64,000 nucleotides of DNA, from positions 5,408,501-5,472,500 of the forward strand of contig NZ_CP020028.1 in the NCBI RefSeq assembly GCF_002240415.1. The letters are read 5' to 3'. How positions within the stretch are numbered: the stretch's first letter is position 1; every line of letters begins with the position of its first letter. Under the pieces are notes generated by a model. The model saw only the letters and a list, made by a program, of their open reading frames with translations. It did no database searches and had not been told where the DNA came from. Origin of the DNA: Paenibacillus kribbensis. Its GTDB lineage: Bacteria; Bacillota; Bacilli; Paenibacillales; Paenibacillaceae. This document shows positions 1-64,000 of this stretch, piece by piece. The position numbers and the translations under genes are program-made.

Positions 1-147
1 GGCCGCTCTTCCGCTAACATTGGAAATCGTAGGTGTACTCGTGCCGGAGGCAACCCCGTCATTGCCTTGTCCTGCGCTATCCTTGCCGACGTTCCCTGCA
101 TCGTCAAACTTGTACCGCGCAATGATTTGATCCTGGAATTTGATCAT
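1..147 (-). CDS. LamG/concanavalin A-like domain protein, N-terminal fragment
   Basis: Only the first 49 codons are in the window; the gene runs off the left edge. The ATG at 145-147 has a good ribosome binding site (AGGAG, 8 bases upstream). The peptide begins MIKFQDQIIARYKFDD and continues with a Gly/Ser/Asp-rich stretch containing DSAGQGNDG. This is the usual opening of LamG or jelly-roll carbohydrate-binding domains, where 'Y-x-F-D' and 'D-x-S-G-x-G-N-D-G' form the first strands. In Paenibacillus such domains often begin large glycoside hydrolases, but the enzyme part is not visible, so no activity is assigned. No signal peptide is seen in the first 30 residues. Confidence 0.7.
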   Translation of the reverse strand, partial: MIKFQDQIIARYKFDDAGNVGKDSAGQGNDGVASGTSTPTISNVSGRAA

Positions 148-303
148 CTTCGTCGCTCCTATATCCATATTTTATTAATGTAATAACTAATTGATTAATA
201 TAAATGCATACTATATAGCTATAGTACCTTATCCTGCACACCTTTTTCAATCTACGGTTAGTTGAAAATGAACATGAAGCTCCAATAAGCAGTCAGATGT
301 GAC

Positions 304-330
304 AAAAAAACCGCTCAGTGAGCGGTTTTC
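304..330 (-). terminator. Rho-independent terminator of the metallophosphoesterase gene
   Basis: The stem ACCGCT/AGCGGT with a 5-base loop is flanked by A and T runs. It lies 19 bases past the stop of the leftward gene at 349-1377 and would end the ugp-phosphatase transcript. Confidence 0.75.
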
Positions 331-348
331 AGATGGATCAATCCTTGT

Positions 349-1377
349 TTAGAGTGAATCGTCACTTTGTAAATGATTGGTGACTGTTTTCTTTATTTTG
401 GGCAATTGAACTACATACTCTGCATTCTCAATCCACGTTCCCGTCACAAAATCACGCCCCTTAACGACAACCCGATCATGATACACGTCGACATGCAGAC
501 CCTGGCTACCCTCAAGAGGTTCATCCTGATCCGTCCACAGGTAACCTACGGAAGCGGCATTAAACATCGTTGGCATCTGATCGCCACCATCGTACATTGT
601 ACGCTTCGCCTCCAGTTGCCAGTGGGTATGCCCTGAGAACAGGAACACTTGAGGATAATGACTCAGGATGGCCTTCAACTCTGCATCCTGAGTCACTCCA
701 TACCAGCCTTGCTCCTTCATCGAGCCTGCCACTGTATCTATCAGCGGTTGATGCAGAAATACAAAGATCGGTCGATCAGGGGATGCATCTTCGGACAGCT
801 TCGTTGCCAACCATTCCAGTTGTTCAGCAGACATATCACAATTTTTGGGATGAGGCTGCTCTGTCCCCAAAAAGATATAATGATAACCGTTAATCCAGTG
901 ATCATGATACGATCCTCTCATGCCTGTGGCTACTGCAAATTGGTTCAATCGTTTCTCCCATAACGTGAAAGGTAAAATAGATTCCCCGGTGCTGCCGGGT
1001 TCTCCTTTAGCCGTAGCTGCCGAATGCTCCAGAACCCGCTCTACTTCATCTTCGGTCATTGTGGTCAAATCCAATGGCGGATCTTGCCACAGGGTATCCC
1101 CAATATCGTGATTGCCTACGGTATATCGTATCTCGGGCAAAGATTCCTGATAAATACTCAGTATTCGGTGCAACTGCCTGTATTCCTCCGGTAGCCCGCG
1201 ATCCGTCAAATCGCCCACATGCATAATCCCGCTGCTGCCACTGCTATACATGGTAATATCCGCCAGTGCTTTCTCCAGATGACGGTTGTGGATATGATCC
1301 ACACGATCCGTAACATGCGTATCGGTAATGACCTGAAAGCAGGCAAGCGGTTGTTCAGGTTTAATTATATTTTCCAT
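349..1377 (-). CDS. Calcineurin-like metallophosphoesterase
   Basis: This 342-residue protein has all the metal-binding blocks of the calcineurin-like phosphoesterase fold in order: DTHV (19-22), GDLTDRG (about 55), GNHDIGD (about 87), FLHQP (about 209) and FSGHTHW (about 249). No signal peptide is evident, so a cytoplasmic enzyme is likely. It is the last gene of a leftward series; its ATG is 6 bases after the SMR gene stop, with a GGAG site 10 bases upstream. Position downstream of a Ugp-like importer suggests a phosphodiester or phosphomonoester substrate such as glycerophosphodiesters, but that is inference. The family also includes cAMP and nucleotide phosphodiesterases, so the substrate stays open. 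Confidence 0.85.
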   Translation of the reverse strand: MENIIKPEQPLACFQVITDTHVTDRVDHIHNRHLEKALADITMYSSGSSGIMHVGDLTDRGLPEEYRQLHRILSIYQESLPEIRYTVGNHDIGDTLWQDPPLDLTTMTEDEVERVLEHSAATAKGEPGSTGESILPFTLWEKRLNQFAVATGMRGSYHDHWINGYHYIFLGTEQPHPKNCDMSAEQLEWLATKLSEDASPDRPIFVFLHQPLIDTVAGSMKEQGWYGVTQDAELKAILSHYPQVFLFSGHTHWQLEAKRTMYDGGDQMPTMFNAASVGYLWTDQDEPLEGSQGLHVDVYHDRVVVKGRDFVTGTWIENAEYVVQLPKIKKTVTNHLQSDDSL

Positions 1378-1383
1378 CCAAAA

Positions 1384-1713
1384 TCAACTCCATTTCAGTC
1401 CAATAATACCGATCAGGATGAAGCCCATCCAGACGAGCGAGATCGCCTTCATAGTCTCTCCGAAAAAGAAATGCCCTGCGAGAGTAATCAGCGTAATTCC
1501 TACCCCTGACCAGATTGCATAAGCGACACCAAGAGGCATATATTTTACTGCAAAATTCAGCAGGGTAAAGCTCGCTCCGTAACAGGCAAACATGAGGATA
1601 GAAGGCCACAACCGAGCAAAACCACCCGATACTTTCATTAAAATGGTGCCACTCAGTTCCAATCCAATCGCTAGCGCAAGCAGAACCCCTCCTACATAAG
1701 AATGACTCGTCAT
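1384..1713 (-). CDS. Small multidrug resistance (SMR) family transporter
   Basis: The 109 residues form four hydrophobic helices, the normal size of EmrE/QacE-type proteins. The essential membrane glutamate is present in helix 1 (E19, in GLELSGTILMK), and helix 3 has the family pattern around YAIWSGVG. SMR proteins exchange protons for cationic drugs, guanidinium or polyamines, usually as homodimers or paired subunits. Here there is one subunit gene, its ATG overlapping the preceding HAD gene stop by 4 bases (ATGA), which indicates translational coupling. Substrate cannot be told from sequence; the association with two phosphatases is unusual. Confidence 0.88.
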   Translation of the reverse strand: MTSHSYVGGVLLALAIGLELSGTILMKVSGGFARLWPSILMFACYGASFTLLNFAVKYMPLGVAYAIWSGVGITLITLAGHFFFGETMKAISLVWMGFILIGIIGLKWS

Positions 1714-2477
1714 CGGCTCACCCCGGCTTCCAGCAGTTCATGGAACGAACGCACCGTAAGATCGGCAAGTTGTATATGTTCAGGGCTCCCGACGGCGACC
1801 TTCCAAGCCGCTCCCGCTGAGCGCGCCATCTCCATATCGCCATCTGTATCTCCGATGACCATAGATCGTGCAGCTGGAATACCGAGACGCTCACAAGCCA
1901 GCAGGAGCATATCAGGAAACGGCTTTCCCCGTTTAACCTGATCCGTACCCACAACCACCGTAAAAAAAGATTCAATCCCCATCCATTCCAGATGGCGCAG
2001 CGCACTATCCGTCTCATCCGCCGTCACAACCCCCATCTTCATTCCGTGGCTGCGACATAGCTCAAGAAACATACGTACTCCGGGCAGCGGCCGAACAGGA
2101 CGTTCCTTGCTGATTGCATATTCTGCTTGTAAAAAACATTCATTTACGTTGATTTTGGCTTCCGCCCAGCTCAAGCCTGCATGATACCCATGCCATGTCA
2201 GCACCGCACGAACCTCTTCCATGGTCCCCATGGCGAGTGGTCCCCGTACATCATAGCCTGTCATTCCACCTTGCTCATCATGGAACGTTCCCCATATATG
2301 AGGGATTTCATCTTTAGCGAATCGAAGCCCACGAGCAACAAGCCGCTCCCTGAAGTTCTCCATCACACAAACGGTCCAGAAACCCCACATGGCTGTAAAA
2401 TCAAGCAAGGTCCCATCCTTGTCAAACAGAATGGCCTCTATTGGGGTAGACCGGTTCCCAAAGTTTAATTCAGGCAT
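1710..2477 (-). CDS. HAD-superfamily hydrolase (phosphoglycolate phosphatase-like)
   Basis: The protein has 255 residues. Motif I is LFDKDGTLLDF (about 17-27) with lysine between the catalytic aspartates' usual neighbours; motif II is GVVTADET (about 149); motifs III/IV are KRGKPFPDM (about 183) and VIGDTDGDMEMA (about 207). These are typical of the HAD fold with an alpha-helical cap. It would dephosphorylate a small phosphate ester in the cytoplasm. The ATG has AAGGAGTG upstream. It sits just after the hairpin that follows the solute-binding protein gene, with only about 40 bases between them, so it probably depends on read-through from the transporter operon. Confidence 0.85.
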   Translation of the reverse strand: MPELNFGNRSTPIEAILFDKDGTLLDFTAMWGFWTVCVMENFRERLVARGLRFAKDEIPHIWGTFHDEQGGMTGYDVRGPLAMGTMEEVRAVLTWHGYHAGLSWAEAKINVNECFLQAEYAISKERPVRPLPGVRMFLELCRSHGMKMGVVTADETDSALRHLEWMGIESFFTVVVGTDQVKRGKPFPDMLLLACERLGIPAARSMVIGDTDGDMEMARSAGAAWKVAVGSPEHIQLADLTVRSFHELLEAGVSR

Positions 2478-2513
2478 ATTTTACACTCCTTGTCTGCTGT
2501 CGTACTGGATCAG

Positions 2514-2538
2514 AAAAGCGGTACATGTCTGCACCGCT
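2514..2538 (-). terminator. Hairpin after the solute-binding protein gene
   Basis: The stem AGCGGT/ACCGCT with a 10-base loop is followed on the minus strand by TTTTCT. It is a modest terminator just before the HAD gene and may let part of the transcript through to the phosphatase genes. Confidence 0.55.
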
Positions 2539-2552
2539 CTCCCGAGGTGATC

Positions 2553-3926
2553 TTATTTTATCCGATCCAGTTCCTTCTGGGCCTTCTCCTTGGCTTCCTT
2601 CAGAGCCTGCTCAGCAGGAACTTTATTGATCTGTACTTGATCAGCCGCATCCTTCAGCGCATCATTGATCTTGCCTCCGGTCGGATCCTGGAACGGAGCA
2701 GAAGCATGAGAAGCCTGCTGGAGCGGAATTTTGATCTGCGGGTTCTTCTCACTGAACTTTTTGAAATCAGGGTCTTCCTGGGCAGACTTACGAACCGCAA
2801 TATAACCCGTATTCATGGACCAGGAAGCTGTATTCGACGTTTTAGAGAAATATGTCAGCCACTTATACGCTGCTTTTTGCTGTTCCGGGCTTGCTTCAGC
2901 GGGGATACCTGCCATTAATGCACTTGCTACAGGTTTACCTTGACCAATGCCCTTCCAGCCCGGCTGTTCCATGGCTGCTACGACATTAAAGTCCAGGTCG
3001 CCCTGGTCACCACTGGAGCCGGTGTAACCTGCTGCCTTATTTTTCATGACATCATCAATCGTTTTGTACCAGTACTCCCAACCTTGACCACCAGAGTGAA
3101 TACCCATGATCTTGTCCTCATGAATCCATTTGCTGAACAGATCCCAAGTCTCAATCCATTCCGGTGAATCAATCATCACCGTCTTGCCGTCATCACTCAG
3201 GATTTTCCCGCCCTTGCTAAGCACGGCGTCGACCATGTTATCACTGCCCCACATCGGCTCCCAGCCATAGAAGGTTGTCTGGCCATTCTCACGTTTGCTC
3301 ATCTTTGCTGCTGCATCGGCCAGGGCTTCCCAAGTCGTCAGACTGGCTGGATCAATACCATGCTGCTTCAGCGCGTCCTTGCGGTAATACATGATCTGCG
3401 TCGTTCCGTACATCGGCAAGAAATATTGCTTCCCATCTACCTGCCCCTGTTTCAGAAAGGTCTCAACAAAATCCTCTTTGTTGAAGCTTTGATCGGCTGC
3501 GATCATCTCATCCATTGGAGCATAATAGCCTTTGTGAGCCCATTCGATATTAGAGCTCAGTACAGCCGCAGGTACCTTTTTGGATGCAATTGCCGCCTGC
3601 AGCTTCCTTTCCGTCTCGGTGTAATCAGCTTGTACAATTCCTTTGACAATGACTTCGCTCTGGGACTTATTGAAGGCGTCGATTTTTTCCTTCATGTTAT
3701 CTCCCAGTTTCCCGCCCAGGCCATACCAGAACTCAATCTCGACTGGACCCTTTGATGCGGAATCAGCTCCATTCGCAGCCGAACCTGAATGGGTTGGACC
3801 ACCAGCGGTTGAGGGACCACACGCTGTAATTAAGGCAAAACTTGCAGCCAGCACCAGTGACATGCCGCCTCTCCATCCGAGCCTTATTTTTTCCTTCCAT
3901 TTCATACGTGCTTGGCCTAACTCCAT
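2553..3926 (-). CDS. ABC transporter substrate-binding lipoprotein, UgpB-like
   Basis: This is a 457-residue extracytoplasmic binding protein of the sugar/glycerol-phosphate family. A charged N-terminus, a hydrophobic segment and the lipobox ITAC with Cys36 mark a lipoprotein. The mature start IEFWYGLGGKLG and the later MYYRKDAL and TTWEALADAA blocks are typical of family 1 (UgpB/MalE-like) proteins. The first ATG was chosen because TAGGAGGA lies directly upstream. It is encoded after two permease genes in the same direction with a 31-base gap. The likely ligand class is glycerol-3-phosphate, glycerophosphodiesters or a disaccharide; phosphatase genes downstream favour the phosphate esters, as inference only. 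Confidence 0.88.
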   Translation of the reverse strand: MELGQARMKWKEKIRLGWRGGMSLVLAASFALITACGPSTAGGPTHSGSAANGADSASKGPVEIEFWYGLGGKLGDNMKEKIDAFNKSQSEVIVKGIVQADYTETERKLQAAIASKKVPAAVLSSNIEWAHKGYYAPMDEMIAADQSFNKEDFVETFLKQGQVDGKQYFLPMYGTTQIMYYRKDALKQHGIDPASLTTWEALADAAAKMSKRENGQTTFYGWEPMWGSDNMVDAVLSKGGKILSDDGKTVMIDSPEWIETWDLFSKWIHEDKIMGIHSGGQGWEYWYKTIDDVMKNKAAGYTGSSGDQGDLDFNVVAAMEQPGWKGIGQGKPVASALMAGIPAEASPEQQKAAYKWLTYFSKTSNTASWSMNTGYIAVRKSAQEDPDFKKFSEKNPQIKIPLQQASHASAPFQDPTGGKINDALKDAADQVQINKVPAEQALKEAKEKAQKELDRIK

Positions 3927-3957
3927 TGTGATTCCTCCTATATAATGGTTATAAAAA

Positions 3958-4797
3958 TCAATTCTTGTTTACGCCAGCAGTCATGTTCACACTCTGCATG
4001 ATCGTTTTCTGGGTAAACATGAATATAACAAGCAGCGGTGCGATGGTGAATGCACTGGCAGCCATAATCTGCGGCCACGCCAGTCCATAGGCCCCTCCTT
4101 CCACAAAAAAGCTGCGCAGACCGGCCGATACTAATTGCAGATTCGGGTCCTTGGTAATGAGCATCGGCCAGAAGTAGTTGTTGTACTGGTCGATGAACGT
4201 AATCAATACCATCACGGCAAAGGTCGAGCGAACCAGCGGCGCTATAATGGTCCACAAAATACGGAAGTGAGAAGCTCCATCCAATTGTCCAGCTTCCACC
4301 AGTTCGTGAGACACCTGCAGGAATGCCTGCCGGATCAGGAAAATGGAGAAAACACTGACACAGTTGGTTACGATCAATCCCGTATAGGAATCCAGCAGTT
4401 TAAGCTCGCTGAGAACCAGATAGCCAGGCAGATAGACGGCTGTACTCGGAATCATGTAGCCTACCAGAATCAGTCCAGTGAGTATACCTTTCATGCGAAA
4501 ACGCATATGGGTGAGTGCATAGGCCATCATGCTGGAATTAACAATCTGCAACAGACAGATCGCCGCTGCTACAAACGTACTGTTCAGCATGTAGCGAGCA
4601 AATGGGGCAGAATTCCATGCATCCATATAATTGCTCCAGCGGAACGCTTCTGGCCAGAACGTTGGCGGGAACTGCCATATCTCGTCATTGGTCTTGAAAC
4701 CGCTGATGGCCATCCAATAGAAAGGAAATGCCACAGTCAGACTGATCATGCCAAGCAGCAGGTAACGGATTACTTTACTTAGAGCTGTCATATTCAT
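3958..4797 (-). CDS. ABC transporter permease, UgpE/MalG-like
   Basis: The protein has 279 residues and six predicted membrane segments. It contains the cytoplasmic EAA loop (EAGQLDGASHFRILWTIIAP) that contacts the ATPase. I place the start at the ATG overlapping the previous stop as TGATG (4795-4799), giving the usual family length and starting MNMTALSKVIRYLL; a longer reading to 4854 would overlap ugpA by 58 bases and has no supporting site. It forms the membrane channel with the neighbouring UgpA-like subunit. No ATPase gene lies in this cluster. Confidence 0.88.
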   Translation of the reverse strand: MNMTALSKVIRYLLLGMISLTVAFPFYWMAISGFKTNDEIWQFPPTFWPEAFRWSNYMDAWNSAPFARYMLNSTFVAAAICLLQIVNSSMMAYALTHMRFRMKGILTGLILVGYMIPSTAVYLPGYLVLSELKLLDSYTGLIVTNCVSVFSIFLIRQAFLQVSHELVEAGQLDGASHFRILWTIIAPLVRSTFAVMVLITFIDQYNNYFWPMLITKDPNLQLVSAGLRSFFVEGGAYGLAWPQIMAASAFTIAPLLVIFMFTQKTIMQSVNMTAGVNKN

Positions 4798-5672
4798 CAA
4801 TAGTGCACCAGGCGTCGGCCAAGCAGGAAGGATATCCCTGATAGCAATACGCAAATCAGAATAATAACGACGGCAATGCCAGAAGCTTCGCCTACATTGA
4901 ATGATTCAAACGCAGACTGATAATACATGTAAAGCAGTGTCCTTGTTGCCCCAGCCGGCCCTCCCTGTGTCATCACATTAATCTGGTCGTAGGCCTGAAG
5001 CGACTGAATCGTAAGGATGATGGACAAGAAGAATGTTGTTGGCGAAATCAACGGTAAGGTGATACTCCTGAATTTGTCCCAGCTGCCTGCCCCGTCAATC
5101 GACGCCGCTTCCAGCAAATCGGATGGCAGGTTACGCAAGGCTACCAGGTAAAATACCATTGACCAACCAATTGATTTCCACAGCGTAACGATCAGGACAG
5201 CTACAAGTGCCCAATTCGGATCTTGAAGCCAGCCAATCGGGGAAATTCCGAGCCAGCCGAGCAAAAGATTCGCGAGGCCTACCCGGGGCTCGAAAATCCA
5301 TGACCATGCAATGGAGACGGCTACGGTTGGCGTGACCCAGGGTGAGAACAGCAATGTCCGAAACAGACCAGACGATTTAATATTTCTGTTCATTAAAAGG
5401 GCCAGCGCCAGTCCACCAACAATCGTTGGTATAACACTCCCAAGGCCAAATAACAGAGTCACTTTCAGAGACTGATAAAATTCAGAATTCGTTAACAGAT
5501 AGGTGTAATTCTCCAAACCAACAAACCGTTTTTCCGGACTCATAAAATCCCAATCTGTAAAACTCAGATAAACAATGTATCCTAATGGTCCCAGCCAAAA
5601 AACCAGTAGTGGGATCAAAGCAGGTAGGGTGAAAAGAATCGCTTCTGTCTCCCTCCATAGTCTCACACGCAC
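4797..5672 (-). CDS. ABC transporter permease, UgpA/MalF-like
   Basis: The protein has 291 residues, six predicted membrane segments and the EAA loop (LEAASIDGAGSWDKFRSITL). The GTG at 5670-5672 is preferred because AAGGAG lies 8 bases upstream; a longer reading to 5774 adds a polar stretch not typical of the family. It is the first gene of the transporter operon and is divergent from a GbsR-type regulator about 200 bases away. Together with UgpE and the lipoprotein it makes an importer lacking its own ATPase, which may be supplied by the MsmX/UgpC-like protein at 57908-59032. Confidence 0.88.
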   Translation of the reverse strand: MRVRLWRETEAILFTLPALIPLLVFWLGPLGYIVYLSFTDWDFMSPEKRFVGLENYTYLLTNSEFYQSLKVTLLFGLGSVIPTIVGGLALALLMNRNIKSSGLFRTLLFSPWVTPTVAVSIAWSWIFEPRVGLANLLLGWLGISPIGWLQDPNWALVAVLIVTLWKSIGWSMVFYLVALRNLPSDLLEAASIDGAGSWDKFRSITLPLISPTTFFLSIILTIQSLQAYDQINVMTQGGPAGATRTLLYMYYQSAFESFNVGEASGIAVVIILICVLLSGISFLLGRRLVHY

Positions 5673-5748
5673 TTCGCACACTCCTTGTTGTTCAAATTTT
5701 GTTTTACATTGATGCGAAAATACTTCAAAACGTTCGTTTTTTCTCTTA

Positions 5749-5768
5749 TGTACAAAAATAATTGTACA
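5749..5768. promoter_or_regulatory. Inverted repeat in the divergent ugp/regulator region
   Basis: A perfect 7-base inverted repeat, TGTACAA and TTGTACA with 6 bases between, lies between the importer operon and the divergent regulator. It is a natural candidate operator for that regulator. No binding evidence is available from sequence alone. Confidence 0.45.
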
Positions 5769-5871
5769 GCACATTTGAAAAATTTAATTCCTGGTTATGT
5801 TAAAATAACGGGAGTCATGTAAAATATGAAGAATTAAAAGGAAACCCCATCCTTATAGTAGAGGTGAGATT

Positions 5872-6423
5872 GTGGGTAAAGAGGTTATGGAGGATCAGAA
5901 TCAATCAGCGTTGCCTTGCCGGAATGAATTGAGGGAGAAAGTGATTGATGCAATTGCCAATACGATGGATTTGTACGGGGTCAATCATTCATTTGGCCAG
6001 TTGTATGGCATTATGTATTTCGAAGATAGGCCTATGACGCTGGAAGAGATGAAGACGTCTATGAACATGAGCAAGAGTAATATGAGTTACGCTGTACGTT
6101 CTCTTACCGAATCGCAAATGATATATAAATTGGAGGAAAAGCAGGAACGAAAGGACCTTTATTGGGCGGAGACCGACTTTTTTCGCACCTTTCAGAACTT
6201 CTTCGGAGCGAAGCTGCAAAGGGAAATTGACGTGATGGAGGAAAGTCTTCAAGAAGCTATCCCAGGACTATCCAAAATCATTCTGGCGGAAGCAACCCTG
6301 CCTGAAGAGAGGGAGAAAGCTTTGCAGGACCTGCATAAACTCCAGCATGCAGAGCGGTACTACATGTGGTTGCAGAAATTCGTAGACCAGCTGCGGAATG
6401 GTGCATTTTACGAAAATGCGTAG
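5872..6423 (+). CDS. GbsR/MarR-family transcriptional regulator
   Basis: The 183-residue protein matches the GbsR branch of MarR-like winged-helix regulators. An N-terminal helix leads to the DNA-binding unit around YGIMYFEDRPMTLEEM, MSKSNMSYAVRSL and LEEKQERKDLYW (about 40-105), and a long helical C-terminus would serve for dimerisation. Start is GTG at 5872 with GAGGTGAG upstream. In B. subtilis GbsR and OpcR respond to choline and repress glycine-betaine genes. Here the regulator is divergent from a Ugp-like importer, so it may control that operon instead. The ligand is unknown. Confidence 0.82.
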   Translation: MGKEVMEDQNQSALPCRNELREKVIDAIANTMDLYGVNHSFGQLYGIMYFEDRPMTLEEMKTSMNMSKSNMSYAVRSLTESQMIYKLEEKQERKDLYWAETDFFRTFQNFFGAKLQREIDVMEESLQEAIPGLSKIILAEATLPEEREKALQDLHKLQHAERYYMWLQKFVDQLRNGAFYENA

Positions 6424-6452
6424 ACTAAAAAGCAGACACGGAGAACAGACAG

Positions 6453-6502
6453 CAAAAAGAGTGAGCTTCGGGGCCAATCCAAACCTCGAAACTCACTCTT
6501 TT
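6453..6502. terminator. Bidirectional terminator between the regulator and ydjI
   Basis: A long stem (AAAAGAGTGAG ... CTCACTCTTTT with G-T pairs further in) is flanked by A and T runs. It serves the converging rightward regulator gene and leftward ydjI. Confidence 0.8.
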
Positions 6503-6521
6503 CTTCACGAAAAATGATCAG

Positions 6522-7514
6522 TTACACGCTCAATTTCTGCCCACAATTCGGACAGAAGTTAGCTCCTTCGTTTTTGGTACCGCAATTTGGGCAAAAATTA
6601 GGCTTTTTATGGTCGCCAGAAGGAGTGGGGGCTTCAGATACAGGCCCAGTCTCAGCCGGTGGCTGTTGGCCAAGGTTCACATTTTTCATCATTTCATTCG
6701 CTATATTCATCTCCATCATCATACTCGCCATATCCGCAGCTGCTCCGCCGCCTTTTACGTTGCCAGATGCAATCCCATCCGTCATTGTCACCTGCTGATA
6801 CTTTTGCAGATTACCGATCATTTCATGAGAAGCTGTCTTCGTAATCATATCCTGGATCTCTTGCGGATAATTGAAGCTCATCACATGGAAGCCGGTAATC
6901 GTCATACCGTTGTCCATCACTTGCATGTCCAGGTCTTCTTGAATACCCTTCGAGATATCGGAAGCGTTCGCTTGCAAATTAAACATGTCCTTCCCTTCTC
7001 TGCTGATCCACTTCATTAACAGCTGATCCAGCACAGAAGTAATCCGAATCTTCACATCCTCAACCAGATAGCTCTCTTTCACCCCGGCGATCTTATCGAT
7101 GAGTGTAACATAATCGTTCACTTTAAAATTAAATGTGCCATTGGCACGAACAGGCATACCGCCCGGAAGCTGGGGAGTCGGGATCAGCACTGGATTCTGC
7201 GTCCCCCATTTGACAGTGAACTCCTTCGTATTAACGAACAAAACCTCCACCCTCATGCCGCTGTTAAATCCAAACTTGAACCCTTTTAATGTAGACAGAA
7301 ACGGGATAATGTCAGAGTCAATGCTATACGACCCCTCATTCTCAAAAATGCCCTCAATCTTGCCGTTATTTACAAAAATCGCGTCTTGGCCGGAGCGGAT
7401 AACCAGCTTGCTGCCTTTTTTAATCTCACGATTGCTCCACTTCCAAAAAATCATATCATCTCTGAATTCTTCCCACTCTACAACATTCGCAAATTGATTT
7501 CTAAAGAACCCCAT
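6522..7514 (-). CDS. ydjI: SPFH-domain/virion core-like protein with C-terminal zinc ribbon, YdjI-like
   Basis: The protein has 330 residues. The N-terminal two thirds match the SPFH/Band 7-like family of YdjI: the opening MGFFRNQFANVVEW, then VIRSGQDAIFVNNGKIEG and a beta-rich region followed by an amphipathic helical part. A Gly/Met-rich linker (about 245-280) leads to a zinc ribbon with four cysteines (FCPNCG and FCPNCG, 11 residues apart). It is the last gene of a pspA-ydjG-ydjH-ydjI operon, 19 bases after ydjH. In B. subtilis this set belongs to the SigW envelope-stress regulon, and YdjI is linked to placing PspA at the membrane. Function here is by synteny and family. Confidence 0.85.
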   Translation of the reverse strand: MGFFRNQFANVVEWEEFRDDMIFWKWSNREIKKGSKLVIRSGQDAIFVNNGKIEGIFENEGSYSIDSDIIPFLSTLKGFKFGFNSGMRVEVLFVNTKEFTVKWGTQNPVLIPTPQLPGGMPVRANGTFNFKVNDYVTLIDKIAGVKESYLVEDVKIRITSVLDQLLMKWISREGKDMFNLQANASDISKGIQEDLDMQVMDNGMTITGFHVMSFNYPQEIQDMITKTASHEMIGNLQKYQQVTMTDGIASGNVKGGGAAADMASMMMEMNIANEMMKNVNLGQQPPAETGPVSEAPTPSGDHKKPNFCPNCGTKNEGANFCPNCGQKLSV

Positions 7515-7533
7515 GCTGCATCCATCCCTTCAG

Positions 7534-8328
7534 TTAAAATGATCCCCTGCTGCCGCTATGCGAATGACCGCCACTGGTGGTTCCGCCACCACCGCCTGAG
7601 CTGCTGCTACTGCTGCTCTTTTCAATCTTCCGTTTCGTTGTCGTTGTGTGAAGGTACATATCCCGATGCTCCAGAACCCCTGAAGTGCTTGCATCCTCGT
7701 AGGTCTGCCTATTTACCGTAACCCGACCGCCAGAATTGGAAACCATCTTGCCCACGATAATAGACGCCAATCCCAGTGCAATCGCCAAATGAAGCCAGCC
7801 TTTAAAAAATATACTGTCCGGATTCACCCCTGGGCGGATGGCCAAATATCTGTGCGCGCTCAAAATATACTTTTGAAATGCCAGTCCATAGTTGCCGTTC
7901 GTCAGATCCGGGGTAATCTCATAGCGTATTTTATCTAGCCTATCGTCATCCAGATACCGTTCTGCCTTATAAAATCCGGCCAGGTACACCTCTCTATTTC
8001 TCATATCCATCGTTAAAATGACCGCATTACCATGTGACCTGTCATACCCCGGTCCATGATCATCATAAAAATCCTGCGTCATTTTCATAACATCCATATT
8101 GTCGGGATTCATAGTAGTAACAATAATAATGTCCGTTTCTCTTTCGGCTCCGTATTGATTAGCCATAGCGTTCAACACGTCATACTCTTCCTGATTAAGC
8201 AGTCCTGCTTCATCATAAATCAGCGGCTTCATGTCTGTCGTAGCTGCTTCGCCCTTCATTTCCATCGGAACAGCCAGAAAAACAGTGAAGAACAACGCAA
8301 TGATAACAATCGCTCTAAGTCTTTTCAC
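7534..8328 (-). CDS. ydjH: TPM-domain membrane protein with Gly/Ser-rich tail, YdjH-like
   Basis: The protein has 264 residues. A signal-like hydrophobic segment (about 5-22) is followed by a TPM domain of the Psb32/YgcG type (LIYDEAGLLNQEEYDVLNAM, then TDIIIVTTMN and GNAVILTMDMRNREVYL), a second membrane helix around 185-205, and a tail of serine, glycine and histidine ending GSRGSF. The start is the GTG overlapping the ydjG stop by one base (TAGTG), behind a GGAGGGGG site; a longer reading to 8355 would begin inside ydjG. The TPM domain probably faces outside and the Gly-rich tail inside. It works with PspA, YdjG and YdjI by operon context. Confidence 0.83.
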   Translation of the reverse strand: MKRLRAIVIIALFFTVFLAVPMEMKGEAATTDMKPLIYDEAGLLNQEEYDVLNAMANQYGAERETDIIIVTTMNPDNMDVMKMTQDFYDDHGPGYDRSHGNAVILTMDMRNREVYLAGFYKAERYLDDDRLDKIRYEITPDLTNGNYGLAFQKYILSAHRYLAIRPGVNPDSIFFKGWLHLAIALGLASIIVGKMVSNSGGRVTVNRQTYEDASTSGVLEHRDMYLHTTTTKRKIEKSSSSSSSGGGGGTTSGGHSHSGSRGSF

Positions 8329-9359
8329 TAAGATCCCCCTCCCATGATCAGCCAAGTGATTAGCCTCAATGAAAAGAGAGTAATGCCGAAGATACCTGCA
8401 AACCAGGCCGTCACCTTGAACTTGCTAATCGGAGGCTTACCAACTACTTTACCCGTCTGGCCGTTCATCGCAAACGTATGCTCCAATTGGTTGTAATCAT
8501 AGTGTATGACCCATACCGGGAGCAGGACATAATCCGCTTGCTGTAATGTCGTATCAATTTGCTTTTCCGTGTAGTTCACGGACGTATACTCTGACACCGT
8601 AGATTGAATATAAGAATCAATATATTCCTTCACTTTGTCTTTCACTCGCGGGAAAAGCTCCTCTTCGTTATAGCTGTACTTCTCCGCAATATAGCCCGCC
8701 AGATATGGAGTTTTAAAGGGTTTTAGCTGATCGTAAGGAAACGGCTCCAATTTATCCATCAGCTCGTCATTCATTTTCTCCGCAGCATCAATCGGAACCT
8801 TCACATAATTCAGGCGGATTTTCCGATATACATCAAAATGCTGCGTTTCCTTATACTCGTAATCCCCGCTCGTATAGGTTCGTACTTTCATACCCTCGCC
8901 ATAAGCCTCAATTTTATTATGTAAATCATATAACCAGAAGGGCACATACATCCCGGTTATCCCCTTGATCCGATCTGCTGTCATGAACCGGTTTGGCGTC
9001 AGCCGACCATTCTTGCACCATTTTTTGAAAGCATCTATCGCTTCTTCCTTGCTGATCGAAAAAGGAATCACCTGCGCCGGAGCCAGTTCCCCGGTCAGTC
9101 GATCACCGAGAACCACGGCTGAACCGCAGAAGCTGCACACCGTTGCACTCGTCTCCATTTCAGTCATAATCACTGCTCCGCAGTTATTGCAATGATACTC
9201 CTGAACCTCATTTTCTGAAAAAATACGATTCATCAGAGGATCGGGAATGGATTCAATATTGTCCTCTCTCCCGCAACTATGACAGGATAACATCCCTGTC
9301 TCACCGTCAAAGACCATGCCACTACCGCAGTTGGGGCATTTGTATTCAATAACCGGCAT
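8328..9359 (-). CDS. ydjG: Double zinc-ribbon membrane protein, YdjG-like
   Basis: The protein has 343 residues with two N-terminal zinc ribbons: C8/C11 with C26/C29, and C57/C60 with C75/C78. A long mixed domain follows (binding motif unknown, containing AYGEGMKVRTYTSGDYEYKE), and one membrane segment near the C-terminus (about 315-338). The ATG is preceded by GAGGTGAG. It lies 27 bases after pspA and overlaps ydjH by one base. In B. subtilis YdjG is needed with YdjH and YdjI for PspA recruitment; its biochemical role is not established. Zinc ribbons at both ends of the operon suggest a metal-bound multi-protein assembly. Confidence 0.84.
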   Translation of the reverse strand: MPVIEYKCPNCGSGMVFDGETGMLSCHSCGREDNIESIPDPLMNRIFSENEVQEYHCNNCGAVIMTEMETSATVCSFCGSAVVLGDRLTGELAPAQVIPFSISKEEAIDAFKKWCKNGRLTPNRFMTADRIKGITGMYVPFWLYDLHNKIEAYGEGMKVRTYTSGDYEYKETQHFDVYRKIRLNYVKVPIDAAEKMNDELMDKLEPFPYDQLKPFKTPYLAGYIAEKYSYNEEELFPRVKDKVKEYIDSYIQSTVSEYTSVNYTEKQIDTTLQQADYVLLPVWVIHYDYNQLEHTFAMNGQTGKVVGKPPISKFKVTAWFAGIFGITLFSLRLITWLIMGGGS

Positions 9360-9386
9360 CTGCTCACCTCTATCCTGTAGAAACTG

Positions 9387-10046
9387 TTATGATTCCTTGT
9401 TGTTTATTTTCTTTTTGATTGCAGCCAGTTCATCTTCAGCGTTCGTACTCTTCTCATATTGCGCAAATAAGTCATCCAAATTGTCCTTCGATTCTGCCCG
9501 AAGCTCGGCTATCGCCATCGCTTCATCATACGCCCTGCTCACCTTCTCTTCCATCGCTTCGAAAACAGAATCCTGGCTGCTCATGGAGTTCAAGGCTTGC
9601 TGTACTTTGGCAACCACCATTTTCCCTTTAAGCTCGGCACGCCGCGCCTCCAGCTGCCCCATATCGAACAACAATTTATCCTGCATTTGTTTCATACCTG
9701 CGGCGTTTGCCGAAGCTAAGTCATAGGAGGCTTGCAATTGTTCCAGCTTCTGCGCCTGCAAAGCTTTTCTCTCCAGAAACTTTCGAGCTTCCTCTTCATT
9801 TCCAGCTTTCACGGACTTACTGGCATAATGCTGGAGCTTATTAATCTCGGCTCTGCATTCATCCCATGCTCTTTTCGCCCTTCCCTCATCGGCTAATACC
9901 GAGGTAGTTTCCGCTCTCACCTTGCCCAGATCACTGCTCAAATTCCGCATATAATCGTCAATGGCCTTCTCTGGATCTTCCACCTTATCCAATATGGCGT
10001 TGACATTCACCTTCATAATATCCCTAAACCTCGACAAAATTCCCAT
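9387..10046 (-). CDS. pspA: PspA/IM30 (ESCRT-III-like) phage-shock protein
   Basis: The 219 residues are almost entirely charged helix and coiled coil, as in PspA and Vipp1. The amphipathic membrane-binding helix is at the start (MGILSRFRDIMKVNVNAILD), followed by the conserved EDPEKAIDDYMR. The ATG at 10046 is chosen for its AAAGGGGG site and because all family members start at this helix; a longer reading adds 13 unlikely residues. PspA polymerises on damaged membranes. It is first in the operon with ydjG, ydjH and ydjI. A sequence resembling an extracytoplasmic-sigma promoter (TGAACA, 17 bases, TGTATG) lies upstream but is too weak to list. Confidence 0.92.
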   Translation of the reverse strand: MGILSRFRDIMKVNVNAILDKVEDPEKAIDDYMRNLSSDLGKVRAETTSVLADEGRAKRAWDECRAEINKLQHYASKSVKAGNEEEARKFLERKALQAQKLEQLQASYDLASANAAGMKQMQDKLLFDMGQLEARRAELKGKMVVAKVQQALNSMSSQDSVFEAMEEKVSRAYDEAMAIAELRAESKDNLDDLFAQYEKSTNAEDELAAIKKKINNKES

Positions 10047-10174
10047 GATGACCCCCTTCGAAAGGACTACATCCCACCATATCATACATCAAATCCGGTA
10101 AAATTTGTTCATCATAGCTAAATTCCAAAAGCTAATCCCATTTAGCCATCCATCCTCACTACGCAGAAATCAAA

Positions 10175-10229
10175 AAAAATGCCTGAGCCCTGTCGAAATC
10201 ATACGTTCAGACACGGGGTCAGGCACTTT
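10175..10229 (-). repeat. Orphan imperfect inverted repeat with terminator shape
   Basis: The minus strand reads GTGCCTGACCCCGTGTC, then about 20 bases, then GACAGGGCTCAGGCA and eight T. It has the form of a rho-independent terminator, but no gene ends here: pspA starts below it and a rightward gene lies above. It occupies the 369-base gap between pspA and the glycosyltransferase. It may be a dispersed palindromic repeat (REP-like) or the end of a small leftward RNA. Confidence 0.5.
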
Positions 10230-10415
10230 GCATCGCATGAACAAATCATGTAGTTCATTTTCTTGTGACGCTCGAAGGACACATCCGCAATAAGACCAAG
10301 CCTATTTCGAACCTTGGGAGGTGTTTGACCAGACCACGCTAAATCCATTGAGTATATTGTTATTATTCATGTTATCCAAGGGCTTTTATAATCAATGGTG
10401 GAGGGGGAGATCACA

Positions 10416-11567
10416 TTGGCTATCCGCTACAGCGTCATCATTCCAACCTATAATCGAGTCCAGCAGTTGCTGCTCACACTCGCCTCATTTGAAACACAAA
10501 CCTATCCAAAGCACCTATTCGAAGTGATTGTAGCTGATGACGGTTCTACAGACGGAACGAAAGAAATGGTCGAAGGCTTCAAAGCATCCTATCCTCTTAT
10601 CTATGTGTCCCATCCGGAACAACGCGGTCGGTCTGCCGTTCGAAATTTGGGACTGCGCCGTGCAAAAGGGCTATACATCATTTTCTGTGACGCTGACTTT
10701 TTGGTGTTGCCTGATTTCATTAGAATCGTGAGCCGTTATCACCGCAAATATCCCAAATCCGTGCTTTCAGGCATTCCTCACTCGTGGGACGATGCTTTTA
10801 CCCATTATCACCCAGACTTTTCTCCGGAAGAAAAAGAGCATTGTCGGAGGATACTTACACAATCAGGCCTATGGAATTCCGACTTTGAAGCAGCGAATGA
10901 AATCATTCCGATCATAACGACAGAGGATATCCTTCATCATACAGGTGCATTGTCAAAAGTAGTTAGTCCCACAAGAGTTCCCCCCAATATTAAAAAGCAA
11001 TTTGCCACTACAGATGTAGCTCCCTGGCTGCTCCTGATTACACGTTGTGTATCCATCAGGCGCAGCCAATTGATCCGTATTGACGGCTTTAATGAACGAT
11101 TTGTACTCTATGGACTCGAAGACTGGGACCTTGGCTACCGGCTGCATCGACTAAGGGTTCCTTTCTATTCCATCAAAGAAGTTGTCGGATATCATCAGGA
11201 ACACCCAACCTACCTTAGAGGGAACGTTTTAAATACGGAAAATCTGAAAATCATGTTTGAAACCTACGGATTCAATGATTCCTCCTTAAATCTGCTCGCC
11301 CTTGTCCCCCCATCCGCGGATTTGGAAGTCTACAAAAGTACACTGCGAGTATTACACAGGGGATTCCGTTCCAAGCTGACACGCTCATCAGCCCTGCTGT
11401 TAAGAAGGACGCTGCGTTTGGCAGCCAAGCAGTTCTTTTATCAAAAAAATAATCCAGCATACCAAAAATCATTGAACCTGATCAAAAGGAAAGCAGCGAA
11501 CCGAAAAAGCCGAGTCGCTCACGTGTTGCGAGAAATGCTGCTGAAGTCTGAAAAGCTGGTGGAATAA
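10416..11567 (+). CDS. Family 2 glycosyltransferase
   Basis: A 383-residue GT-A fold enzyme. The N-terminus YSVIIPTYNRVQQLLLTL is followed by VIVADDGSTDGTKE (nucleotide-sugar site), RSAVRNLGLRRAKG and the DXD-type FCDADF. An acceptor-side block, GFNERFVLYGLEDWDLGYRL, resembles the C-terminal part of bacterial polymerising galactosyl or chondroitin-type transferases. I choose the TTG at 10416 because GGAGGGGGAG lies just upstream; the ATG at 10395 has no site. No membrane segments are seen. It stands alone, with no polysaccharide cluster around it, so acceptor and product are unknown. Confidence 0.82.
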   Translation: MAIRYSVIIPTYNRVQQLLLTLASFETQTYPKHLFEVIVADDGSTDGTKEMVEGFKASYPLIYVSHPEQRGRSAVRNLGLRRAKGLYIIFCDADFLVLPDFIRIVSRYHRKYPKSVLSGIPHSWDDAFTHYHPDFSPEEKEHCRRILTQSGLWNSDFEAANEIIPIITTEDILHHTGALSKVVSPTRVPPNIKKQFATTDVAPWLLLITRCVSIRRSQLIRIDGFNERFVLYGLEDWDLGYRLHRLRVPFYSIKEVVGYHQEHPTYLRGNVLNTENLKIMFETYGFNDSSLNLLALVPPSADLEVYKSTLRVLHRGFRSKLTRSSALLLRRTLRLAAKQFFYQKNNPAYQKSLNLIKRKAANRKSRVAHVLREMLLKSEKLVE

Positions 11568-11669
11568 TAGCTACTCATTTACAGCGTACAAAATGGTGTG
11601 TATTAAATCTTCCTTACGGGGATGAAAAGCCTCCTCCATAAGGATGCGAGCCCAACTTGGCAAGCAGCT

Positions 11670-11711
11670 TTATGGAGGGGCAGTCGGGGCCCTGTCCGAG
11701 GATAACGACAA
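11670..11711 (-). repeat. Decayed copy of the ssrA 3' end (outer attachment-site remnant)
   Basis: Read on the plus strand, TATGGAGG, AGTCG and CCTGTCCGAGGATAACGACA occur in the order and near the spacing of the complement of the tmRNA 3' end at 22052-22098. The last 20 bases differ from the intact gene by one base; a few bases are lost or changed in the acceptor/T-arm part. It has the same orientation as ssrA. A short inverted copy of its tip (CCTCCATAA, 11633-11641) lies just to the left. I interpret it as the displaced outer att site of an island inserted at ssrA. Confidence 0.6.
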
Positions 11712-11792
11712 AAATGTCGCTATTAGTTTACTATTCCTCAGGAAACTCCAGCATGCTTTCTGATTATTCATTACATATGGATTTTACCAGCG

Positions 11793-12350
11793 CTAAGAAC
11801 TCAATACTTTAATGCTTTCATCGCACCAGCTGATTAAGCTGCTGAACTGACTTTTACCATAGCTCATTGTGATCATCCAATATTTGTGATTATGGTCTTT
11901 ATGCTCTACGTTGATAAGCCAACGTTCAAGTTCTTCAAAAATATGCAGGCTTTCCATTAGCTTTTCTTTATACTCCTGTATGTGCTTTATAATCGTTTCA
12001 GGCGAAGAATTGCCGCCAAAAAACACCCTCAATAACAGCTCATTTTTTTTGAGCATCACCACATGCTCCATGGGCTGAGAAAGCCAGTTGGACAACGTCT
12101 GCCTTCCCTGATCGGTAATGCTGTAGAGCTTCTTGTCAGGCTTCCCTTTTTGACGAATAACCTCGACCGTAATGTCCTTTCGATCCAGTAGCTCTGCCAG
12201 GCTGGGATAGATCTGGCCGTAGTTCTCATTCCAAAAGTAGCTAGTACTTTGTTCCATATGTTGTTTTATATCATAACCGGTATGAGGACCCAGACTCAGA
12301 ATTCCTAATACCGCAAACATTGTATTGGTTTTCCCTGACTGTCTCGCCAT
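11793..12350 (-). CDS. PadR-family transcriptional regulator
   Basis: The protein has 185 residues. The winged helix is at the N-terminus: FAVLGILSLGPHTGYDIKQHM, NYGQIYPSLAELLDRKDI and KKLYSITDQGRQTLSNWL. A helical C-terminal dimerisation domain of the Vir_act_alpha_C type contains a central W-rich patch. AGGAGG lies 11 bases before the ATG. It is divergent from the tautomerase-like gene across a 284-base AT-rich region with a good promoter. PadR proteins often repress detoxification genes and respond to phenolic or other small molecules, which fits the ring-cleaving and quinone-type genes next to it. Ligand unknown. Confidence 0.88.
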   Translation of the reverse strand: MARQSGKTNTMFAVLGILSLGPHTGYDIKQHMEQSTSYFWNENYGQIYPSLAELLDRKDITVEVIRQKGKPDKKLYSITDQGRQTLSNWLSQPMEHVVMLKKNELLLRVFFGGNSSPETIIKHIQEYKEKLMESLHIFEELERWLINVEHKDHNHKYWMITMSYGKSQFSSLISWCDESIKVLSS

Positions 12351-12454
12351 TATATATTATGCCTCCTAGTACCTCTAGCAAATCTCCGTAGTATGTCATG
12401 TTTTCATTAGACTAGACATAATTATAGCCCATTTGAAGCAGCTTCACACTCAAT

Positions 12455-12490
12455 CTATATATTATAAAAATATATATTATTATAATAATT
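12455..12490. promoter_or_regulatory. AT-only dyad region, possible PadR operator
   Basis: A run of nested dyads (CTATATATTATA ... TATATATTATTATAATAATT) lies between padR and the tautomerase-like gene, immediately upstream of the rightward -35 box. Its position suits a PadR operator, but the low complexity makes this weak. Confidence 0.3.
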
Positions 12491-12494
12491 AGTG

Positions 12495-12523
12495 TTGACA
12501 GGGGTTTTGCACCGTTTTATATT
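12495..12523 (+). promoter_or_regulatory. SigA-type promoter of the tautomerase-like gene
   Basis: TTGACA and TATATT are separated by exactly 17 bases, about 110 bases before the ATG at 12635. This is a near-consensus housekeeping promoter. Confidence 0.75.
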
Positions 12524-12634
12524 AACGATATCAACAAAATATCAATGGGCTTGCCAAGATGATGCCTTGGGTACATATATCATAAAGGTTTCAAGACATC
12601 CCTTGGTTAAACCTCAATAAGGAGATATCCGATC

Positions 12635-13108
12635 ATGACCATAATCAATGTAAATTATCCAGCAGGCCGCATAACGCTTGAACAGCGTCGACTTTTGGCA
12701 GAAGGCTTGACGGATGCAGTGCTCGTTCCAGAGGTAGGTCAATATTGTCCGCCAGCAAGAGAAGGGTTCCAGGTCCATTTCACCGAACGTCCAAGAGATT
12801 ACATGGCAATTGGCGGGCAATTGCTGTCGGATCAGCCTGAACGTGATGTAATCACCGTCAATGTTCTGGTGATGGATGGTGACTGGCCTAACGACGTCCG
12901 CAAAAAAGTGCTTGAGAATATTCTTGGCAGTTTGACAAAAGTACTTGGTTTACCGGAACCATCCCCGACTTGGTGGGTATCTTTCCAGGTCATTGAAGAA
13001 GGCAGTTGGGGTTCCCGCGGCGGTGTCCTCTCCATTCTGGACTTGCTGGATTCAGGGGTATTTACGGAGGAGAAAATTAAGGCTATCAAGCAAAACTTTA
13101 CACGATAA
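12635..13108 (+). CDS. Tautomerase-superfamily-like protein
   Basis: The protein has 157 residues. Two beta-alpha-beta units resemble the 4-oxalocrotonate tautomerase fold (MTIINVNYPAGRITLEQRRLLAEGL and then VITVNVLVMDGDWPNDVRKK). The catalytic Pro directly after the start Met in classical tautomerases is replaced by Thr (MTII), so the usual proline chemistry should be absent. AAGGAG lies 10 bases before the ATG. It is divergent from padR and ends at a terminator shared with the dioxygenase gene. It could be a divergent tautomerase, a non-enzymatic relative or an enzyme with another mechanism. Confidence 0.65.
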   Translation: MTIINVNYPAGRITLEQRRLLAEGLTDAVLVPEVGQYCPPAREGFQVHFTERPRDYMAIGGQLLSDQPERDVITVNVLVMDGDWPNDVRKKVLENILGSLTKVLGLPEPSPTWWVSFQVIEEGSWGSRGGVLSILDLLDSGVFTEEKIKAIKQNFTR

Positions 13109-13197
13109 CACAAGAGGCTCAGCACTTCTTAAAGGTGGGAGGAGCATTAATACAGTAACAACCTAATAACTTAAGCACAGTGTAATATGACCAAAGG

Positions 13198-13222
13198 AAA
13201 AAACACCCATAAGGGTGTTTTT
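13198..13222. terminator. Bidirectional terminator
   Basis: The stem AAAAACACCC/GGGTGTTTTT with a 4-base loop lies between the converging tautomerase-like and dioxygenase genes. Confidence 0.85.
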
Positions 13223-13236
13223 CATAAGAGTGCTCT

Positions 13237-14181
13237 TTATTTTCCTGTTAATGTTCTCACTTCAATAGGAAGCAAGTTCGCCTCGATTTGAGCCCGCTCT
13301 GGTTCATACCACTCTGGCAGCATTAATTTTTGCCCCAAAGCTTCAGCAGGTTCATCGTTGGCAAATCCCGGTGGATCTGTAGCAATTTCAAAGAGTATAC
13401 CGCCCGCTTCTCTGAAATATATAGCATTAAAATATTGGCGGTCTATGATTGGAGTCGTGTGATAGCCATAATTCTGGACTGTGTTTCTCCAGTCTTCATG
13501 TTGTTCGAAATCTTGTGCACGCCATGCAATGTGATGTACCGTGCCTGCTCCACCAATGCCTAAACCCATTTTGGCAAGCGGAACATCCACGATGTTGCCG
13601 ATTTCTCCTACGGACTGATAACGGGCATATTCGGCGTCTTCACCGATTTTCGTAAATCCGAGTATGCTTTCCAATACATCCATCGTTTTCTGTGGGTTGA
13701 CGCTAAATAGCACGGCACCTCCAAACCCCTTAATTGCTTTATCGGCCGAAATACCACCGTAAGACCAAGTACTGTTCGCTCCCGCTTCACGTTCGACAAG
13801 CTCAAGACGTAAGCCCTCATTATCCTCGAATTGAAGATATTGTTCAGAAAAACGGCTTGTTTTCGTAACTTGAATATCAAAGCTTTCCAAACGCTGCTGC
13901 CAAAAATCAAGTGAACCTGGCGGTACCACATACGAGGTAATGCCCACCTGGCCACCTCCGATTCGCCCTTTGGGGGTTCCTGGTGCAGGGAAAAAAGTAA
14001 TGATGGTTCCAGGGCTTCCTGCCTCGTTACCAAAGTATAAGTGGTAAACTTCAGGAGCATCGAAGTTGATTGTTTTCTTCAATAACCGAAGTCCAAGGAT
14101 GCCGGCATAGAAGTCGACATTTGCCTGCGGATTACCCGCAAAAGCTGTAATATGATGGATACCTGTAGTTTGAAGTGACAT
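13237..14181 (-). CDS. Ring-cleaving dioxygenase of the VOC superfamily, MhqO/MhqA-like
   Basis: The 314 residues contain two vicinal-oxygen-chelate modules. Metal ligands are visible as GIHHITAFAGNP (near residue 8), VHHIAWRAQD (about 210) and ILFEIATDPPGF (about 262). ATG at 14181 is chosen for its AGGAGGG site and the standard MSLQTTGIHHIT opening; the longer reading adds 22 residues without a site. The family includes hydroquinone dioxygenases such as MhqO of B. subtilis, which open the ring of quinone-type toxins. The gene follows a DoxX gene as in the B. subtilis mhqNOP operon, so quinone or diamide-type electrophile resistance is likely. Confidence 0.86.
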   Translation of the reverse strand: MSLQTTGIHHITAFAGNPQANVDFYAGILGLRLLKKTINFDAPEVYHLYFGNEAGSPGTIITFFPAPGTPKGRIGGGQVGITSYVVPPGSLDFWQQRLESFDIQVTKTSRFSEQYLQFEDNEGLRLELVEREAGANSTWSYGGISADKAIKGFGGAVLFSVNPQKTMDVLESILGFTKIGEDAEYARYQSVGEIGNIVDVPLAKMGLGIGGAGTVHHIAWRAQDFEQHEDWRNTVQNYGYHTTPIIDRQYFNAIYFREAGGILFEIATDPPGFANDEPAEALGQKLMLPEWYEPERAQIEANLLPIEVRTLTGK

Positions 14182-14254
14182 ATGAAACCCTCCTCTAATA
14201 GTAGAAACCTTTGTTTTTCGTGCTTGGTAATTTTTAATAGCCTGCATTCACGCT

Positions 14255-14653
14255 TTATTTAAGTATTGCATCGATGGAATATGAACCTGCTCCTGTCAAC
14301 GCAATACCGATTACGATGGCAATAAGAACTAGCGGATATTCATAGCCGTTAGCTGTTGACCAGATTCCATTTGGTCCATGTACTTTGACAATCGCTCCGA
14401 GCATAGTTACCGTAATTAAGAGTGCAGCCAGCGGAGTGAGCAGTCCTAAAGCAAATAGAGCTCCTCCCAGCAATTCCATCAGCCCAGCGGACACTGCCAT
14501 GAATACTCCGGGCTTAATTCCGATCGATTCCATCCAACCGCCGGTACCCTTTGGACCATAGCCGCCAAACCAGCCAAAAAGTTTCTGAGCTCCGTGCCCC
14601 ACCAATAACAATCCAACCACCAAACGTACCAGTAACAATCCACTTGCCAACAT
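14255..14653 (-). CDS. DoxX-family membrane protein, MhqP-like
   Basis: The protein has 132 residues with four membrane helices. The DoxX hallmark near the first helix is LLLVGHGAQKLFGWFGGYGP, with MELLGGALFALGLLTP following. The ATG with GGAGGATG upstream is preferred over a TTG five codons earlier. DoxX proteins accompany quinone- and thiol-oxidoreductive stress enzymes; MhqP in B. subtilis is co-transcribed with dioxygenase MhqO. The gap of 73 bases to the dioxygenase gene has no terminator, so the two are probably one transcript. Confidence 0.88.
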   Translation of the reverse strand: MLASGLLLVRLVVGLLLVGHGAQKLFGWFGGYGPKGTGGWMESIGIKPGVFMAVSAGLMELLGGALFALGLLTPLAALLITVTMLGAIVKVHGPNGIWSTANGYEYPLVLIAIVIGIALTGAGSYSIDAILK

Positions 14654-14719
14654 AAAATCATCCTCCAATTATACTTGTTTTAAGATTGCTTAATTAAAGA
14701 TATTAGGCAAAAATTAAAT

Positions 14720-14947
14720 TCATTCTTTAACTAATTGTGCCTGCTCTCTTCTTAGTTTTTGAGGAGTAACATCATCTCCATTTGGATCATAGATCGTAGC
14801 ATTCAAGAGAATGCTTTTTACAGAACCCCGAAAAATTTGAAGGTATTCTTTGCGAAGATCGGTTTGTTCAGTCTTTTCAATTTCAGTTAATCCGACTTCT
14901 TGTGCTTTTTTTGCAAGCTGATTAATTCTGTTTAAAATTGTAAGCAT
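14720..14947 (-). CDS. DUF896 (UPF0291) small helical protein, YnzC-like
   Basis: At 75 residues this is a two-helix hairpin protein with a disordered tail. The family pattern is clear: INQLAKKAQEVGLTEIEKTE, then LRKEYLQIFRGSVKSILLN and a tail with DPNGDDVTPQKL. GGAGG precedes the ATG. YnzC of B. subtilis belongs to this family and its function is not firmly known; some relatives sit in SOS-type operons. Here it is the first gene after the promoter and operator at 15000-15040 and would be co-transcribed with doxX and the dioxygenase, an arrangement I cannot explain. Confidence 0.9.
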   Translation of the reverse strand: MLTILNRINQLAKKAQEVGLTEIEKTEQTDLRKEYLQIFRGSVKSILLNATIYDPNGDDVTPQKLRREQAQLVKE

Positions 14948-14999
14948 GTGTATACCTCCATATTCAAAATGTTCTGATCAGTTATATCTTTAATTTATT

Positions 15000-15017
15000 T
15001 ATCTTGATATAAAGATA
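15000..15017. promoter_or_regulatory. MhqR/YodB-like operator palindrome
   Basis: The 18-base dyad TATCTTGATATAAAGATA has perfect 6-base arms. It resembles the TATCTCGAATTCGAGATA-type sites of MhqR in B. subtilis, and it covers the -10 box of the leftward promoter. A MarR-type quinone sensor encoded elsewhere is the likely user; the local PadR is the alternative. Confidence 0.5.
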
Positions 15018-15040
15018 TAATATTTTTCTATCCGTGTCAA
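15012..15040 (-). promoter_or_regulatory. SigA-type promoter of the DUF896-doxX-dioxygenase operon
   Basis: On the minus strand TTGACA and TATCTT are 17 bases apart, about 65 bases upstream of the DUF896 start. The -10 box lies inside the palindrome at 15000-15017, giving a simple repression geometry. Confidence 0.7.
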
Positions 15041-15131
15041 TACTTTTTCAAAAAAAAGATTAACCTTGGATTGCTTCACACACCAATATGAGAATCTTCA
15101 AACATTTCTGTTGGGAAAAGGTGTAATATTA

Positions 15132-15230
15132 TGAGTAACAACTCGCAAAAATGGGCAGAAGTTACAATCAATGGGACGTGCAGGAAGGCCAGAAGAAATC
15201 ACCAAGAATTTTTTTCTTACAAACTATTAA
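15132..15230 (+). pseudogene. Possible remnant of a short-chain dehydrogenase C-terminus
   Basis: In one frame the plus strand reads KLQSMGRAGRPEEITKN and then a stop. PMGRAGRPEEIA-type strings are characteristic of the C-terminal third of short-chain dehydrogenases. The rest of the gene is absent and this stretch overlaps the leader of the metallo-beta-lactamase gene. It may be chance; treat as a weak fossil. Confidence 0.3.
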
Positions 15231-15252
15231 CCGAAAGAAAGGGGCATACAAC

Positions 15253-16116
15253 ATGACAAGCCAGTTACAAACAAAAGTATTTATTAGTAGCGATCAACAT
15301 GATGGGTTCGGTGTAAGCTCGACTATTATATATGGTCCTACTGAAGCGTTACTCTTCGATGCTCAATTTAGCCGTTCCAACGCACTTCGTTTAGTGGCCG
15401 AAATACTCGAAACAGGTCGTGAACTAAAACAAATCTTTATCAGTCATTTTCACCCAGACCATTATCTAGGATTGGGTGTAATCAAGGAAGCATTTCCAAA
15501 CGCACGCGTAATGGCATACAAAGAAGTAGCTGAAGAAGCTAATGCGGCTTTCAGCTTCAAAATCGATTACTGGGGAACTGAGGTCCTGGGTAATAACGGC
15601 TCTAAAACCGTGGTAAATATTGAACGCATAGAAGAACCGCATCTCACAGTTGATGGTGAACAAATAGACATCCTGGGGTTAATGCGAGGCGACGCTGAGC
15701 ATGAAGCCATTTTGTGGATTCCATCCATTAAAACGCTAGTCGCTGGTGATTTGGTTTTCTCCGATGCACATGTTTGGGTAGCTGATGCTCGATTCCCAGA
15801 GGATCGACAGGCATGGCTTGATAATCTCGACACATTAGAAGCATTGAAACCAGAAGTCATCATCCCTGGGCATGCTCCAAATGACAGACCTTACAATCCA
15901 AATGGTATCAAATTTACACGATGTTATTTGAAAGATTTTATGCATCATCTCACAGAATCAACAGATTCTGCCAACCTAATAGCTAGAATGGAACAACTTT
16001 ATCCAGACCTGGTAGTGCATATTTGTTTAGAATTGAGTGCCAAAATTTTAAAAGATAAATACCGTTGGGAAGGCGACTGGCCTCATTCACTTCGCGACAC
16101 GGATGCTGTAATCTGA
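15253..16116 (+). CDS. Metallo-beta-lactamase-fold hydrolase
   Basis: The 287 residues have the metal motif SHFHPDHYLG (H65, H67, D69, H70) and later VAGDLVF with the bridging Asp. IIPGHAPND supplies the last histidine. There is no signal peptide, so it is cytoplasmic. The ATG at 15253 has AAAGGGG 8 bases upstream; an upstream ATG at 15151 would add 34 residues unlike the family. This group hydrolyses thioesters, lactones or other esters. Its place beside a ring-cleaving dioxygenase and VOC protein suggests detoxification, but the substrate is unknown. No terminator follows, and the next gene is 263 bases on. Confidence 0.83.
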   Translation: MTSQLQTKVFISSDQHDGFGVSSTIIYGPTEALLFDAQFSRSNALRLVAEILETGRELKQIFISHFHPDHYLGLGVIKEAFPNARVMAYKEVAEEANAAFSFKIDYWGTEVLGNNGSKTVVNIERIEEPHLTVDGEQIDILGLMRGDAEHEAILWIPSIKTLVAGDLVFSDAHVWVADARFPEDRQAWLDNLDTLEALKPEVIIPGHAPNDRPYNPNGIKFTRCYLKDFMHHLTESTDSANLIARMEQLYPDLVVHICLELSAKILKDKYRWEGDWPHSLRDTDAVI

Positions 16117-16379
16117 AACATCGAGTAAAAAGCAGAGATGCTGGTTTTCGTACTCTTTCTTCTATTGAGGCCCATATTTAAAAAAGGGGAAGGCAAAGGC
16201 GATTCGTATATCCAATATCTCAGCCAAACCGAGGCATGGAGTCCTGTACATCTGGGAAAGGTGAGTTCATGGCTCTTATTAGTACAAACTACAAAAAAAT
16301 CAGTTAAATTTTATATATTTAGCGAAATAGGGAAGTATAATATTAGAAAAATGCAGGATGTCAAAACTAGGAGGAAATC

Positions 16380-16775
16380 ATGGGCCGACTCGTTCATTTC
16401 GAAATTCATGTAGATGACATGGAACGTGCCAAGAAGTTTTATGGCGAGGTATTTGGATGGACATTTGAGGATTGGAGTGACTATGCTGGAACGCCTTATT
16501 TTGGAGCTGTGACAGGCGATGCAAATGAACCCGGAATCAACGGGGCTTTGATGCAGCGTCAAGGTGCTTCCCCCCAACCTAGTCAGGCTATGAATGGTTA
16601 TGCATGCACTATGGGAGTGGAAGATTACGATTCTACTGAAACAAAAATTCTTAATCTTGGAGGCAAACTTGCACTGCCAAAGCATGCACTGCCTGGAATG
16701 GCGTGGCAAGGGTATTACATGGACACAGAAGGAAATATTTTTGGTATTCATCAGCCAGATGAGCATGCAAAATAG
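16380..16775 (+). CDS. VOC-family (glyoxalase/bleomycin resistance-like) protein
   Basis: A 131-residue single VOC protein. The opening VHFEIHVDDMERAKKFYGEV and the C-terminal MDTEGNIFGIHQPD give the metal-ligand His and Glu positions of this family. TAGGAGGA lies 6 bases before the ATG. It is followed directly by a strong hairpin. Proteins of this kind include lactoylglutathione-lyase-like and drug-binding members; here it is grouped with other electrophile-related genes inside the ssrA-flanked segment. Exact substrate unknown. Confidence 0.85.
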   Translation: MGRLVHFEIHVDDMERAKKFYGEVFGWTFEDWSDYAGTPYFGAVTGDANEPGINGALMQRQGASPQPSQAMNGYACTMGVEDYDSTETKILNLGGKLALPKHALPGMAWQGYYMDTEGNIFGIHQPDEHAK

Positions 16776-16786
16776 AGTTATACAAC

Positions 16787-16816
16787 AATAGCCCGACCTC
16801 ACACGGTCGGGCTATT
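16787..16816 (+). terminator. Hairpin after the VOC gene
   Basis: A perfect 12-base stem (AATAGCCCGACC/GGTCGGGCTATT) with a 6-base loop begins 11 bases past the stop. A T run is poor, so it may act as a terminator or as an mRNA-stabilising structure. Confidence 0.65.
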
Positions 16817-16976
16817 ATACGTTCGTTCAAGTAGCGATAGAGCGTCTGTCGGTAAACAATACAGCTACGGAAAAGGACCTGAGCATTCATCAGAGTTAGA
16901 GCAAGTTAAGGCACAAAATTAATCATAAACATGTGCAAATCAATTCGGTGTTTTGGTCCCTATCTCATCAGATAAT

Positions 16977-19127
16977 CTATTTCAATTCCATGTAATAAAG
17001 ATTTGTAGGACTATCTTTTGTAATGGTATGTGCGCCAGGAGCAAGTGATACGCTGACAATACCATCAGTTATTGGATAACTGGTTCCATCAACCTTGATT
17101 TTTGTTCCGTCTGCTGAACTAAACACCAATGTTAATGTTGAAGCTTCCGTAGTGGTAAACCCAATACTGGTTGAGCTCTCGATTTTTAAGCATTGAGTTA
17201 GAGTCAAACCATTATACTCTACAGTTCCCTTGTTTGCCGAAAGATTCCCTTTAATATCAAATAAGTAACTATTAGTTCCAGATATAGTAAAGTTATGAAC
17301 CCGTTCTCCAGGTGTTGGTACCGGAACAGGAGTCGGTGTCGGTTCTGGGGTTGGTTCTGGAGTTGGCCCCGGTGTCGGTTCCGGAATAGGCGTTGGTGTT
17401 GGTTCCGGAGTTGGTTCTGAAATAGGAGTCGGCGTTGGCTCCGTTGGGATTGAATCCCCCCCTACAGACACAAGTTGAGTTGTGTAGCTTCTTATTTTAG
17501 CCATTAGAGCTGAATTGAGTGCATACGACGTGTCATCAACGGAATTATCAAATTCCCATGTAAAGTCTCCGTTATTTAGGCGTCCAGCTTTTGCAGTAAC
17601 AATTTGTTCAACATCGCTTACATTATCAATGTCAGCACCATTTACTCCAGTATCAACGCTTGTATCAAAGTTGTTATACGCTGTCCCTCCTTTTAATGCT
17701 TTGTATGAGCTTGGTACGGTCTCATTTCTCGACGAAGCTAAGTACGCATCAAATGAGCTTTTATTTGCCGGAGCTGTCCCGTTATTGGAGTTTGCATAAA
17801 TCAGACTGGCAGCATCAACTATACTATTGTTGTAGGCCTTAATCACACCTCCGTTTTCGCCCGAAAATGTACCTTCCCCTAAAGCATCCGTACCTTGCAA
17901 AGAGCTCAGCATTGGATATTTAGCATGTCTAAAATAATTAGATTCTACAAAGGCTGAAGCTCCCATTGTAGCACCGACACCATATTTTGAAACTCCATCA
18001 AAGAAGTTATTATATATATGAACAGATGCCACTCTTATACGTGGATGACGGGAGTCTGAATGATCAAACCAGTTATGGTGGAAGGTGACAAAGAATTCTG
18101 ACGATTCACTTAAGCCGACCAAAGCTGATTTTCCTGAATCCCAGTAGTGATTATAAGAGATTGTAATATACGTCGATCCATTTTTAACGTCTGTGGAACC
18201 ATCTCCCTTTGCTTGGTCAGCATCTCCTCCTGCAGATCCATAGAATATATCATTATTATGCACCCAAACATTCGCATTTCCTGTATCCATTGAAATACCG
18301 TCATCAGGGAACAACATCAGACCCAGATTTCTCACTTCCACATTTCCGACATATCTAAGAAGTATTCCCCATCCGTAAGCATAAGCATCGTCTCCGATAC
18401 CTTCAACCGTCATATTCATTTCCGAATAATTTTTTTTGCCTTTTACTTGAAGATATCCACTGCTATTCAGTTGTCCTTTCATGTCATCTTCTGTAACTTT
18501 CCCAATAAATCTGATTGCAAGTGGTGTTGTATCATAGCCTTTTTGTCTTAATGCCAAAATCTCGCCCAGACCAACACCTTTTTGAACACGACCTGAGCTA
18601 TTGATTTTCACATCGAGGGTCAATGTTTGTGCAGTCTTGGATGTTACATAAAGAACCTGGGCACCATTCTTAAGTGTTCCGTCTTCATTATAAGCACCCG
18701 AGCCCGTGCCATATTGCGATTTTGATGAGAAAGCAAATCCGGATCTATCATATGACGCTACGGATAGCTTTTTTGAAACAGCACTTACCGTTGATCCGCC
18801 TGGCAGCCTGGCTTCAACCTTCATTACATAATCTCCAGCTGCAAGACCTACGGCATCAGCTCTCCAATAGGAAGGGTATTTTCGGATTAATTCACTATCA
18901 ATTTGTTGATAGTAAGAATCTGACGCGTTTACAGGTTTAACATATACATTATATCCCTCCGCATTGCTTTCAGGTGACCATTCTACATACGCAGTTTCAT
19001 TCCAGCCTCCACCGTCGATGATCGAAAGACCAGCAGCATAAATTTTAGTACCTTGCAATCCTATTAAAGATATTACAAGAGAAAACAATAAAACAATACT
19101 CATTACATTTGTAATCCTCTTTTTCAT
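16977..19127 (-). CDS. Secreted pectate lyase, polysaccharide lyase family 1 type, with Pro/Thr linker and C-terminal domain
   Basis: The protein has 716 residues. A signal peptide (MKKR then a hydrophobic core, about 1-30) is followed by a fibronectin-like stretch (AYVEWSPESNAEGYNVYVKP) and the right-handed beta-helix lyase domain (about 120-530). Within it, NVWVHNNDIF, YITISYNHYWDSGKSALVG, TFHHNWFDHSDSRHPRIR and VHIYNNFFDG carry the calcium-binding and catalytic Arg regions. A PTPEPTPTP linker (about 545-600) joins a C-terminal beta domain that may bind carbohydrate. ATG at 19127 has GGGAGG upstream. It degrades polygalacturonate of plant cell walls by beta-elimination. It lies in the older ssrA-flanked segment. 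Confidence 0.9.
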   Translation of the reverse strand: MKKRITNVMSIVLLFSLVISLIGLQGTKIYAAGLSIIDGGGWNETAYVEWSPESNAEGYNVYVKPVNASDSYYQQIDSELIRKYPSYWRADAVGLAAGDYVMKVEARLPGGSTVSAVSKKLSVASYDRSGFAFSSKSQYGTGSGAYNEDGTLKNGAQVLYVTSKTAQTLTLDVKINSSGRVQKGVGLGEILALRQKGYDTTPLAIRFIGKVTEDDMKGQLNSSGYLQVKGKKNYSEMNMTVEGIGDDAYAYGWGILLRYVGNVEVRNLGLMLFPDDGISMDTGNANVWVHNNDIFYGSAGGDADQAKGDGSTDVKNGSTYITISYNHYWDSGKSALVGLSESSEFFVTFHHNWFDHSDSRHPRIRVASVHIYNNFFDGVSKYGVGATMGASAFVESNYFRHAKYPMLSSLQGTDALGEGTFSGENGGVIKAYNNSIVDAASLIYANSNNGTAPANKSSFDAYLASSRNETVPSSYKALKGGTAYNNFDTSVDTGVNGADIDNVSDVEQIVTAKAGRLNNGDFTWEFDNSVDDTSYALNSALMAKIRSYTTQLVSVGGDSIPTEPTPTPISEPTPEPTPTPIPEPTPGPTPEPTPEPTPTPVPVPTPGERVHNFTISGTNSYLFDIKGNLSANKGTVEYNGLTLTQCLKIESSTSIGFTTTEASTLTLVFSSADGTKIKVDGTSYPITDGIVSVSLAPGAHTITKDSPTNLYYMELK
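17300..17450 (-). repeat. Tandem repeats coding the Pro-Thr-Glu linker of the pectate lyase
   Basis: Short units of 6 to 12 bases on the GGTGTTGGTTCCGGA theme repeat many times and encode PTPEPTPTP-type segments. Such tracts can change length by slippage. Confidence 0.8.
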
Positions 19128-19524
19128 TTCCAATCCTCCCAAATTTGATTTGTTGCATACACCATTGAACCGTTATCAAAATACCGACAAGTTTCTCGAT
19201 CCACCTCCCCTCGTGTAATCATATTAATGAAACACATCCAAACTTTATAATGAGAAAAAAGTCACAATACATGAGTCAAACTAATGCGACTTACATTCAA
19301 ACTACAGCGTCTATCCATAATCTTCAAGGGGGAGAAATTAGTATTATATAAGACTCTTTCCCATAATTTCGAACTAATTCGTCATCATTCGTCAATATCC
19401 CCCTCCTTTCAACGTCCTAAATTGCGGTGTATATTAGGAGATATTTCCTGGTTCATTTTTGCTAGAAATTAATTGGATGAATATCCCTACGGGTAGAAAT
19501 TTGACACTAACCAGTGCATTTTTC
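19128..19524. other. Non-coding stretch upstream of the pectate lyase
   Basis: I see no gene here. It holds the leader and presumably the promoter of the pectate lyase gene (none clear enough to call) and the left flank of the IS3 remnant, including TTGACACTAACC just before its start. Confidence 0.5.
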
Positions 19525-19915
19525 ATGGCGATAAAAGGTCAAAAGCTTAAGACGTGTGCAGAGGAGCTAAAGATGGAGGCGATCCGCCCGCACGTTAAGG
19601 AAAACTGGACGTACCGACAGATTACGCTCACTTGGGAATACAAGATAAGGTTCGGATGGAGCGTTGAATGTGTAAATCGCGAGAATGGGTGAATTGGGCC
19701 TGCTGGATCAGCGGGGAAGACGAGCCCAATATGCGAATCAGAACCGCTACGTTTAACAGCTCCGGCGGGAAAACGAACTGCTAAAAAAGTGTTTGGGAAT
19801 CTGGAGGCAGGAGGGAAAGTCAGCCGAACCAAATATGCCGAAGACTTCACGGTAGACATGGTCAATCACAAATACGTATTTGAGGAATTGGCCGAAATAA
19901 TTAAGAAGTATTGTG
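19525..19915 (+). pseudogene. Degenerate IS3-family transposase OrfA with start of OrfB
   Basis: Three frames must be joined to read the protein. Frame 1 gives MAIKGQKLKTCAEELKMEAI and ENWTYRQIT. A shifted frame gives HLGIQDKVRMER. A third gives MGELGLLDQRGRRAQYANQ, then NRYV, a stop, and QLRRENELLKKCLGIWRQEG. This is the helix-turn-helix and leucine-zipper OrfA common in Paenibacillus IS3 elements. From about 19858, MVNHKYVFEELAE resembles the first residues of OrfB; the rest is missing. At least two frameshifts and two stops make it inactive. It lies just left of an ssrA 3'-end copy. Confidence 0.75.
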
Positions 19916-19941
19916 TGGTAATTAAATCATACGGAGATGCA

Positions 19942-19969
19942 AAAAAGCGACCGAGGCAGGTCGCTTTTT
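19942..19969. terminator. Terminator next to the displaced ssrA 3' end
   Basis: The stem AAAAAGCGACC/GGTCGCTTTTT with a 6-base loop is followed by T runs on both strands. It sits 12 bases beyond the displaced ssrA end in the direction of ssrA transcription, so it may be the former ssrA terminator moved together with that end. Confidence 0.75.
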
Positions 19970-19980
19970 CTAGTGGTATA

Positions 19981-20066
19981 AATGGAGGAAAGGGGAGTCG
20001 AACCCTGCCCAAAAATATCGCCACACAGGCTTCTACGGGTGTAGTCACGGTTTTGATGTCACCCTA
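19981..20066 (-). repeat. Displaced ssrA 3' end (inner attachment-site copy)
   Basis: About 85 bases align to the intact tmRNA 3' end at 22053-22138 in the same orientation: ATGGAGG, AGGGGAGTCGAACCC, and GCTTCTACGGGTGTAGTCAC followed by GTTTTGATGTCACCC. By eye about 85% of positions match, with one single-base gap. Differences cluster in the paired stem region and look like those between tmRNAs of different species more than random decay. The 5' part of a tmRNA is absent. It marks the left end of the 2.07-kb segment carrying the GIY-YIG/DUF2075 gene. Confidence 0.8.
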
Positions 20067-20304
20067 GCAAGGGTTCGTTGTATAGCTCGTTTACTTGCCT
20101 TAACCTACTACTAATCTTTTCGGCTGGGGATGATCGTCCGAGCCAACTATTGGAGGCACCGAGAACTGCACTTGGATACAGCTAGTATAATCACTCCCTT
20201 TATATGGATAACTGCCAGCATTCACTTTGACAACAACACAATATTTTGCAAAGATAATTTTACAAGAACCGTGAACCCCAAATTAACCCCCAGTAGGAGG
20301 AATT
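20067..20304. other. Leader region of the GIY-YIG/DUF2075 gene
   Basis: No gene is seen. The left part may continue the donor-type ssrA pseudoknot region (the minus strand contains a GGCTCGG ... CCCAGCC hairpin near 20120-20145). The right part is AT-rich and must carry the promoter of the rightward gene; no box pair is clear. Confidence 0.45.
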
Positions 20305-21927
20305 ATGTTTAAGATAGAAACCTATGATTATACCAATAAAAACTTTGATGAATGGGACATCCCTTTTGACTATCACTGCGTCTACATATTAGAAAATGGT
20401 AAAGAGGCCTACATTGGTGAAACCAACAACTCCATCAGAAGAGCGAAGGAACACGCTAGCAACTCCCAAAAAAATAAGAATAAAAAATACCTTTTTAACA
20501 AAATGCATATAATTACTGGATCACCAATGGAGGAAACACCAGCCAAGCATTATGAAAACCTGCTAATAAAACTAATGAAGGTTGATAAAAAGTTTCATAT
20601 TGTAAATGGAAGTGACGGCCAAAAGCCGCATTACCAAAGAAAGAATGATTTTGAACGGCATTTTGATAAGCTATGGTTCCAGCTTGAAGAAAAAGGGCTG
20701 GTAAAAACGAAAGAATTTAATACGATCATTAACTCAAATGCATATAAGTACTCTCCTCATACTACCCTAACCGAAGAACAACACAAGACCTTAACAAGTA
20801 TTGTTCACACCATTGATTCAGGTGAGACTCTACCACATGAACCGACTTTCAATACAAGGCCAATTCTCATAAGAGGTGATGCGGGAACCGGGAAAACTGT
20901 TGTAGCCACTTCACTGTTCCATTATTTAAAAAGCAATGAGCGTTATAGAGATAAAAAAATCGCATTGGTGTATGCAAATCCCTGCACTCGCAGCGAAATT
21001 CAAGAAGTTTTTAAGAATACGGAGGGGTTGAGCAAAAAAGACGTTATCAGCCCAGTGGAAGTCACCAAACAACACTACGACATTATTATTTGCGATGAAG
21101 CCCAACGACTGAGAAGAGGTAAAAATCTCGGAATGTATTACGTACATTTTAAAACAGGGAATGTCCGACTCGGATTCGATAAAACACACGATGAATTGGA
21201 TTGGATTATGGCTAATTCCAACTGCCAGATTCTATTCTATGACGGAAAACAAAGTACAAGTCCTTCCGACATAACACGCGAACAATTTGAAGAAAGACTG
21301 TATGAAAGAAAGCGGGGGATTCGTCCTATAGAGCTAGATGAACAGATGCGAATAAAAGCTGGCGATAGCTATGTCCCTTACATCTACGATGTGCTTTATC
21401 AAAAAACTACTAACAATCTTGCATTTGAAAACTATGATTTTAAACTTTTCACCTCGTTTTCCGATATGGTGAACGCCCTTGATGTAAAGGAAAAAGACAT
21501 GGGGCTATGCAGGCTTTGTACAGGATATGCTTGGGAATGGAAAGGTAAAGAAGACAACAAATTAGTAGATATCTGTATTGACGGTGTTAACATTAAATGG
21601 AACAGTCAGACAGGCGGTTGGTTAAGCAATTTAAATGCTAAAAAAGAGATGGGTAGTATTTATACATTGCCTGGACTTGATTTAAACTATGCCGGAGTTA
21701 TTATTGGTCCAGATCTCGTTTTTGATAAATTGGACAATATGATAAAAATAAATAAGGATAATTTTTTCGACAACAAAGTAAAGAATGGAATAACTGTTGA
21801 AGAACTGAAAGCTTACATTCTTAATACATATGCGGTTTTTCTAACTCGTGGTATCAGAGGAACATACATCTATGTTTGTGACGATAACCTAAGAGAGTAT
21901 TTTGAGAGGTATATTCCTTATTACTAA
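20305..21927 (+). CDS. GIY-YIG nuclease domain fused to DUF2075 P-loop ATPase/helicase
   Basis: The protein has 540 residues. A GIY-YIG endonuclease-like domain occupies about 20-110: V26-Y27-I28, Y36-I37-G38, R45/R46, E49 and a candidate metal-binding Glu at 84. A DUF2075 superfamily 1-like motor follows: Walker A GDAGTGKT (191-198), Walker B DIIICDEAQ (259-267) and the C-terminal LTRGIRGTYIYVCD (513-526). AGGAGG precedes the ATG. The coding sequence is clearly richer in A and T than the housekeeping genes around it. It is the only gene between two ssrA 3' ends. A nuclease joined to a motor in a mobile context suggests phage or plasmid defence, but this is inference. Confidence 0.85.
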   Translation: MFKIETYDYTNKNFDEWDIPFDYHCVYILENGKEAYIGETNNSIRRAKEHASNSQKNKNKKYLFNKMHIITGSPMEETPAKHYENLLIKLMKVDKKFHIVNGSDGQKPHYQRKNDFERHFDKLWFQLEEKGLVKTKEFNTIINSNAYKYSPHTTLTEEQHKTLTSIVHTIDSGETLPHEPTFNTRPILIRGDAGTGKTVVATSLFHYLKSNERYRDKKIALVYANPCTRSEIQEVFKNTEGLSKKDVISPVEVTKQHYDIIICDEAQRLRRGKNLGMYYVHFKTGNVRLGFDKTHDELDWIMANSNCQILFYDGKQSTSPSDITREQFEERLYERKRGIRPIELDEQMRIKAGDSYVPYIYDVLYQKTTNNLAFENYDFKLFTSFSDMVNALDVKEKDMGLCRLCTGYAWEWKGKEDNKLVDICIDGVNIKWNSQTGGWLSNLNAKKEMGSIYTLPGLDLNYAGVIIGPDLVFDKLDNMIKINKDNFFDNKVKNGITVEELKAYILNTYAVFLTRGIRGTYIYVCDDNLREYFERYIPYY

Positions 21928-22001
21928 CTACATAAAGTTGCACTCCGGTTGACTTTACCACCGATGCTTATTCTACGAGTCAACCCGCTGCGTCTCCGTA
22001 G

Positions 22002-22043
22002 ACAGCAAAACCCGCTAACCATCAGGTCAGCGGGTTTTGCTGT
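22002..22043. terminator. Bidirectional terminator between the DUF2075 gene and ssrA
   Basis: A 19-base stem (ACAGCAAAACCCGCTAACC/GGTCAGCGGGTTTTGCTGT, one mismatch) with a 4-base loop lies between the converging DUF2075 gene and ssrA. Confidence 0.85.
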
Positions 22044-22053
22044 AATTTCCATA

Positions 22054-22415
22054 TGGAGGCGAGGGGAGTCGAACCCCTGTCCGAAGATAACGACACATAA
22101 GCTTCTACGGGTGTAGTCACAGTTTTGATGTCACCCGAGTACCGCCCCGTAACCGGCTGTACGTTGGGTCAGCCTGATTGTCTTCTTCAGCACACCCCAG
22201 GCGGAGATGTGACAGCGTATCCCACTATAGGTTAGCCCCTACATCCGGCACATGGGCGATGCAGGAGAGGAGCACGCTCACAGGTTATTAAGCTGCGAAA
22301 GCGTAGTTGTTTTGTTGTTTGCCGTTTAATAGGCTTTAGCGTTGATGAAGCGGACGCGTCCCCACTACCCGCTACCCATGCTCGAACTATCCCCGTCGAA
22401 TCCATAAACGCCCCC
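22054..22415 (-). ncRNA. ssrA: tmRNA
   Basis: The 5' end GGGGGCGTTTATGGATTCGA and the 3' end GGGGTTCGACTCCCC then CGCCTCCA form the alanyl tRNA-like domain, with a 7-base acceptor stem and a GGGGATAG D-loop-like region. The resume codon and tag reading frame at 22288-22323 encode GKQQNNYAFAA and a TAA stop, giving AGKQQNNYAFAA with the first alanine. Pseudoknot segments fill the rest. About 362 bases is normal. CCA is not encoded, so it must be added after processing. It rescues stalled ribosomes with SmpB, whose gene lies 260 bases upstream; RNase R, also nearby, degrades the faulty mRNAs. Confidence 0.96.
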
Positions 22416-22674
22416 TCATTAAAAAAGGGCTCCACGGATTAATCCGGAAATACCGGAGCATAAGCATGCATAATATCGGAAGCTGAATCCTGAGATTCAA
22501 CAGTCGAACCAAGTTGAACACAAAATACATTTGAAAACTTACTACTTCGTTAGTATACCATATTACATGTCATAACGAAACGGAATGAAGCCATTTCAGC
22601 TCGATAAAATAGCACCATTACAGGAACAAGTAGCTTATCCACGTAATTTGTACCATACATGATAATGCAGCAAC

Positions 22675-23154
22675 CTATCTCGCAATTTTTTGCTTCTCAC
22701 GCAGAGCGCGTTGGATATCACGCTGTGCATCGCGTTTGGCAGCCGTTTCCCGCTTGTCATACTGCTTTTTACCTCTGCCCAATCCAAGCAGCAGTTTGGC
22801 ATAGCCGTTGCGCACGTAAATCTTGAGCGGTACGATCGTATAGCCTTCCTGTTTGGACAGACCGATAAGCTTACGAATCTGCTCTTTGTGCAGCAGTAGC
22901 TTACGCGTACGCGTCGGATCGGTTGGATTGTTGCGATTACCTTGCTCAAAGGGACTGATGTGCATATTGTGAATATGAATCTCGCCATTACGGATCGTAG
23001 CAAAAGCATCACTGATGTTGGATCGACCATTCCGCAAGGACTTGATCTCCGTTCCCGTTAACACCATGCCCGCCTCGTAGGTGTCCTCAATAAAATAGTC
23101 ATGGGAAGCTTTTTTGTTCTGGGCGAGCACTTTCCCGTCTGCCTTCTTACCCAT
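22675..23154 (-). CDS. smpB: SsrA-binding protein SmpB
   Basis: At 159 residues this is the normal length. Family blocks are all present: [52 protein letters not shown] and the basic C-terminal tail [19 protein letters not shown]. The ATG at 23154 has AAGGAGTG upstream; a longer reading would add 10 residues. SmpB binds the tRNA-like domain of tmRNA and places it in the empty ribosomal A site. It lies between rnr and ssrA, the classic Bacillales arrangement. Confidence 0.97.
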
Positions 23155-23327
23155 GAATACCACTCCTTTGAATAACGTAATCAACTTCTAAATCCAAGCA
23201 TTTCATCTGATGGCTACCAAGCTCCACCTAGAAACATATTGTAACAAAATTCAGATGGTAAAAGCAAGAAAGACAAGCTCTCACTCCTGCACTCGCGATT
23301 CATATGATTTACATACTTCAAAAACAA

Positions 23328-23363
23328 AGTGGCCTCCATCTATCACAGCAGACGGAAGCCACT
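23328..23363 (-). terminator. Terminator of rnr
   Basis: On the minus strand the stem AGTGGCTTCCGTCT pairs with AGATGGAGGCCACT (G-T pairs included), followed by TTTGTTTTTG, about 75 bases after the rnr stop. Confidence 0.75.
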
Positions 23364-23436
23364 CTCGTACATACCCTAGAATCAGCTTTACACGCTGAAA
23401 CAATCAATTCAGCCAGCAATAAGCGGTCTATCCTGA

Positions 23437-26037
23437 TTACTTCTTCTTTTTTCGTACAAATGCAGCGGTGCCGTTACCTCCACTACCGCCTTTATTCTTC
23501 CGTTTGCGACGCCCGGCACCTTCACCGCTTGATCCGGCGTCACTGCCTGGTGTAGCTGCACTGCCGATAAAAATACCGCTAGCAGATGTCTTCTTCTTCC
23601 GGCGTTTGCTTGTACCGGCGATTGGCGAATTGTATCCGCCCTTGCCACTACCAAAGCCAAAGCTGCCTGCCGAGCCGGCTCCGTTTCCACCACCGCGGCC
23701 TGCGCGACCTGTGGTGCTAATGCCTCCGCTGCCGGCCTCTTTAGGCTTCCCAGCCGCTTCACGACCGCCTTTACGCTCTCTGCCAGCCTTGTCCTTGCCG
23801 CCCTTGCGGTCACGTCCATCGCGGCCTTTACCGCGGCCCTCGCCACGCGCAAAGCCTCCGCCTTGTCCCGAGCCGCCCGTCCGCTCACGGCGTTGCCGCT
23901 GCTTCATATCGACAAGCTCGAAGTCAATTGTGTAATCCTCCATATTGACGCGGGCGACACGAACCTTGACCTCATCTCCGATGCGGAATACCTTAGAGGT
24001 GCGTTCACCGATTAGCGCCATATGCTGCTCGTCAAAATGGTAATAGTCATCCGTAAGCGCACTCAAGCGCGTCAGACCCTCCACCGTATTGTCCAACTCG
24101 ATGAACATACCGAAGCTGGTTACGCTGCTGATGATGCCCTCGAACTCCTCGCCAACCTTGTCCAGCATGTATTCAGCCTTTTTCATTTGCTCTGTGTCGC
24201 GCTCTGCATCCACAGCCACACGTTCTCGCTCGGAGGATTGCTGCGCAATATCTGGCATGCGTGCAGTCAGATATTCCTGACGCTCATCTGTCAAAGCCCC
24301 GCCATTCTCCAATACCTCACGAATGACACGGTGAATCACCAAATCAGGATAACGGCGAATTGGCGATGTAAAATGAGAATAATACTCCGCAGCCAGTCCA
24401 AAATGCCCTGTAGACTCTGCATCATACTTCGCCTGCTTCATCGAACGCAGCATCATGGTACTAAGCACCGTCTGCTCCTTCGTGCCCTGAATGTCCTCCA
24501 GCAACGTTTGCAACGCACGCGGGTGAATGGAATTCCCACGGCCTTTGATCTGGTGTCCAAAATTAGCGGCAAACGCCATGAAATTTTGCAGCTTCTCCGG
24601 GTCCGGGTCCTCATGAATCCGGTAGAGGAAAGGCACCTTGAGCCAGTGGAAATGCTCGGCCACGGTTTCATTGGCTGCCAGCATAAATTCCTCGATAATT
24701 TGCTCGGCTATCGTACGATCTCTTTTTACGATATCGACAGCTTTACCTTCATCGTCCACAATCACTTTCGCTTCATCAAAATCGAAATCAACCGCACCCC
24801 GGCGCATCCGGTTAGCACGCAGCTTCAATGCCAGTTCCTTCATCGTACGGAATACTTCTACCAGATCTTTGTACCGTTCCATCAATTCGGCATCTTCCTC
24901 TTCGAGGATTTTGCGAACGTTGGTGTATGTCATTCGTTCCTTCGTCTTAATCACACTGGTGAAAATATCATGCTTTACAACCTTCATATGCTCGTTGAAT
25001 TCCATTTCACAGGACAAAGTCAAGCGATCCACCTGCGGATTCAAAGAACAAATCCCGTTGGAAAGCCGGTGTGGAAGCATAGGAATGACACGGTCGACCA
25101 AATAAACGCTACAGCCGCGGTTATAAGCCTCCTGATCCAGCTTGGAGTTCTCACGCACATAATACCCTACGTCGGCAATATGAACGCCCAGACGGTAGTT
25201 TCCGTTCGGCAGACGCTCTACATTAACCGCATCATCCAGGTCTTTGGCATCCTCGCCATCAATCGTAACAATGATCTTATCACGCAAATCGCGACGTCCC
25301 TGACGTACAATTTCTTCCTCCGTAATCGCGTCGGGAGCCTGATCCGCTTCCGCTGTCACTTCATCGGGGAAAGCCTCCGGAAGCTGATGCTTGCGAATCA
25401 CCGACAAAATGTCGACGCCTGGATCGTCCTTGTGACCCAGCACCTCCAGCACTTCGCCTTCCGCTGCCGCCCGTCCCTCCGGGTAGCTCACAATACGCAC
25501 AACGACCTTTTGCCCGTTCACAGCTCCGTTGAAGCTGTCCTTTGGAATAAAAATATCCCGGTTAATGCGCTTATCATCCGGCAAAACAAAACCGTATGCT
25601 TCGTGGCTCTGAAACACACCCACCACTTGAAGCACAGCGCGCTTCACGATCCGCACGACTTCGCCTTCCAATCGGCCACCCGCAGGTCCCTTTGACGTCA
25701 CTCTTACCAGCACCGTGTCTCCATTCATCGCGCTCTTTAAATCGTTAGCATGAATGTATACATCCGGGTGCTCCCGGTCCTCTGGAATCAAAAAAGCAAA
25801 GCCCTTGGCATGAGCCTGCAAGCGCCCGCGCTGCAAATCCATCCGTTCCGGCACACCATAACGGTTTGTGCGGGTCAGTAAAATTTTCCCATCTTCCTCC
25901 AGTGCGTTCAAGAGCTTAAGGAATTCGCGAAACTCTTCTGCGTCCTTAATGTCAAAATGCTGCTCCAGCTCCTGGTATGTCATAGGCTTGTATGCGGTCT
26001 CTCGCATAAAATCAAGTAGTTGTTGCTCTGTTATCAT
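23437..26037 (-). CDS. rnr: Ribonuclease R
   Basis: The protein has 866 residues. An N-terminal helix-turn-helix and two cold-shock OB domains are followed by the RNB catalytic domain (about 245-590) with [13 protein letters not shown] holding the metal-binding aspartates. An S1 domain begins near [21 protein letters not shown] lysine-, arginine- and glycine-rich tail of about 130 residues (from about 730) is unusually long, with GGG, RKG and KKK patterns ending FVRKKKK. I prefer the ATG at 26037 (GAGGTG upstream) to the TTG at 26058. It is a 3'-5' exonuclease for structured RNA and partners tmRNA in quality control. secG lies upstream and smpB downstream. Confidence 0.96.
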
Positions 26038-26174
26038 AATTTTGTCCACCTCGGGCAACCTTTAATTTTCAGTAATAATCCGCATGTTCCTTGTTCCTGT
26101 TACAAGGCTCTTATATACTCATACCCTAGTATACACGAATTTAATCGACGGCATCCCTGCCTGTCTAAAATCCA

Positions 26175-26208
26175 AAAAAGCCCCCGTTTCCAGTGAAACG
26201 AAGGCTTA
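26175..26208 (-). terminator. Terminator of secG
   Basis: On the minus strand AAGCCTTCGTTTC and GAAACGGGGGCTT pair around a 4-base loop, followed by TTTTTT, about 15 bases past the secG stop. Confidence 0.8.
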
Positions 26209-26223
26209 ATGTAGATATTTATC

Positions 26224-26457
26224 TTATTTTGCAAAAAATGCAACCAGAACGGCAACAATCATAAAACACGCACCCAAAACGGCAGTTGCGCGTTGCAAAA
26301 TCAAATCCATACCGCGAGCTTTTGTCTTGCCGAACAGATGCTCAGCACCGCCAGAGATGGCACCGGACAAACCTGCACTTTTCCCTTTTTGCAGTAAAAC
26401 AACCGCAATAACAGCAATCGAGAACACAATGAGCAGCACTTTCAAAAAGATTTCCAT
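26224..26457 (-). CDS. secG: Preprotein translocase subunit SecG
   Basis: The 77 residues have two membrane helices and the conserved cytoplasmic loop [20 protein letters not shown] followed by LFGKTKARG. The ATG at 26457 with GGGAGGTG upstream is chosen; ten extra residues upstream are not family-like. SecG stabilises the SecYE channel and assists SecA cycling. A terminator follows, so transcription of rnr needs its own promoter. Confidence 0.95.
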
Positions 26458-26818
26458 GAAAAATCCCACCTCCCTGAGCGTATACATCTGTTTTGCAAAA
26501 CAACACAGCCTCTTTTATGAAAACATGTCCATATCATGTTATGAATAGCCGGAAATTAACGCAAAACACTACTTTCATTTTACCACAACTTCCAGTAGAT
26601 AACAACCAGCTATGACGATTGACTCCGATCAAACCTTTACAAAGATACATCTGCATGCTCATCTACTTATATACACGTATACACAGACAATTAACAAAAA
26701 CAGACCTGCTCACAGTAGCGAGCAGGTCTGTTGGATCATTGCGTAAAAGCTTCGTGCGTCCAAGCCTCGTGATCATCAACCACAAAGCTTGAAACACCGT
26801 CAGCATGTTGGCGCAATA
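26458..26818. other. Intergenic region between secG and eno
   Basis: No gene is seen. It contains the secG leader and probable promoter on the left and the eno terminator at 26695-26731 on the right. Confidence 0.6.
26695..26731 (-). terminator. Terminator of the glycolytic operon
   Basis: The stem CAGACCTGCTC/GAGCAGGTCTG with an 8-base loop is followed on the minus strand by TTTTTG, about 90 bases past the eno stop. Confidence 0.88.
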
Positions 26819-28111
<1,293 letters not shown>

Positions 28112-28168
28112 TTAATCTCCTTTGTGAATCATAATTTATTGGTCAAGCCTATATTTATTAAATCAAGC

Positions 28169-29713
28169 TTACTTGCGGGATGCAATCATAGATTTTCCTG
28201 TCATTTCCGCAGGTTGCGGAAGTTGCATTAAATCCAGAAGCGTTGGAGCTACGTCAGCCAGAATTCCATGCTCACGCAAAACGATATTTTCGTCAGTCAA
28301 AATGAACGGAACCGGATTCGTCGTATGAGCTGTGAACGGGCGTCCCTGCTCATCAATTTCCATATCCGCGTTACCATGGTCGGCAATGATAATAACCACG
28401 CCGCCTTTGGCTTTAACCGCGTCAACAACACGTCCAACACATTCATCCGTCACCTCTACCGCCTTAATAGTTGGTTCCAGCATGCCGGAGTGTCCAACCA
28501 TATCGGGATTGGCAAAGTTCAGGATGATTGCGTCATGCTTGTCAGCTTCGATTTCCTTCACTGCTGCATCCGCAACCTCATACGCACTCATTTCAGGCTT
28601 CAGATCATACGTAGCTACTTTTGGCGAATTGATCAAAATACGAGTTTCGCCAGGCAGTTCTACATCGCGTCCGCCACTGAAAAAGAAAGTAACGTGCGGA
28701 TACTTTTCTGTCTCAGCAATACGCAATTGCTTTTTGTTGTTTTGTACCAGCACTTCGCCAAACGTATTATCCAGGTTTTTCGGTTCATAGGCTACAAAGC
28801 CTCCAACCGTTTCACTGAACAAAGTTAGGCAAACAAAGTGCAGATCCTTAGGCCATTTGGGCCCACGGTCAAAACCACGGAAATCCTCATTGGTAAATAC
28901 TTGAGACAGTTGAATCGCACGGTCAGGACGGAAATTCAGGAATACAACAGAGTCATTGCTTTCGACCAGCCCTACAGGACTTCCGTCGGCCTTCACAATA
29001 ACAGTTGGCTCCACAAATTCATCGAACACTGATTTTTCATACGATTCCTTTAATGCTTCCAGTGGGTCAGTATATTGAGGACCTTCCCCGTATACGATTG
29101 CACGGTAAGACTTCTCAACACGTTCCCAACGTTTGTCGCGGTCCATTGCGTAATAACGTCCTTGTACGGTCGCAATTTGGCCAATGCCCACTTCCTGAAT
29201 TTTAGCGATCAGCTGTTGCATGAAGCCTACGCCGCTGTCAGGCATAACGTCGCGTCCATCCATGAAAGCATGAATGTACACTTCGGTTAATCCTTCTTTT
29301 TTCGCCAGGTCCAGCATAGCGAACAGATGGCTGATATGGCTATGCACGCCGCCGTCGGACAGAAGTCCGTACAGGTGAAGCTTGGCGTTGTTCTTCTTGG
29401 CATGCTGAACGGCTTTAACCAATGTTTCGTTATTGAAGAATTCACCCTCGCGAATGGACTTCGAAATACGAGTCAAGTCTTGATACACAGTGCGGCCTGC
29501 GCCGATGTTCAAGTGACCTACTTCGGAGTTGCCCATTTGTCCTTCCGGCAGACCCACCGCTTCACCAGAAGCGGTCAGCGTTGCATGAGGATATTGTTTT
29601 AAATACCGGTCGTAATTCGGTTTGTTGGCCTGTGCAACCGCATTGCCTTCCACGTTGTCGCGCAGTCCGAATCCGTCCATAATAATTAAAGCTACCGGTT
29701 TTGGTGCTGCCAT
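28169..29713 (-). CDS. gpmI: 2,3-bisphosphoglycerate-independent phosphoglycerate mutase
   Basis: The 514 residues match the manganese-dependent alkaline-phosphatase-type mutase. The first metal site is [14 protein letters not shown]; the phosphorylated serine is in [17 protein letters not shown]; later metal ligands are in [12 protein letters not shown] and [13 protein letters not shown]. The ATG at 29713 is two bases past the tpiA stop, with GAGGGGGCG upstream; a reading to 29818 would run into tpiA. It interconverts 3- and 2-phosphoglycerate, and its manganese dependence makes it pH-sensitive in sporeformers. Confidence 0.98.
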
Positions 29714-29714
29714 C

Positions 29715-30479
<765 letters not shown>

Positions 30480-30526
30480 CTAACTATTAGATGCCCTAAA
30501 GCCTTTATTACGCGTTAAACGCTTGA

Positions 30527-31708
30527 TTACTTATCGTTAAGTGCAACAACACCCGGAAGTGCTTTGCCTTCCATAAATTCCAGGGATGCGCCGCCGCCAG
30601 TGGAAATGTGATCCATTTTGTCAGCCAGGTGGAATTTCTCAGCCGCAGCCGCAGAATCACCGCCACCAATGATGGTGTATGCTTCTGTTGTTGCGCAAGC
30701 TTCCGCTACTTCACGAGTACCGCCAGCGAAAGGTTCCATTTCAAATACGCCCATTGGTCCATTCCAAACAACCAATTTGGAGTTTTTGATCACATCAGCA
30801 TAGATTTTACGAGTTTTCGGTCCGATATCTACGCCTTCCCAATCTGTAGGAATACCGTCAATGTCTACAATGTTCGTGTTCGCTGTAGCGCTGAAATCGT
30901 CAGAAATAACGATATCTACCGGAAGATAGAATTTTTTGCCGAGCTTCTTCGCTTTTTCGATAAATCCAAGAGCTACGTCCAGTTTGGATTCATCCAGCAG
31001 GGATTGACCCACTTCATAACCTTGAGCTTTAAAGAATGTATAAGCCAAACCGCCGCCAATGATTACGTTATCTGCAATGTTCAGCAGGTTGTCGATCACG
31101 TCGATTTTGTCTTTTACTTTGGAACCGCCAATAATGGCTGTAAAAGGACGGTCCGGGTTCGAAAGAGCTTTACCGATTACAGACAATTCTTTCTCCATCA
31201 GCAAGCCGGAAACAGCAGGAAGAAAATGCGCGATACCTTCTGTAGAAGCATGAGCACGGTGTGCTGCACCAAATGCGTCATTCACGAAAATGTCAGCCAG
31301 TTCAGCAAATTGCTTCGCCAGCTCAGGATCGTTTTTCTCTTCTCCTGGGTAGAAGCGTACATTTTCAAGCAACAGCACGTCGCCGTTTTGCAGTTCAGCC
31401 ACTTTCGCTTTAACAGCCTCACCAACTGCTTCGTCCACCTTAACAACAGGCTTTTTGAGCAGTTCAGACAAACGCACACCAGCAGGAGTCAGACGCATGG
31501 ATTCAACGACCTGACCTTTTGGACGTCCAAAGTGACTCGCCAAAATAACTTTTGCACCTTTTTCAATCAGGTAGTTAATTGTTGGCAAGGTTTCGCGAAT
31601 ACGCTTGTCATCCGTAATTTTACCGTCCTCAACCGGAACGTTAAAATCTACACGAACAAACACCCGTTTTCCATTCAGTTCTATATCACGTACGCTCTTT
31701 TTGTTCAT
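30527..31708 (-). CDS. pgk: Phosphoglycerate kinase
   Basis: The 393 residues start [19 protein letters not shown], with [10 protein letters not shown] following; substrate arginine and hinge blocks are present, including [22 protein letters not shown] and the nucleotide loop [13 protein letters not shown]. Start was set at the second of two close ATGs because GGAGG lies 9 bases upstream of it. It transfers phosphate from 1,3-bisphosphoglycerate to ADP. It is separated from gapA by a hairpin that may reduce read-through. Confidence 0.98.
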
Positions 31709-31774
31709 CTCCATATTCCTCCGCACCCTTTTAATTTTACGAAACAGGAATTTAAGGCACATTTTGATATATAA

Positions 31775-31806
31775 AGAGCGGAAACAATAACTGCTGTTTC
31801 CGCTCT
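31775..31806 (-). terminator. Hairpin between gapA and pgk
   Basis: A perfect 12-base stem (AGAGCGGAAACA/TGTTTCCGCTCT) with an 8-base loop is followed on the minus strand by TTTATAT. It is probably a partial terminator or a 3' stabiliser that lets gapA mRNA exceed that of the downstream genes. Confidence 0.7.
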
Positions 31807-31831
31807 ATGATGTTGCTCGATAAGAAATTTC

Positions 31832-32842
31832 TTATTTAGCCAATTTAGCGAAGTATTCCAACGTACGGATCAATTGTGCAGTGTAGGACATTTCATTGTC
31901 ATACCAAGCTACAGTTTTAACCAGTTGTTTGTCGCCAACTGTCAGAACTTTAGTTTGAGTTGCATCAAACAAGGAACCGTAAGTGATACCTTTGATGTCG
32001 GAAGAAACGATTTGATCTTCAGTGTATCCGTAAGTTTCAGGATCGGAAGCTTCTTTCATCGCTGCGTTGATTTCTTCAGCAGTTACATTTTTCTCCAGAA
32101 CTGTTACCAGCTCAGTCAGGGAGCCTGTTGCTACTGGAACACGTTGAGCTGCTCCGTCCAGTTTACCTTTCAACTCAGGGATAACCAGGCCGATTGCTTT
32201 AGCAGCACCAGTTGTGTTAGGGATGATGTTCTCAGCTGCTGCGCGAGCACGACGGAAGTCGCCTTTAGCATGTGGAGCATCCAAAGTGTTTTGGTCGCCA
32301 GTGTAAGCGTGAATTGTAGTCATCAAACCTTCAACGATACCAAATTTGTCTTGCAGTGTTTTAGCCATAGGAGCCAAGCAGTTTGTTGTGCAAGAAGCAC
32401 CGGAAATTACAGTTTCAGTTCCGTCCAGAATTTCATGGTTTACGTTGTAAACGACAGTTTTCATGTCGCCAGTAGCTGGAGCGGAGATAACAACTTTTTT
32501 AGCGCCGCCTTTCAAGTGTTTCTCAGCAGCTTCTTTAGTTGTGAAGAAACCTGTGCATTCCAGAACGATGTCTACACCCAGGTCTCCCCAAGGCAGTTCT
32601 TCAGGGTTGCGGTTAGCCAAGACTTTAACTTCTTTGCCGTTTACTTTGAAGAAGCCTTCATGTACTTCTACTTCTCCTTGGAAAGTACCTTGTGTTGTAT
32701 CATATTTCAACAGATGTGCCAGCATTTTGGAATCTGTCAAGTCATTGATTGCTACTACTTCAATACCTTCCACGTTTTGAATACGGCGGAAAGCAAGGCG
32801 TCCAATACGTCCGAAACCGTTAATACCAACTTTAACTGTCAT
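31832..32842 (-). CDS. gapA: Glyceraldehyde-3-phosphate dehydrogenase, glycolytic NAD type
   Basis: The protein has 336 residues. The Rossmann start [18 protein letters not shown], Asp34 in AINDLTD (typical of NAD use), the catalytic [12 protein letters not shown] with Cys151, and [11 protein letters not shown] at the end are all present. GGGAGGA precedes the ATG. It oxidises glyceraldehyde-3-phosphate in glycolysis. Position directly after cggR identifies it as GapA and not the gluconeogenic GapB. The 93-base gap to cggR contains no clear promoter, so it is co-transcribed from the cggR promoter. Confidence 0.98.
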
Positions 32843-32935
32843 GAGTGAGTTCCTCCCAAAGTTCGTTTAGTTTAGTTTTATATATTCAAGACAGACCCGA
32901 AAGCCCGTCAAGACAACACATTTAATCAATCTGTA

Positions 32936-33973
32936 TTAACCTTTTAAATAATGGCTTACAATCTCGGCAGCAGCGCCTTCATCGGTGACAAGAATGTCTT
33001 CTTGGCCGAAACGCAGCACCGCATGAATAGCAGCCGCCTTGCTCTTGCCTCCAGCTACACCCAGAACAGTCTCGGTACGCCTAATGTCCTCCAAGCGGAG
33101 TCCAAGCGTCAGCATGCGGTGAACAACGACACCGTCCTCGTTGAAATAATAACCAAACGATTCGGCAACCGCGCCCTCACTGCTGATCTGGGCAAAGGTT
33201 TCGGGGTCAAGCTTGCGTCTGCGTGCCATCGCTATGGCGTTGCCTATCCCGTGAATGATGATACGGCTCTTTCGAATCAGGCTCAATATATCCTGAATGT
33301 TCGTATCCTCAAGCAACGAGTTGTAGGCATGATTGCTGAGCAAATCCGGTACATGGAGCAGACGGTATTGAGCGCCGACTTTGCGGGCCATTGTGGAAGC
33401 AATGGTGTTAGCCTGCATTTCCATGCTTTCTCCCAACCCCCCGCGTGCCGGTACAAACCACCCGCCCTTGAGCGAACCATTAGCAGGCAGTGTCAGTTGC
33501 TCCGCTACATCTGCAATTGTCGTGCCTCCTGTTACCGCGACCACATCCTCGTCGTCCATAACACTCAGCAACGCTTTTGCTCCAGCACGGCCCAACTCCT
33601 GCTTCGCTAACGGTGAAGCATCCGAGTCCCCTGGAACGACAATCACCTTCTTCAAGCCGTAGGCTTGACGAATCTGATCTTCCAGTTGGGACAGGCCGAA
33701 CAAGTTGTTCGCAATCGGCTCCAGCTGTTCCAGCAGATCCAGCCCTGCTTTGCTCACCTTCATGCCCACACTCTCGATCTCAATGAGCCCTTGGGCCTTG
33801 AGGAGATCGGTTTCGGCGCGCAACACGCGCTCGGTCATATCCAGTGAAGCTGCCAGCGTTCTGCGTCCAATGACATCGGACAACATGATCTGGCGCAGGA
33901 TCGTGTACCTTTTTTTCAAAACATCCATGAGGTCGGGCAGAAGCTGCTTCTGTATTTCTAATATCTTTCGCAT
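32936..33973 (-). CDS. cggR: Central glycolytic genes regulator CggR (SorC family)
   Basis: The 345 residues have an N-terminal helix-turn-helix (RRTLAASLDMTERVLRAETD) and a SorC-type sugar-phosphate effector domain with VIVVPGDSD, AVTGGTTIADVAEQL, IIHGIGNAIAMARRR and GVAGGKSKAAAI. The ATG at 33973 has GGGAG 8 bases upstream. In B. subtilis CggR represses the operon and is released by fructose-1,6-bisphosphate. The operator and promoter below lie directly upstream, so self-repression of the whole gapA-eno operon is expected. Confidence 0.96.
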   Translation of the reverse strand: MRKILEIQKQLLPDLMDVLKKRYTILRQIMLSDVIGRRTLAASLDMTERVLRAETDLLKAQGLIEIESVGMKVSKAGLDLLEQLEPIANNLFGLSQLEDQIRQAYGLKKVIVVPGDSDASPLAKQELGRAGAKALLSVMDDEDVVAVTGGTTIADVAEQLTLPANGSLKGGWFVPARGGLGESMEMQANTIASTMARKVGAQYRLLHVPDLLSNHAYNSLLEDTNIQDILSLIRKSRIIIHGIGNAIAMARRRKLDPETFAQISSEGAVAESFGYYFNEDGVVVHRMLTLGLRLEDIRRTETVLGVAGGKSKAAAIHAVLRFGQEDILVTDEGAAAEIVSHYLKG

Positions 33974-34027
33974 GCTTTCCACTCCCGCACACTTCTAAGT
34001 TCTTTCCCTAAAGCTATATCTCTAATT

Positions 34028-34065
34028 GGTCTTAAAATGTCCCGGGATAACTTTTTAAGTCCCAC
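34028..34065 (-). promoter_or_regulatory. CggR operator
   Basis: The minus strand has two direct units, GTGGGACTTAAAAAGTT and CGGGACATTTTAAGACC, 21 bases apart. They resemble the paired CGGGAC-N6-TGTC units bound by CggR. They lie just downstream of the -10 box, where bound repressor would block transcription. Confidence 0.75.
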
Positions 34066-34069
34066 GTAT

Positions 34070-34098
34070 ATCTTACCCAATAATTGCTTCACATGCAA
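34070..34098 (-). promoter_or_regulatory. Promoter of the cggR-gapA operon
   Basis: On the minus strand TTGCAT and TAAGAT are 17 bases apart, about 100 bases before the cggR start. Confidence 0.78.
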
Positions 34099-34239
34099 GT
34101 CTATCTGAACCTATATTTCTCACCTTTTTATGTGAATATGCGCACATAATAAAAGCTTGCAATTCACTGCCGTATATCATATAATCATCTTTGTTTCCAA
34201 TTAGCTGATGAATTAGCTTTTAATTGTACAAATTATTTT

Positions 34240-34314
34240 GCGCCCGTGGTCCAACGGATATGACGTAGGCCTCCGGAGCCTGAGATCGAGGTTCGATTCC
34301 TCGCGGGCGCGCCA
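34240..34314 (+). tRNA. tRNA-Arg (anticodon CCG)
   Basis: The acceptor stem GCGCCCG/CGGGCGC, an anticodon stem TAGGC/GCCTG with loop CTCCGGA (anticodon CCG, reads CGG) and T-arm GAGGTTCGATTCCTC are present. G is the discriminator and CCA is encoded. It stands alone between cggR and clpP and is followed by its own terminator. Confidence 0.96.
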
Positions 34315-34360
34315 TTTTAAATGAACGCTTTAATGCTTCTATATCATCATTTTAACCAAC

Positions 34361-34384
34361 AAGAGCCCTTTGCGCTCTTTTTTT
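34361..34384 (+). terminator. Terminator of tRNA-Arg
   Basis: A short stem AAGAGC/GCTCTT is followed by nine T. It separates the tRNA gene from the clpP promoter. Confidence 0.65.
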
Positions 34385-34394
34385 TGACCATTAG

Positions 34395-34411
34395 TTTGAC
34401 TTTCTTTGACT
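34395..34411 (+). promoter_or_regulatory. CtsR operator of clpP
   Basis: TTTGACTTTCTTTGACT fits the CtsR heptad repeat (complement of GGTCAAANANRGTCAAA) at every conserved position. A third half-site TTTGACC lies just upstream at 34382-34388. It covers the -35 box, as in other CtsR-repressed class III heat-shock genes. Confidence 0.85.
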
Positions 34412-34434
34412 TTTTGTTTGAAATTGTTTATCAT
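34406..34434 (+). promoter_or_regulatory. SigA-type promoter of clpP
   Basis: TTGACT and TATCAT are 17 bases apart, with the -35 box inside the CtsR site. Confidence 0.8.
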
Positions 34435-34525
34435 GTGGTTATTACGGTAACAGTTTATAAAGTAGGGGCATGTAATCGGCATGTCCACCAAATCCATTAA
34501 CGATATTTAAGGGAGGTTTTTTGAC

Positions 34526-35122
34526 GTGAGCTATGTTCCTATGGTAGTAGAGCAAAGTAACCGCGGCGAACGCGCCTATGACATTTATTCCAGACTGTTG
34601 AAGGATCGCATTATTTTGTTGGGCTCGGACGTCAATGACGTTGTAGCCAACTCTATTATTGCACAAATGCTGTTTTTGGCTGCCGAAGATCCTGAAAAAG
34701 ATATTCACTTGTATATTAACAGTCCTGGCGGCTCCATTACAGCCGGTATGGCCATTTTCGATACGATGCAATACATTAAGCCTGACGTGTCTACGATTTG
34801 TGTAGGTATGGCAGCCTCCATGGGTGCGTTCTTGCTGAACGCTGGTGCCAAAGGCAAACGCTTTGCTTTGCCGAACAGTGAAATTATGATTCACCAACCA
34901 TTGGGTGGTGCACAAGGTCAGGCAACGGATATCGAAATCCGCGCCCGCCGCATTCTGAAAATGCGTGACAAATTGAACCGCATTCTCGCAGATCGCACAG
35001 GTCAACCACTGGAACGCATTGAAAAAGACACAGACCGTGACTATTTCATGTCCGCTGATGATGCCAAGGAATACGGTATTATTGATAAAGTGCTAACTAG
35101 CTCCACTCCAGCAGGTATTTAA
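34526..35122 (+). CDS. clpP: ATP-dependent Clp protease proteolytic subunit
   Basis: The 198 residues carry the full triad: Ser98 in [12 protein letters not shown], His123 in [12 protein letters not shown] and Asp172. The N-terminus SYVPMVVEQ and [15 protein letters not shown] are standard. Start is GTG at 34526 with GGGAGG upstream. Fourteen subunits form the barrel fed by ClpC, ClpE or ClpX. The CtsR site upstream shows heat and protein-stress control. Confidence 0.98.
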
Positions 35123-35152
35123 GAGAAGTTAGTACCTCGGAAAGCTAGAAAT

Positions 35153-35196
35153 AAAAAAGCTGCCCTGGATATTCGTATCCGGTAGGCAGCTTTTTT
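35153..35196. terminator. Bidirectional terminator between clpP and the stalk-domain gene
   Basis: The stem AAAAAAGCTGCC/GGCAGCTTTTTT lies 30 bases after clpP and 13 bases after the converging gene. Confidence 0.88.
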
Positions 35197-35209
35197 GGTA
35201 CTATTCATT

Positions 35210-36316
35210 TTATCCTGCCAAAGGCTTGCCGCCTTGAGGCAGCAGTTGAGCAAACGAGTAGGTGAACTCTGGAATTCCATACGCGTATGGTGCATACTCA
35301 TATAAATCAAACACGATGGTTACTCCACTGTTGGTCACATAAAAATTTTGATCCGCCTTCAGCTCTTTAAATTTGTCAAAACCTTCGCCGCCCTGCAGCG
35401 CATCGACTTTTTTCTTCAAATCAGCATTGAGGAACTTTTTGTAGTTCGGATTTGCTTTCAATACGTTAGATAATTGCAGCAGTTTACCATCAGCGAGGGA
35501 GAATGTATATCCTTTACGTGCTGTCATACCGTGTGCGCCACCTAGATACGAGTAATCCTGCATAATCACACTCAAAATACCATCCTTGTTATAGGCAATC
35601 GCAAAATCATTCCAGAACTCATACGGTCTTTCTGTTGTAGCCTCTCCCTCAGCCACCATCTTTTTGCCTGCTGCCAATACTCCCTCCGCATGCTTTTTAA
35701 GCACACTGTTAATTGCCTGCTGAGCCTCAGGATTCAACTGACTGCCGCTGATTTGCGGGTACTTCACCTTGTAAGACACCTTCGCATTACTCGAAGCGGG
35801 AAGCGTTTGCGACGTAACGGTGATCGGATTTAGCTGGCTTTTACTCAACGTTACTGTTTTTTGGGCTGCATTCCACTGAGCATTGATACCCAGATAGTCT
35901 TTCAGGAGACTCATAGGAATGTATAACTTCCCACCGATCAGCTTGGCATCCATGTTGCGCGTGCCGATCCCATTAACGCTGACATAGGTATCCGGGGGAG
36001 AAGAAAAAGATCTAATAGAAAGTTTGTTGTACCCACTGCCTACAGTGTAGGTAGCCTCCTTGGCATCATAGCTCACTGGAATCCCTAGGCTGTCGCGCAG
36101 CGCTGCTACTGGAATCAGCGTACTTCCGTTTACCTGGACTCCTTTGGTCGACAATGTTTTGCCATTCCATTGAATAGAAATTCCTGGTTTCTGTGATGCC
36201 GCTTGCTGTTTGGTTGATGCTGCTTCAGTATAGGAAGCGGGAATAACTGCGACTCCTGCCAGAATTCCTGCTGCCAGCAGAGCAGAGCCCCATTTTTTCG
36301 TATGCTTGTTCATCAT
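35210..36316 (-). CDS. Exported copper amine oxidase-like (stalk) domain protein with DUF4163/DUF3298 (RsiV/PdaC-like)
   Basis: The 368 residues start with a signal peptide (KKWGSALLAAGILAGVAVIP, cleavage near TEAAS). Two copper amine oxidase N-terminal-type repeats follow (about 45-155; LIPVAALRDSLGIPVSYDAK and LYIPMSLLKDYLGINAQWNA). The second half matches DUF4163/DUF3298 as in RsiV and PdaC: YEFWNDFAIAYNKDGILSVI, YLGGAHGMTARKGYTFSL and YEYAPYAYGIPEFTYSF. In RsiV this part binds lysozyme; in PdaC it precedes a deacetylase, absent here. An envelope or lysozyme-binding role is plausible. AGGAGG precedes the ATG. Confidence 0.82.
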   Translation of the reverse strand: MMNKHTKKWGSALLAAGILAGVAVIPASYTEAASTKQQAASQKPGISIQWNGKTLSTKGVQVNGSTLIPVAALRDSLGIPVSYDAKEATYTVGSGYNKLSIRSFSSPPDTYVSVNGIGTRNMDAKLIGGKLYIPMSLLKDYLGINAQWNAAQKTVTLSKSQLNPITVTSQTLPASSNAKVSYKVKYPQISGSQLNPEAQQAINSVLKKHAEGVLAAGKKMVAEGEATTERPYEFWNDFAIAYNKDGILSVIMQDYSYLGGAHGMTARKGYTFSLADGKLLQLSNVLKANPNYKKFLNADLKKKVDALQGGEGFDKFKELKADQNFYVTNSGVTIVFDLYEYAPYAYGIPEFTYSFAQLLPQGGKPLAG

Positions 36317-36485
36317 TAAGTATTCCTCCTATTATATCTCTGTATTAACTATGTGTTTTGATTACCTGTCTTATTATATCTATACCTCACTGTATGTAGT
36401 TTACAATCTGTATACGCCCTGATTTCAATCTATACACCTAACACCCCCTAGCTATGACAGACTCATTACAAAATGGTTTCGATAT

Positions 36486-36538
36486 GAAAAAAAAGCCAGC
36501 AAGCTGACCTGCAGAAAGACAGGCCGCTTGTGGCTTCA
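36486..36538 (-). terminator. Terminator of the SIMPL-domain gene
   Basis: On the minus strand AAGCCACAAGC and GCTTGCTGGCTT pair with a bulge, an inner CCTGTC/GCAGG stem extends it, and eight T follow. Confidence 0.65.
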
Positions 36539-36552
36539 TTTAAAGATCTGTA

Positions 36553-37311
36553 TTAGTTCATTTCGTATTGAGCCGACACCTGAACTTTTACCGTCACTTG
36601 GCCTGACTGAATCTCTGTTCCACTCCCTAAATCCAGCATCGATTTTGCCATTGCATTCTCACGTTGTGTAAAAATCTGAGCCTCTCCGCCATCTACCGTC
36701 ACATTCACAAGCGACCCTAATCCGCGTTTAGCTGCCTTAGCTACAGCACTGGCTTTAGATTGAGCGTTGCCAAGCGCCTTGCCAATAGCCTCTTCTTCAT
36801 ACACGGAAGGATTTTCTACTGAAAATTGTACATTATCCACGTTGTTTGCCCCGGAATTTGTAGCCTCATCCAGCAGCTGGCCGATTTTGTCCAAATTGCG
36901 GTATTTGACGGAAAGTGTATGATTGGCAATGTAGCCTTTGAGCTTCTGTCCTTCTTTTTCGTTGTAGATATAGTTAGGCTGCACATAGAACTGGCTAGTC
37001 TGAATGTCGTCTGCGCTAATGCTCCATTTTTCTTTCAGCAATTGTGTAACCTTGTTTATTTTCGCAGCATTGGCTTTTTGGGCAGCGGCTGCTGTATTTC
37101 CCTCTGATTGCACACCGATGGAAAGATAAGCAATATCGGGCTTAACCAGTACTTCTCCGCTTCCATTCACATTGATCACGCTGTTTACCGTCGTGGCTGT
37201 GGATGCGGCATAAGCGCGATCTGCCCCTGTCCACAAGCCCCCAGCTACTCCCCCTGCCAATAATGCTCCTGCAAGAACTGCTGTGCTTATCGTTTTTGTC
37301 CAATGTCTCAT
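36553..37311 (-). CDS. Exported SIMPL-domain (DUF541) protein
   Basis: The 252 residues begin with a signal peptide (AVLAGALLAGGVAGGLW, cleavage near AYAAS). The SIMPL domain follows: VNGSGEVLVKPDIAYLSIGV, many Ala in the first helix, SQFYVQPNYIYNEKEGQKL, GYIANHTLSVKYRNLDKIG and the VTVKVQVSAQYEM end. Proteins of this family (BP26, YggE) form rings or channels in the envelope and can reduce oxidative damage; the role in Firmicutes is not settled. The ATG at 37311 has GAGG upstream. It ends before a strong terminator and is not joined to the crh-like gene. Confidence 0.87.
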   Translation of the reverse strand: MRHWTKTISTAVLAGALLAGGVAGGLWTGADRAYAASTATTVNSVINVNGSGEVLVKPDIAYLSIGVQSEGNTAAAAQKANAAKINKVTQLLKEKWSISADDIQTSQFYVQPNYIYNEKEGQKLKGYIANHTLSVKYRNLDKIGQLLDEATNSGANNVDNVQFSVENPSVYEEEAIGKALGNAQSKASAVAKAAKRGLGSLVNVTVDGGEAQIFTQRENAMAKSMLDLGSGTEIQSGQVTVKVQVSAQYEMN

Positions 37312-37461
37312 CGTACCCAACCTCTTTCATGAAATGTTTGTACCTTTCAGACGGAAAAGACGAAAAAAGGTTGCAGTCAAGGGCTCACATTTTTAAAACA
37401 AGCATGAGATATAAATGATATGTAGCTTGGACCAATTCCAGATGTCCTATTCGCAAAACTA

Positions 37462-37482
37462 AAAAAGGGACTCGGCCCTTTT
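37462..37482 (-). terminator. Second terminator after the crh-like gene
   Basis: A small stem AAAAAGGG/CCCTTTTT follows the stronger hairpin at 37493-37515 and backs it up. Confidence 0.6.
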
Positions 37483-37492
37483 TATGGATATA

Positions 37493-37515
37493 AAAAAAGC
37501 CCCTAGGGGGCTTTT
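37493..37515 (-). terminator. Terminator of the crh-like gene
   Basis: On the minus strand AAAAGCCCCC and GGGGCTTTT pair with a tight loop, followed by TTTTATAT, about 40 bases past the stop. Confidence 0.8.
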
Positions 37516-37556
37516 CACGAAAAGAGCGTATACCGTACTACAAAATAGACAGCCGC

Positions 37557-37826
37557 TTACTGATTTTCCAATTCCACCTTGCTAACCAGACTTACTAAAG
37601 CGTTTACAGCCTGTTCGGCGTCCGCGCCTTCAGCACTAATATAAATTTCAGTACCTGTACTGATGGCAAGACTCATAATACCCATGATGCTCTTGGCATT
37701 AACCTTCTTGTCTTCTTTTTCCACAAAAATTTCAGATGAATATTTATTCGCTTCCTGTACGAATAACGCAGCAGGTCTGGCGTGCAGTCCTGTTTTCAAG
37801 CGTACGACTACCGGATGTTTTGACAT
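37557..37826 (-). CDS. HPr-family phosphocarrier protein at the crh locus
   Basis: The protein has 89 residues. Family blocks are RLKTGLHARPAALFVQEAN and VNAKSIMGIMSLAISTGTE. His15 (codon CAC) and Ser46 are both present. By position after whiA and by residues around the active site it corresponds to B. subtilis Crh, but Crh has Gln15 and cannot carry PTS phosphate. This protein could do both jobs: PTS transfer through His15 and catabolite control with CcpA through Ser46-P made by HprK. AGGGGG precedes the ATG. A two-hairpin terminator follows. Confidence 0.9.
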   Translation of the reverse strand: MSKHPVVVRLKTGLHARPAALFVQEANKYSSEIFVEKEDKKVNAKSIMGIMSLAISTGTEIYISAEGADAEQAVNALVSLVSKVELENQ

Positions 37827-37962
37827 GTCAGCTTACCCCCTCATCAAATAAATCTGGACACTACTTACTCCATTTTATTTATCACATTATAACATTAACC
37901 CGGGACAGACACTAGAAAAAAAACTAATTAAACCGGCAAAAAGCCCCAAAGACATTCTTTTT

Positions 37963-38907
37963 TTACGGAATCAGGCCATTTTCTCCCCTGATTTTGTCCG
38001 CCATCTCGTCAATCTTGCGAAGACGGTGATTTACACCGGATTTACTGACGACCCCTTTGAGCATTTCCCCGACCTCTTTCAAGTTCAAATCAGGATGGGC
38101 CAGTCGGATTTCTGCCACTTCCCGCAGCTTGTCCGGCAAGGTCTCCAAACCAACTTCCCTCTCCAGCAGCTTGATGTTCTCAATTTGCCGGACCGCAGCG
38201 CCGATCGTTTTGTTCAAATTGGCTGTTTCGCAGTTGACAATGCGATTTACGGAGTTGCGCATATCGCGCATAATACGTACATCCTCAAATTTGAACAAGG
38301 CCTGATGCGCCCCAATGATGCTGAGCAGCTCAATGATCTTCTCGCCTTCCTTGATGTAGAGAATAAAGCCTTTTTTTCGCTCAATACAGCGGGCATTCAG
38401 ATGAAACTCATTCGCTAGATCTACCAGTGCCTGACAATGCTCCTCATACATCGAGGAAATTTCAAGATGGTAAGACGATCCCTCCGGGTTGTTCACAGAG
38501 CCACCGGCCATAAAGGCCCCTCGCAGATAAGCCCGCTTACAACAGTTTTTCCGAATAATCTCCCGATTAATCCCGTCCGTGAACAAGAAGCCTTCAGACA
38601 CGATGTACAAATCCTTCAACAGCTCTTGTACACCGTTAGGAATACGGACAATGTATACATTATTTTTTTTCAAGCGCATTTTTTTCCGTACAAGCAGTTC
38701 AATGTGAAGCTGAAAATGCTTTTTGATCAAGGAGTAAATCCGCCTTGCAATCGCGGCATTTTCTGTGGACACGTCCAATATCACCCTTTTATTCGACAGT
38801 TGTACGGATCCGAGCATACGTATAAGCGCAGATAGCTCCGCTTTTTCACAGCAGGGCTGGCTTTCAATCATCGTAAGCTCTTTTTTCGTTTGTGCCGCAA
38901 AGGACAA
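37963..38907 (-). CDS. whiA: DNA-binding protein WhiA
   Basis: The 314 residues combine a LAGLIDADG-like fold ([20 protein letters not shown]) with a C-terminal helix-turn-helix ([18 protein letters not shown] then [13 protein letters not shown]). The TTG at 38907 gives the family start [12 protein letters not shown] with AAGGAGG 8 bases upstream; a GTG three codons earlier lies inside that site. In B. subtilis WhiA (YvcL) affects cell division and chromosome segregation. The ribosome binding site overlaps the end of yvcK, so the two are coupled. Confidence 0.96.
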
Positions 38908-38912
38908 GGGAC

Positions 38913-39902
38913 TCACCTCCTTCTTAATATCCAGTTTTGTACCAATTGGTAAATGTGCTGGCTCAGTTTGTCTGCATCATGCCGTAAATACGTGCGGAAC
39001 AGAACTAACGTATCTGCCACCACTTTATATCCCCGGTCATTCAGTTCTCCCATGTCGACTTGGACTGGCTTGGCACCCTGCTCGGCATACATTTCCTGCA
39101 CTTGAGGGGGGATTTCTCCGTTATTTACAATGACATAGTCGAAGAGATGGTGGCCTACATGATCGAAAATAGCCTGCAGATGATCTCCCACCGTATAGCC
39201 ATCGGTTTCACCCGGCTGAGTCATGACATTGCAGACAAAAATTTTGATAGCGTCGGATTTCACGACAGCCTCAGCGAGCTTTGGAACGAGCAGATTGGGT
39301 AAAATACTGGTATACAAACTGCCGGGCCCAATCAGAATCGCATCGGCTTCATTAATGGCCTCTACAGCCTCAGGCAACGGCTCCACGTGAGTCGGTTCAA
39401 GAAAAACACGCTTGATTCTCTGACCCGCTTCCGGGATTTTGGACTCTCCGGTAATCACCGTGCCATCCTCCATTTCCGCACTCAAAACGACGCCCTCTTC
39501 GGCTGCCGGCAGTACACGTCCCCGGACAGCAAATACACGGCTAAGCTCACGCACCGCCGTCACAAAATCACCTGATATATCGGTCATCGCCGCCAAGATC
39601 AGATTGCCCAAACTATGGCCAGATAATCCCGATCCTGCGCCGAAACGGTATTTTAGCATATCTGACATCACTGGTTCTACGTCAGCCAAGGCAGTCAACA
39701 CATTGCGAATGTCCCCTGGAGGGGGCATCTGCAGCTCACTTCGCAATATCCCGGAGCTTCCGCCATCGTCAGCGACTGTCACAATAGCCGTAATATCCAG
39801 CGGCTTTTGCTTCAAGCCCCGCAGCATGACAGACAAGCCGGTTCCCCCGCCCATAACAACAATACGCGGGCGCTCCCGTTGTGATCCGGTCTCTTTCATC
39901 AT
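38913..39902 (-). CDS. yvcK: Gluconeogenesis/cell-wall factor YvcK (GlmR)
   Basis: The 329 residues have the CofD-like fold of UDP-sugar-binding YvcK proteins: [49 protein letters not shown] and [28 protein letters not shown] precedes a double ATG, so the start may be either Met. YvcK is needed for growth on gluconeogenic carbon and for directing carbon to peptidoglycan precursors through GlmS in B. subtilis. It lies between rapZ and whiA as in all Bacillales. Confidence 0.96.
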
Positions 39903-39911
39903 TTCACCTCA

Positions 39912-40811
39912 TTAATGCCGGTCCCGGTCAGCATCCCGATGCGAAACAGAAACAGATTCTGTCTCGCTGGCACCCAGCATTTTTCCTAAATATTCCGATA
40001 TTGCAACAGAACGATGCTTACCGCCGGTACAGCCAATACCGATAATAACCTGGCTCTTGCCTTCTTTACGGTATTGTGGGATCAAAAAATGTAACATATC
40101 CAGCAGCTTGGTCAGGAATGCCTGAGTCTCAGGCCATTTCATAACATAATCATACACATCGCTGTCCTGTCCCGTGTTGGGACGAAGATGGTCCACATAG
40201 TGAGGATTAGGCAGGAAGCGCACATCGAATACAAGATCGGCATCAATGGGAATACCATATTTAAAGCCAAAAGAAGTAATGTTCACGGAAAGCATACTGC
40301 TCTCCAGATGCGAAAATCTCGAAATGATCCGAGCCTTTAAGGTTGCGGGCTTCATCGTGCTTGTATCAATAACCTCAGAAGCGGAGCTTTTCAGTTCCTC
40401 CAGCATTTTACGTTCCAGGCGGATTCCGTCCAAAGGCATACCGTCTGGAGCAAGTGGATGACGTCGACGACTTTCCTTGTATCGTTGTACAAGAACGCCG
40501 TCATTGGCATTCAAGAATAGAATTTCACAATGAATCGTAAAATGATCTTTAATATAATTTAATGATTCCGATAAAGCAGTAAAAAATTCTCGTCCGCGCA
40601 AATCAATGACGAGTGCCACTTTACCTATTTTTCCGTTAGACTGCTCGATCAATTCGGCAAATTTGGGAATCAGCACAGGGGGCAAATTGTCGACGCAGAA
40701 GAAGCCCAAGTCTTCCAGGCTCTGCACCGCAATGGTCTTCCCTGCACCTGACATCCCCGTAATAATAATGAGCGTTGCCCACGGCGCAGCATTTTTTAGG
40801 TTGTCTGTCAT
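39912..40811 (-). CDS. rapZ: RNase adapter/GTPase RapZ (YvcJ)
   Basis: The 299 residues start with a P-loop (TLIIITGMSGAGKTIAVQSL), a Walker B-like ALVIDLRGREF, and the conserved C-terminal GIGCTGGKHRSVAISEYLG that in RapZ forms the ligand-binding domain. GGAGAGGG lies upstream of the ATG. In E. coli RapZ guides RNase E to GlmZ; in B. subtilis YvcJ is a GTP-hydrolysing protein affecting competence. It is 9 bases from yvcK and 64 bases after glcK. Confidence 0.96.
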   Translation of the reverse strand: MTDNLKNAAPWATLIIITGMSGAGKTIAVQSLEDLGFFCVDNLPPVLIPKFAELIEQSNGKIGKVALVIDLRGREFFTALSESLNYIKDHFTIHCEILFLNANDGVLVQRYKESRRRHPLAPDGMPLDGIRLERKMLEELKSSASEVIDTSTMKPATLKARIISRFSHLESSMLSVNITSFGFKYGIPIDADLVFDVRFLPNPHYVDHLRPNTGQDSDVYDYVMKWPETQAFLTKLLDMLHFLIPQYRKEGKSQVIIGIGCTGGKHRSVAISEYLGKMLGASETESVSVSHRDADRDRH

Positions 40812-40875
40812 ATGGACTTCCCTCTCCTTTTGCTTCTTCGCTCTATGTGAGTACCCGTTATCAGCAACCTGTAGA

Positions 40876-41826
40876 TCAGGAACGCAGCAGCAAGCCCGCA
40901 GCTCCTACGATACCCGCGTCATTACCCAGCAGTGCCGGGGCAATGGATACTCCTTGCTGAAGCGGCTCAGGTGCCAGCTTAGCGTATACGCGACGCATTT
41001 CTTCAAACAAGAAGTCGCCTGCTTTGGACACACCGCCGCCTACAATAAACAACTCCGGATTGAGCACCGCCGCCACGGCTGCCATCGATTTCCCCAAATA
41101 AAAAGCAGCCCGGTTTACGATACGCAATGCGACCTCATCACCAGCTTTGGCAGCATCAAATACTTCTTTGGCGGCAATTTGATCCTCCAGTGCCAGAGAG
41201 GTCCGATCACCACGCTCTACAGCGTCTTTGGCCATACGAATAATGCCTGTTGCGGAAGATACGGTCTCCAGACAACCCATTTTACCGCATCCACACTGAA
41301 TGGCCTCCAAATCAGGCACTACGCTCATATGTCCAATTTCCCCGGCCATACCCGAGAAGCCTTGATATATTTTACCATTAATAATAATGCCGCCGCCAAC
41401 ACCTGTTCCCAGGGTATAGCATACGCAGTTTTCTATGCCTTTGCCTGCTCCGGCCCATGCTTCGCCAAGCGCAGCAACATTAGCATCATTGTCTATCTTT
41501 ACCGGCTTGCCGATCCGTTCCTCCAAAATCGCACGAATCGGTACGTCACGAAAGCCAATATTGGGCGCGAGGACAATAACACCTTCGCGAACATTCGTAA
41601 ACCCCGCAACACCCGCACCGACACCCTTTAGTTGATCCCACTCATAAGGAGATTGCTCAACAATGTGACGCACATATTTTTCGATATTGCTGACTACAAC
41701 ATCTACGCCCTTATCGGTTTCGGTTGGCCCCTCGTAAGTGTGCAAAAGCTGTCCGTTTTCATTACAAATGCCTACTTTAATCGCTGTACCGCCCAAATCG
41801 ACACCCACATAGATACTTTCAGACAT
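40876..41826 (-). CDS. glcK: ROK-family glucokinase
   Basis: The 316 residues hold the ATP site YVGVDLGGTAIKVGI, substrate block NDANVAALGEAWAGAGKG, GTGVGGGIIINGKIYQG and the zinc motif CGCGKMGCLE. AAAGGTGG precedes the ATG. It phosphorylates glucose for glycolysis when sugar enters without PTS phosphorylation. In B. subtilis the corresponding place between trxB and rapZ is held by the Nudix gene yvcI, so glcK here is a lineage-specific arrangement that links it to the carbon-control genes around it. Confidence 0.93.
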   Translation of the reverse strand: MSESIYVGVDLGGTAIKVGICNENGQLLHTYEGPTETDKGVDVVVSNIEKYVRHIVEQSPYEWDQLKGVGAGVAGFTNVREGVIVLAPNIGFRDVPIRAILEERIGKPVKIDNDANVAALGEAWAGAGKGIENCVCYTLGTGVGGGIIINGKIYQGFSGMAGEIGHMSVVPDLEAIQCGCGKMGCLETVSSATGIIRMAKDAVERGDRTSLALEDQIAAKEVFDAAKAGDEVALRIVNRAAFYLGKSMAAVAAVLNPELFIVGGGVSKAGDFLFEEMRRVYAKLAPEPLQQGVSIAPALLGNDAGIVGAAGLLLRS

Positions 41827-42010
41827 GTTTCAAGCCACCTTTATGTTTACTTAAAAACTTTGTATGAAACATATAAATAAAATCATGACTTCGTAATCGT
41901 GATCCTACGTTCCAACTATAATTGAAGCCCCCGTTACGGTCAAGGACACTTGCCTATTGAAAGATGTACGATTAGCGGAACTTTTGGCCTCAATGATCCA
42001 CAAAAAGGAA

Positions 42011-42037
42011 AAAGCCTGTGCAAACGCAGCAGGCTTT
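42011..42037 (-). terminator. Terminator of trxB
   Basis: The stem AAAGCCTG/CAGGCTTT with an 11-base loop is followed on the minus strand by TTTTTCCTTTTTG. It lies 80 bases past trxB, so glcK needs its own promoter in the 180-base gap. Confidence 0.78.
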
Positions 42038-42116
42038 CTCTTCCTGAACATCGGGGATCGCATATAACAGACTACCCTTACTCCATCCTAGCCATATTCT
42101 GAGCTATAAGCTGTCT

Positions 42117-43070
42117 TTATTGATCCAGTGTTTTGCTCCAGTCATGAACAGCGCTGCCCTCGAGATACTTCTCGCAGTCCATAGCCGCCATGCAGCCCGT
42201 ACCCGCAGCCGTAATAGCTTGGCGGTAACGATTATCCTGCACATCTCCACACGCAAAAACGCCGGGGATGTTCGTTTCCGTCGTGCCTGGCTTTACTTGA
42301 ATATAGCCGTGATCGTCTGTATGGATTTGACCGTTCAGGAAGCTTGTATTTGGTGTATGCCCGATCGCTACGAACACGCCATCCGCCTCAATCAGCTCAT
42401 CCTGATTGTTTTCATTATTGTGTACCTTCAAGCCCTTCAATCCGGTTTCTCCCGTTACGACTTCCAGAGGAGTCCGGTTTAAGGCCCAGTGTACTTTTTC
42501 ATTCTCACGTGCGCGGTCTTGCATAATTTTAGAAGCCCGCAGCTCATCACGACGATGAACCAGGGTTACACTGGAGGCAAACCGGGTCAAGAAGCCCGCT
42601 TCCTCCATCGCCGAATCACCGCCGCCGACCACAATGATCTTTTTCCCACGGAAAAAGAAGCCGTCACAGGTTGCACACGTGCTGACTCCGCGCCCTACAT
42701 TGTCCTGCTCACCCGGAATGCCGAGATATTTGGCAGACGCGCCTGTAGCAATAATAACCGACTCCGCCTCAATGATGCCTTTACCCTCTACCTTCACTTT
42801 AAAAGGGCGCTTGCTGAGATCCACTTCCTCTACCCAGCCGGAAGTAAATTCAGCGCCAAAGCGTTCAGCCTGCTTGCGCATGTTATCCATCAATTCAGGC
42901 CCAAGGATACCTTGCTCAAAACCCGGGAAATTTTCAATTTCGGTCGTCGTGGTAAGCTGCCCGCCGGGCTGCATTCCCTCAATGATCAGCGGATTCATGT
43001 TAGCGCGCGCCAAATAAATAGCGGCCGTGTAGCCTGCGGGACCTGTACCAATAATTATGGATTTATACAT
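42117..43070 (-). CDS. trxB: Thioredoxin-disulfide reductase
   Basis: The 317 residues have the FAD site IIIGTGPAGYTAAIYLARA, the redox pair in CATCDGFFF (Cys about 135/138), the NADPH site IIVVGGGDSAMEEAGFL and the C-terminal FACGDVQDNRYRQAITAAG. AAAGGAGG precedes the ATG. It reduces thioredoxin with NADPH. It follows the TPR gene yvcD by 40 bases, as in B. subtilis. Confidence 0.97.
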   Translation of the reverse strand: MYKSIIIGTGPAGYTAAIYLARANMNPLIIEGMQPGGQLTTTTEIENFPGFEQGILGPELMDNMRKQAERFGAEFTSGWVEEVDLSKRPFKVKVEGKGIIEAESVIIATGASAKYLGIPGEQDNVGRGVSTCATCDGFFFRGKKIIVVGGGDSAMEEAGFLTRFASSVTLVHRRDELRASKIMQDRARENEKVHWALNRTPLEVVTGETGLKGLKVHNNENNQDELIEADGVFVAIGHTPNTSFLNGQIHTDDHGYIQVKPGTTETNIPGVFACGDVQDNRYRQAITAAGTGCMAAMDCEKYLEGSAVHDWSKTLDQ

Positions 43071-43109
43071 ACGTTTGTTGCCTCCTTTAAGTGATGTTTG
43101 GAGCAGGTC

Positions 43110-44888
43110 TCAGACCTGCTTTTTAAACGTGGAGAGCGGCTGCTTCAGCTTCTGCTTGATACCACACACACTGTCAATCTGGCGTGCATAGCGGCTTACA
43201 GTCGATACGGAAATACCATAGCGATCGGCTACTTCCTGATAGGTGACTGAATGATGATGCATTTTGGCTGTCAAATATTCCAGCGCCGCTGCCCATCCCT
43301 CGGTATGCTGAACCATCGGAACTTCCGGAGCAAGTCGATCCGAATACTCCAGCCAAAGCGATCTTAAATCGTGCTGCATGGCCGGATCTGACGGTTTACT
43401 CATGACGGTCAGCACCTTATCGAGCACTGCCTGCCATTGCGGATCGACCGGAGAAGCAGAACCATCGCCTTCGATTGTGCGGTAATCCCTTTCGGCTTCC
43501 AACCGCTCCATCTGTTCTGCTTGCGGAGCCATTTCCTGCACGCCATGCTCCTGATCCATCAGCTCTTGCAGGACCTGCAAGGCACGCTGTTTCAGCTCAT
43601 CCTCCTGATCCGGATCTTCTACAAAGGACTCCAGTGCCTGGCGCACCTCATCATCACCGATCAGACTCAGCGCCTGAATGACTTGCAACTGAGTTGCCCG
43701 GTCTCCGTGGCGCAAAGCCCAGAAGAAGGATGACCGTATAAGCGGGTCCTTCTTCATGCTGTCAGGCACTTGCTCAGCACCGAACTTCTCCCACATGCGG
43801 AATTGCTCCTCAAAAGGGAGATGATAATGGTAGCTGAGCACTTGCAGCGGTGTACCCTCCTGCTGGAGCTCCTCCAGCCGGGACAGGAAAAAGCGCGGAA
43901 CTTCTGAGGAAGCATCCTGCTTTTGCAAATGACTCCACAGCCGCCGGGCTTCCGCATATCTTCCCGTATTGCTGGCAGCTACCGCCGTGTAATGGTACAA
44001 GGAAGCGTCAGCACTGTTCTCTCCAGTGCCATGCAGCAACCTGCGGAAATGTCTGTAGGCCTCCTCATGGCGTCCAAGAATCCCCATGGTGGTCGCCAGC
44101 TTGAATACCTGCTCCTCCTGAAACGGGATGGTGACCGCCAAGGTTTGAACCAGGCGATCCAATTCGGGGCCGCCTCCCTCATGCTGATAAAAGATTGCCA
44201 GATTGCAGAGCGCGTGCAAATTCCCCGGCTCATCCTCCAGCACTCGAAGAATAACGGTTTTGGCATTTTGGAACAATCCCATGTAGTAATAGGCCAATGC
44301 CAAATTATTACGCGCAGCGAACATATCGGGCTGTTCCTCCGAAATTTGCTTGAGCAATTGAGCTGCCTGCGCGAATTTCCCTTCCTCCAGCAGGACGCGG
44401 GCCTGATCATGCTCGACCACTCCCTGCCGGGCCTTAATGCGGTTCAGCTTGGTTGGACGGTCCAGCTCATAATAGAGCAGTTCCATCATTTCCTCGGCTT
44501 CATCAAGAAACTGCCCTTCCTCGTCCTCCTCCAGGTACGTGACCAAGGCTTTCTCCGCTTCTTCAAATTGCTCCATATTAGCGTAATTATTCGCCATATA
44601 GAAATAACACTCTGTCATAGACGGATCTACGTCGCTCAGAACAGAGGACAGGATCTCATTCGAGCCTGCATAATCCCCCATCTCTGATAATATACCCGCC
44701 ATATTGCAATGATTCACCGGATTATCCGGTTCATATTCAACGGCTTTACGAAAATATTTCAATGCCTTGTCATAATGATTGCGATCAAGCGAGCGCACAG
44801 CTTTCTCAAAAAAGAAAGATGCGTCGAAACGCAAAGCAATAATCTTAGGGCTAAGTTGTTCCGATGCTCGCAGATGTTTCCCTTTCAT
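43110..44888 (-). CDS. yvcD: TPR-repeat protein with C-terminal helix-turn-helix, YvcD-like
   Basis: The 592 residues contain at least six tetratricopeptide repeats in the first 300 residues (e.g. YDKALKYFRKAVEYEPDNPV, AEKALVTYLEEDEEGQFLDE, YYMGLFQNAKTVILRVLEDE), a helical middle, an acidic linker and a C-terminal helix-turn-helix of resolvase/sigma type, TYQEVADRYGISVSTVSRYA, which suggests DNA binding. The ATG at 44888 is chosen although AGGAGG is 14 bases away; a GTG at 44903 overlaps that site. Synteny with the his operon and trxB identifies YvcD. Its function is unknown; the DNA-binding end hints at a regulator reading a protein partner. Confidence 0.88.
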   Translation of the reverse strand: MKGKHLRASEQLSPKIIALRFDASFFFEKAVRSLDRNHYDKALKYFRKAVEYEPDNPVNHCNMAGILSEMGDYAGSNEILSSVLSDVDPSMTECYFYMANNYANMEQFEEAEKALVTYLEEDEEGQFLDEAEEMMELLYYELDRPTKLNRIKARQGVVEHDQARVLLEEGKFAQAAQLLKQISEEQPDMFAARNNLALAYYYMGLFQNAKTVILRVLEDEPGNLHALCNLAIFYQHEGGGPELDRLVQTLAVTIPFQEEQVFKLATTMGILGRHEEAYRHFRRLLHGTGENSADASLYHYTAVAASNTGRYAEARRLWSHLQKQDASSEVPRFFLSRLEELQQEGTPLQVLSYHYHLPFEEQFRMWEKFGAEQVPDSMKKDPLIRSSFFWALRHGDRATQLQVIQALSLIGDDEVRQALESFVEDPDQEDELKQRALQVLQELMDQEHGVQEMAPQAEQMERLEAERDYRTIEGDGSASPVDPQWQAVLDKVLTVMSKPSDPAMQHDLRSLWLEYSDRLAPEVPMVQHTEGWAAALEYLTAKMHHHSVTYQEVADRYGISVSTVSRYARQIDSVCGIKQKLKQPLSTFKKQV

Positions 44889-45134
44889 AAATAACCAAGG
44901 CACCTCCTTTAAATGTAACTGGCATGTTCATACCCTCCAGTATACCACAACTTCAAAACGACTTGACAGTCAGTTGTGTCCCATTCCAAAAAACGGATGA
45001 TGTTTGTTTTTCAATAAACACGTACCGCTAGACACGTGCAAGGGGATGCGCCAATAGCCGAGCGCGTTTTCCTCTTCAGAAGGCAGCGTTCGGCTAGTTG
45101 CTAGATATATATTTAGACCAAATCAACACGAAAA

Positions 45135-45959
45135 TTAAAGTGTCAGCGGCACCAACGCACGTTCACGATGCTGAAATACCGCAAGCTCGCGATAGCCGAC
45201 TTCATATAGGAGAGCGCGCGCCTTCTCCAAATGCTCGGACAGCTTCGCCGGATCATGGGCATCCGAGCCGACGGTCAGCGGGATGCCTAGCGATAAAGCC
45301 GCCTCCAGCATGCGGCGACTCGGGAACATCTCCGCACAGGGCTTGGATAGCCCTGATGCATTCAGCTCCATCGCCCGACCGCTGCGGGCAACGGCTGAGA
45401 GTGCGGAGCGCTCCAGTTCACGCAACTCCTCCTCTTCCTCCGGCTTCGGATGATGGCCGAAGCGCTTAATGACATCCAAATGGCCCATGATGTCATATAA
45501 GCCGGTAGCTGCCGCCTTGGAAACCGCATCGTAATACGTGCGGTATACCTCCAGCACATTTTTGCCCTCCCAATGGTGTACCTGACGGAAGTCCGTGACA
45601 TCCCATTCACCTAGGAAGTGGACGGAGCCAATCACATAATCCCATGGATACGCGGTGATCATATCTTCAATTTCTCGTTCCCAGCCCTCAATGTAGTCGC
45701 CTTCCAGGCCGACACGAATGTCAATTTGGTCTTTATAGCGTTCCTTCAGCTCCAGACACTCTTCTACATATCGGGGCAGCTCCTCCATTGGCATCGCCAT
45801 TTCCGGGTAATAGTCAGCTGGTTTTACATGCAGCAGCGGCATGTGATCCGATAAACCGAGCTGATCCAGACCCAGCCGAATCCCCTGCTGCACATACTCC
45901 TCCAGGCTTCCTATCGCGTGACCGCACCGGGCATGATGCGTGTGATAGTCAATTTTCAT
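45135..45959 (-). CDS. hisJ: Histidinol-phosphatase, PHP family
   Basis: The 274 residues show the PHP metal motifs: DYHTHHARCGHA at the start, LSDHMPLLH, VGLEGDYIEG, YVIGSVHFL, MGHLDVIKRFG and VGSDAHDPAKL. GAAAGGGG precedes the ATG. It removes the phosphate from histidinol phosphate, the penultimate step of histidine synthesis. It is the last gene of the his operon, 36 bases after hisIE; no classical terminator follows, only a weak stem near 45038-45100. Confidence 0.93.
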   Translation of the reverse strand: MKIDYHTHHARCGHAIGSLEEYVQQGIRLGLDQLGLSDHMPLLHVKPADYYPEMAMPMEELPRYVEECLELKERYKDQIDIRVGLEGDYIEGWEREIEDMITAYPWDYVIGSVHFLGEWDVTDFRQVHHWEGKNVLEVYRTYYDAVSKAAATGLYDIMGHLDVIKRFGHHPKPEEEEELRELERSALSAVARSGRAMELNASGLSKPCAEMFPSRRMLEAALSLGIPLTVGSDAHDPAKLSEHLEKARALLYEVGYRELAVFQHRERALVPLTL

Positions 45960-45995
45960 GCGGCCCTCGCCCCTTTCTGCACCATAAGACCCATT

Positions 45996-46739
45996 TTAAT
46001 CACGACGAGGACGCTCATGACGACGATTCAGCTCAGCCAGCACATCATCCAGTGGCAGCTTGCGCTCTTGCAGCAGCACCAGCAGATGATAAATTAAATC
46101 GCTGACCTCCAGACGCAGCTCCTCATTATCTTTATTTTTGGCGGCAATGATCGTCTCGGAAGCTTCCTCGCCAACCTTTTTCAGGATTTTGTCTACGCCT
46201 TTATCAAAAAGATAGGTCGTGTAGGCTCCTTCGGGGCGTGTCTCTTCGCGCTCCTTAATGATCGCCTCCAATTGGGCAAGCACCTCAAAGCGGTTTGCCG
46301 CAGCGTTGGCCGTTCCACCCGTCTCTACCTCCTCTGCTTGCCCCGCCGCTGCATTGCCAGTGGCAGATACGAGAGCCGTTCCCGGAGCAGAAATCTCACG
46401 GGAAAAGCAGCTCGTCGCTCCTGTATGACAGGCAGGACCGTTCGGAATGACACGCACAAGCAGAGCATCACCGTCACAATCCAGCTGGATGGAGGTGATT
46501 TTTTGCGTATTGCCGGAGGTTGCCCCCTTATGCCACAGCTCCTGTCTGGAACGAGACCAAAACCAGGTCTCTCCCAATTCCAGAGACAGCTTCAGCGACT
46601 CGCGGTTCATATAAGCCAGGGTCAGCACCTGAAGCGTAGCATCATCCTGTACAATGGCTGAGACAAGTCCCGCTTCATTCCAGCGGATATTATCCAATAT
46701 CTGCTCCAGAGATAGCTGCTCGTTTAATTCATTGCTCAT
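45996..46739 (-). CDS. hisI: Bifunctional phosphoribosyl-AMP cyclohydrolase / phosphoribosyl-ATP pyrophosphatase
   Basis: The 247 residues are a HisI-HisE fusion. HisI (about 10-120) has [20 protein letters not shown], the metal Asp in DCDGDALL and zinc cysteines in [11 protein letters not shown]. An Ala/Gly-rich linker of about 35 residues leads to HisE (about 160-240) with [20 protein letters not shown]. It performs steps 2 and 3 of histidine synthesis. The ATG overlaps the hisF stop by 4 bases (ATGA). Confidence 0.96.
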
Positions 46740-47494
46740 CGTATCTCCACTCCTCTGCGCTTCAAATCCCGTTTTAGCTTAGGGATTCCTATTTCTTTAT
46801 AGTGAAAAATCGTGGCCGCCAGTCCAGCATCCGCCTTGCCCACCGTAAACACGTCATAAAAATGTTCCTGCTTGCCAGCTCCACCGGAAGCAATGACCGG
46901 AATCCCCACTGCATCCGACACCGCAGCCGTGAGTGGGAGGTCAAATCCATCCTTGGTTCCGTCCGCATTCATGCTAGTCAGCAGAATTTCTCCAGCCCCC
47001 AGCTGTTCAGCCTCCTTGGCCCAGGCCAAAGCGCGGATACCGGATGGCGTGCGACCTCCGTGCGTATATACTTCCCACTCGCCCCACGCCTCATTGTACT
47101 TGGCGTCAATTGCAACAACGATGCATTGCGAGCCAAAGCTGCGCGCACCCTCCGCGATTAGCTGAGGGTTACGGACAGCCGCCGTATTCACGCCAATTTT
47201 ATCGGCCCCGGCACGCAGAATGCGTTTCATATCATCGACATGGGATATGCCGCCGCCGACCGTGAAGGGAATGGAAATTTCTCCGGCCGTCTGGCGAACG
47301 ACCGCTTCCATGGTGGCACGACCTTCAACCGACGCGGAAATATCCAGAAATACAATTTCGTCCGCCCCTTCCCGGTCATACAGCGCCGCCAGCTCTACCG
47401 GATCGCCCGCATCGCGTAGATTCACAAAATTGACGCCCTTAACCACCCTGCCATCCTTTACATCCAGACAGGGAATAATACGTTTAGCCAGCAT
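46736..47494 (-). CDS. hisF: Imidazole glycerol phosphate synthase cyclase subunit
   Basis: The 252 residues form a TIM barrel with the catalytic Asp in [19 protein letters not shown] and the second in [13 protein letters not shown], plus [15 protein letters not shown] and [18 protein letters not shown] precedes the ATG. With HisH it converts PRFAR to imidazole glycerol phosphate and AICAR. It is 12 bases after hisA. Confidence 0.97.
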
Positions 47495-47505
47495 GCTTAC
47501 TCCCC

Positions 47506-48237
47506 CTATGCCCTTGCTACAGCTTGTACGGCGGCCTGTAAATCAATGCTTCCTGTGTACAATGCCTTACCCACAATGGCACCGCCTACACCTTCTTGTG
47601 CATACGCGCTCAGTGTGATCAGATCATCCATCTGACTGACACCTCCGGAAGCAATAACGGTACGTCCGCTGCTTTTCGCAAGTGCTACGATCGCCTCCAC
47701 ATTCGGGCCCTGCATCATTCCATCGCGGGAAATGTCTGTAAAGATGAACGTCTCCGCCCCCTTGGCGGCCAGCTCAGCAGCCAGTTCATCCGCGCGTACC
47801 TCCGAGGTTTCGAGCCACCCGCGCGTGGCTACATAGCCATTTCGTGCATCCAGACCGATAGCGATCCGATCACCGTAGGCAGCTAATACCGCTTCGGTAA
47901 AGGCACGGTCCTCAATCGCCGCCGTGCCCAAAATCACACGGCTCACGCCTAACGACAACAATCGCTCTACGTGCTCGCGTGTTCGCAAGCCGCCACCCAC
48001 CTGTACTGGCACCTGTACTGCAGAAGCGATGCGCCCGATTAATTCATCGTTCACCGGGTGGCCCGCTTTAGCACCGTCCAGATCAACCAAATGAATGTAG
48101 GAGCCGCCCTTACGCTCCCATTCTCGGGCTACCTCTACCGGATTTTCGTTGTATATCGTCTCCTGGTTGTAATCCCCCTGTACCAACCGTACACATTTGC
48201 CATCGCGAATATCAATCGCCGGATATATCGTGAACAA
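47506..48237 (-). CDS. hisA: Phosphoribosylformimino-AICAR ribotide isomerase
   Basis: The 243 residues form the HisA barrel: [19 protein letters not shown] with the catalytic Asp, [31 protein letters not shown] with the second Asp, and [12 protein letters not shown]. The TTG at 48237 with AAGGGGG 7 bases upstream is preferred; a longer reading to 48267 has no family support. It isomerises ProFAR to PRFAR. Confidence 0.96.
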
Positions 48238-48341
48238 AGCATGACCCCCTTGTGAGCTATTCCACATTCATATGCCTTACATCAATCAACGCCCAAAGAC
48301 AGCCGTACCACCCTCCCGCAAGACTGAAGACTGATGAGTAG

Positions 48342-48971
48342 TTACGCTCGCTTTGCCGCCTCCGCCAGCTCCAAGAACTGACGAAGCAGCTGCATGCCCA
48401 TTTCCCCACTCTTCTCCGGATGGAACTGCATGCCATATACATGGCCTCTGCCAACGATAGCCGTTACGGGCCCGCCGTAGTCAGTCACCGCCAGCAGGTC
48501 CGTCTCAACCTCAGGCTTTGCATGATAGGAGTGTACAAAATACACATGCCCTTCCTCCAAGCCCTGCAACAACGGGTGATCCGGCTGTGTCATACGCAGA
48601 CGATTCCAGCCCATATGCGGCACCTTAACGCCCCTATCGGGAGCAAAACGAACAACCTCGCCCGGTAAAATATTAAGCCCTTCATGACTGCCATATTCTT
48701 CACCACGAGTGAACAACAGCTGCATGCCTAGGCAAACACCGAGCAGCGGTTGTCCAACGCTCGCCACCTCCTGGATAATCCGATCCAATCCACTGGAACG
48801 CAAATGCTCCATAGCATCTCCGAATGCCCCAACACCCGGCAGAATCACACCGCTGGAGGAACGAATCACCTGGGCATCTCCTGTGACTACAGCCTCATAT
48901 CCAAGACGCTCAACCGCCTTGCTCACACTATGCAGATTGCCTCTGCCGTAATCCACAATAGCAATGGACAT
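48342..48971 (-). CDS. hisH: Imidazole glycerol phosphate synthase glutaminase subunit
   Basis: The 209 residues are a class I glutamine amidotransferase with the nucleophile in LLGVCLGMQLLF and the His and Glu in GMQFHPEKSGEMG. The N-terminus MSIAIVDYGRGNLHSV is standard. It delivers ammonia to HisF. It starts 3 bases after hisB; the 104-base gap to hisA is the largest inside this part of the operon and shows no terminator. Confidence 0.96.
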   Translation of the reverse strand: MSIAIVDYGRGNLHSVSKAVERLGYEAVVTGDAQVIRSSSGVILPGVGAFGDAMEHLRSSGLDRIIQEVASVGQPLLGVCLGMQLLFTRGEEYGSHEGLNILPGEVVRFAPDRGVKVPHMGWNRLRMTQPDHPLLQGLEEGHVYFVHSYHAKPEVETDLLAVTDYGGPVTAIVGRGHVYGMQFHPEKSGEMGMQLLRQFLELAEAAKRA

Positions 48972-48974
48972 AGA

Positions 48975-49589
48975 CTATAGCACTCCCTTCGTTGAAGGTA
49001 CTCCCGTTACCCGTGGATCAATGGAGGTCGCCTCGTCCAGTGCGCGTCCCAGTGCTTTGAACACCGCCTCGATCATATGGTGGGTATTTTGCCCGTAGTG
49101 AACGATGACGTGCAGCGTCATCCGAGCCTCCAATGCAAATTTCCACAGAAATTCATGCACCAGCTCTGTCGAAAAGCTCCCCACCTGCTGTGACGGATAC
49201 TCCGCACGATACTCAAAATGGGGTCGGTTACTGAGGTCAATGATGACCTGCGCGAGCGCCTCATCCATCGGTACAAAAACACTGGCATAGCGCTTGATTC
49301 CTTTTTTATCACCCAGTGCCTCCAGCAAGGTTTGCCCCAGACAGATACCAATGTCCTCCACGGTATGGTGGTCGTCGATATCAACATCCCCTCTGGCCTG
49401 CACATTCAGGTCAAAGTGTCCGTGCTTCGTGAACAAATCCAGCATGTGATTGAGAAAAGGAACATCCGTTTCAATCTCGGCCTGTCCTGTCCCATCTACC
49501 GCAAAAGACAGCTGAATATCCGTTTCGTTCGTCTTCCGGCTGACGCTGCCTGCGCGTCCTGCTCCGTTATTTTCGTTCCCCATCGCCAT
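48975..49589 (-). CDS. hisB: Imidazoleglycerol-phosphate dehydratase
   Basis: About 204 residues. Metal-binding repeats are DIDDHHTVEDIGI and NTHHMIEAVFKALGRAL; FLNHMLDLFTKHGHFDL is also conserved. It is the single-function form without histidinol phosphatase. The start is set at the first of two close ATGs (49589 or 49583) inside the end of hisD; a long reading to 49685 would lie deep in hisD. The overlap with hisD suggests coupled translation. Confidence 0.95.
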   Translation of the reverse strand: MAMGNENNGAGRAGSVSRKTNETDIQLSFAVDGTGQAEIETDVPFLNHMLDLFTKHGHFDLNVQARGDVDIDDHHTVEDIGICLGQTLLEALGDKKGIKRYASVFVPMDEALAQVIIDLSNRPHFEYRAEYPSQQVGSFSTELVHEFLWKFALEARMTLHVIVHYGQNTHHMIEAVFKALGRALDEATSIDPRVTGVPSTKGVL

Positions 49590-50880
49590 CCACCGCCTTC
49601 TTTTCATTGTCCAATCGAACTTGTATCGCCCGCGCGTGACCTTCCAGCCCTTCATGCCGGGCAAGCTGCATAATCGTCTCTCCATTGCGCAGCAGCGCTT
49701 CCTTGCTGTAATAGATCATACTCGACTTCTTGATAAAATCATCAATATCCACTGGCGAAGAGAACCGCGCGGTTCCATTCGTCGGAATAATGTGGTTGGG
49801 CCCAGCAAAATAATCGCCTACCGGCTCCGAACTGTACGCTCCCAGAAAAATAGCTCCCGCATTTTCAATCAGACCCACATGCTCCATCGGCTGCTCTGTC
49901 ATGATCTCCAAATGCTCCGGCGCCAGCCGATTGACAATACGAATGCCCTCTTCCAACGTGTCAACAACAATGATGGCTCCATAGGACTCTACTGAAGCAG
50001 AAGCAATATCTCTACGCGGCAGATCGATCAATTGGCGCTGCACTTCAGCTGATACTTCTTCCGCCAAGCGTTGCGAGGGCGTAACCAGAATGGCCGAGGC
50101 CATTTCGTCATGCTCCGCTTGCGACAGCAGATCAGCCGCTACATAAGCAGCGTTCGCCGTGTCGTCAGCCAGCACGACAATTTCACTCGGTCCGGCAATA
50201 CTGTCGATATCCACCGCACCGTACACCTCACGCTTTGCCAGCGCTACATAAATGTTGCCGGGACCGCAAATTTTATCGACCGGTTCAATGCGATGTGTTC
50301 CGTAAGCGAGAGCGGCAATCGCCTGCGCTCCGCCCACCCGGTATATTTCCGTCACACCAGCCTCTGCCGCAGCTACCAGTGTATATGGATCGATTCCCGC
50401 CTTGCCGCCTGTTGCCGGGGGTGTCACCATGACAATCTCTGGTACACCAGCCACCTGAGCGGGAATGACATTCATCAGCACCGAGGATGGATAGGCCGCT
50501 TTACCGCCCGGAACATACACGCCTACACGCTGTAATGGTCGGATAATCTGACCGAGCAGGCTGCCGTCCGGCTGCCAATCCATCCACGAATTCCGTTTTT
50601 GCTTCATGTGAAAAGTACGGATATTATCCGCCGCCTCTCGAATTGCCTGTATAAAAGAAGGCTCCACCTTGTCATATGCCGACTTCAATTCTTCATCTGT
50701 CACACGAAGCTGCTCCGCCGTCAGCGATACACCATCAAACGATTCCGTATACCGCAGGACAGCTGCATCTCCCTCCTGCCGCACCGAATGAATAATGGCA
50801 CGAACAGCCTCATTTTGCTCTGGTGTACCGTAATCCACCTCGCGCTGGAGACTGAATTCACGGGCTGATACGATCTTCAT
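49567..50880 (-). CDS. hisD: Histidinol dehydrogenase
   Basis: The 437 residues have the family blocks GVYVPGGKAAYPSSVLMNVI, DKICGPGNIYVALAKREV, DIDSIAGPSEIVVLADDTA, the zinc and catalytic region LLSQAEHDEMASAILV and APEHLEIMTEQP. The ATG at 50880 has AGGGGG 9 bases upstream. It oxidises histidinol to histidine in two NAD-dependent steps, the end of the pathway. Confidence 0.97.
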   Translation of the reverse strand: MKIVSAREFSLQREVDYGTPEQNEAVRAIIHSVRQEGDAAVLRYTESFDGVSLTAEQLRVTDEELKSAYDKVEPSFIQAIREAADNIRTFHMKQKRNSWMDWQPDGSLLGQIIRPLQRVGVYVPGGKAAYPSSVLMNVIPAQVAGVPEIVMVTPPATGGKAGIDPYTLVAAAEAGVTEIYRVGGAQAIAALAYGTHRIEPVDKICGPGNIYVALAKREVYGAVDIDSIAGPSEIVVLADDTANAAYVAADLLSQAEHDEMASAILVTPSQRLAEEVSAEVQRQLIDLPRRDIASASVESYGAIIVVDTLEEGIRIVNRLAPEHLEIMTEQPMEHVGLIENAGAIFLGAYSSEPVGDYFAGPNHIIPTNGTARFSSPVDIDDFIKKSSMIYYSKEALLRNGETIMQLARHEGLEGHARAIQVRLDNEKKAVDGDGERK

Positions 50881-50936
50881 TTGTCCATTCCCCCTCACTT
50901 GCAGCTTGCTTTGCAGAATGCTCCTTAGCCATTGTC

Positions 50937-51587
50937 CTATTCCACTAGTTCATTTGTCACCGCAGTTGGAATCACCTGATGCAATCGGTCACACAACGCC
51001 TGAATCGAGCCGTTTTTCATCCGATAGCTGACCCGATTGGCAATCAGGCGACTGGTAATATCCAGGATGCTGATCTGCTCAACCAATCCATTCTCCCGCA
51101 AGGTCTGCCCGGTTTCCACCATATCCACAATGCGGTCTGCCAAACCGATTAACGGTGCCAGCTCGATGGAACCATTCAGCTTAATAACCTCCACTTGCTG
51201 GCCTTGCTCACGAAAATACTGGGAAGCCACGTTCGGATATTTGGTAGCGACCCGCTGGCGAATACCTGGCTGCCAATCCGGCAGAGCAATCACCGACATC
51301 CGGCAACGGGCGATTCCCAGATCCAGCAGTTCGTACACATCCTTGTTTTCCTCCAGCAATACATCCTTGCCCACAATGCCAATGTCCGCAGCCCCATACT
51401 CCACATACGTAGGAACATCGACCGGCTTCGCCATGATGAATTCCATTCCCAGCTCAGGCAGCGGAATGACCAGCTTGCGCGTATCATCCACATCCTGCGG
51501 AATCGGGACTCCCGCTCGGCGAAACAACTCGGAAGCCTGCTTGTAAATCCGTCCCTTCGGCATGGCTACCTTCAATGTTTCCGTCAT
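50937..51587 (-). CDS. hisG: ATP phosphoribosyltransferase, short form
   Basis: The 216 residues are the catalytic-only HisG(S) form: [53 protein letters not shown]. It lacks the C-terminal regulatory domain and therefore needs HisZ, whose gene overlaps its start by 4 bases. It makes the first committed step, joining PRPP and ATP, and is the site of histidine feedback. Confidence 0.97.
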
Positions 51588-52789
51588 GGCAATTCCCTCC
51601 CTTGTACCGGTTGCCTTTCTGCAACTGTATAGCTGTATACCTCTGCATATAGGTCCTGCTGCTGGTGCCGCTCATCCTCCGGCCCTCCCGCCAAGCCTGT
51701 AACCACAATCCGGCCGGCTGTACGAAGCTGCGCCGCAGCCGATAACGCCTCTTGACGCCCCTGCTCGTCATAAAGGATAAGTATGGGACGCTTCGTCTCA
51801 ATCTCAATACCGTCCACACCGTCGACGATTCGATTCGTCTTGAGCGCAAATCCCGTCGCAGGCACGGACCGACCAAACTGCTGGAGCAGATTGTCATAGC
51901 GACCTCCGTTGCAGACGGGAAATCCAATTTCCGCCGCGTAGCCCTCAAAAGTCATTCCTGTATAATATGAAAAATCTCCGATCATGGTAAGGTCAATTAA
52001 CACATGCTCAGATACGCCATAAGCCTCCAGCACTTCCCATACCTCGCACAAATGTGCAATAGATTGGAGCGTTTGCTGCTCCACGCTAAGACGGGTAGCC
52101 TGTTCGCAGATTTCTTTTCCACCGCGCAGCCGAAGAATAGCCTCCAGCTTATCCCGATGTTCAGCAGCCAAGCCCAAAGCCTCAATCGCTGTTCGGTAGC
52201 CCACTACATCACGGCCCAGGAGCAGCTCCTTTAGTGCCTCCTGCTCAGCCTGGCGACCTGGAATGATTTCCTCGAACAAGCCGTTCAGGAATCCCACATG
52301 TCCCATGGCAATTTTAAAAGAGGCAACTCCTGCTGCCTGCAACGATGCAATCGCCAATGCTACAACTTCCGCATCAGCCTCCGGCGAGTCATCGCCTACC
52401 AGCTCCACACCCGTCTGAAAGAACTCGGCTTCTCTTCCCGCCTCTTCCTCAATCGCCCGAAATACATTGGCATGATAGGAAAGCCGAAGCGGCACTTCCT
52501 CTTCCTTCAGCAGCGACGATACCACCCGCGCAATTGGCGCAGTCATATCAGACCGCAGCACCAGCGTGGTCCCCCGGTTATTGAGCAGCTTAAACAGCTT
52601 CTGATCCGAGGTGGAACTGGCCACCCCCACCGTATCGTAATATTCCATCGTAGGCGTCATAATCTGACGGTAGCCCCAACGCTCCATACATTCGAGCACA
52701 TTCCATTCAATCGCCCGCAGCTTCGACACTGCACGTGGTAGATAATCCCGAACCCCTACAGGAATTTCAAACCCTTTTGGCTTAGACAT
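51584..52789 (-). CDS. hisZ: ATP phosphoribosyltransferase regulatory subunit (HisRS paralogue)
   Basis: The 401 residues resemble the catalytic core of histidyl-tRNA synthetase but lack the anticodon-binding domain: [54 protein letters not shown], and a C-terminal YDNLLQQFG. The ATG at 52789 has GAGGTG 6 bases upstream. It binds HisG(S) as a hetero-octamer and carries histidine inhibition. It is the first gene of the his operon. Confidence 0.96.
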
Positions 52790-52858
52790 CTCTATCACCT
52801 CATGATTTCACAATATCTTTATCATGGTAAAGTGCTAACAAACTAAAGTATATTCGAT

Positions 52859-52888
52859 ATATTATCACGCCCTGCTTGTCAACGTCAA
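52859..52888 (-). promoter_or_regulatory. Promoter of the his operon
   Basis: On the minus strand TTGACG and TAATAT are 18 bases apart, about 70 bases before hisZ. A second TTGACA inside the spacer is too close to be the -35 box. Confidence 0.6.
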
Positions 52889-53045
52889 CAGAATGGAGCC
52901 GCCCATTTTTAGAGTTCTCGTCAATGCGCTGCCCCTCTCTGTATTGTATCCACTGCCGAATTCATAAATCCTATAAGAAAATCATCTAATGACATACTTT
53001 ATGGAAGCAAGATCGCGCGTAGCGGAAATTTTTCTTGCTAGAATC

Positions 53046-53080
53046 AAAAAAAAGACTGCCAGCCTCTCAGCCAACAGTCC
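53046..53080 (-). terminator. Terminator of the acyltransferase gene
   Basis: On the minus strand GACTG/CAGTC with an inner GGC/GGCTGG segment is followed by eight T, 14 bases past the stop. Confidence 0.78.
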
Positions 53081-53093
53081 ATCTAAAAATTAT

Positions 53094-54245
53094 TTAGCCA
53101 CTCACCTGCTCGCCTTTAGTCTGGGAAGGCAGTTTCGGAATCGTGCCCAATCCGACCCAGGAAAACGGTAGATATCGAAAACATAATGTTACAATCAACC
53201 AGGAGCCAAACAGTGCCAGCAACCATCCGCCGGCAATGGAGAAAATGTATTCTATTGGCGTTCCATGCAGATCCAGCTTGCGATACACTCGCAATAATGC
53301 CGGGTGAAGTAAATAAATACCGAAAGAACATGCCCCCATCCAACTGATCCACGCTCGCAGCCTAGCATTCGCATGACGATAGAAGAAAACAGAAAACTGA
53401 AACAGCACTAGCGCAGATAAGAGGGCATGTGCATTTCGGAGCAGTTCATAGACCAGTGAGTCTGCATAGATGGCTTTGCGATATGCTACAAACCATATCT
53501 GCACATAAGCTATACCCACGAATAGCCAAACCGCCCACAAGGCACACCAGCTGACCAGCTGTCTGCGACCAATTGACGTCCCAGGCAACGGAAAAAGCCA
53601 CTTTTTAAACCCTTCATATCCAATCGCTACAGCAGCACCCAAAGCAAAATAACTGATATATGTAATCGCAAGACTTCCTCTTTCCACTCCCCATACGTAT
53701 TTGTTCAGTAATACAAACCCCCATTGAATGACCAACCCTGCTGCCAAAATAACAAAGGCGGCTCTCCGTGGGCTCCATATCCATTGCCTTAAACGCTGCA
53801 CTCCCCACAACAACAGCGGGAAGACCAAATAAAATTGGATAATGATAATAACATAATACAAATGCGTATATGCCTTTCCTGTTAACAGCACCAGCGGAAG
53901 ATCACTGAGCGGCATCAGTCCGCGTGTCACCAAGGTCAAATAGTAGAGAAGTGAAAACAAAACATAGGGTAACACAATAAACATCAGTCTTTTCCGAAAA
54001 AACACAAGCATACTCTTACCTCGAAGCGGCCTATCCACATAATTGTAAAATAATACAAACCCGCTCACAAAAATAAACACCGGCACTGCAAAACTGCTAA
54101 ACACATTTAAAAATAAAAAAGGATAAAATAATAGAGAATGACGTGCATCAATCAAAGCCATTGAAGTCGCATGAATAGTAACAACGGCTGCAATCAATAT
54201 TCCCCGATAAATATCAAGCTCCGGTATACGTTCCTTTTTGACCAA
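53094..54245 (-). CDS. Acyltransferase family 3 membrane protein
   Basis: The 383 residues contain about ten hydrophobic helices. The family's active-site region is near the N-terminus: DIYRGILIAAVVTIHATSMA with the conserved Arg and His. FVSGFVLFYNYVDRPLRGK follows. Start is TTG at 54245 with GGGAG 9 bases upstream. Such enzymes put acetyl or succinyl groups on exopolysaccharide, wall polymers or antibiotics. It lies between yvoF and hisZ, where B. subtilis has no gene, and is bounded by terminators on both sides, so it is an independent insertion into a conserved block. Substrate unknown. Confidence 0.84.
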   Translation of the reverse strand: MVKKERIPELDIYRGILIAAVVTIHATSMALIDARHSLLFYPFLFLNVFSSFAVPVFIFVSGFVLFYNYVDRPLRGKSMLVFFRKRLMFIVLPYVLFSLLYYLTLVTRGLMPLSDLPLVLLTGKAYTHLYYVIIIIQFYLVFPLLLWGVQRLRQWIWSPRRAAFVILAAGLVIQWGFVLLNKYVWGVERGSLAITYISYFALGAAVAIGYEGFKKWLFPLPGTSIGRRQLVSWCALWAVWLFVGIAYVQIWFVAYRKAIYADSLVYELLRNAHALLSALVLFQFSVFFYRHANARLRAWISWMGACSFGIYLLHPALLRVYRKLDLHGTPIEYIFSIAGGWLLALFGSWLIVTLCFRYLPFSWVGLGTIPKLPSQTKGEQVSG

Positions 54246-54343
54246 ATCAACACGCTCCCATATCGCCTTGTAAATATATTTATTTTCTATTTTTAAACAT
54301 AACCAACATCCATTACCCTACTTATTATACAAAAAAACAGCGC

Positions 54344-54373
54344 AAAAAGGCCCCTTAATCTATAAGAGACCTT
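54344..54373 (-). terminator. Terminator of the hprK-yvoF operon
   Basis: On the minus strand AAGGTCTCTTA pairs with TAAGGGGCCTT (three G-T pairs) around a 5-base loop and is followed by TTTTTG, 17 bases past yvoF. Confidence 0.82.
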
Positions 54374-54389
54374 CTTGCTGTGCTATTTA

Positions 54390-54884
54390 TTATTCGCCTA
54401 CACCGGAGCGTCTCAAATCACGCAATGGATTACCGCCTACAAACGCTCCAGCAGGCACATCTTTATGCACCACCGCTCCGGCAGCTACGATAGCTCCGTC
54501 ACCGATGGTGACACCTGGCAAAATGGTCGTGTTTGCACCGATCAACACATGATCGCCAATCACCACTTTACCGATACGATACTCCTGTATTAGGTATTCA
54601 TGGGCCAGTATGGTCGTGTTATATCCGATAACTGAATTGTTTCCTATCGTAATATGCTCTGGAAAAAAAACATCTACCATGACCATCAGTCCGAAGGCCG
54701 AATGTTGCCCCACCTTCATACCCAGCATTTTGCGGTAAATGACGTTTTTCAGAGAAAGCACAGGACAATACCGGGCAAGCTGTATAAAAATAAAATTTTT
54801 AACGCCTTTCCAAGGGCTCACCGTCCGATAAATCTGCCATAACGCGTTAGGACCTTCTACGGGATAGCGTTTTACCTTCCTCAC
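54390..54884 (-). CDS. yvoF: Hexapeptide-repeat acetyltransferase, YvoF-like
   Basis: The 164 residues end in a left-handed beta-helix with hexapeptide repeats ([20 protein letters not shown] and [40 protein letters not shown]). Start is GTG overlapping the ppaX stop by 4 bases (GTGA). Its place after hprK-lgt-ppaX matches B. subtilis YvoF, a predicted O-acetyltransferase of unknown acceptor. Confidence 0.88.
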
Positions 54885-55534
54885 GATACATTGACACCTT
54901 GAAGCTCCAGCTTCAGCAAGTCGCGCATATCATGCAGCATGTAATCTGGTCCATATCCACGCAGCGTTTCCTCGCCCTTGAGCGACCAAGCAACACCCGC
55001 AGATTTCACACCTGCCGCCTGGGCTGACAAAATATCAAAGGAACTGTCTCCGACCATCAACGTATGCTCCGCGGCAGCATTCAAGCCAGCTAATGCTTTA
55101 AGCACTGGCTCTGCATGCGGCTTCGGATGCTCCACATCGTCTACCGTCACAATATAGTCCATCGAGGAGGTCAGATTGAACAGATCAAGTACGCGCATCG
55201 TGGATGGTCGTATTTTGGTTGTCACGACCCCTAGCTTAATTCCTCGCGCACGAAGCTCCTGAATAACCTCAATCACATACGGAAATGGCTTCACCATTCG
55301 GTCATGGTGAACCTGATTATAAGCACGGTAGCCTTTAACTAGCTCAGATACATCCGTTAATCCCGAAAAAGTACGGAGCTGATCTTCCAGCGTTCCACCC
55401 ATATGGGGAATAATATGCTCCCGAGTTAGCGGATCAGCATCCGGATGATTCAAAATGTGCAAAAACGTGCTGATAATCAGTTCATTCGTATCCATGATGG
55501 TGCCATCCAAATCAAACAAAATCGTGTTTATCAT
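54881..55534 (-). CDS. ppaX: Pyrophosphatase PpaX
   Basis: The 217 residues form a HAD phosphatase with [41 protein letters not shown] and [24 protein letters not shown] precedes the ATG, which overlaps the lgt stop (ATGA). In B. subtilis PpaX hydrolyses pyrophosphate made when HprK/P dephosphorylates Ser46-P HPr by phosphorolysis. Its operon with hprK fits that role. Confidence 0.94.
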
Positions 55535-56586
55535 AGATGCTCCTTCTTGTCCTCGTCCGTTTCTTCCTTAGGATGCTTATCCGCTGTAACAGTTGGAGGA
55601 ACCGTCTCTTGTCCTGGGCGGGATGCTTGCTCTGGCGTCACGTCAGGTACCTGATCAATCCCCATCTTACTGGAGACAATCGGGTCGCTATATCTCGCAA
55701 CGGATGAACCCTTCCGGCGACGAACCAGGATGAAAATTACAGCAGCTACAATGATGAAAATAGCAAGCAGCTGTGAAATCCGTACGTTGCCGTAATTCGG
55801 GTCCAAGTACCCTGGTTCAAACCCTAGCCACACCATAGGGGACCACAGAGCATTCAGAAAAGAAGCCATCCAGTCCGGCCCCTGAAAAGCCAAGCTGTCC
55901 GTCCGCACCCGCTCGATGAAAAAGCGACCGATAGAGTACCAAATGAAGTAAAATGCAAACATTTCACCCGCACGTACAAACTTCATCCGGCGAATCACAA
56001 GCAACAAAATCACGCCTACGATACTCCACAGCGATTCATACAGGAACGTAGGGTGGTGGAATACTCCGTTAACATTCATCTGATTCACAATAAAATCCGG
56101 CAAATGCAGTTGATTCCGCAAAAAGGTTTCTTCCGTCGGTCCACCGTAAGCTTCCTGATTGACAAAATTACCCCAGCGTCCAATCGCTTGGCCGATCAGT
56201 AGACCCGGCGCACAAATATCAGCGATACGCCAGAAGTTATATCCTTTATAGCGGAAATAAATGACTGCACATATGATCGCGCCGATCAACGCGCCATAGA
56301 TCGCAATACCGCCATTCCAAATTTTGAAAACATCCCATAGATTATCTCTGTAGTCTTCCCACTTGAAGGCCACATAATAAATACGCGCTCCAATAATAGC
56401 CGATGGGACGCCTAGCAGCAGCATATCCATAAAAAAATCCTGCGGAATACCGAATCTTTTTCCTTCACGGATGGCCAGATATAAACCCACAAGCGCCGCC
56501 AGCCCCAAAATTAGCCCATACCAGTGGACCTTAATTGCCCCGATGGAAAAAGCAATCGGATTCAGCAATAATGTTGCCGTTGACAT
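55531..56586 (-). CDS. lgt: Prolipoprotein diacylglyceryl transferase
   Basis: The 351 residues have seven membrane helices and the Lgt signature GRWGNFVNQEAYGGPT, plus HPTFLYESLWSIVG and YSIGRFFIERVRTD. A C-terminal extension of about 50 polar residues (from about 300) rich in Glu, Pro and Lys makes it longer than the usual 270-280. AAAGGAGTG precedes the ATG. It adds diacylglycerol to the lipobox cysteine of lipoproteins such as the one encoded at 2553-3926. Confidence 0.95.
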   Translation of the reverse strand: MSTATLLLNPIAFSIGAIKVHWYGLILGLAALVGLYLAIREGKRFGIPQDFFMDMLLLGVPSAIIGARIYYVAFKWEDYRDNLWDVFKIWNGGIAIYGALIGAIICAVIYFRYKGYNFWRIADICAPGLLIGQAIGRWGNFVNQEAYGGPTEETFLRNQLHLPDFIVNQMNVNGVFHHPTFLYESLWSIVGVILLLVIRRMKFVRAGEMFAFYFIWYSIGRFFIERVRTDSLAFQGPDWMASFLNALWSPMVWLGFEPGYLDPNYGNVRISQLLAIFIIVAAVIFILVRRRKGSSVARYSDPIVSSKMGIDQVPDVTPEQASRPGQETVPPTVTADKHPKEETDEDKKEHL

Positions 56587-56628
56587 ATGTTTCGCTCACT
56601 CCTTTTTCTTCCTTGCAAACACCGGCCC

Positions 56629-57567
56629 TTAATCCATATCTTCCATATCTTCGGAGATCGTAGCGGTCAGCTTATTCGTAAATTGCAGGGCTGCGTTAAC
56701 GCCCATTTGTTTCAAACGATAGTTCATCGCTGCCACCTCAATAATAACAGCCAAATTTCGGCCCGGACGAACTGGAATCGTAACGAGCGGAACATCTGTA
56801 TCAATAATACGTGTCGTTTCTTCATCCAGGCCTAGACGGTCATACTGCTTGTCTTGTTGCCATGCCTCCAGACGGACGACCAATGTAATCCGCTTGTTAT
56901 TACGAACAGCACCTGCCCCAAACAGCGTCATCACATTAATGATGCCCACGCCCCGAATTTCCAGCAGGTGACGGATCAACTCAGGTGCAGTACCATGCAG
57001 CTGAAAATCAGACGTTTGCCGAATTTCTACCGCATCATCCGCTACCAAGCGGTGTCCACGCTTAACCAGTTCCAGCGCCGTTTCACTTTTACCAATCCCG
57101 CTGCTGCCTGTGATAAGCATACCTACGCCATACACATCACACAATACACCATGAATGGTCGCTGTAGGAGCCAGCTTTCTTTCCAGAAAACCCGTAATGC
57201 GGCTTGATAAAATCGTCGTCGCCATATTGGTTCGCAGTACAGGTACATCTCGCTCAGCACTCGCCTTCACTAACTCAGCAGGTACTTCCAAAGCACGAGT
57301 GATAATGATACATGGAGTCAGCTCTGTACACAGACGCTCCATCCGATCCCGTCTCTCCTCAGGAGGCAGCATACCCAGAAAAGCCAACTCAGACCTCCCC
57401 AAAAGCTGCACCCGCTCTTGTGTATGGTATTCAAAATACCCGGCCATCTCCAAACCCGGACGATTCAAATCGTCGACTGTGATGAGTCTGCGCAGACCCT
57501 TTTCACCGGAAATAACCTCCATTTGAAACTGCTGTACAAGCTCGGATACCTTTACCTTTTTAGCCAT
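56629..57567 (-). CDS. hprK: HPr kinase/phosphorylase
   Basis: The 312 residues contain the catalytic domain with Walker A GSSGIGKS (154-161), His139 in [13 protein letters not shown] and the HPrK signature [12 protein letters not shown] (201-212). AAGGAGAG precedes the ATG. It phosphorylates Ser46 of HPr and Crh when fructose-1,6-bisphosphate is high and reverses this with phosphate. Its target here includes the HPr-like protein at 37557-37826. Confidence 0.97.
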
Positions 57568-57907
57568 CGTATTCTCTCCTTCATCTGCAAAACCGGATTC
57601 TATACGTTATTTGATTTATGTAGCTTTACCTATTAACTATACAGCCTCACGCCAGTCCATCCTGTACCAGCCCAAGCCTCGCTGCATTCAAACATATGAT
57701 TTCAGGCTGCCTCTGGTTCCGACCGTTTGAATAATCTCACATATAACCCTGCTACAAAGCTTGCCTGAACCCAGACCTGTACCATTGTACCCATCGTATC
57801 GGAATTTTCTAACGAATGCAATGCCGAAGCTGGTAGCTGTAGGACATATACAAAAAGAGCCGCCATTTTCCGGTCGGGAAAACGGCGACTCTCTTTACAG
57901 GCTGATC
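57568..57907. other. Intergenic region between the MsmX-type ATPase gene and hprK
   Basis: No gene is seen. It holds the ATPase terminator at 57852-57895 and, near the right end of the transcript direction, the hprK leader; no promoter boxes are clear enough to call. Confidence 0.55.
57852..57895 (-). terminator. Terminator of the MsmX/UgpC-type ATPase gene
   Basis: On the minus strand AGAGTCGCCGTTTTCC pairs with GGAAAATGGCGGCTCT (one mismatch) and is followed by TTTTTG, 13 bases past the stop. Confidence 0.88.
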
Positions 57908-59032
57908 TTATTCACCAACCAAAATGCTCAATTCCGATTCTTTATCGAAAATATGAACCTTGTTCATATCGACAGCCAACTTCGCTTTGACACCATCACG
58001 AGTATTGGAACGTCCGTCTACACGAGCAATAATCGTATCATTTCCGGCACCACTCAGGTACAACAGCATTTCGTGACCAAGATTTTCCGTTACGTCCACC
58101 GTGGATGTAAAGATCGTATTCGGAGAAGCCTCCAGGAATACAGGCTCTTCATGAATATCCTCAGGACGGATACCCAAGATCACTTCTTTGCCGATATAGC
58201 CCTTCGCTTTTAAAATCTGACCTTTACCTTCAGGCACGAACAGCTCCAGACCTGGTGCTGTGAAATGCAACGCGCCTTCTTTTTCAACCAGCTTACCTGA
58301 GATAAAGTTCATTGTAGGAGAGCCGATAAAACCAGCCACGAACAAATTCACTGGACGGTTGTACAGTTCATCCGGGGATGCAGCTTGTTGGATAATACCA
58401 TCCTTCATGACTACGATCCGATCACCCATGGTCATTGCTTCGACCTGATCATGGGTTACGTAGATTACAGTCGTTTCCAGACGCTTAGCCAGCTTCGTGA
58501 TTTCCGCACGCATCTGACCACGCAGCTTGGCATCCAGGTTGGACAGTGGCTCATCCATCAGGAAGACTTGCGGATCACGTACAATCGCACGTCCCAAGGC
58601 AACACGCTGACGCTGACCACCCGACAGCGCTTTCGGCTTGCGATCGAGCAGATGCTCAATATCAAGGATTTTAGCTGCTTCACGTACACGTTTATCAATT
58701 TCTTCTTTCTTCACCTTGCGAAGCTTCAGACCAAAAGCCATGTTTTGGTACACGTTCATATGCGGATACAAGGCATAAGACTGGAATACCATCGCGATAT
58801 CGCGATCCTTTGGAGCCACGTCGTTCACAACACGATCTCCAATGTACAATTTACCGTCCGAGATTTCCTCCAGACCAGCGATCATACGGAGTGTAGTAGA
58901 TTTCCCACAGCCGGAAGGACCAACCAATACGAGAAATTCTTTATCTTGAATGTCCAAATTGACATCAACAACCGTAGCTTTATCTGCACCCGGATATTTT
59001 TTGAAAATATGCTCTAAACGTACGCCAGCCAT
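57908..59032 (-). CDS. ABC transporter ATPase for carbohydrate importers, MsmX/UgpC type
   Basis: The 374 residues have Walker [17 protein letters not shown]-loop [13 protein letters not shown], signature [16 protein letters not shown], Walker [16 protein letters not shown] and the C-terminal TOBE/MOI regulatory part ([20 protein letters not shown] onward). The ATG at 59032 has GGGGAGG upstream. It is unlinked to permease genes. In B. subtilis MsmX serves several sugar importers, so this one may energise importers lacking an ATPase, including the cluster at 2553-5672. Confidence 0.93.
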
Positions 59033-59135
59033 AGCTTTTGCCTCCCCAAGGTCAAGTTTTGAAATCGAATACATTTTCTACTTGTATCTTACCCTAGTCC
59101 CCAAAGCATGGCTATTCGCAAACTGCACAAAAATG

Positions 59136-60278
59136 CTATTTCCTTTTTGTCACTTTATACAATAGTAGATAAAGCTTCACCAAAACTGCGTCATTAAATG
59201 TCCGCACATCCAATCCCGTCTCCTGTTTAATTTTGTCCAGACGGTAAATTAGCGTATTCCGGTGTACATACAGGCGCTTAGCTGTCTCACTTACATTACA
59301 GTCCAGTTGAAAAAAGATATCCAATGTAGCTGCCGTTTCTGGGTCTTTCAATATGACAGACGACTTCATTAGCTGCTCCAAAAATAGTATCCGTTGTTCC
59401 TTGGGAATGCGGTTTAACAGCCTTTCCAAATGAAGCTCCCATGAAAAGTGGATGTGCTCTGTTACATGAAAAATTTTCCCAAGGTGGATCGTCTCCCATA
59501 ACATATTCAGCTCTTTGGGTAGATTTCGTGCAGGAATTAACGGCTTGGATACCGCCAAATGGAATACACCCACCCACTCATTCGCAATAAGCTCGTATAA
59601 GCCCAAGCTAAAAGCCGTAAGGACCTCCTCCAGCGATTCTGTAAAATCCGTATCCCTGGTTTCAGCATCTTTATCCCGTTCGTCGTCTGCTCCTAACAGA
59701 AGCTCTTTTTTAGCCATAATCAACCAAGATTGCTTATCGAGTGGAACAAGCAGCACCTCTCCACCAAAATAACTGGCTAACAGTCGATGCAGCTGCGGGA
59801 AGGCAATCCCACCCTCCTGTGTTCCCTCACCATTCAGTAAAATCGGAACCATACACGCCGATAGTGAATCGTGAAGCTGCAACTCTTCGGGAATCTCTTC
59901 TTCACTGTGCAGATTGGCAGCCTGCTGTATAAGCCATTGTCCAAAACGATTCATCCGCTCTTCCTCGCTATACATCGGATTCATCGACAATTGTGCCCCA
60001 TTCTGCCAAACCTGTTCCATGTTCCCCAACAGCGCTTCTACCAACTGTCGTTCCCGATCGGTCAAGTGTCTGGCCTCTACCATAAAGGCAGCCAGCTCAC
60101 CCACCGAAGCACAAAACGGGAAATATAACTTGTTATCACGTATAAACGATCTATTCGGCATAACTGAATCTGCTGATTGACCTTCTGCCGTCATTTCCGA
60201 ACACCAGGACACTATGGTAAAAGGCGCTTGAATAATATTCTGAAGCTGTTGCTGAATCCATTCCGTATTCAGAGTCAC
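59136..60278 (-). CDS. PucR/CdaR-type helix-turn-helix regulator
   Basis: The 380 residues end in a PucR-type helix-turn-helix (LDCNVSETAKRLYVHRNTLI then YRLDKIKQETGLDVRTFNDA), preceded by a long poorly conserved sensor region with a GGDEF-like-degenerate middle typical of CdaR relatives. Start is GTG at 60278 with only a weak AGTGGTGA site. The regulated genes are unknown; it lies upstream of the ATPase gene in the same direction with a 100-base gap, so it may control carbohydrate uptake. No ligand can be named. Confidence 0.82.
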   Translation of the reverse strand: MTLNTEWIQQQLQNIIQAPFTIVSWCSEMTAEGQSADSVMPNRSFIRDNKLYFPFCASVGELAAFMVEARHLTDRERQLVEALLGNMEQVWQNGAQLSMNPMYSEEERMNRFGQWLIQQAANLHSEEEIPEELQLHDSLSACMVPILLNGEGTQEGGIAFPQLHRLLASYFGGEVLLVPLDKQSWLIMAKKELLLGADDERDKDAETRDTDFTESLEEVLTAFSLGLYELIANEWVGVFHLAVSKPLIPARNLPKELNMLWETIHLGKIFHVTEHIHFSWELHLERLLNRIPKEQRILFLEQLMKSSVILKDPETAATLDIFFQLDCNVSETAKRLYVHRNTLIYRLDKIKQETGLDVRTFNDAVLVKLYLLLYKVTKRK

Positions 60279-60391
60279 ACGATCACCACTTCACTTTTTT
60301 TGAATATGCACAAAGCGAACATAATGAACCCATTATAACCCGTCGATACCGTAAAATAAAAAAGTGATTAAAAACATAACTTAAACAGCAC

Positions 60392-60423
60392 AAAAAAAGC
60401 CATCAACCTAAGTTGATGACTTT
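60392..60423 (-). terminator. Terminator of the rRNA-tRNA operon
   Basis: On the minus strand GTCATCAAC and GTTGATGGC pair around TTAG and are followed by seven T, directly after the tRNA-Lys gene. Confidence 0.88.
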
Positions 60424-60426
60424 CGA

Positions 60427-60499
60427 TGAGCCATGAAGGACTCGAACCTTCGACACCCTGATTAAAAGTCAGGTGCTCTACCAACTGAGCTAATGGCTC
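60427..60499 (-). tRNA. tRNA-Lys (anticodon TTT)
   Basis: Acceptor GAGCCAT/ATGGCTC, anticodon loop CTTTTAA between CCTGA and TCAGG, T-arm GAAGGTTCGAGTCCTTC. CCA is not encoded. It is the last tRNA of the operon. Confidence 0.95.
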
Positions 60500-60506
60500 A
60501 TAAAAC

Positions 60507-60592
60507 TGGTGGAGGATGATGGATTCGAACCACCGAACCCGTAAGGGAGCAGATTTACAGTCTGATGCGTTTGGCCACTTCGCTAATCCTCC
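60507..60592 (-). tRNA. tRNA-Tyr (anticodon GTA)
   Basis: Acceptor GGAGGAT/ATCCTCC, anticodon loop CTGTAAA, a long variable arm (class II) and an encoded CCA. Confidence 0.95.
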
Positions 60593-60601
60593 ATATAAAG
60601 G

Positions 60602-60674
<73 letters not shown>

Positions 60675-60752
60675 ATACCCATTAACAAAAAAATAAAGTG
60701 CGGAGGGATTCCCCTTCCCACTTTAGTACGGTTAAACTATGATATTGAAAAA

Positions 60753-60829
60753 TGGCGGAACTGACGGGATTCGAACCCGCGATCTCCTGCGTGACAGGCA
60801 GGCATGTTAGGCCTCTACACCACAGTTCC
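60753..60829 (-). tRNA. tRNA-Asp (anticodon GTC)
   Basis: Acceptor GGAACTG/CAGTTCC, anticodon loop CTGTCAC between CCTGC and GCAGG, and an encoded CCA. Confidence 0.95.
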
Positions 60830-60845
60830 CTATATTTTTCATAAA

Positions 60846-60921
<76 letters not shown>

Positions 60922-60925
60922 ACGG

Positions 60926-61001
60926 TGGTGGAGGCTGAGGGGATCGAACCCCCGACCCTCTGCTTGTAAGGCAGATGCTCTCCCAGCTGAGCTAAGCCTC
61001 C
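60926..61001 (-). tRNA. tRNA-Val (anticodon TAC)
   Basis: Acceptor GGAGGCT/AGCCTCC, anticodon loop CTTACAA between TCTGC and GCAGA, and an encoded CCA. Only four bases separate it from tRNA-Thr. Confidence 0.95.
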
Positions 61002-61011
61002 TGGGTATGTA

Positions 61012-61088
61012 TGGTAGCGGCGGAGGGGATCGAACCCCCGACCTCACGGGTATGAACCGTACGCTCTAGCCAGCTGAGCTACACCGCC
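61012..61088 (-). tRNA. tRNA-Met, elongator (anticodon CAT)
   Basis: Acceptor GGCGGTG/CGCCGCT, anticodon loop TTCATAC and an encoded CCA. A paired first base and the absence of three G-C pairs in the anticodon stem show the elongator form. Confidence 0.93.
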
Positions 61089-61119
61089 ATAACATAATGT
61101 TTCGCAAGCTTGTCCTAAA

Positions 61120-61211
61120 TGGCGGAGAGAGAGGGATTCGAACCCTCGCACCACTTTCGCAGTCTAACCCCTTAGCAGAGGGTCCCCTTATAGCCACTTG
61201 GGTATCTCTCC
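61120..61211 (-). tRNA. tRNA-Ser (anticodon GCT)
   Basis: Acceptor GGAGAGA/TCTCTCC, anticodon loop CTGCTAA, long variable arm (class II) and an encoded CCA. It is the first tRNA after 23S rRNA. Confidence 0.95.
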
Positions 61212-61332
61212 AAATAAATAGACGCACTTAGCGATAATCAAGCTAGTTATTCTACATATTATACTGAATATTAAGCCTAATTCAAGGTGTTACACCCTGA
61301 AAACTGGATCCGAAACTCCATTGCGTTTATCT

Positions 61333-64000
<2,668 letters not shown>

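Follow-up and report, generated by a model that had tools for sequence, protein, structure and literature searches.

Behind the intact ssrA gene of Paenibacillus kribbensis, the 64,000-nt stretch of DNA analyzed here (the window) carries two displaced copies of the 3′ end of this gene. The explanation that we favor, to which we give about even chances, is that both copies are old ssrA ends pushed away by arriving cassettes with long ssrA fragments, which spread by homology. It is consistent with a relative in which the later insert is missing, with the same exchange of neighboring sequence at three other loci, with the strict downstream bias of ssrA fragments and with the recurrence of cassette genes; the near-background similarity of the flanking arms, the varied breakpoints and the short scars of recombinase-bearing islands also argue for it. 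A previous sequence-only reading had noticed the three ssrA 3′ ends in one orientation, and these were confirmed at the positions collected in Table 1.

Table 1. Features of the ssrA locus, in window coordinates
Feature	Position	Strand	Basis
ssrA (tmRNA), intact, tag GKQQNNYAFAA	22054-22415	-	ARAGORN
Terminator-like hairpin directly 3′ of ssrA, probably brought with the inner insert	22004-22042	-	read from sequence
Sole long gene of the inner insert: 540-aa protein with GIY-YIG and Schlafen group 3 helicase parts	20305-21927	+	Pfam
Displaced ssrA 3′ end, inner copy (about tmRNA nt 277-362)	19982-20066	-	alignment, tmRNA profile
Terminator-like hairpin behind the inner copy	19942-19970	-	read from sequence
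Pectate lyase with CBM77, older segment	16977-19142	-	Pfam
Glyoxalase-like protein, 131 aa	16380-16775	+	Pfam
Metallo-beta-lactamase-fold protein, older segment	15253-16116	+	Pfam; L031 comparison
DUF896 protein, first in DUF896-DoxX-glyoxalase block	14720-14947	-	Pfam
DoxX family protein, within DUF896-DoxX-glyoxalase block	14255-14668	-	Pfam
Glyoxalase/dioxygenase-like protein, last in DUF896-DoxX-glyoxalase block	13237-14184	-	Pfam
Tautomerase, tautomerase-PadR unit	12635-13108	+	Pfam
PadR-type regulator, tautomerase-PadR unit	11793-12350	-	Pfam
Decayed ssrA 3′ end, outer copy	11671-11711	-	Smith-Waterman score vs shuffles; orthologues in L031, L128
Glycosyltransferase gene flanking the array on the far side	10395-11567	+	Pfam

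The inner copy matched the last 86 nt of ssrA at 86% and was recognized by the tmRNA profile with an E value of 1e-20; its ungapped core (20003-20067 against 22075-22139) was also 86% alike. The outer copy, with a 33-nt core (11678-11710) of 85% identity, is short, was missed by the tmRNA profile at E ≤ 1e-2 and reached an E value of only 0.001 with blastn in a small database, all of which count against it. Its shortness and the missing profile hit could suggest that the resemblance arose by chance or convergence and that a single displaced end is real. The sequence-only reading had staked the outer copy on its scoring better than chance. Its Smith-Waterman score was 45 (terminal 90 nt of ssrA searched in window positions 8001-19900), whereas none of 200 Markov shuffles scored above 29 and the opposite strand gave 20. 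Chance similarity is also largely refuted by better-preserved, syntenic orthologues in P. farraposensis (L031; at least 65 nt, beginning at nt 288; E 3e-6) and in strain BJ-4 (L128, identical to L033; E 4e-4), and we regard it as very improbable. At the same place P. brasilensis (L032) retains only a degenerate trace. In BJ-4 a further ssrA fragment separates the glyoxalase gene from the tautomerase gene, while no ssrA fragment was found at the corresponding place in the window (about 13.23 kb). The reported absence of an integrase between the copies also held, as none was detected among ten window ORFs by Pfam or with home-made tyrosine- and serine-recombinase profiles.

The order of arrival was read from related loci. 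The empty-site comparison that had been proposed yielded such a site for the inner insert in P. farraposensis, where ssrA runs directly into the sequence found left of 19982 in the window (90% over 2.6 kb). In the 250 nt that adjoin the inner copy on its left, the window and P. farraposensis shared 199 of 247 aligned bases (81%), versus 56-65% for ten other relatives; for the approximately 85 nt of the inner copy itself, the ssrA tail of P. farraposensis was no closer than other ssrA tails. Because ssrA in P. farraposensis is joined to the left neighbor of the inner copy, the GIY-YIG/helicase insert is the later one, which agrees with the earlier proposal that the copies are displaced ssrA ends and that 20067-22052 arrived after its neighbor. 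The hairpin behind the inner copy is of the type that serves as terminator 3′ of ssrA in P. farraposensis and P. brasilensis, and comparison with relatives showed that the hairpin now adjoining ssrA is unlike their terminators at this position. These comparisons support an outer copy that is older, and common to the window and two relatives, and an inner insert that came later. The window was the sole match to the GIY-YIG gene among 115 loci and 18 further stretches, and homing by its product was rejected as a general cause, since the gene matched no other compared ssrA locus. Relatives of the protein were present in 15 of 75 genomes of the genus, the window's own included, and none were found in viral contigs.

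The segment from 11.7 to 20 kb is composite, and the earlier description of the locus as two stacked integrations is too simple. The tautomerase-PadR unit is present in the window, P. brasilensis and BJ-4, and missing in P. farraposensis, L112 and L129, while the DUF896-DoxX-glyoxalase block lies directly behind ssrA in BJ-4; both observations speak against entry of 11712-19980 as a single insertion. The pectate lyase has its counterpart behind ssrA in P. farraposensis, and the 131-aa glyoxalase-like protein was found again behind ssrA in several other species. The flanking glycosyltransferase gene keeps its position in L031, L032, L112, L128 and L129.

Similar arrangements were widespread in the Paenibacillaceae: 81 ssrA fragments, with a median spacing of 1.4 kb, were found behind ssrA in 55 of 115 loci, 79 of them in ssrA orientation. 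Among 57 loci tested there were 38 fragments downstream of ssrA, versus none upstream (614 kb) and none in shuffles. Recurring passenger genes include toxin-antitoxin and nuclease genes, and the same cassette genes were seen across species in differing order. Profiles detected a recombinase or its remnant in 5 of the 55 fragment-bearing loci; the only fragment of L067 is inverted. Both window copies belong to this class of small cassettes seen across the family, for most of which no recombinase was detected. In L130, L116 and L129, the 45 nt that follow the displaced fragment differed from the best-fitting close relative by two mismatches each, as compared with 16, 24 and 25 mismatches, respectively, for the 45 nt behind their own ssrA, while in L132, L072, L104 and L107 this test was uninformative or gave no fit. 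Many fragments are close to the ssrA of their own host (99% in L104), and L076 contains one 308-aa gene in two copies with an ssrA fragment after each, which could also reflect internal tandem duplication of ssrA-plus-gene segments, with one copy decayed and nothing new entering. We consider such duplication improbable, because the genes between the copies vary among relatives and recur in distant species, because P. farraposensis shows the state without the inner insert, and because relatives suggest that the GIY-YIG gene was absent behind ssrA in the P. polymyxa/P. brasilensis ancestor.

Islands with an identified recombinase and a located far end (G007, G095, G105, G274 and G014) leave scars of about 10-30 nt at the same gene. 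Serine-integrase prophages account for scars of about 10-19 nt, and one of these prophages has an exact empty site; the 43-kb tyrosine-integrase island G014 retains about 30 nt of ssrA at its far end. A large serine recombinase abuts ssrA in G007 and other relatives; none was found in the window by profile. The inner copy (86 nt) and the P. farraposensis orthologue of the outer copy (at least 65 nt) exceed the scar of G014, and in their class no flanking arm is clearly conserved. Hence, the tyrosine recombinase invoked in the sequence-only reading is not supported, and the window scars appear unlike the footprints of the usual integrase enzymes. The cassettes were also considered as cargo at the right end of a serine-integrase prophage, which was rejected because in G100 and G274 the cassettes lie beyond the end of the prophage.

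The fragments of the long-repeat class, 40-300 nt in length, start at varied positions, and their breakpoints differ even where a fragment is almost the same as the ssrA of its own genome. Roughly twelve fragments that appear to be independent, counted by eye, begin at nt 264-269, which points to a specific cut and counts against spread by homology. A site-specific recombinase could have cut ssrA near nt 265-275 and its gene could then have been lost, the cassettes being leftovers or having moved in trans. Tyrosine integrases located directly behind ssrA in L147 and L098 are in line with such a cut, as is a weak ssrA fragment in L147 (at 18.1 kb, from about nt 265, E 6e-3), and integrase-free islands that keep their attachment sites are known at ssrA (PMC3146451). 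On the other hand, further fragments start at about nt 40-240 and 277-320, recombinases or remnants are rare by profiles, and the scars of the recombinase-bearing islands are short. The flanking arms of 22 long-repeat junctions (30 nt before the junction) gave a value of 0.367, near the background of 0.349 though slightly above all 200 random sets; three short-scar types gave 0.57-0.66 in a partly circular comparison, as these types were grouped by similar arms. Taken together, we treat a lost site-specific recombinase as a serious possibility that on balance probably does not hold. The idea that all fragments start at one fixed crossover was rejected, since recent fragments begin at many positions, and L054 did not pin the crossover, as its evidence bounds it only to nt 67-251.

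Under the favored explanation, foreign DNA with its own ssrA 3′ end and terminator would enter directly behind ssrA; the incoming tail would rebuild the gene, and the original 3′ end would be pushed away as the displaced copy. Such displacement is supported by relatives for the inner copy and probably holds for the outer copy. The inner insert is the later arrival, a one-gene cassette encoding the GIY-YIG/Schlafen-type helicase. Cassettes could pass from strain to strain by homologous recombination of the RecA type, in which ssrA would form one arm and the fragment the other. Exchange through the ssrA tail would be the most likely route, even though some 90 nt offer little length for homologous recombination, which counts against it. 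Tentatively, and with more doubt than conviction, the ssrA 3′ end of the Paenibacillaceae could be considered as an accretion platform, at which one- or two-gene cassettes (toxin-antitoxin, nuclease, metabolic) travel recombinase-free, using 80-300 nt of the tmRNA gene at their far end as a portable homology arm. With such an arm a competent strain could gain a cassette downstream of its ssrA without loss of the essential RNA; the GIY-YIG/helicase insert would be an example.

A displaced piece of ssrA is usually interpreted as an integrase footprint. Within this family, however, the elements at ssrA that carry an integrase leave only about 10-30 nt behind, so that the many longer fragments need another, testable explanation. 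The site is also a record from which the arrival of genes next to an important RNA gene can be read. Matches to the ssrA tail were few in plasmids (one record) and phages (four records), and no phage record matched window positions 11000-22500 in megablast mode. A remnant at 19.46-19.87 kb, which we took to resemble an IS3-type transposase fragment, gave just a poor RdgC match in Pfam (E 0.045), and this assignment was dropped. Separately, a folded element of about 160 nt, without a match found in Rfam, occurs behind tmRNA or tRNA-Ala genes, often in tandem, in 70 of 197 genomes of the family, and is absent from this genome. A work by Williams from 2003 is reportedly entitled "Traffic at the tmRNA gene"; among the literature matches listed, none dealt with Paenibacillus ssrA arrays as judged by title and beginning of abstract.

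Integron gene cassettes are single-gene units of varying order, which often encode toxin-antitoxin systems. The cassettes behind ssrA resemble them in these respects, and in several cases also in a stop codon near the repeat, but no integron integrase was found, and the arms, near background, contain no attC-like conserved recombination site for each cassette. The array behind ssrA in the window is organized like a CIME, an integrase-free cassette with attachment-like repeats that is moved in trans, in having copies of the target end on the flanks and no recombinase of its own. Islander-type tyrosine-integrase islands in tRNA and tmRNA genes are reported to restore the target gene likewise and to mark their far end with a displaced fragment (PMC4383910), whereas no integrase gene was found in the window interval, and its 86-nt inner copy is longer than the approximately 30 nt of G014, with a variable start within its class. 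The serine-recombinase islands of Clostridioides difficile and Clostridium perfringens share the ssrA target and the ssrA-end repeats, but bear recombinases, which the window cassettes do not (PMC10061031). Dehalococcoides has ssrA islands with the CcrB-like serine recombinase DsiB, a 20-bp repeat and insertion at nt 333/334 (PMC3146451). Such a short fixed repeat, which corresponds to about 10-19 nt in the prophages here, is different from the window copies of 86 nt and at least 41 nt, which have no recombinase. Nevertheless, the Dehalococcoides recombinase is encoded on the opposite strand, with an overlap into the end of ssrA, as are the prophage recombinases in the relatives studied here, and the islands likewise follow ssrA in tandem, with copies of its 3′ end at their borders and many of them integrase-free (PMC3146451).

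All three 3′ ends of ssrA that the sequence-only reading had proposed were recovered, and they share one orientation. The outer copy, taken by itself, is weak evidence and, as that reading had held, is weaker than the inner one, since it was absent from the tmRNA profile matches at E ≤ 1e-2. Its alignment score exceeded the maximum of 29 in 200 shuffles, and counterparts were found at the matching place next to the same flank (the glycosyltransferase gene) in P. farraposensis (locus L031) and in BJ-4, a strain whose locus L033 coincides with L128. Because it is common to L031 and L128, the outer copy, which adjoins this flank, is regarded as older.

Positions of ssrA sequences, folded elements and short-hairpin junctions (rel., distance from the ssrA end; nt, position in tmRNA)
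Feature	Position	Orientation	Remark
Intact ssrA	22054-22415	-	tmRNA gene
Inner copy, ssrA ~nt 277-362	19982-20066	same as ssrA	86% alike
Outer decayed copy, ssrA ~nt 321-362	11671-11711	same as ssrA	alignment score 45
Folded element copies	L149:913-1532; L068:11232-11581; L142:18412-18987
Short-hairpin junctions	L066 rel. 6066; L080 rel. 2802; L085 rel. 3214; L091 rel. 3352; L093 rel. 4185 and 6987; L103 rel. 4812

In L031, the sequence left of 19982 directly follows the ssrA end (90% over 2.6 kb). Over the first 250 nt, 199 of 247 aligned bases of L031 were identical, and ten other relatives gave 120-141 of 196-229 (56-65%). This junction, together with the fact that the GIY-YIG gene was not found in L031, indicates that 20067-22052 is an insertion beside ssrA and the 19982 copy the pushed-away end, which bears out the proposal that this segment entered between an older neighbour and ssrA. 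The 85 nt of the inner copy are equally distant from all compared ssrA tails (74-75/85). A terminator of similar kind follows ssrA in P. brasilensis (L032). The single entry proposed for 11712-19980 did not hold, and the 11.7-20 kb stretch is composite. Its tautomerase-PadR genes are present in L032 and L128 and missing in L031, L112 and L129; L128 carries DUF896-DoxX-glyoxalase downstream of ssrA, with only a serine-recombinase remnant in between, and has an additional ssrA fragment between glyoxalase and tautomerase, where the window has none.

Within the inner insert, 20305-21927 encodes a GIY-YIG and Schlafen group 3 helicase protein that resembles in part the AbiO/Nhi and PDC-S14 models of a defence library, and is a candidate defence gene. 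In two genomes (L193 in G006, L195 in G034) the glycosyltransferase gene of this flank and a nearby ssrA fragment are ~440 kb away from ssrA, a separation that points to a large rearrangement broken close to the array.

For a comparison across the family, 121 ssrA loci were compiled (80 + 40 + the window) and 6 duplicates dropped, and the sequence downstream of the remaining 115 was searched with a tmRNA profile. The data showed 81 fragments in 55 loci, a lower bound given that some loci have little downstream sequence; 79 were in ssrA orientation, the sole fragment of L067 being inverted, and 70 extended to nt 345 or further (counted by eye). Among 57 loci with both flanks, 38 matches were found in 533 kb downstream, versus none in 614 kb upstream and none in shuffled downstream sequence. 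The intervals between ssrA and fragment (n = 77) had a median of 1431 nt, with 26 below 1 kb, 31 at 1-3 kb and 20 longer. Their gene contents reappear in different species in varying order, including Fic/Doc with a MazE-type antitoxin, a zeta-toxin-like gene, a PDDEXK_2 nuclease, a YdjO-like gene and a 131-aa glyoxalase also present in the window. In several intervals the stop codon of the last gene lies at most ~30 nt from the fragment, and terminator modules downstream of ssrA are exchanged.

Displacement was compared at 11 loci. In L130, L116 and L129, the 45 nt beyond the displaced fragment differed by 2 mismatches from the sequence downstream of ssrA in the best-fitting close relative, versus 16, 24 and 25 differences for the 45 nt that follow ssrA itself in these loci. 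L132, L072, L104 and L107 either carried no information or disagreed with displacement, and L099, L113 and L077 were ambiguous. In L054, ssrA nt 251-286 resemble L040 and the fragment resembles L055/L061; when up to 9 kb of upstream flank is compared, L054 is most closely related to L061 (87.6%), with L055 in third place (86.0%) and L040 in fourth (85.0%).

Prophages and islands that carry a large serine recombinase beside ssrA integrate at the extreme ssrA 3′ end in G007 (L138, L292, L293), G095 (L295-L297), G274 (L286-L288), G105 (L289-L291) and viral contigs (L211-L216). All six viral contigs with an ssrA tail encode a large serine recombinase, which adjoins the ssrA sequence in five and lies at the opposite contig end in G100. 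The best matches to one such recombinase (≥40% alike) came from 11 of 295 family genomes; ssrA lay inside the retrieved flank in seven, and an eighth, G067, had broken recombinase pieces 1.2 kb from ssrA. Two recombinase groups are ~24-34% alike. The G274 island has genes for portal and major head proteins, the G105 island one for a terminase. Far ends were located by searching the islands for sequence that follows ssrA in relatives: the 38.06-kb G007 island has the 10-nt repeat TCGCCTCCAT, and L139 and L035 show its exact empty site (L035 being 97.5% alike over 8 kb), while repeats are 13-14 nt in G095, G105 and G274 and about 18-19 nt in G100. Further short-scar junction types recur with similar arms. 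Another recurring type consists of a short hairpin and, after it, ~8-10 nt from the end of ssrA. In the close relative G014, a tyrosine-integrase island ends in ~30 nt of ssrA. The window copies are unlike it and match none of the integrase-island or short-scar types measured at ssrA, which speaks against the suggested tyrosine-recombinase origin. In Moorella phage MCACPph1 (L217), the integrase gene overlaps 72-197, which resembles tmRNA nt 237-362 (71.7%), as in Paenibacillus ssrA prophages.

A ~160-nt folded non-coding element, ending in a copy of the 3′ end of its target gene, makes up some of the short-scar units; it often occurs as tandem copies spaced about 200 nt apart, immediately downstream of tmRNA or tRNA-Ala(GGC) genes. 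A covariance model built from eight units matched 70/197 family genomes at E ≤ 0.001, and had no match in the window or its genome. Of 30 retrieved loci, 16 adjoin tmRNA, 10 tRNA-Ala(GGC) and 4 neither within ~1.5 kb. In an alignment of 64 copies (58 of them distinct), pairing holds in 92.2% of cells, versus 40-61% when slid, and 7 pairs of an 11-bp helix differ on both sides. Being fitted to the model, this alignment favours such a result; the unfitted eight-sequence alignment has 5 pairs of this kind. One unit folded better than its own shuffles (z -2.2). No Rfam family matched the L068 units, and in L149 tmRNA alone scored above the curated cut-off; weaker hits, among them mir-4484 (E 1.3e-4, below cut-off), covered the ssrA end together with the first terminator. 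The element may be a mobile RNA element, or it may serve as a structured site for recombination. Similar units also terminate gene-bearing stretches (L065 rel. 3789, L142 rel. 5160).

The long-repeat fragments begin at about nt 40-320. About a dozen apparently independent ones begin at nt 264-269 (by eye), and this clustering speaks for the main rival explanation, in which an unseen enzyme cuts specifically near nt 266. For 22 long-repeat junctions (hand-chosen, one per gene content, nt 255-284), the preceding 30 nt were 0.367 alike, versus 0.349 (0.334-0.361) in 200 random-stretch sets and 0.57-0.66 for the arms of three short-scar types; the comparison is only suggestive, since 0.367 slightly exceeds every random set and similarity of the arms had itself defined the short-scar types. 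Recombinase profiles matched in 5 of 55 fragment-bearing loci (L094 and L147 tyrosine; L067, L120 and L128 serine), although these home-made profiles may miss remote families. The weak arm likeness and the few recombinase matches favour homologous exchange, in which ssrA and the fragment would serve as the two homology arms, and which a first joining step would precede.

A literature search, with most subscription journals outside its coverage, found no paper on Paenibacillus ssrA arrays, and the accessible portions of PMC11915505, PMC12884075 and PMC6070908 do not mention this Paenibacillus site. In Clostridioides and Clostridium, ssrA is a known insertion site of serine-recombinase islands (PMC10061031). 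Such islands are also described in Dehalococcoides, where they stand in tandem, have 20-bp repeats and insert between nt 333 and 334, with DsiB overlapping ssrA (PMC3146451).
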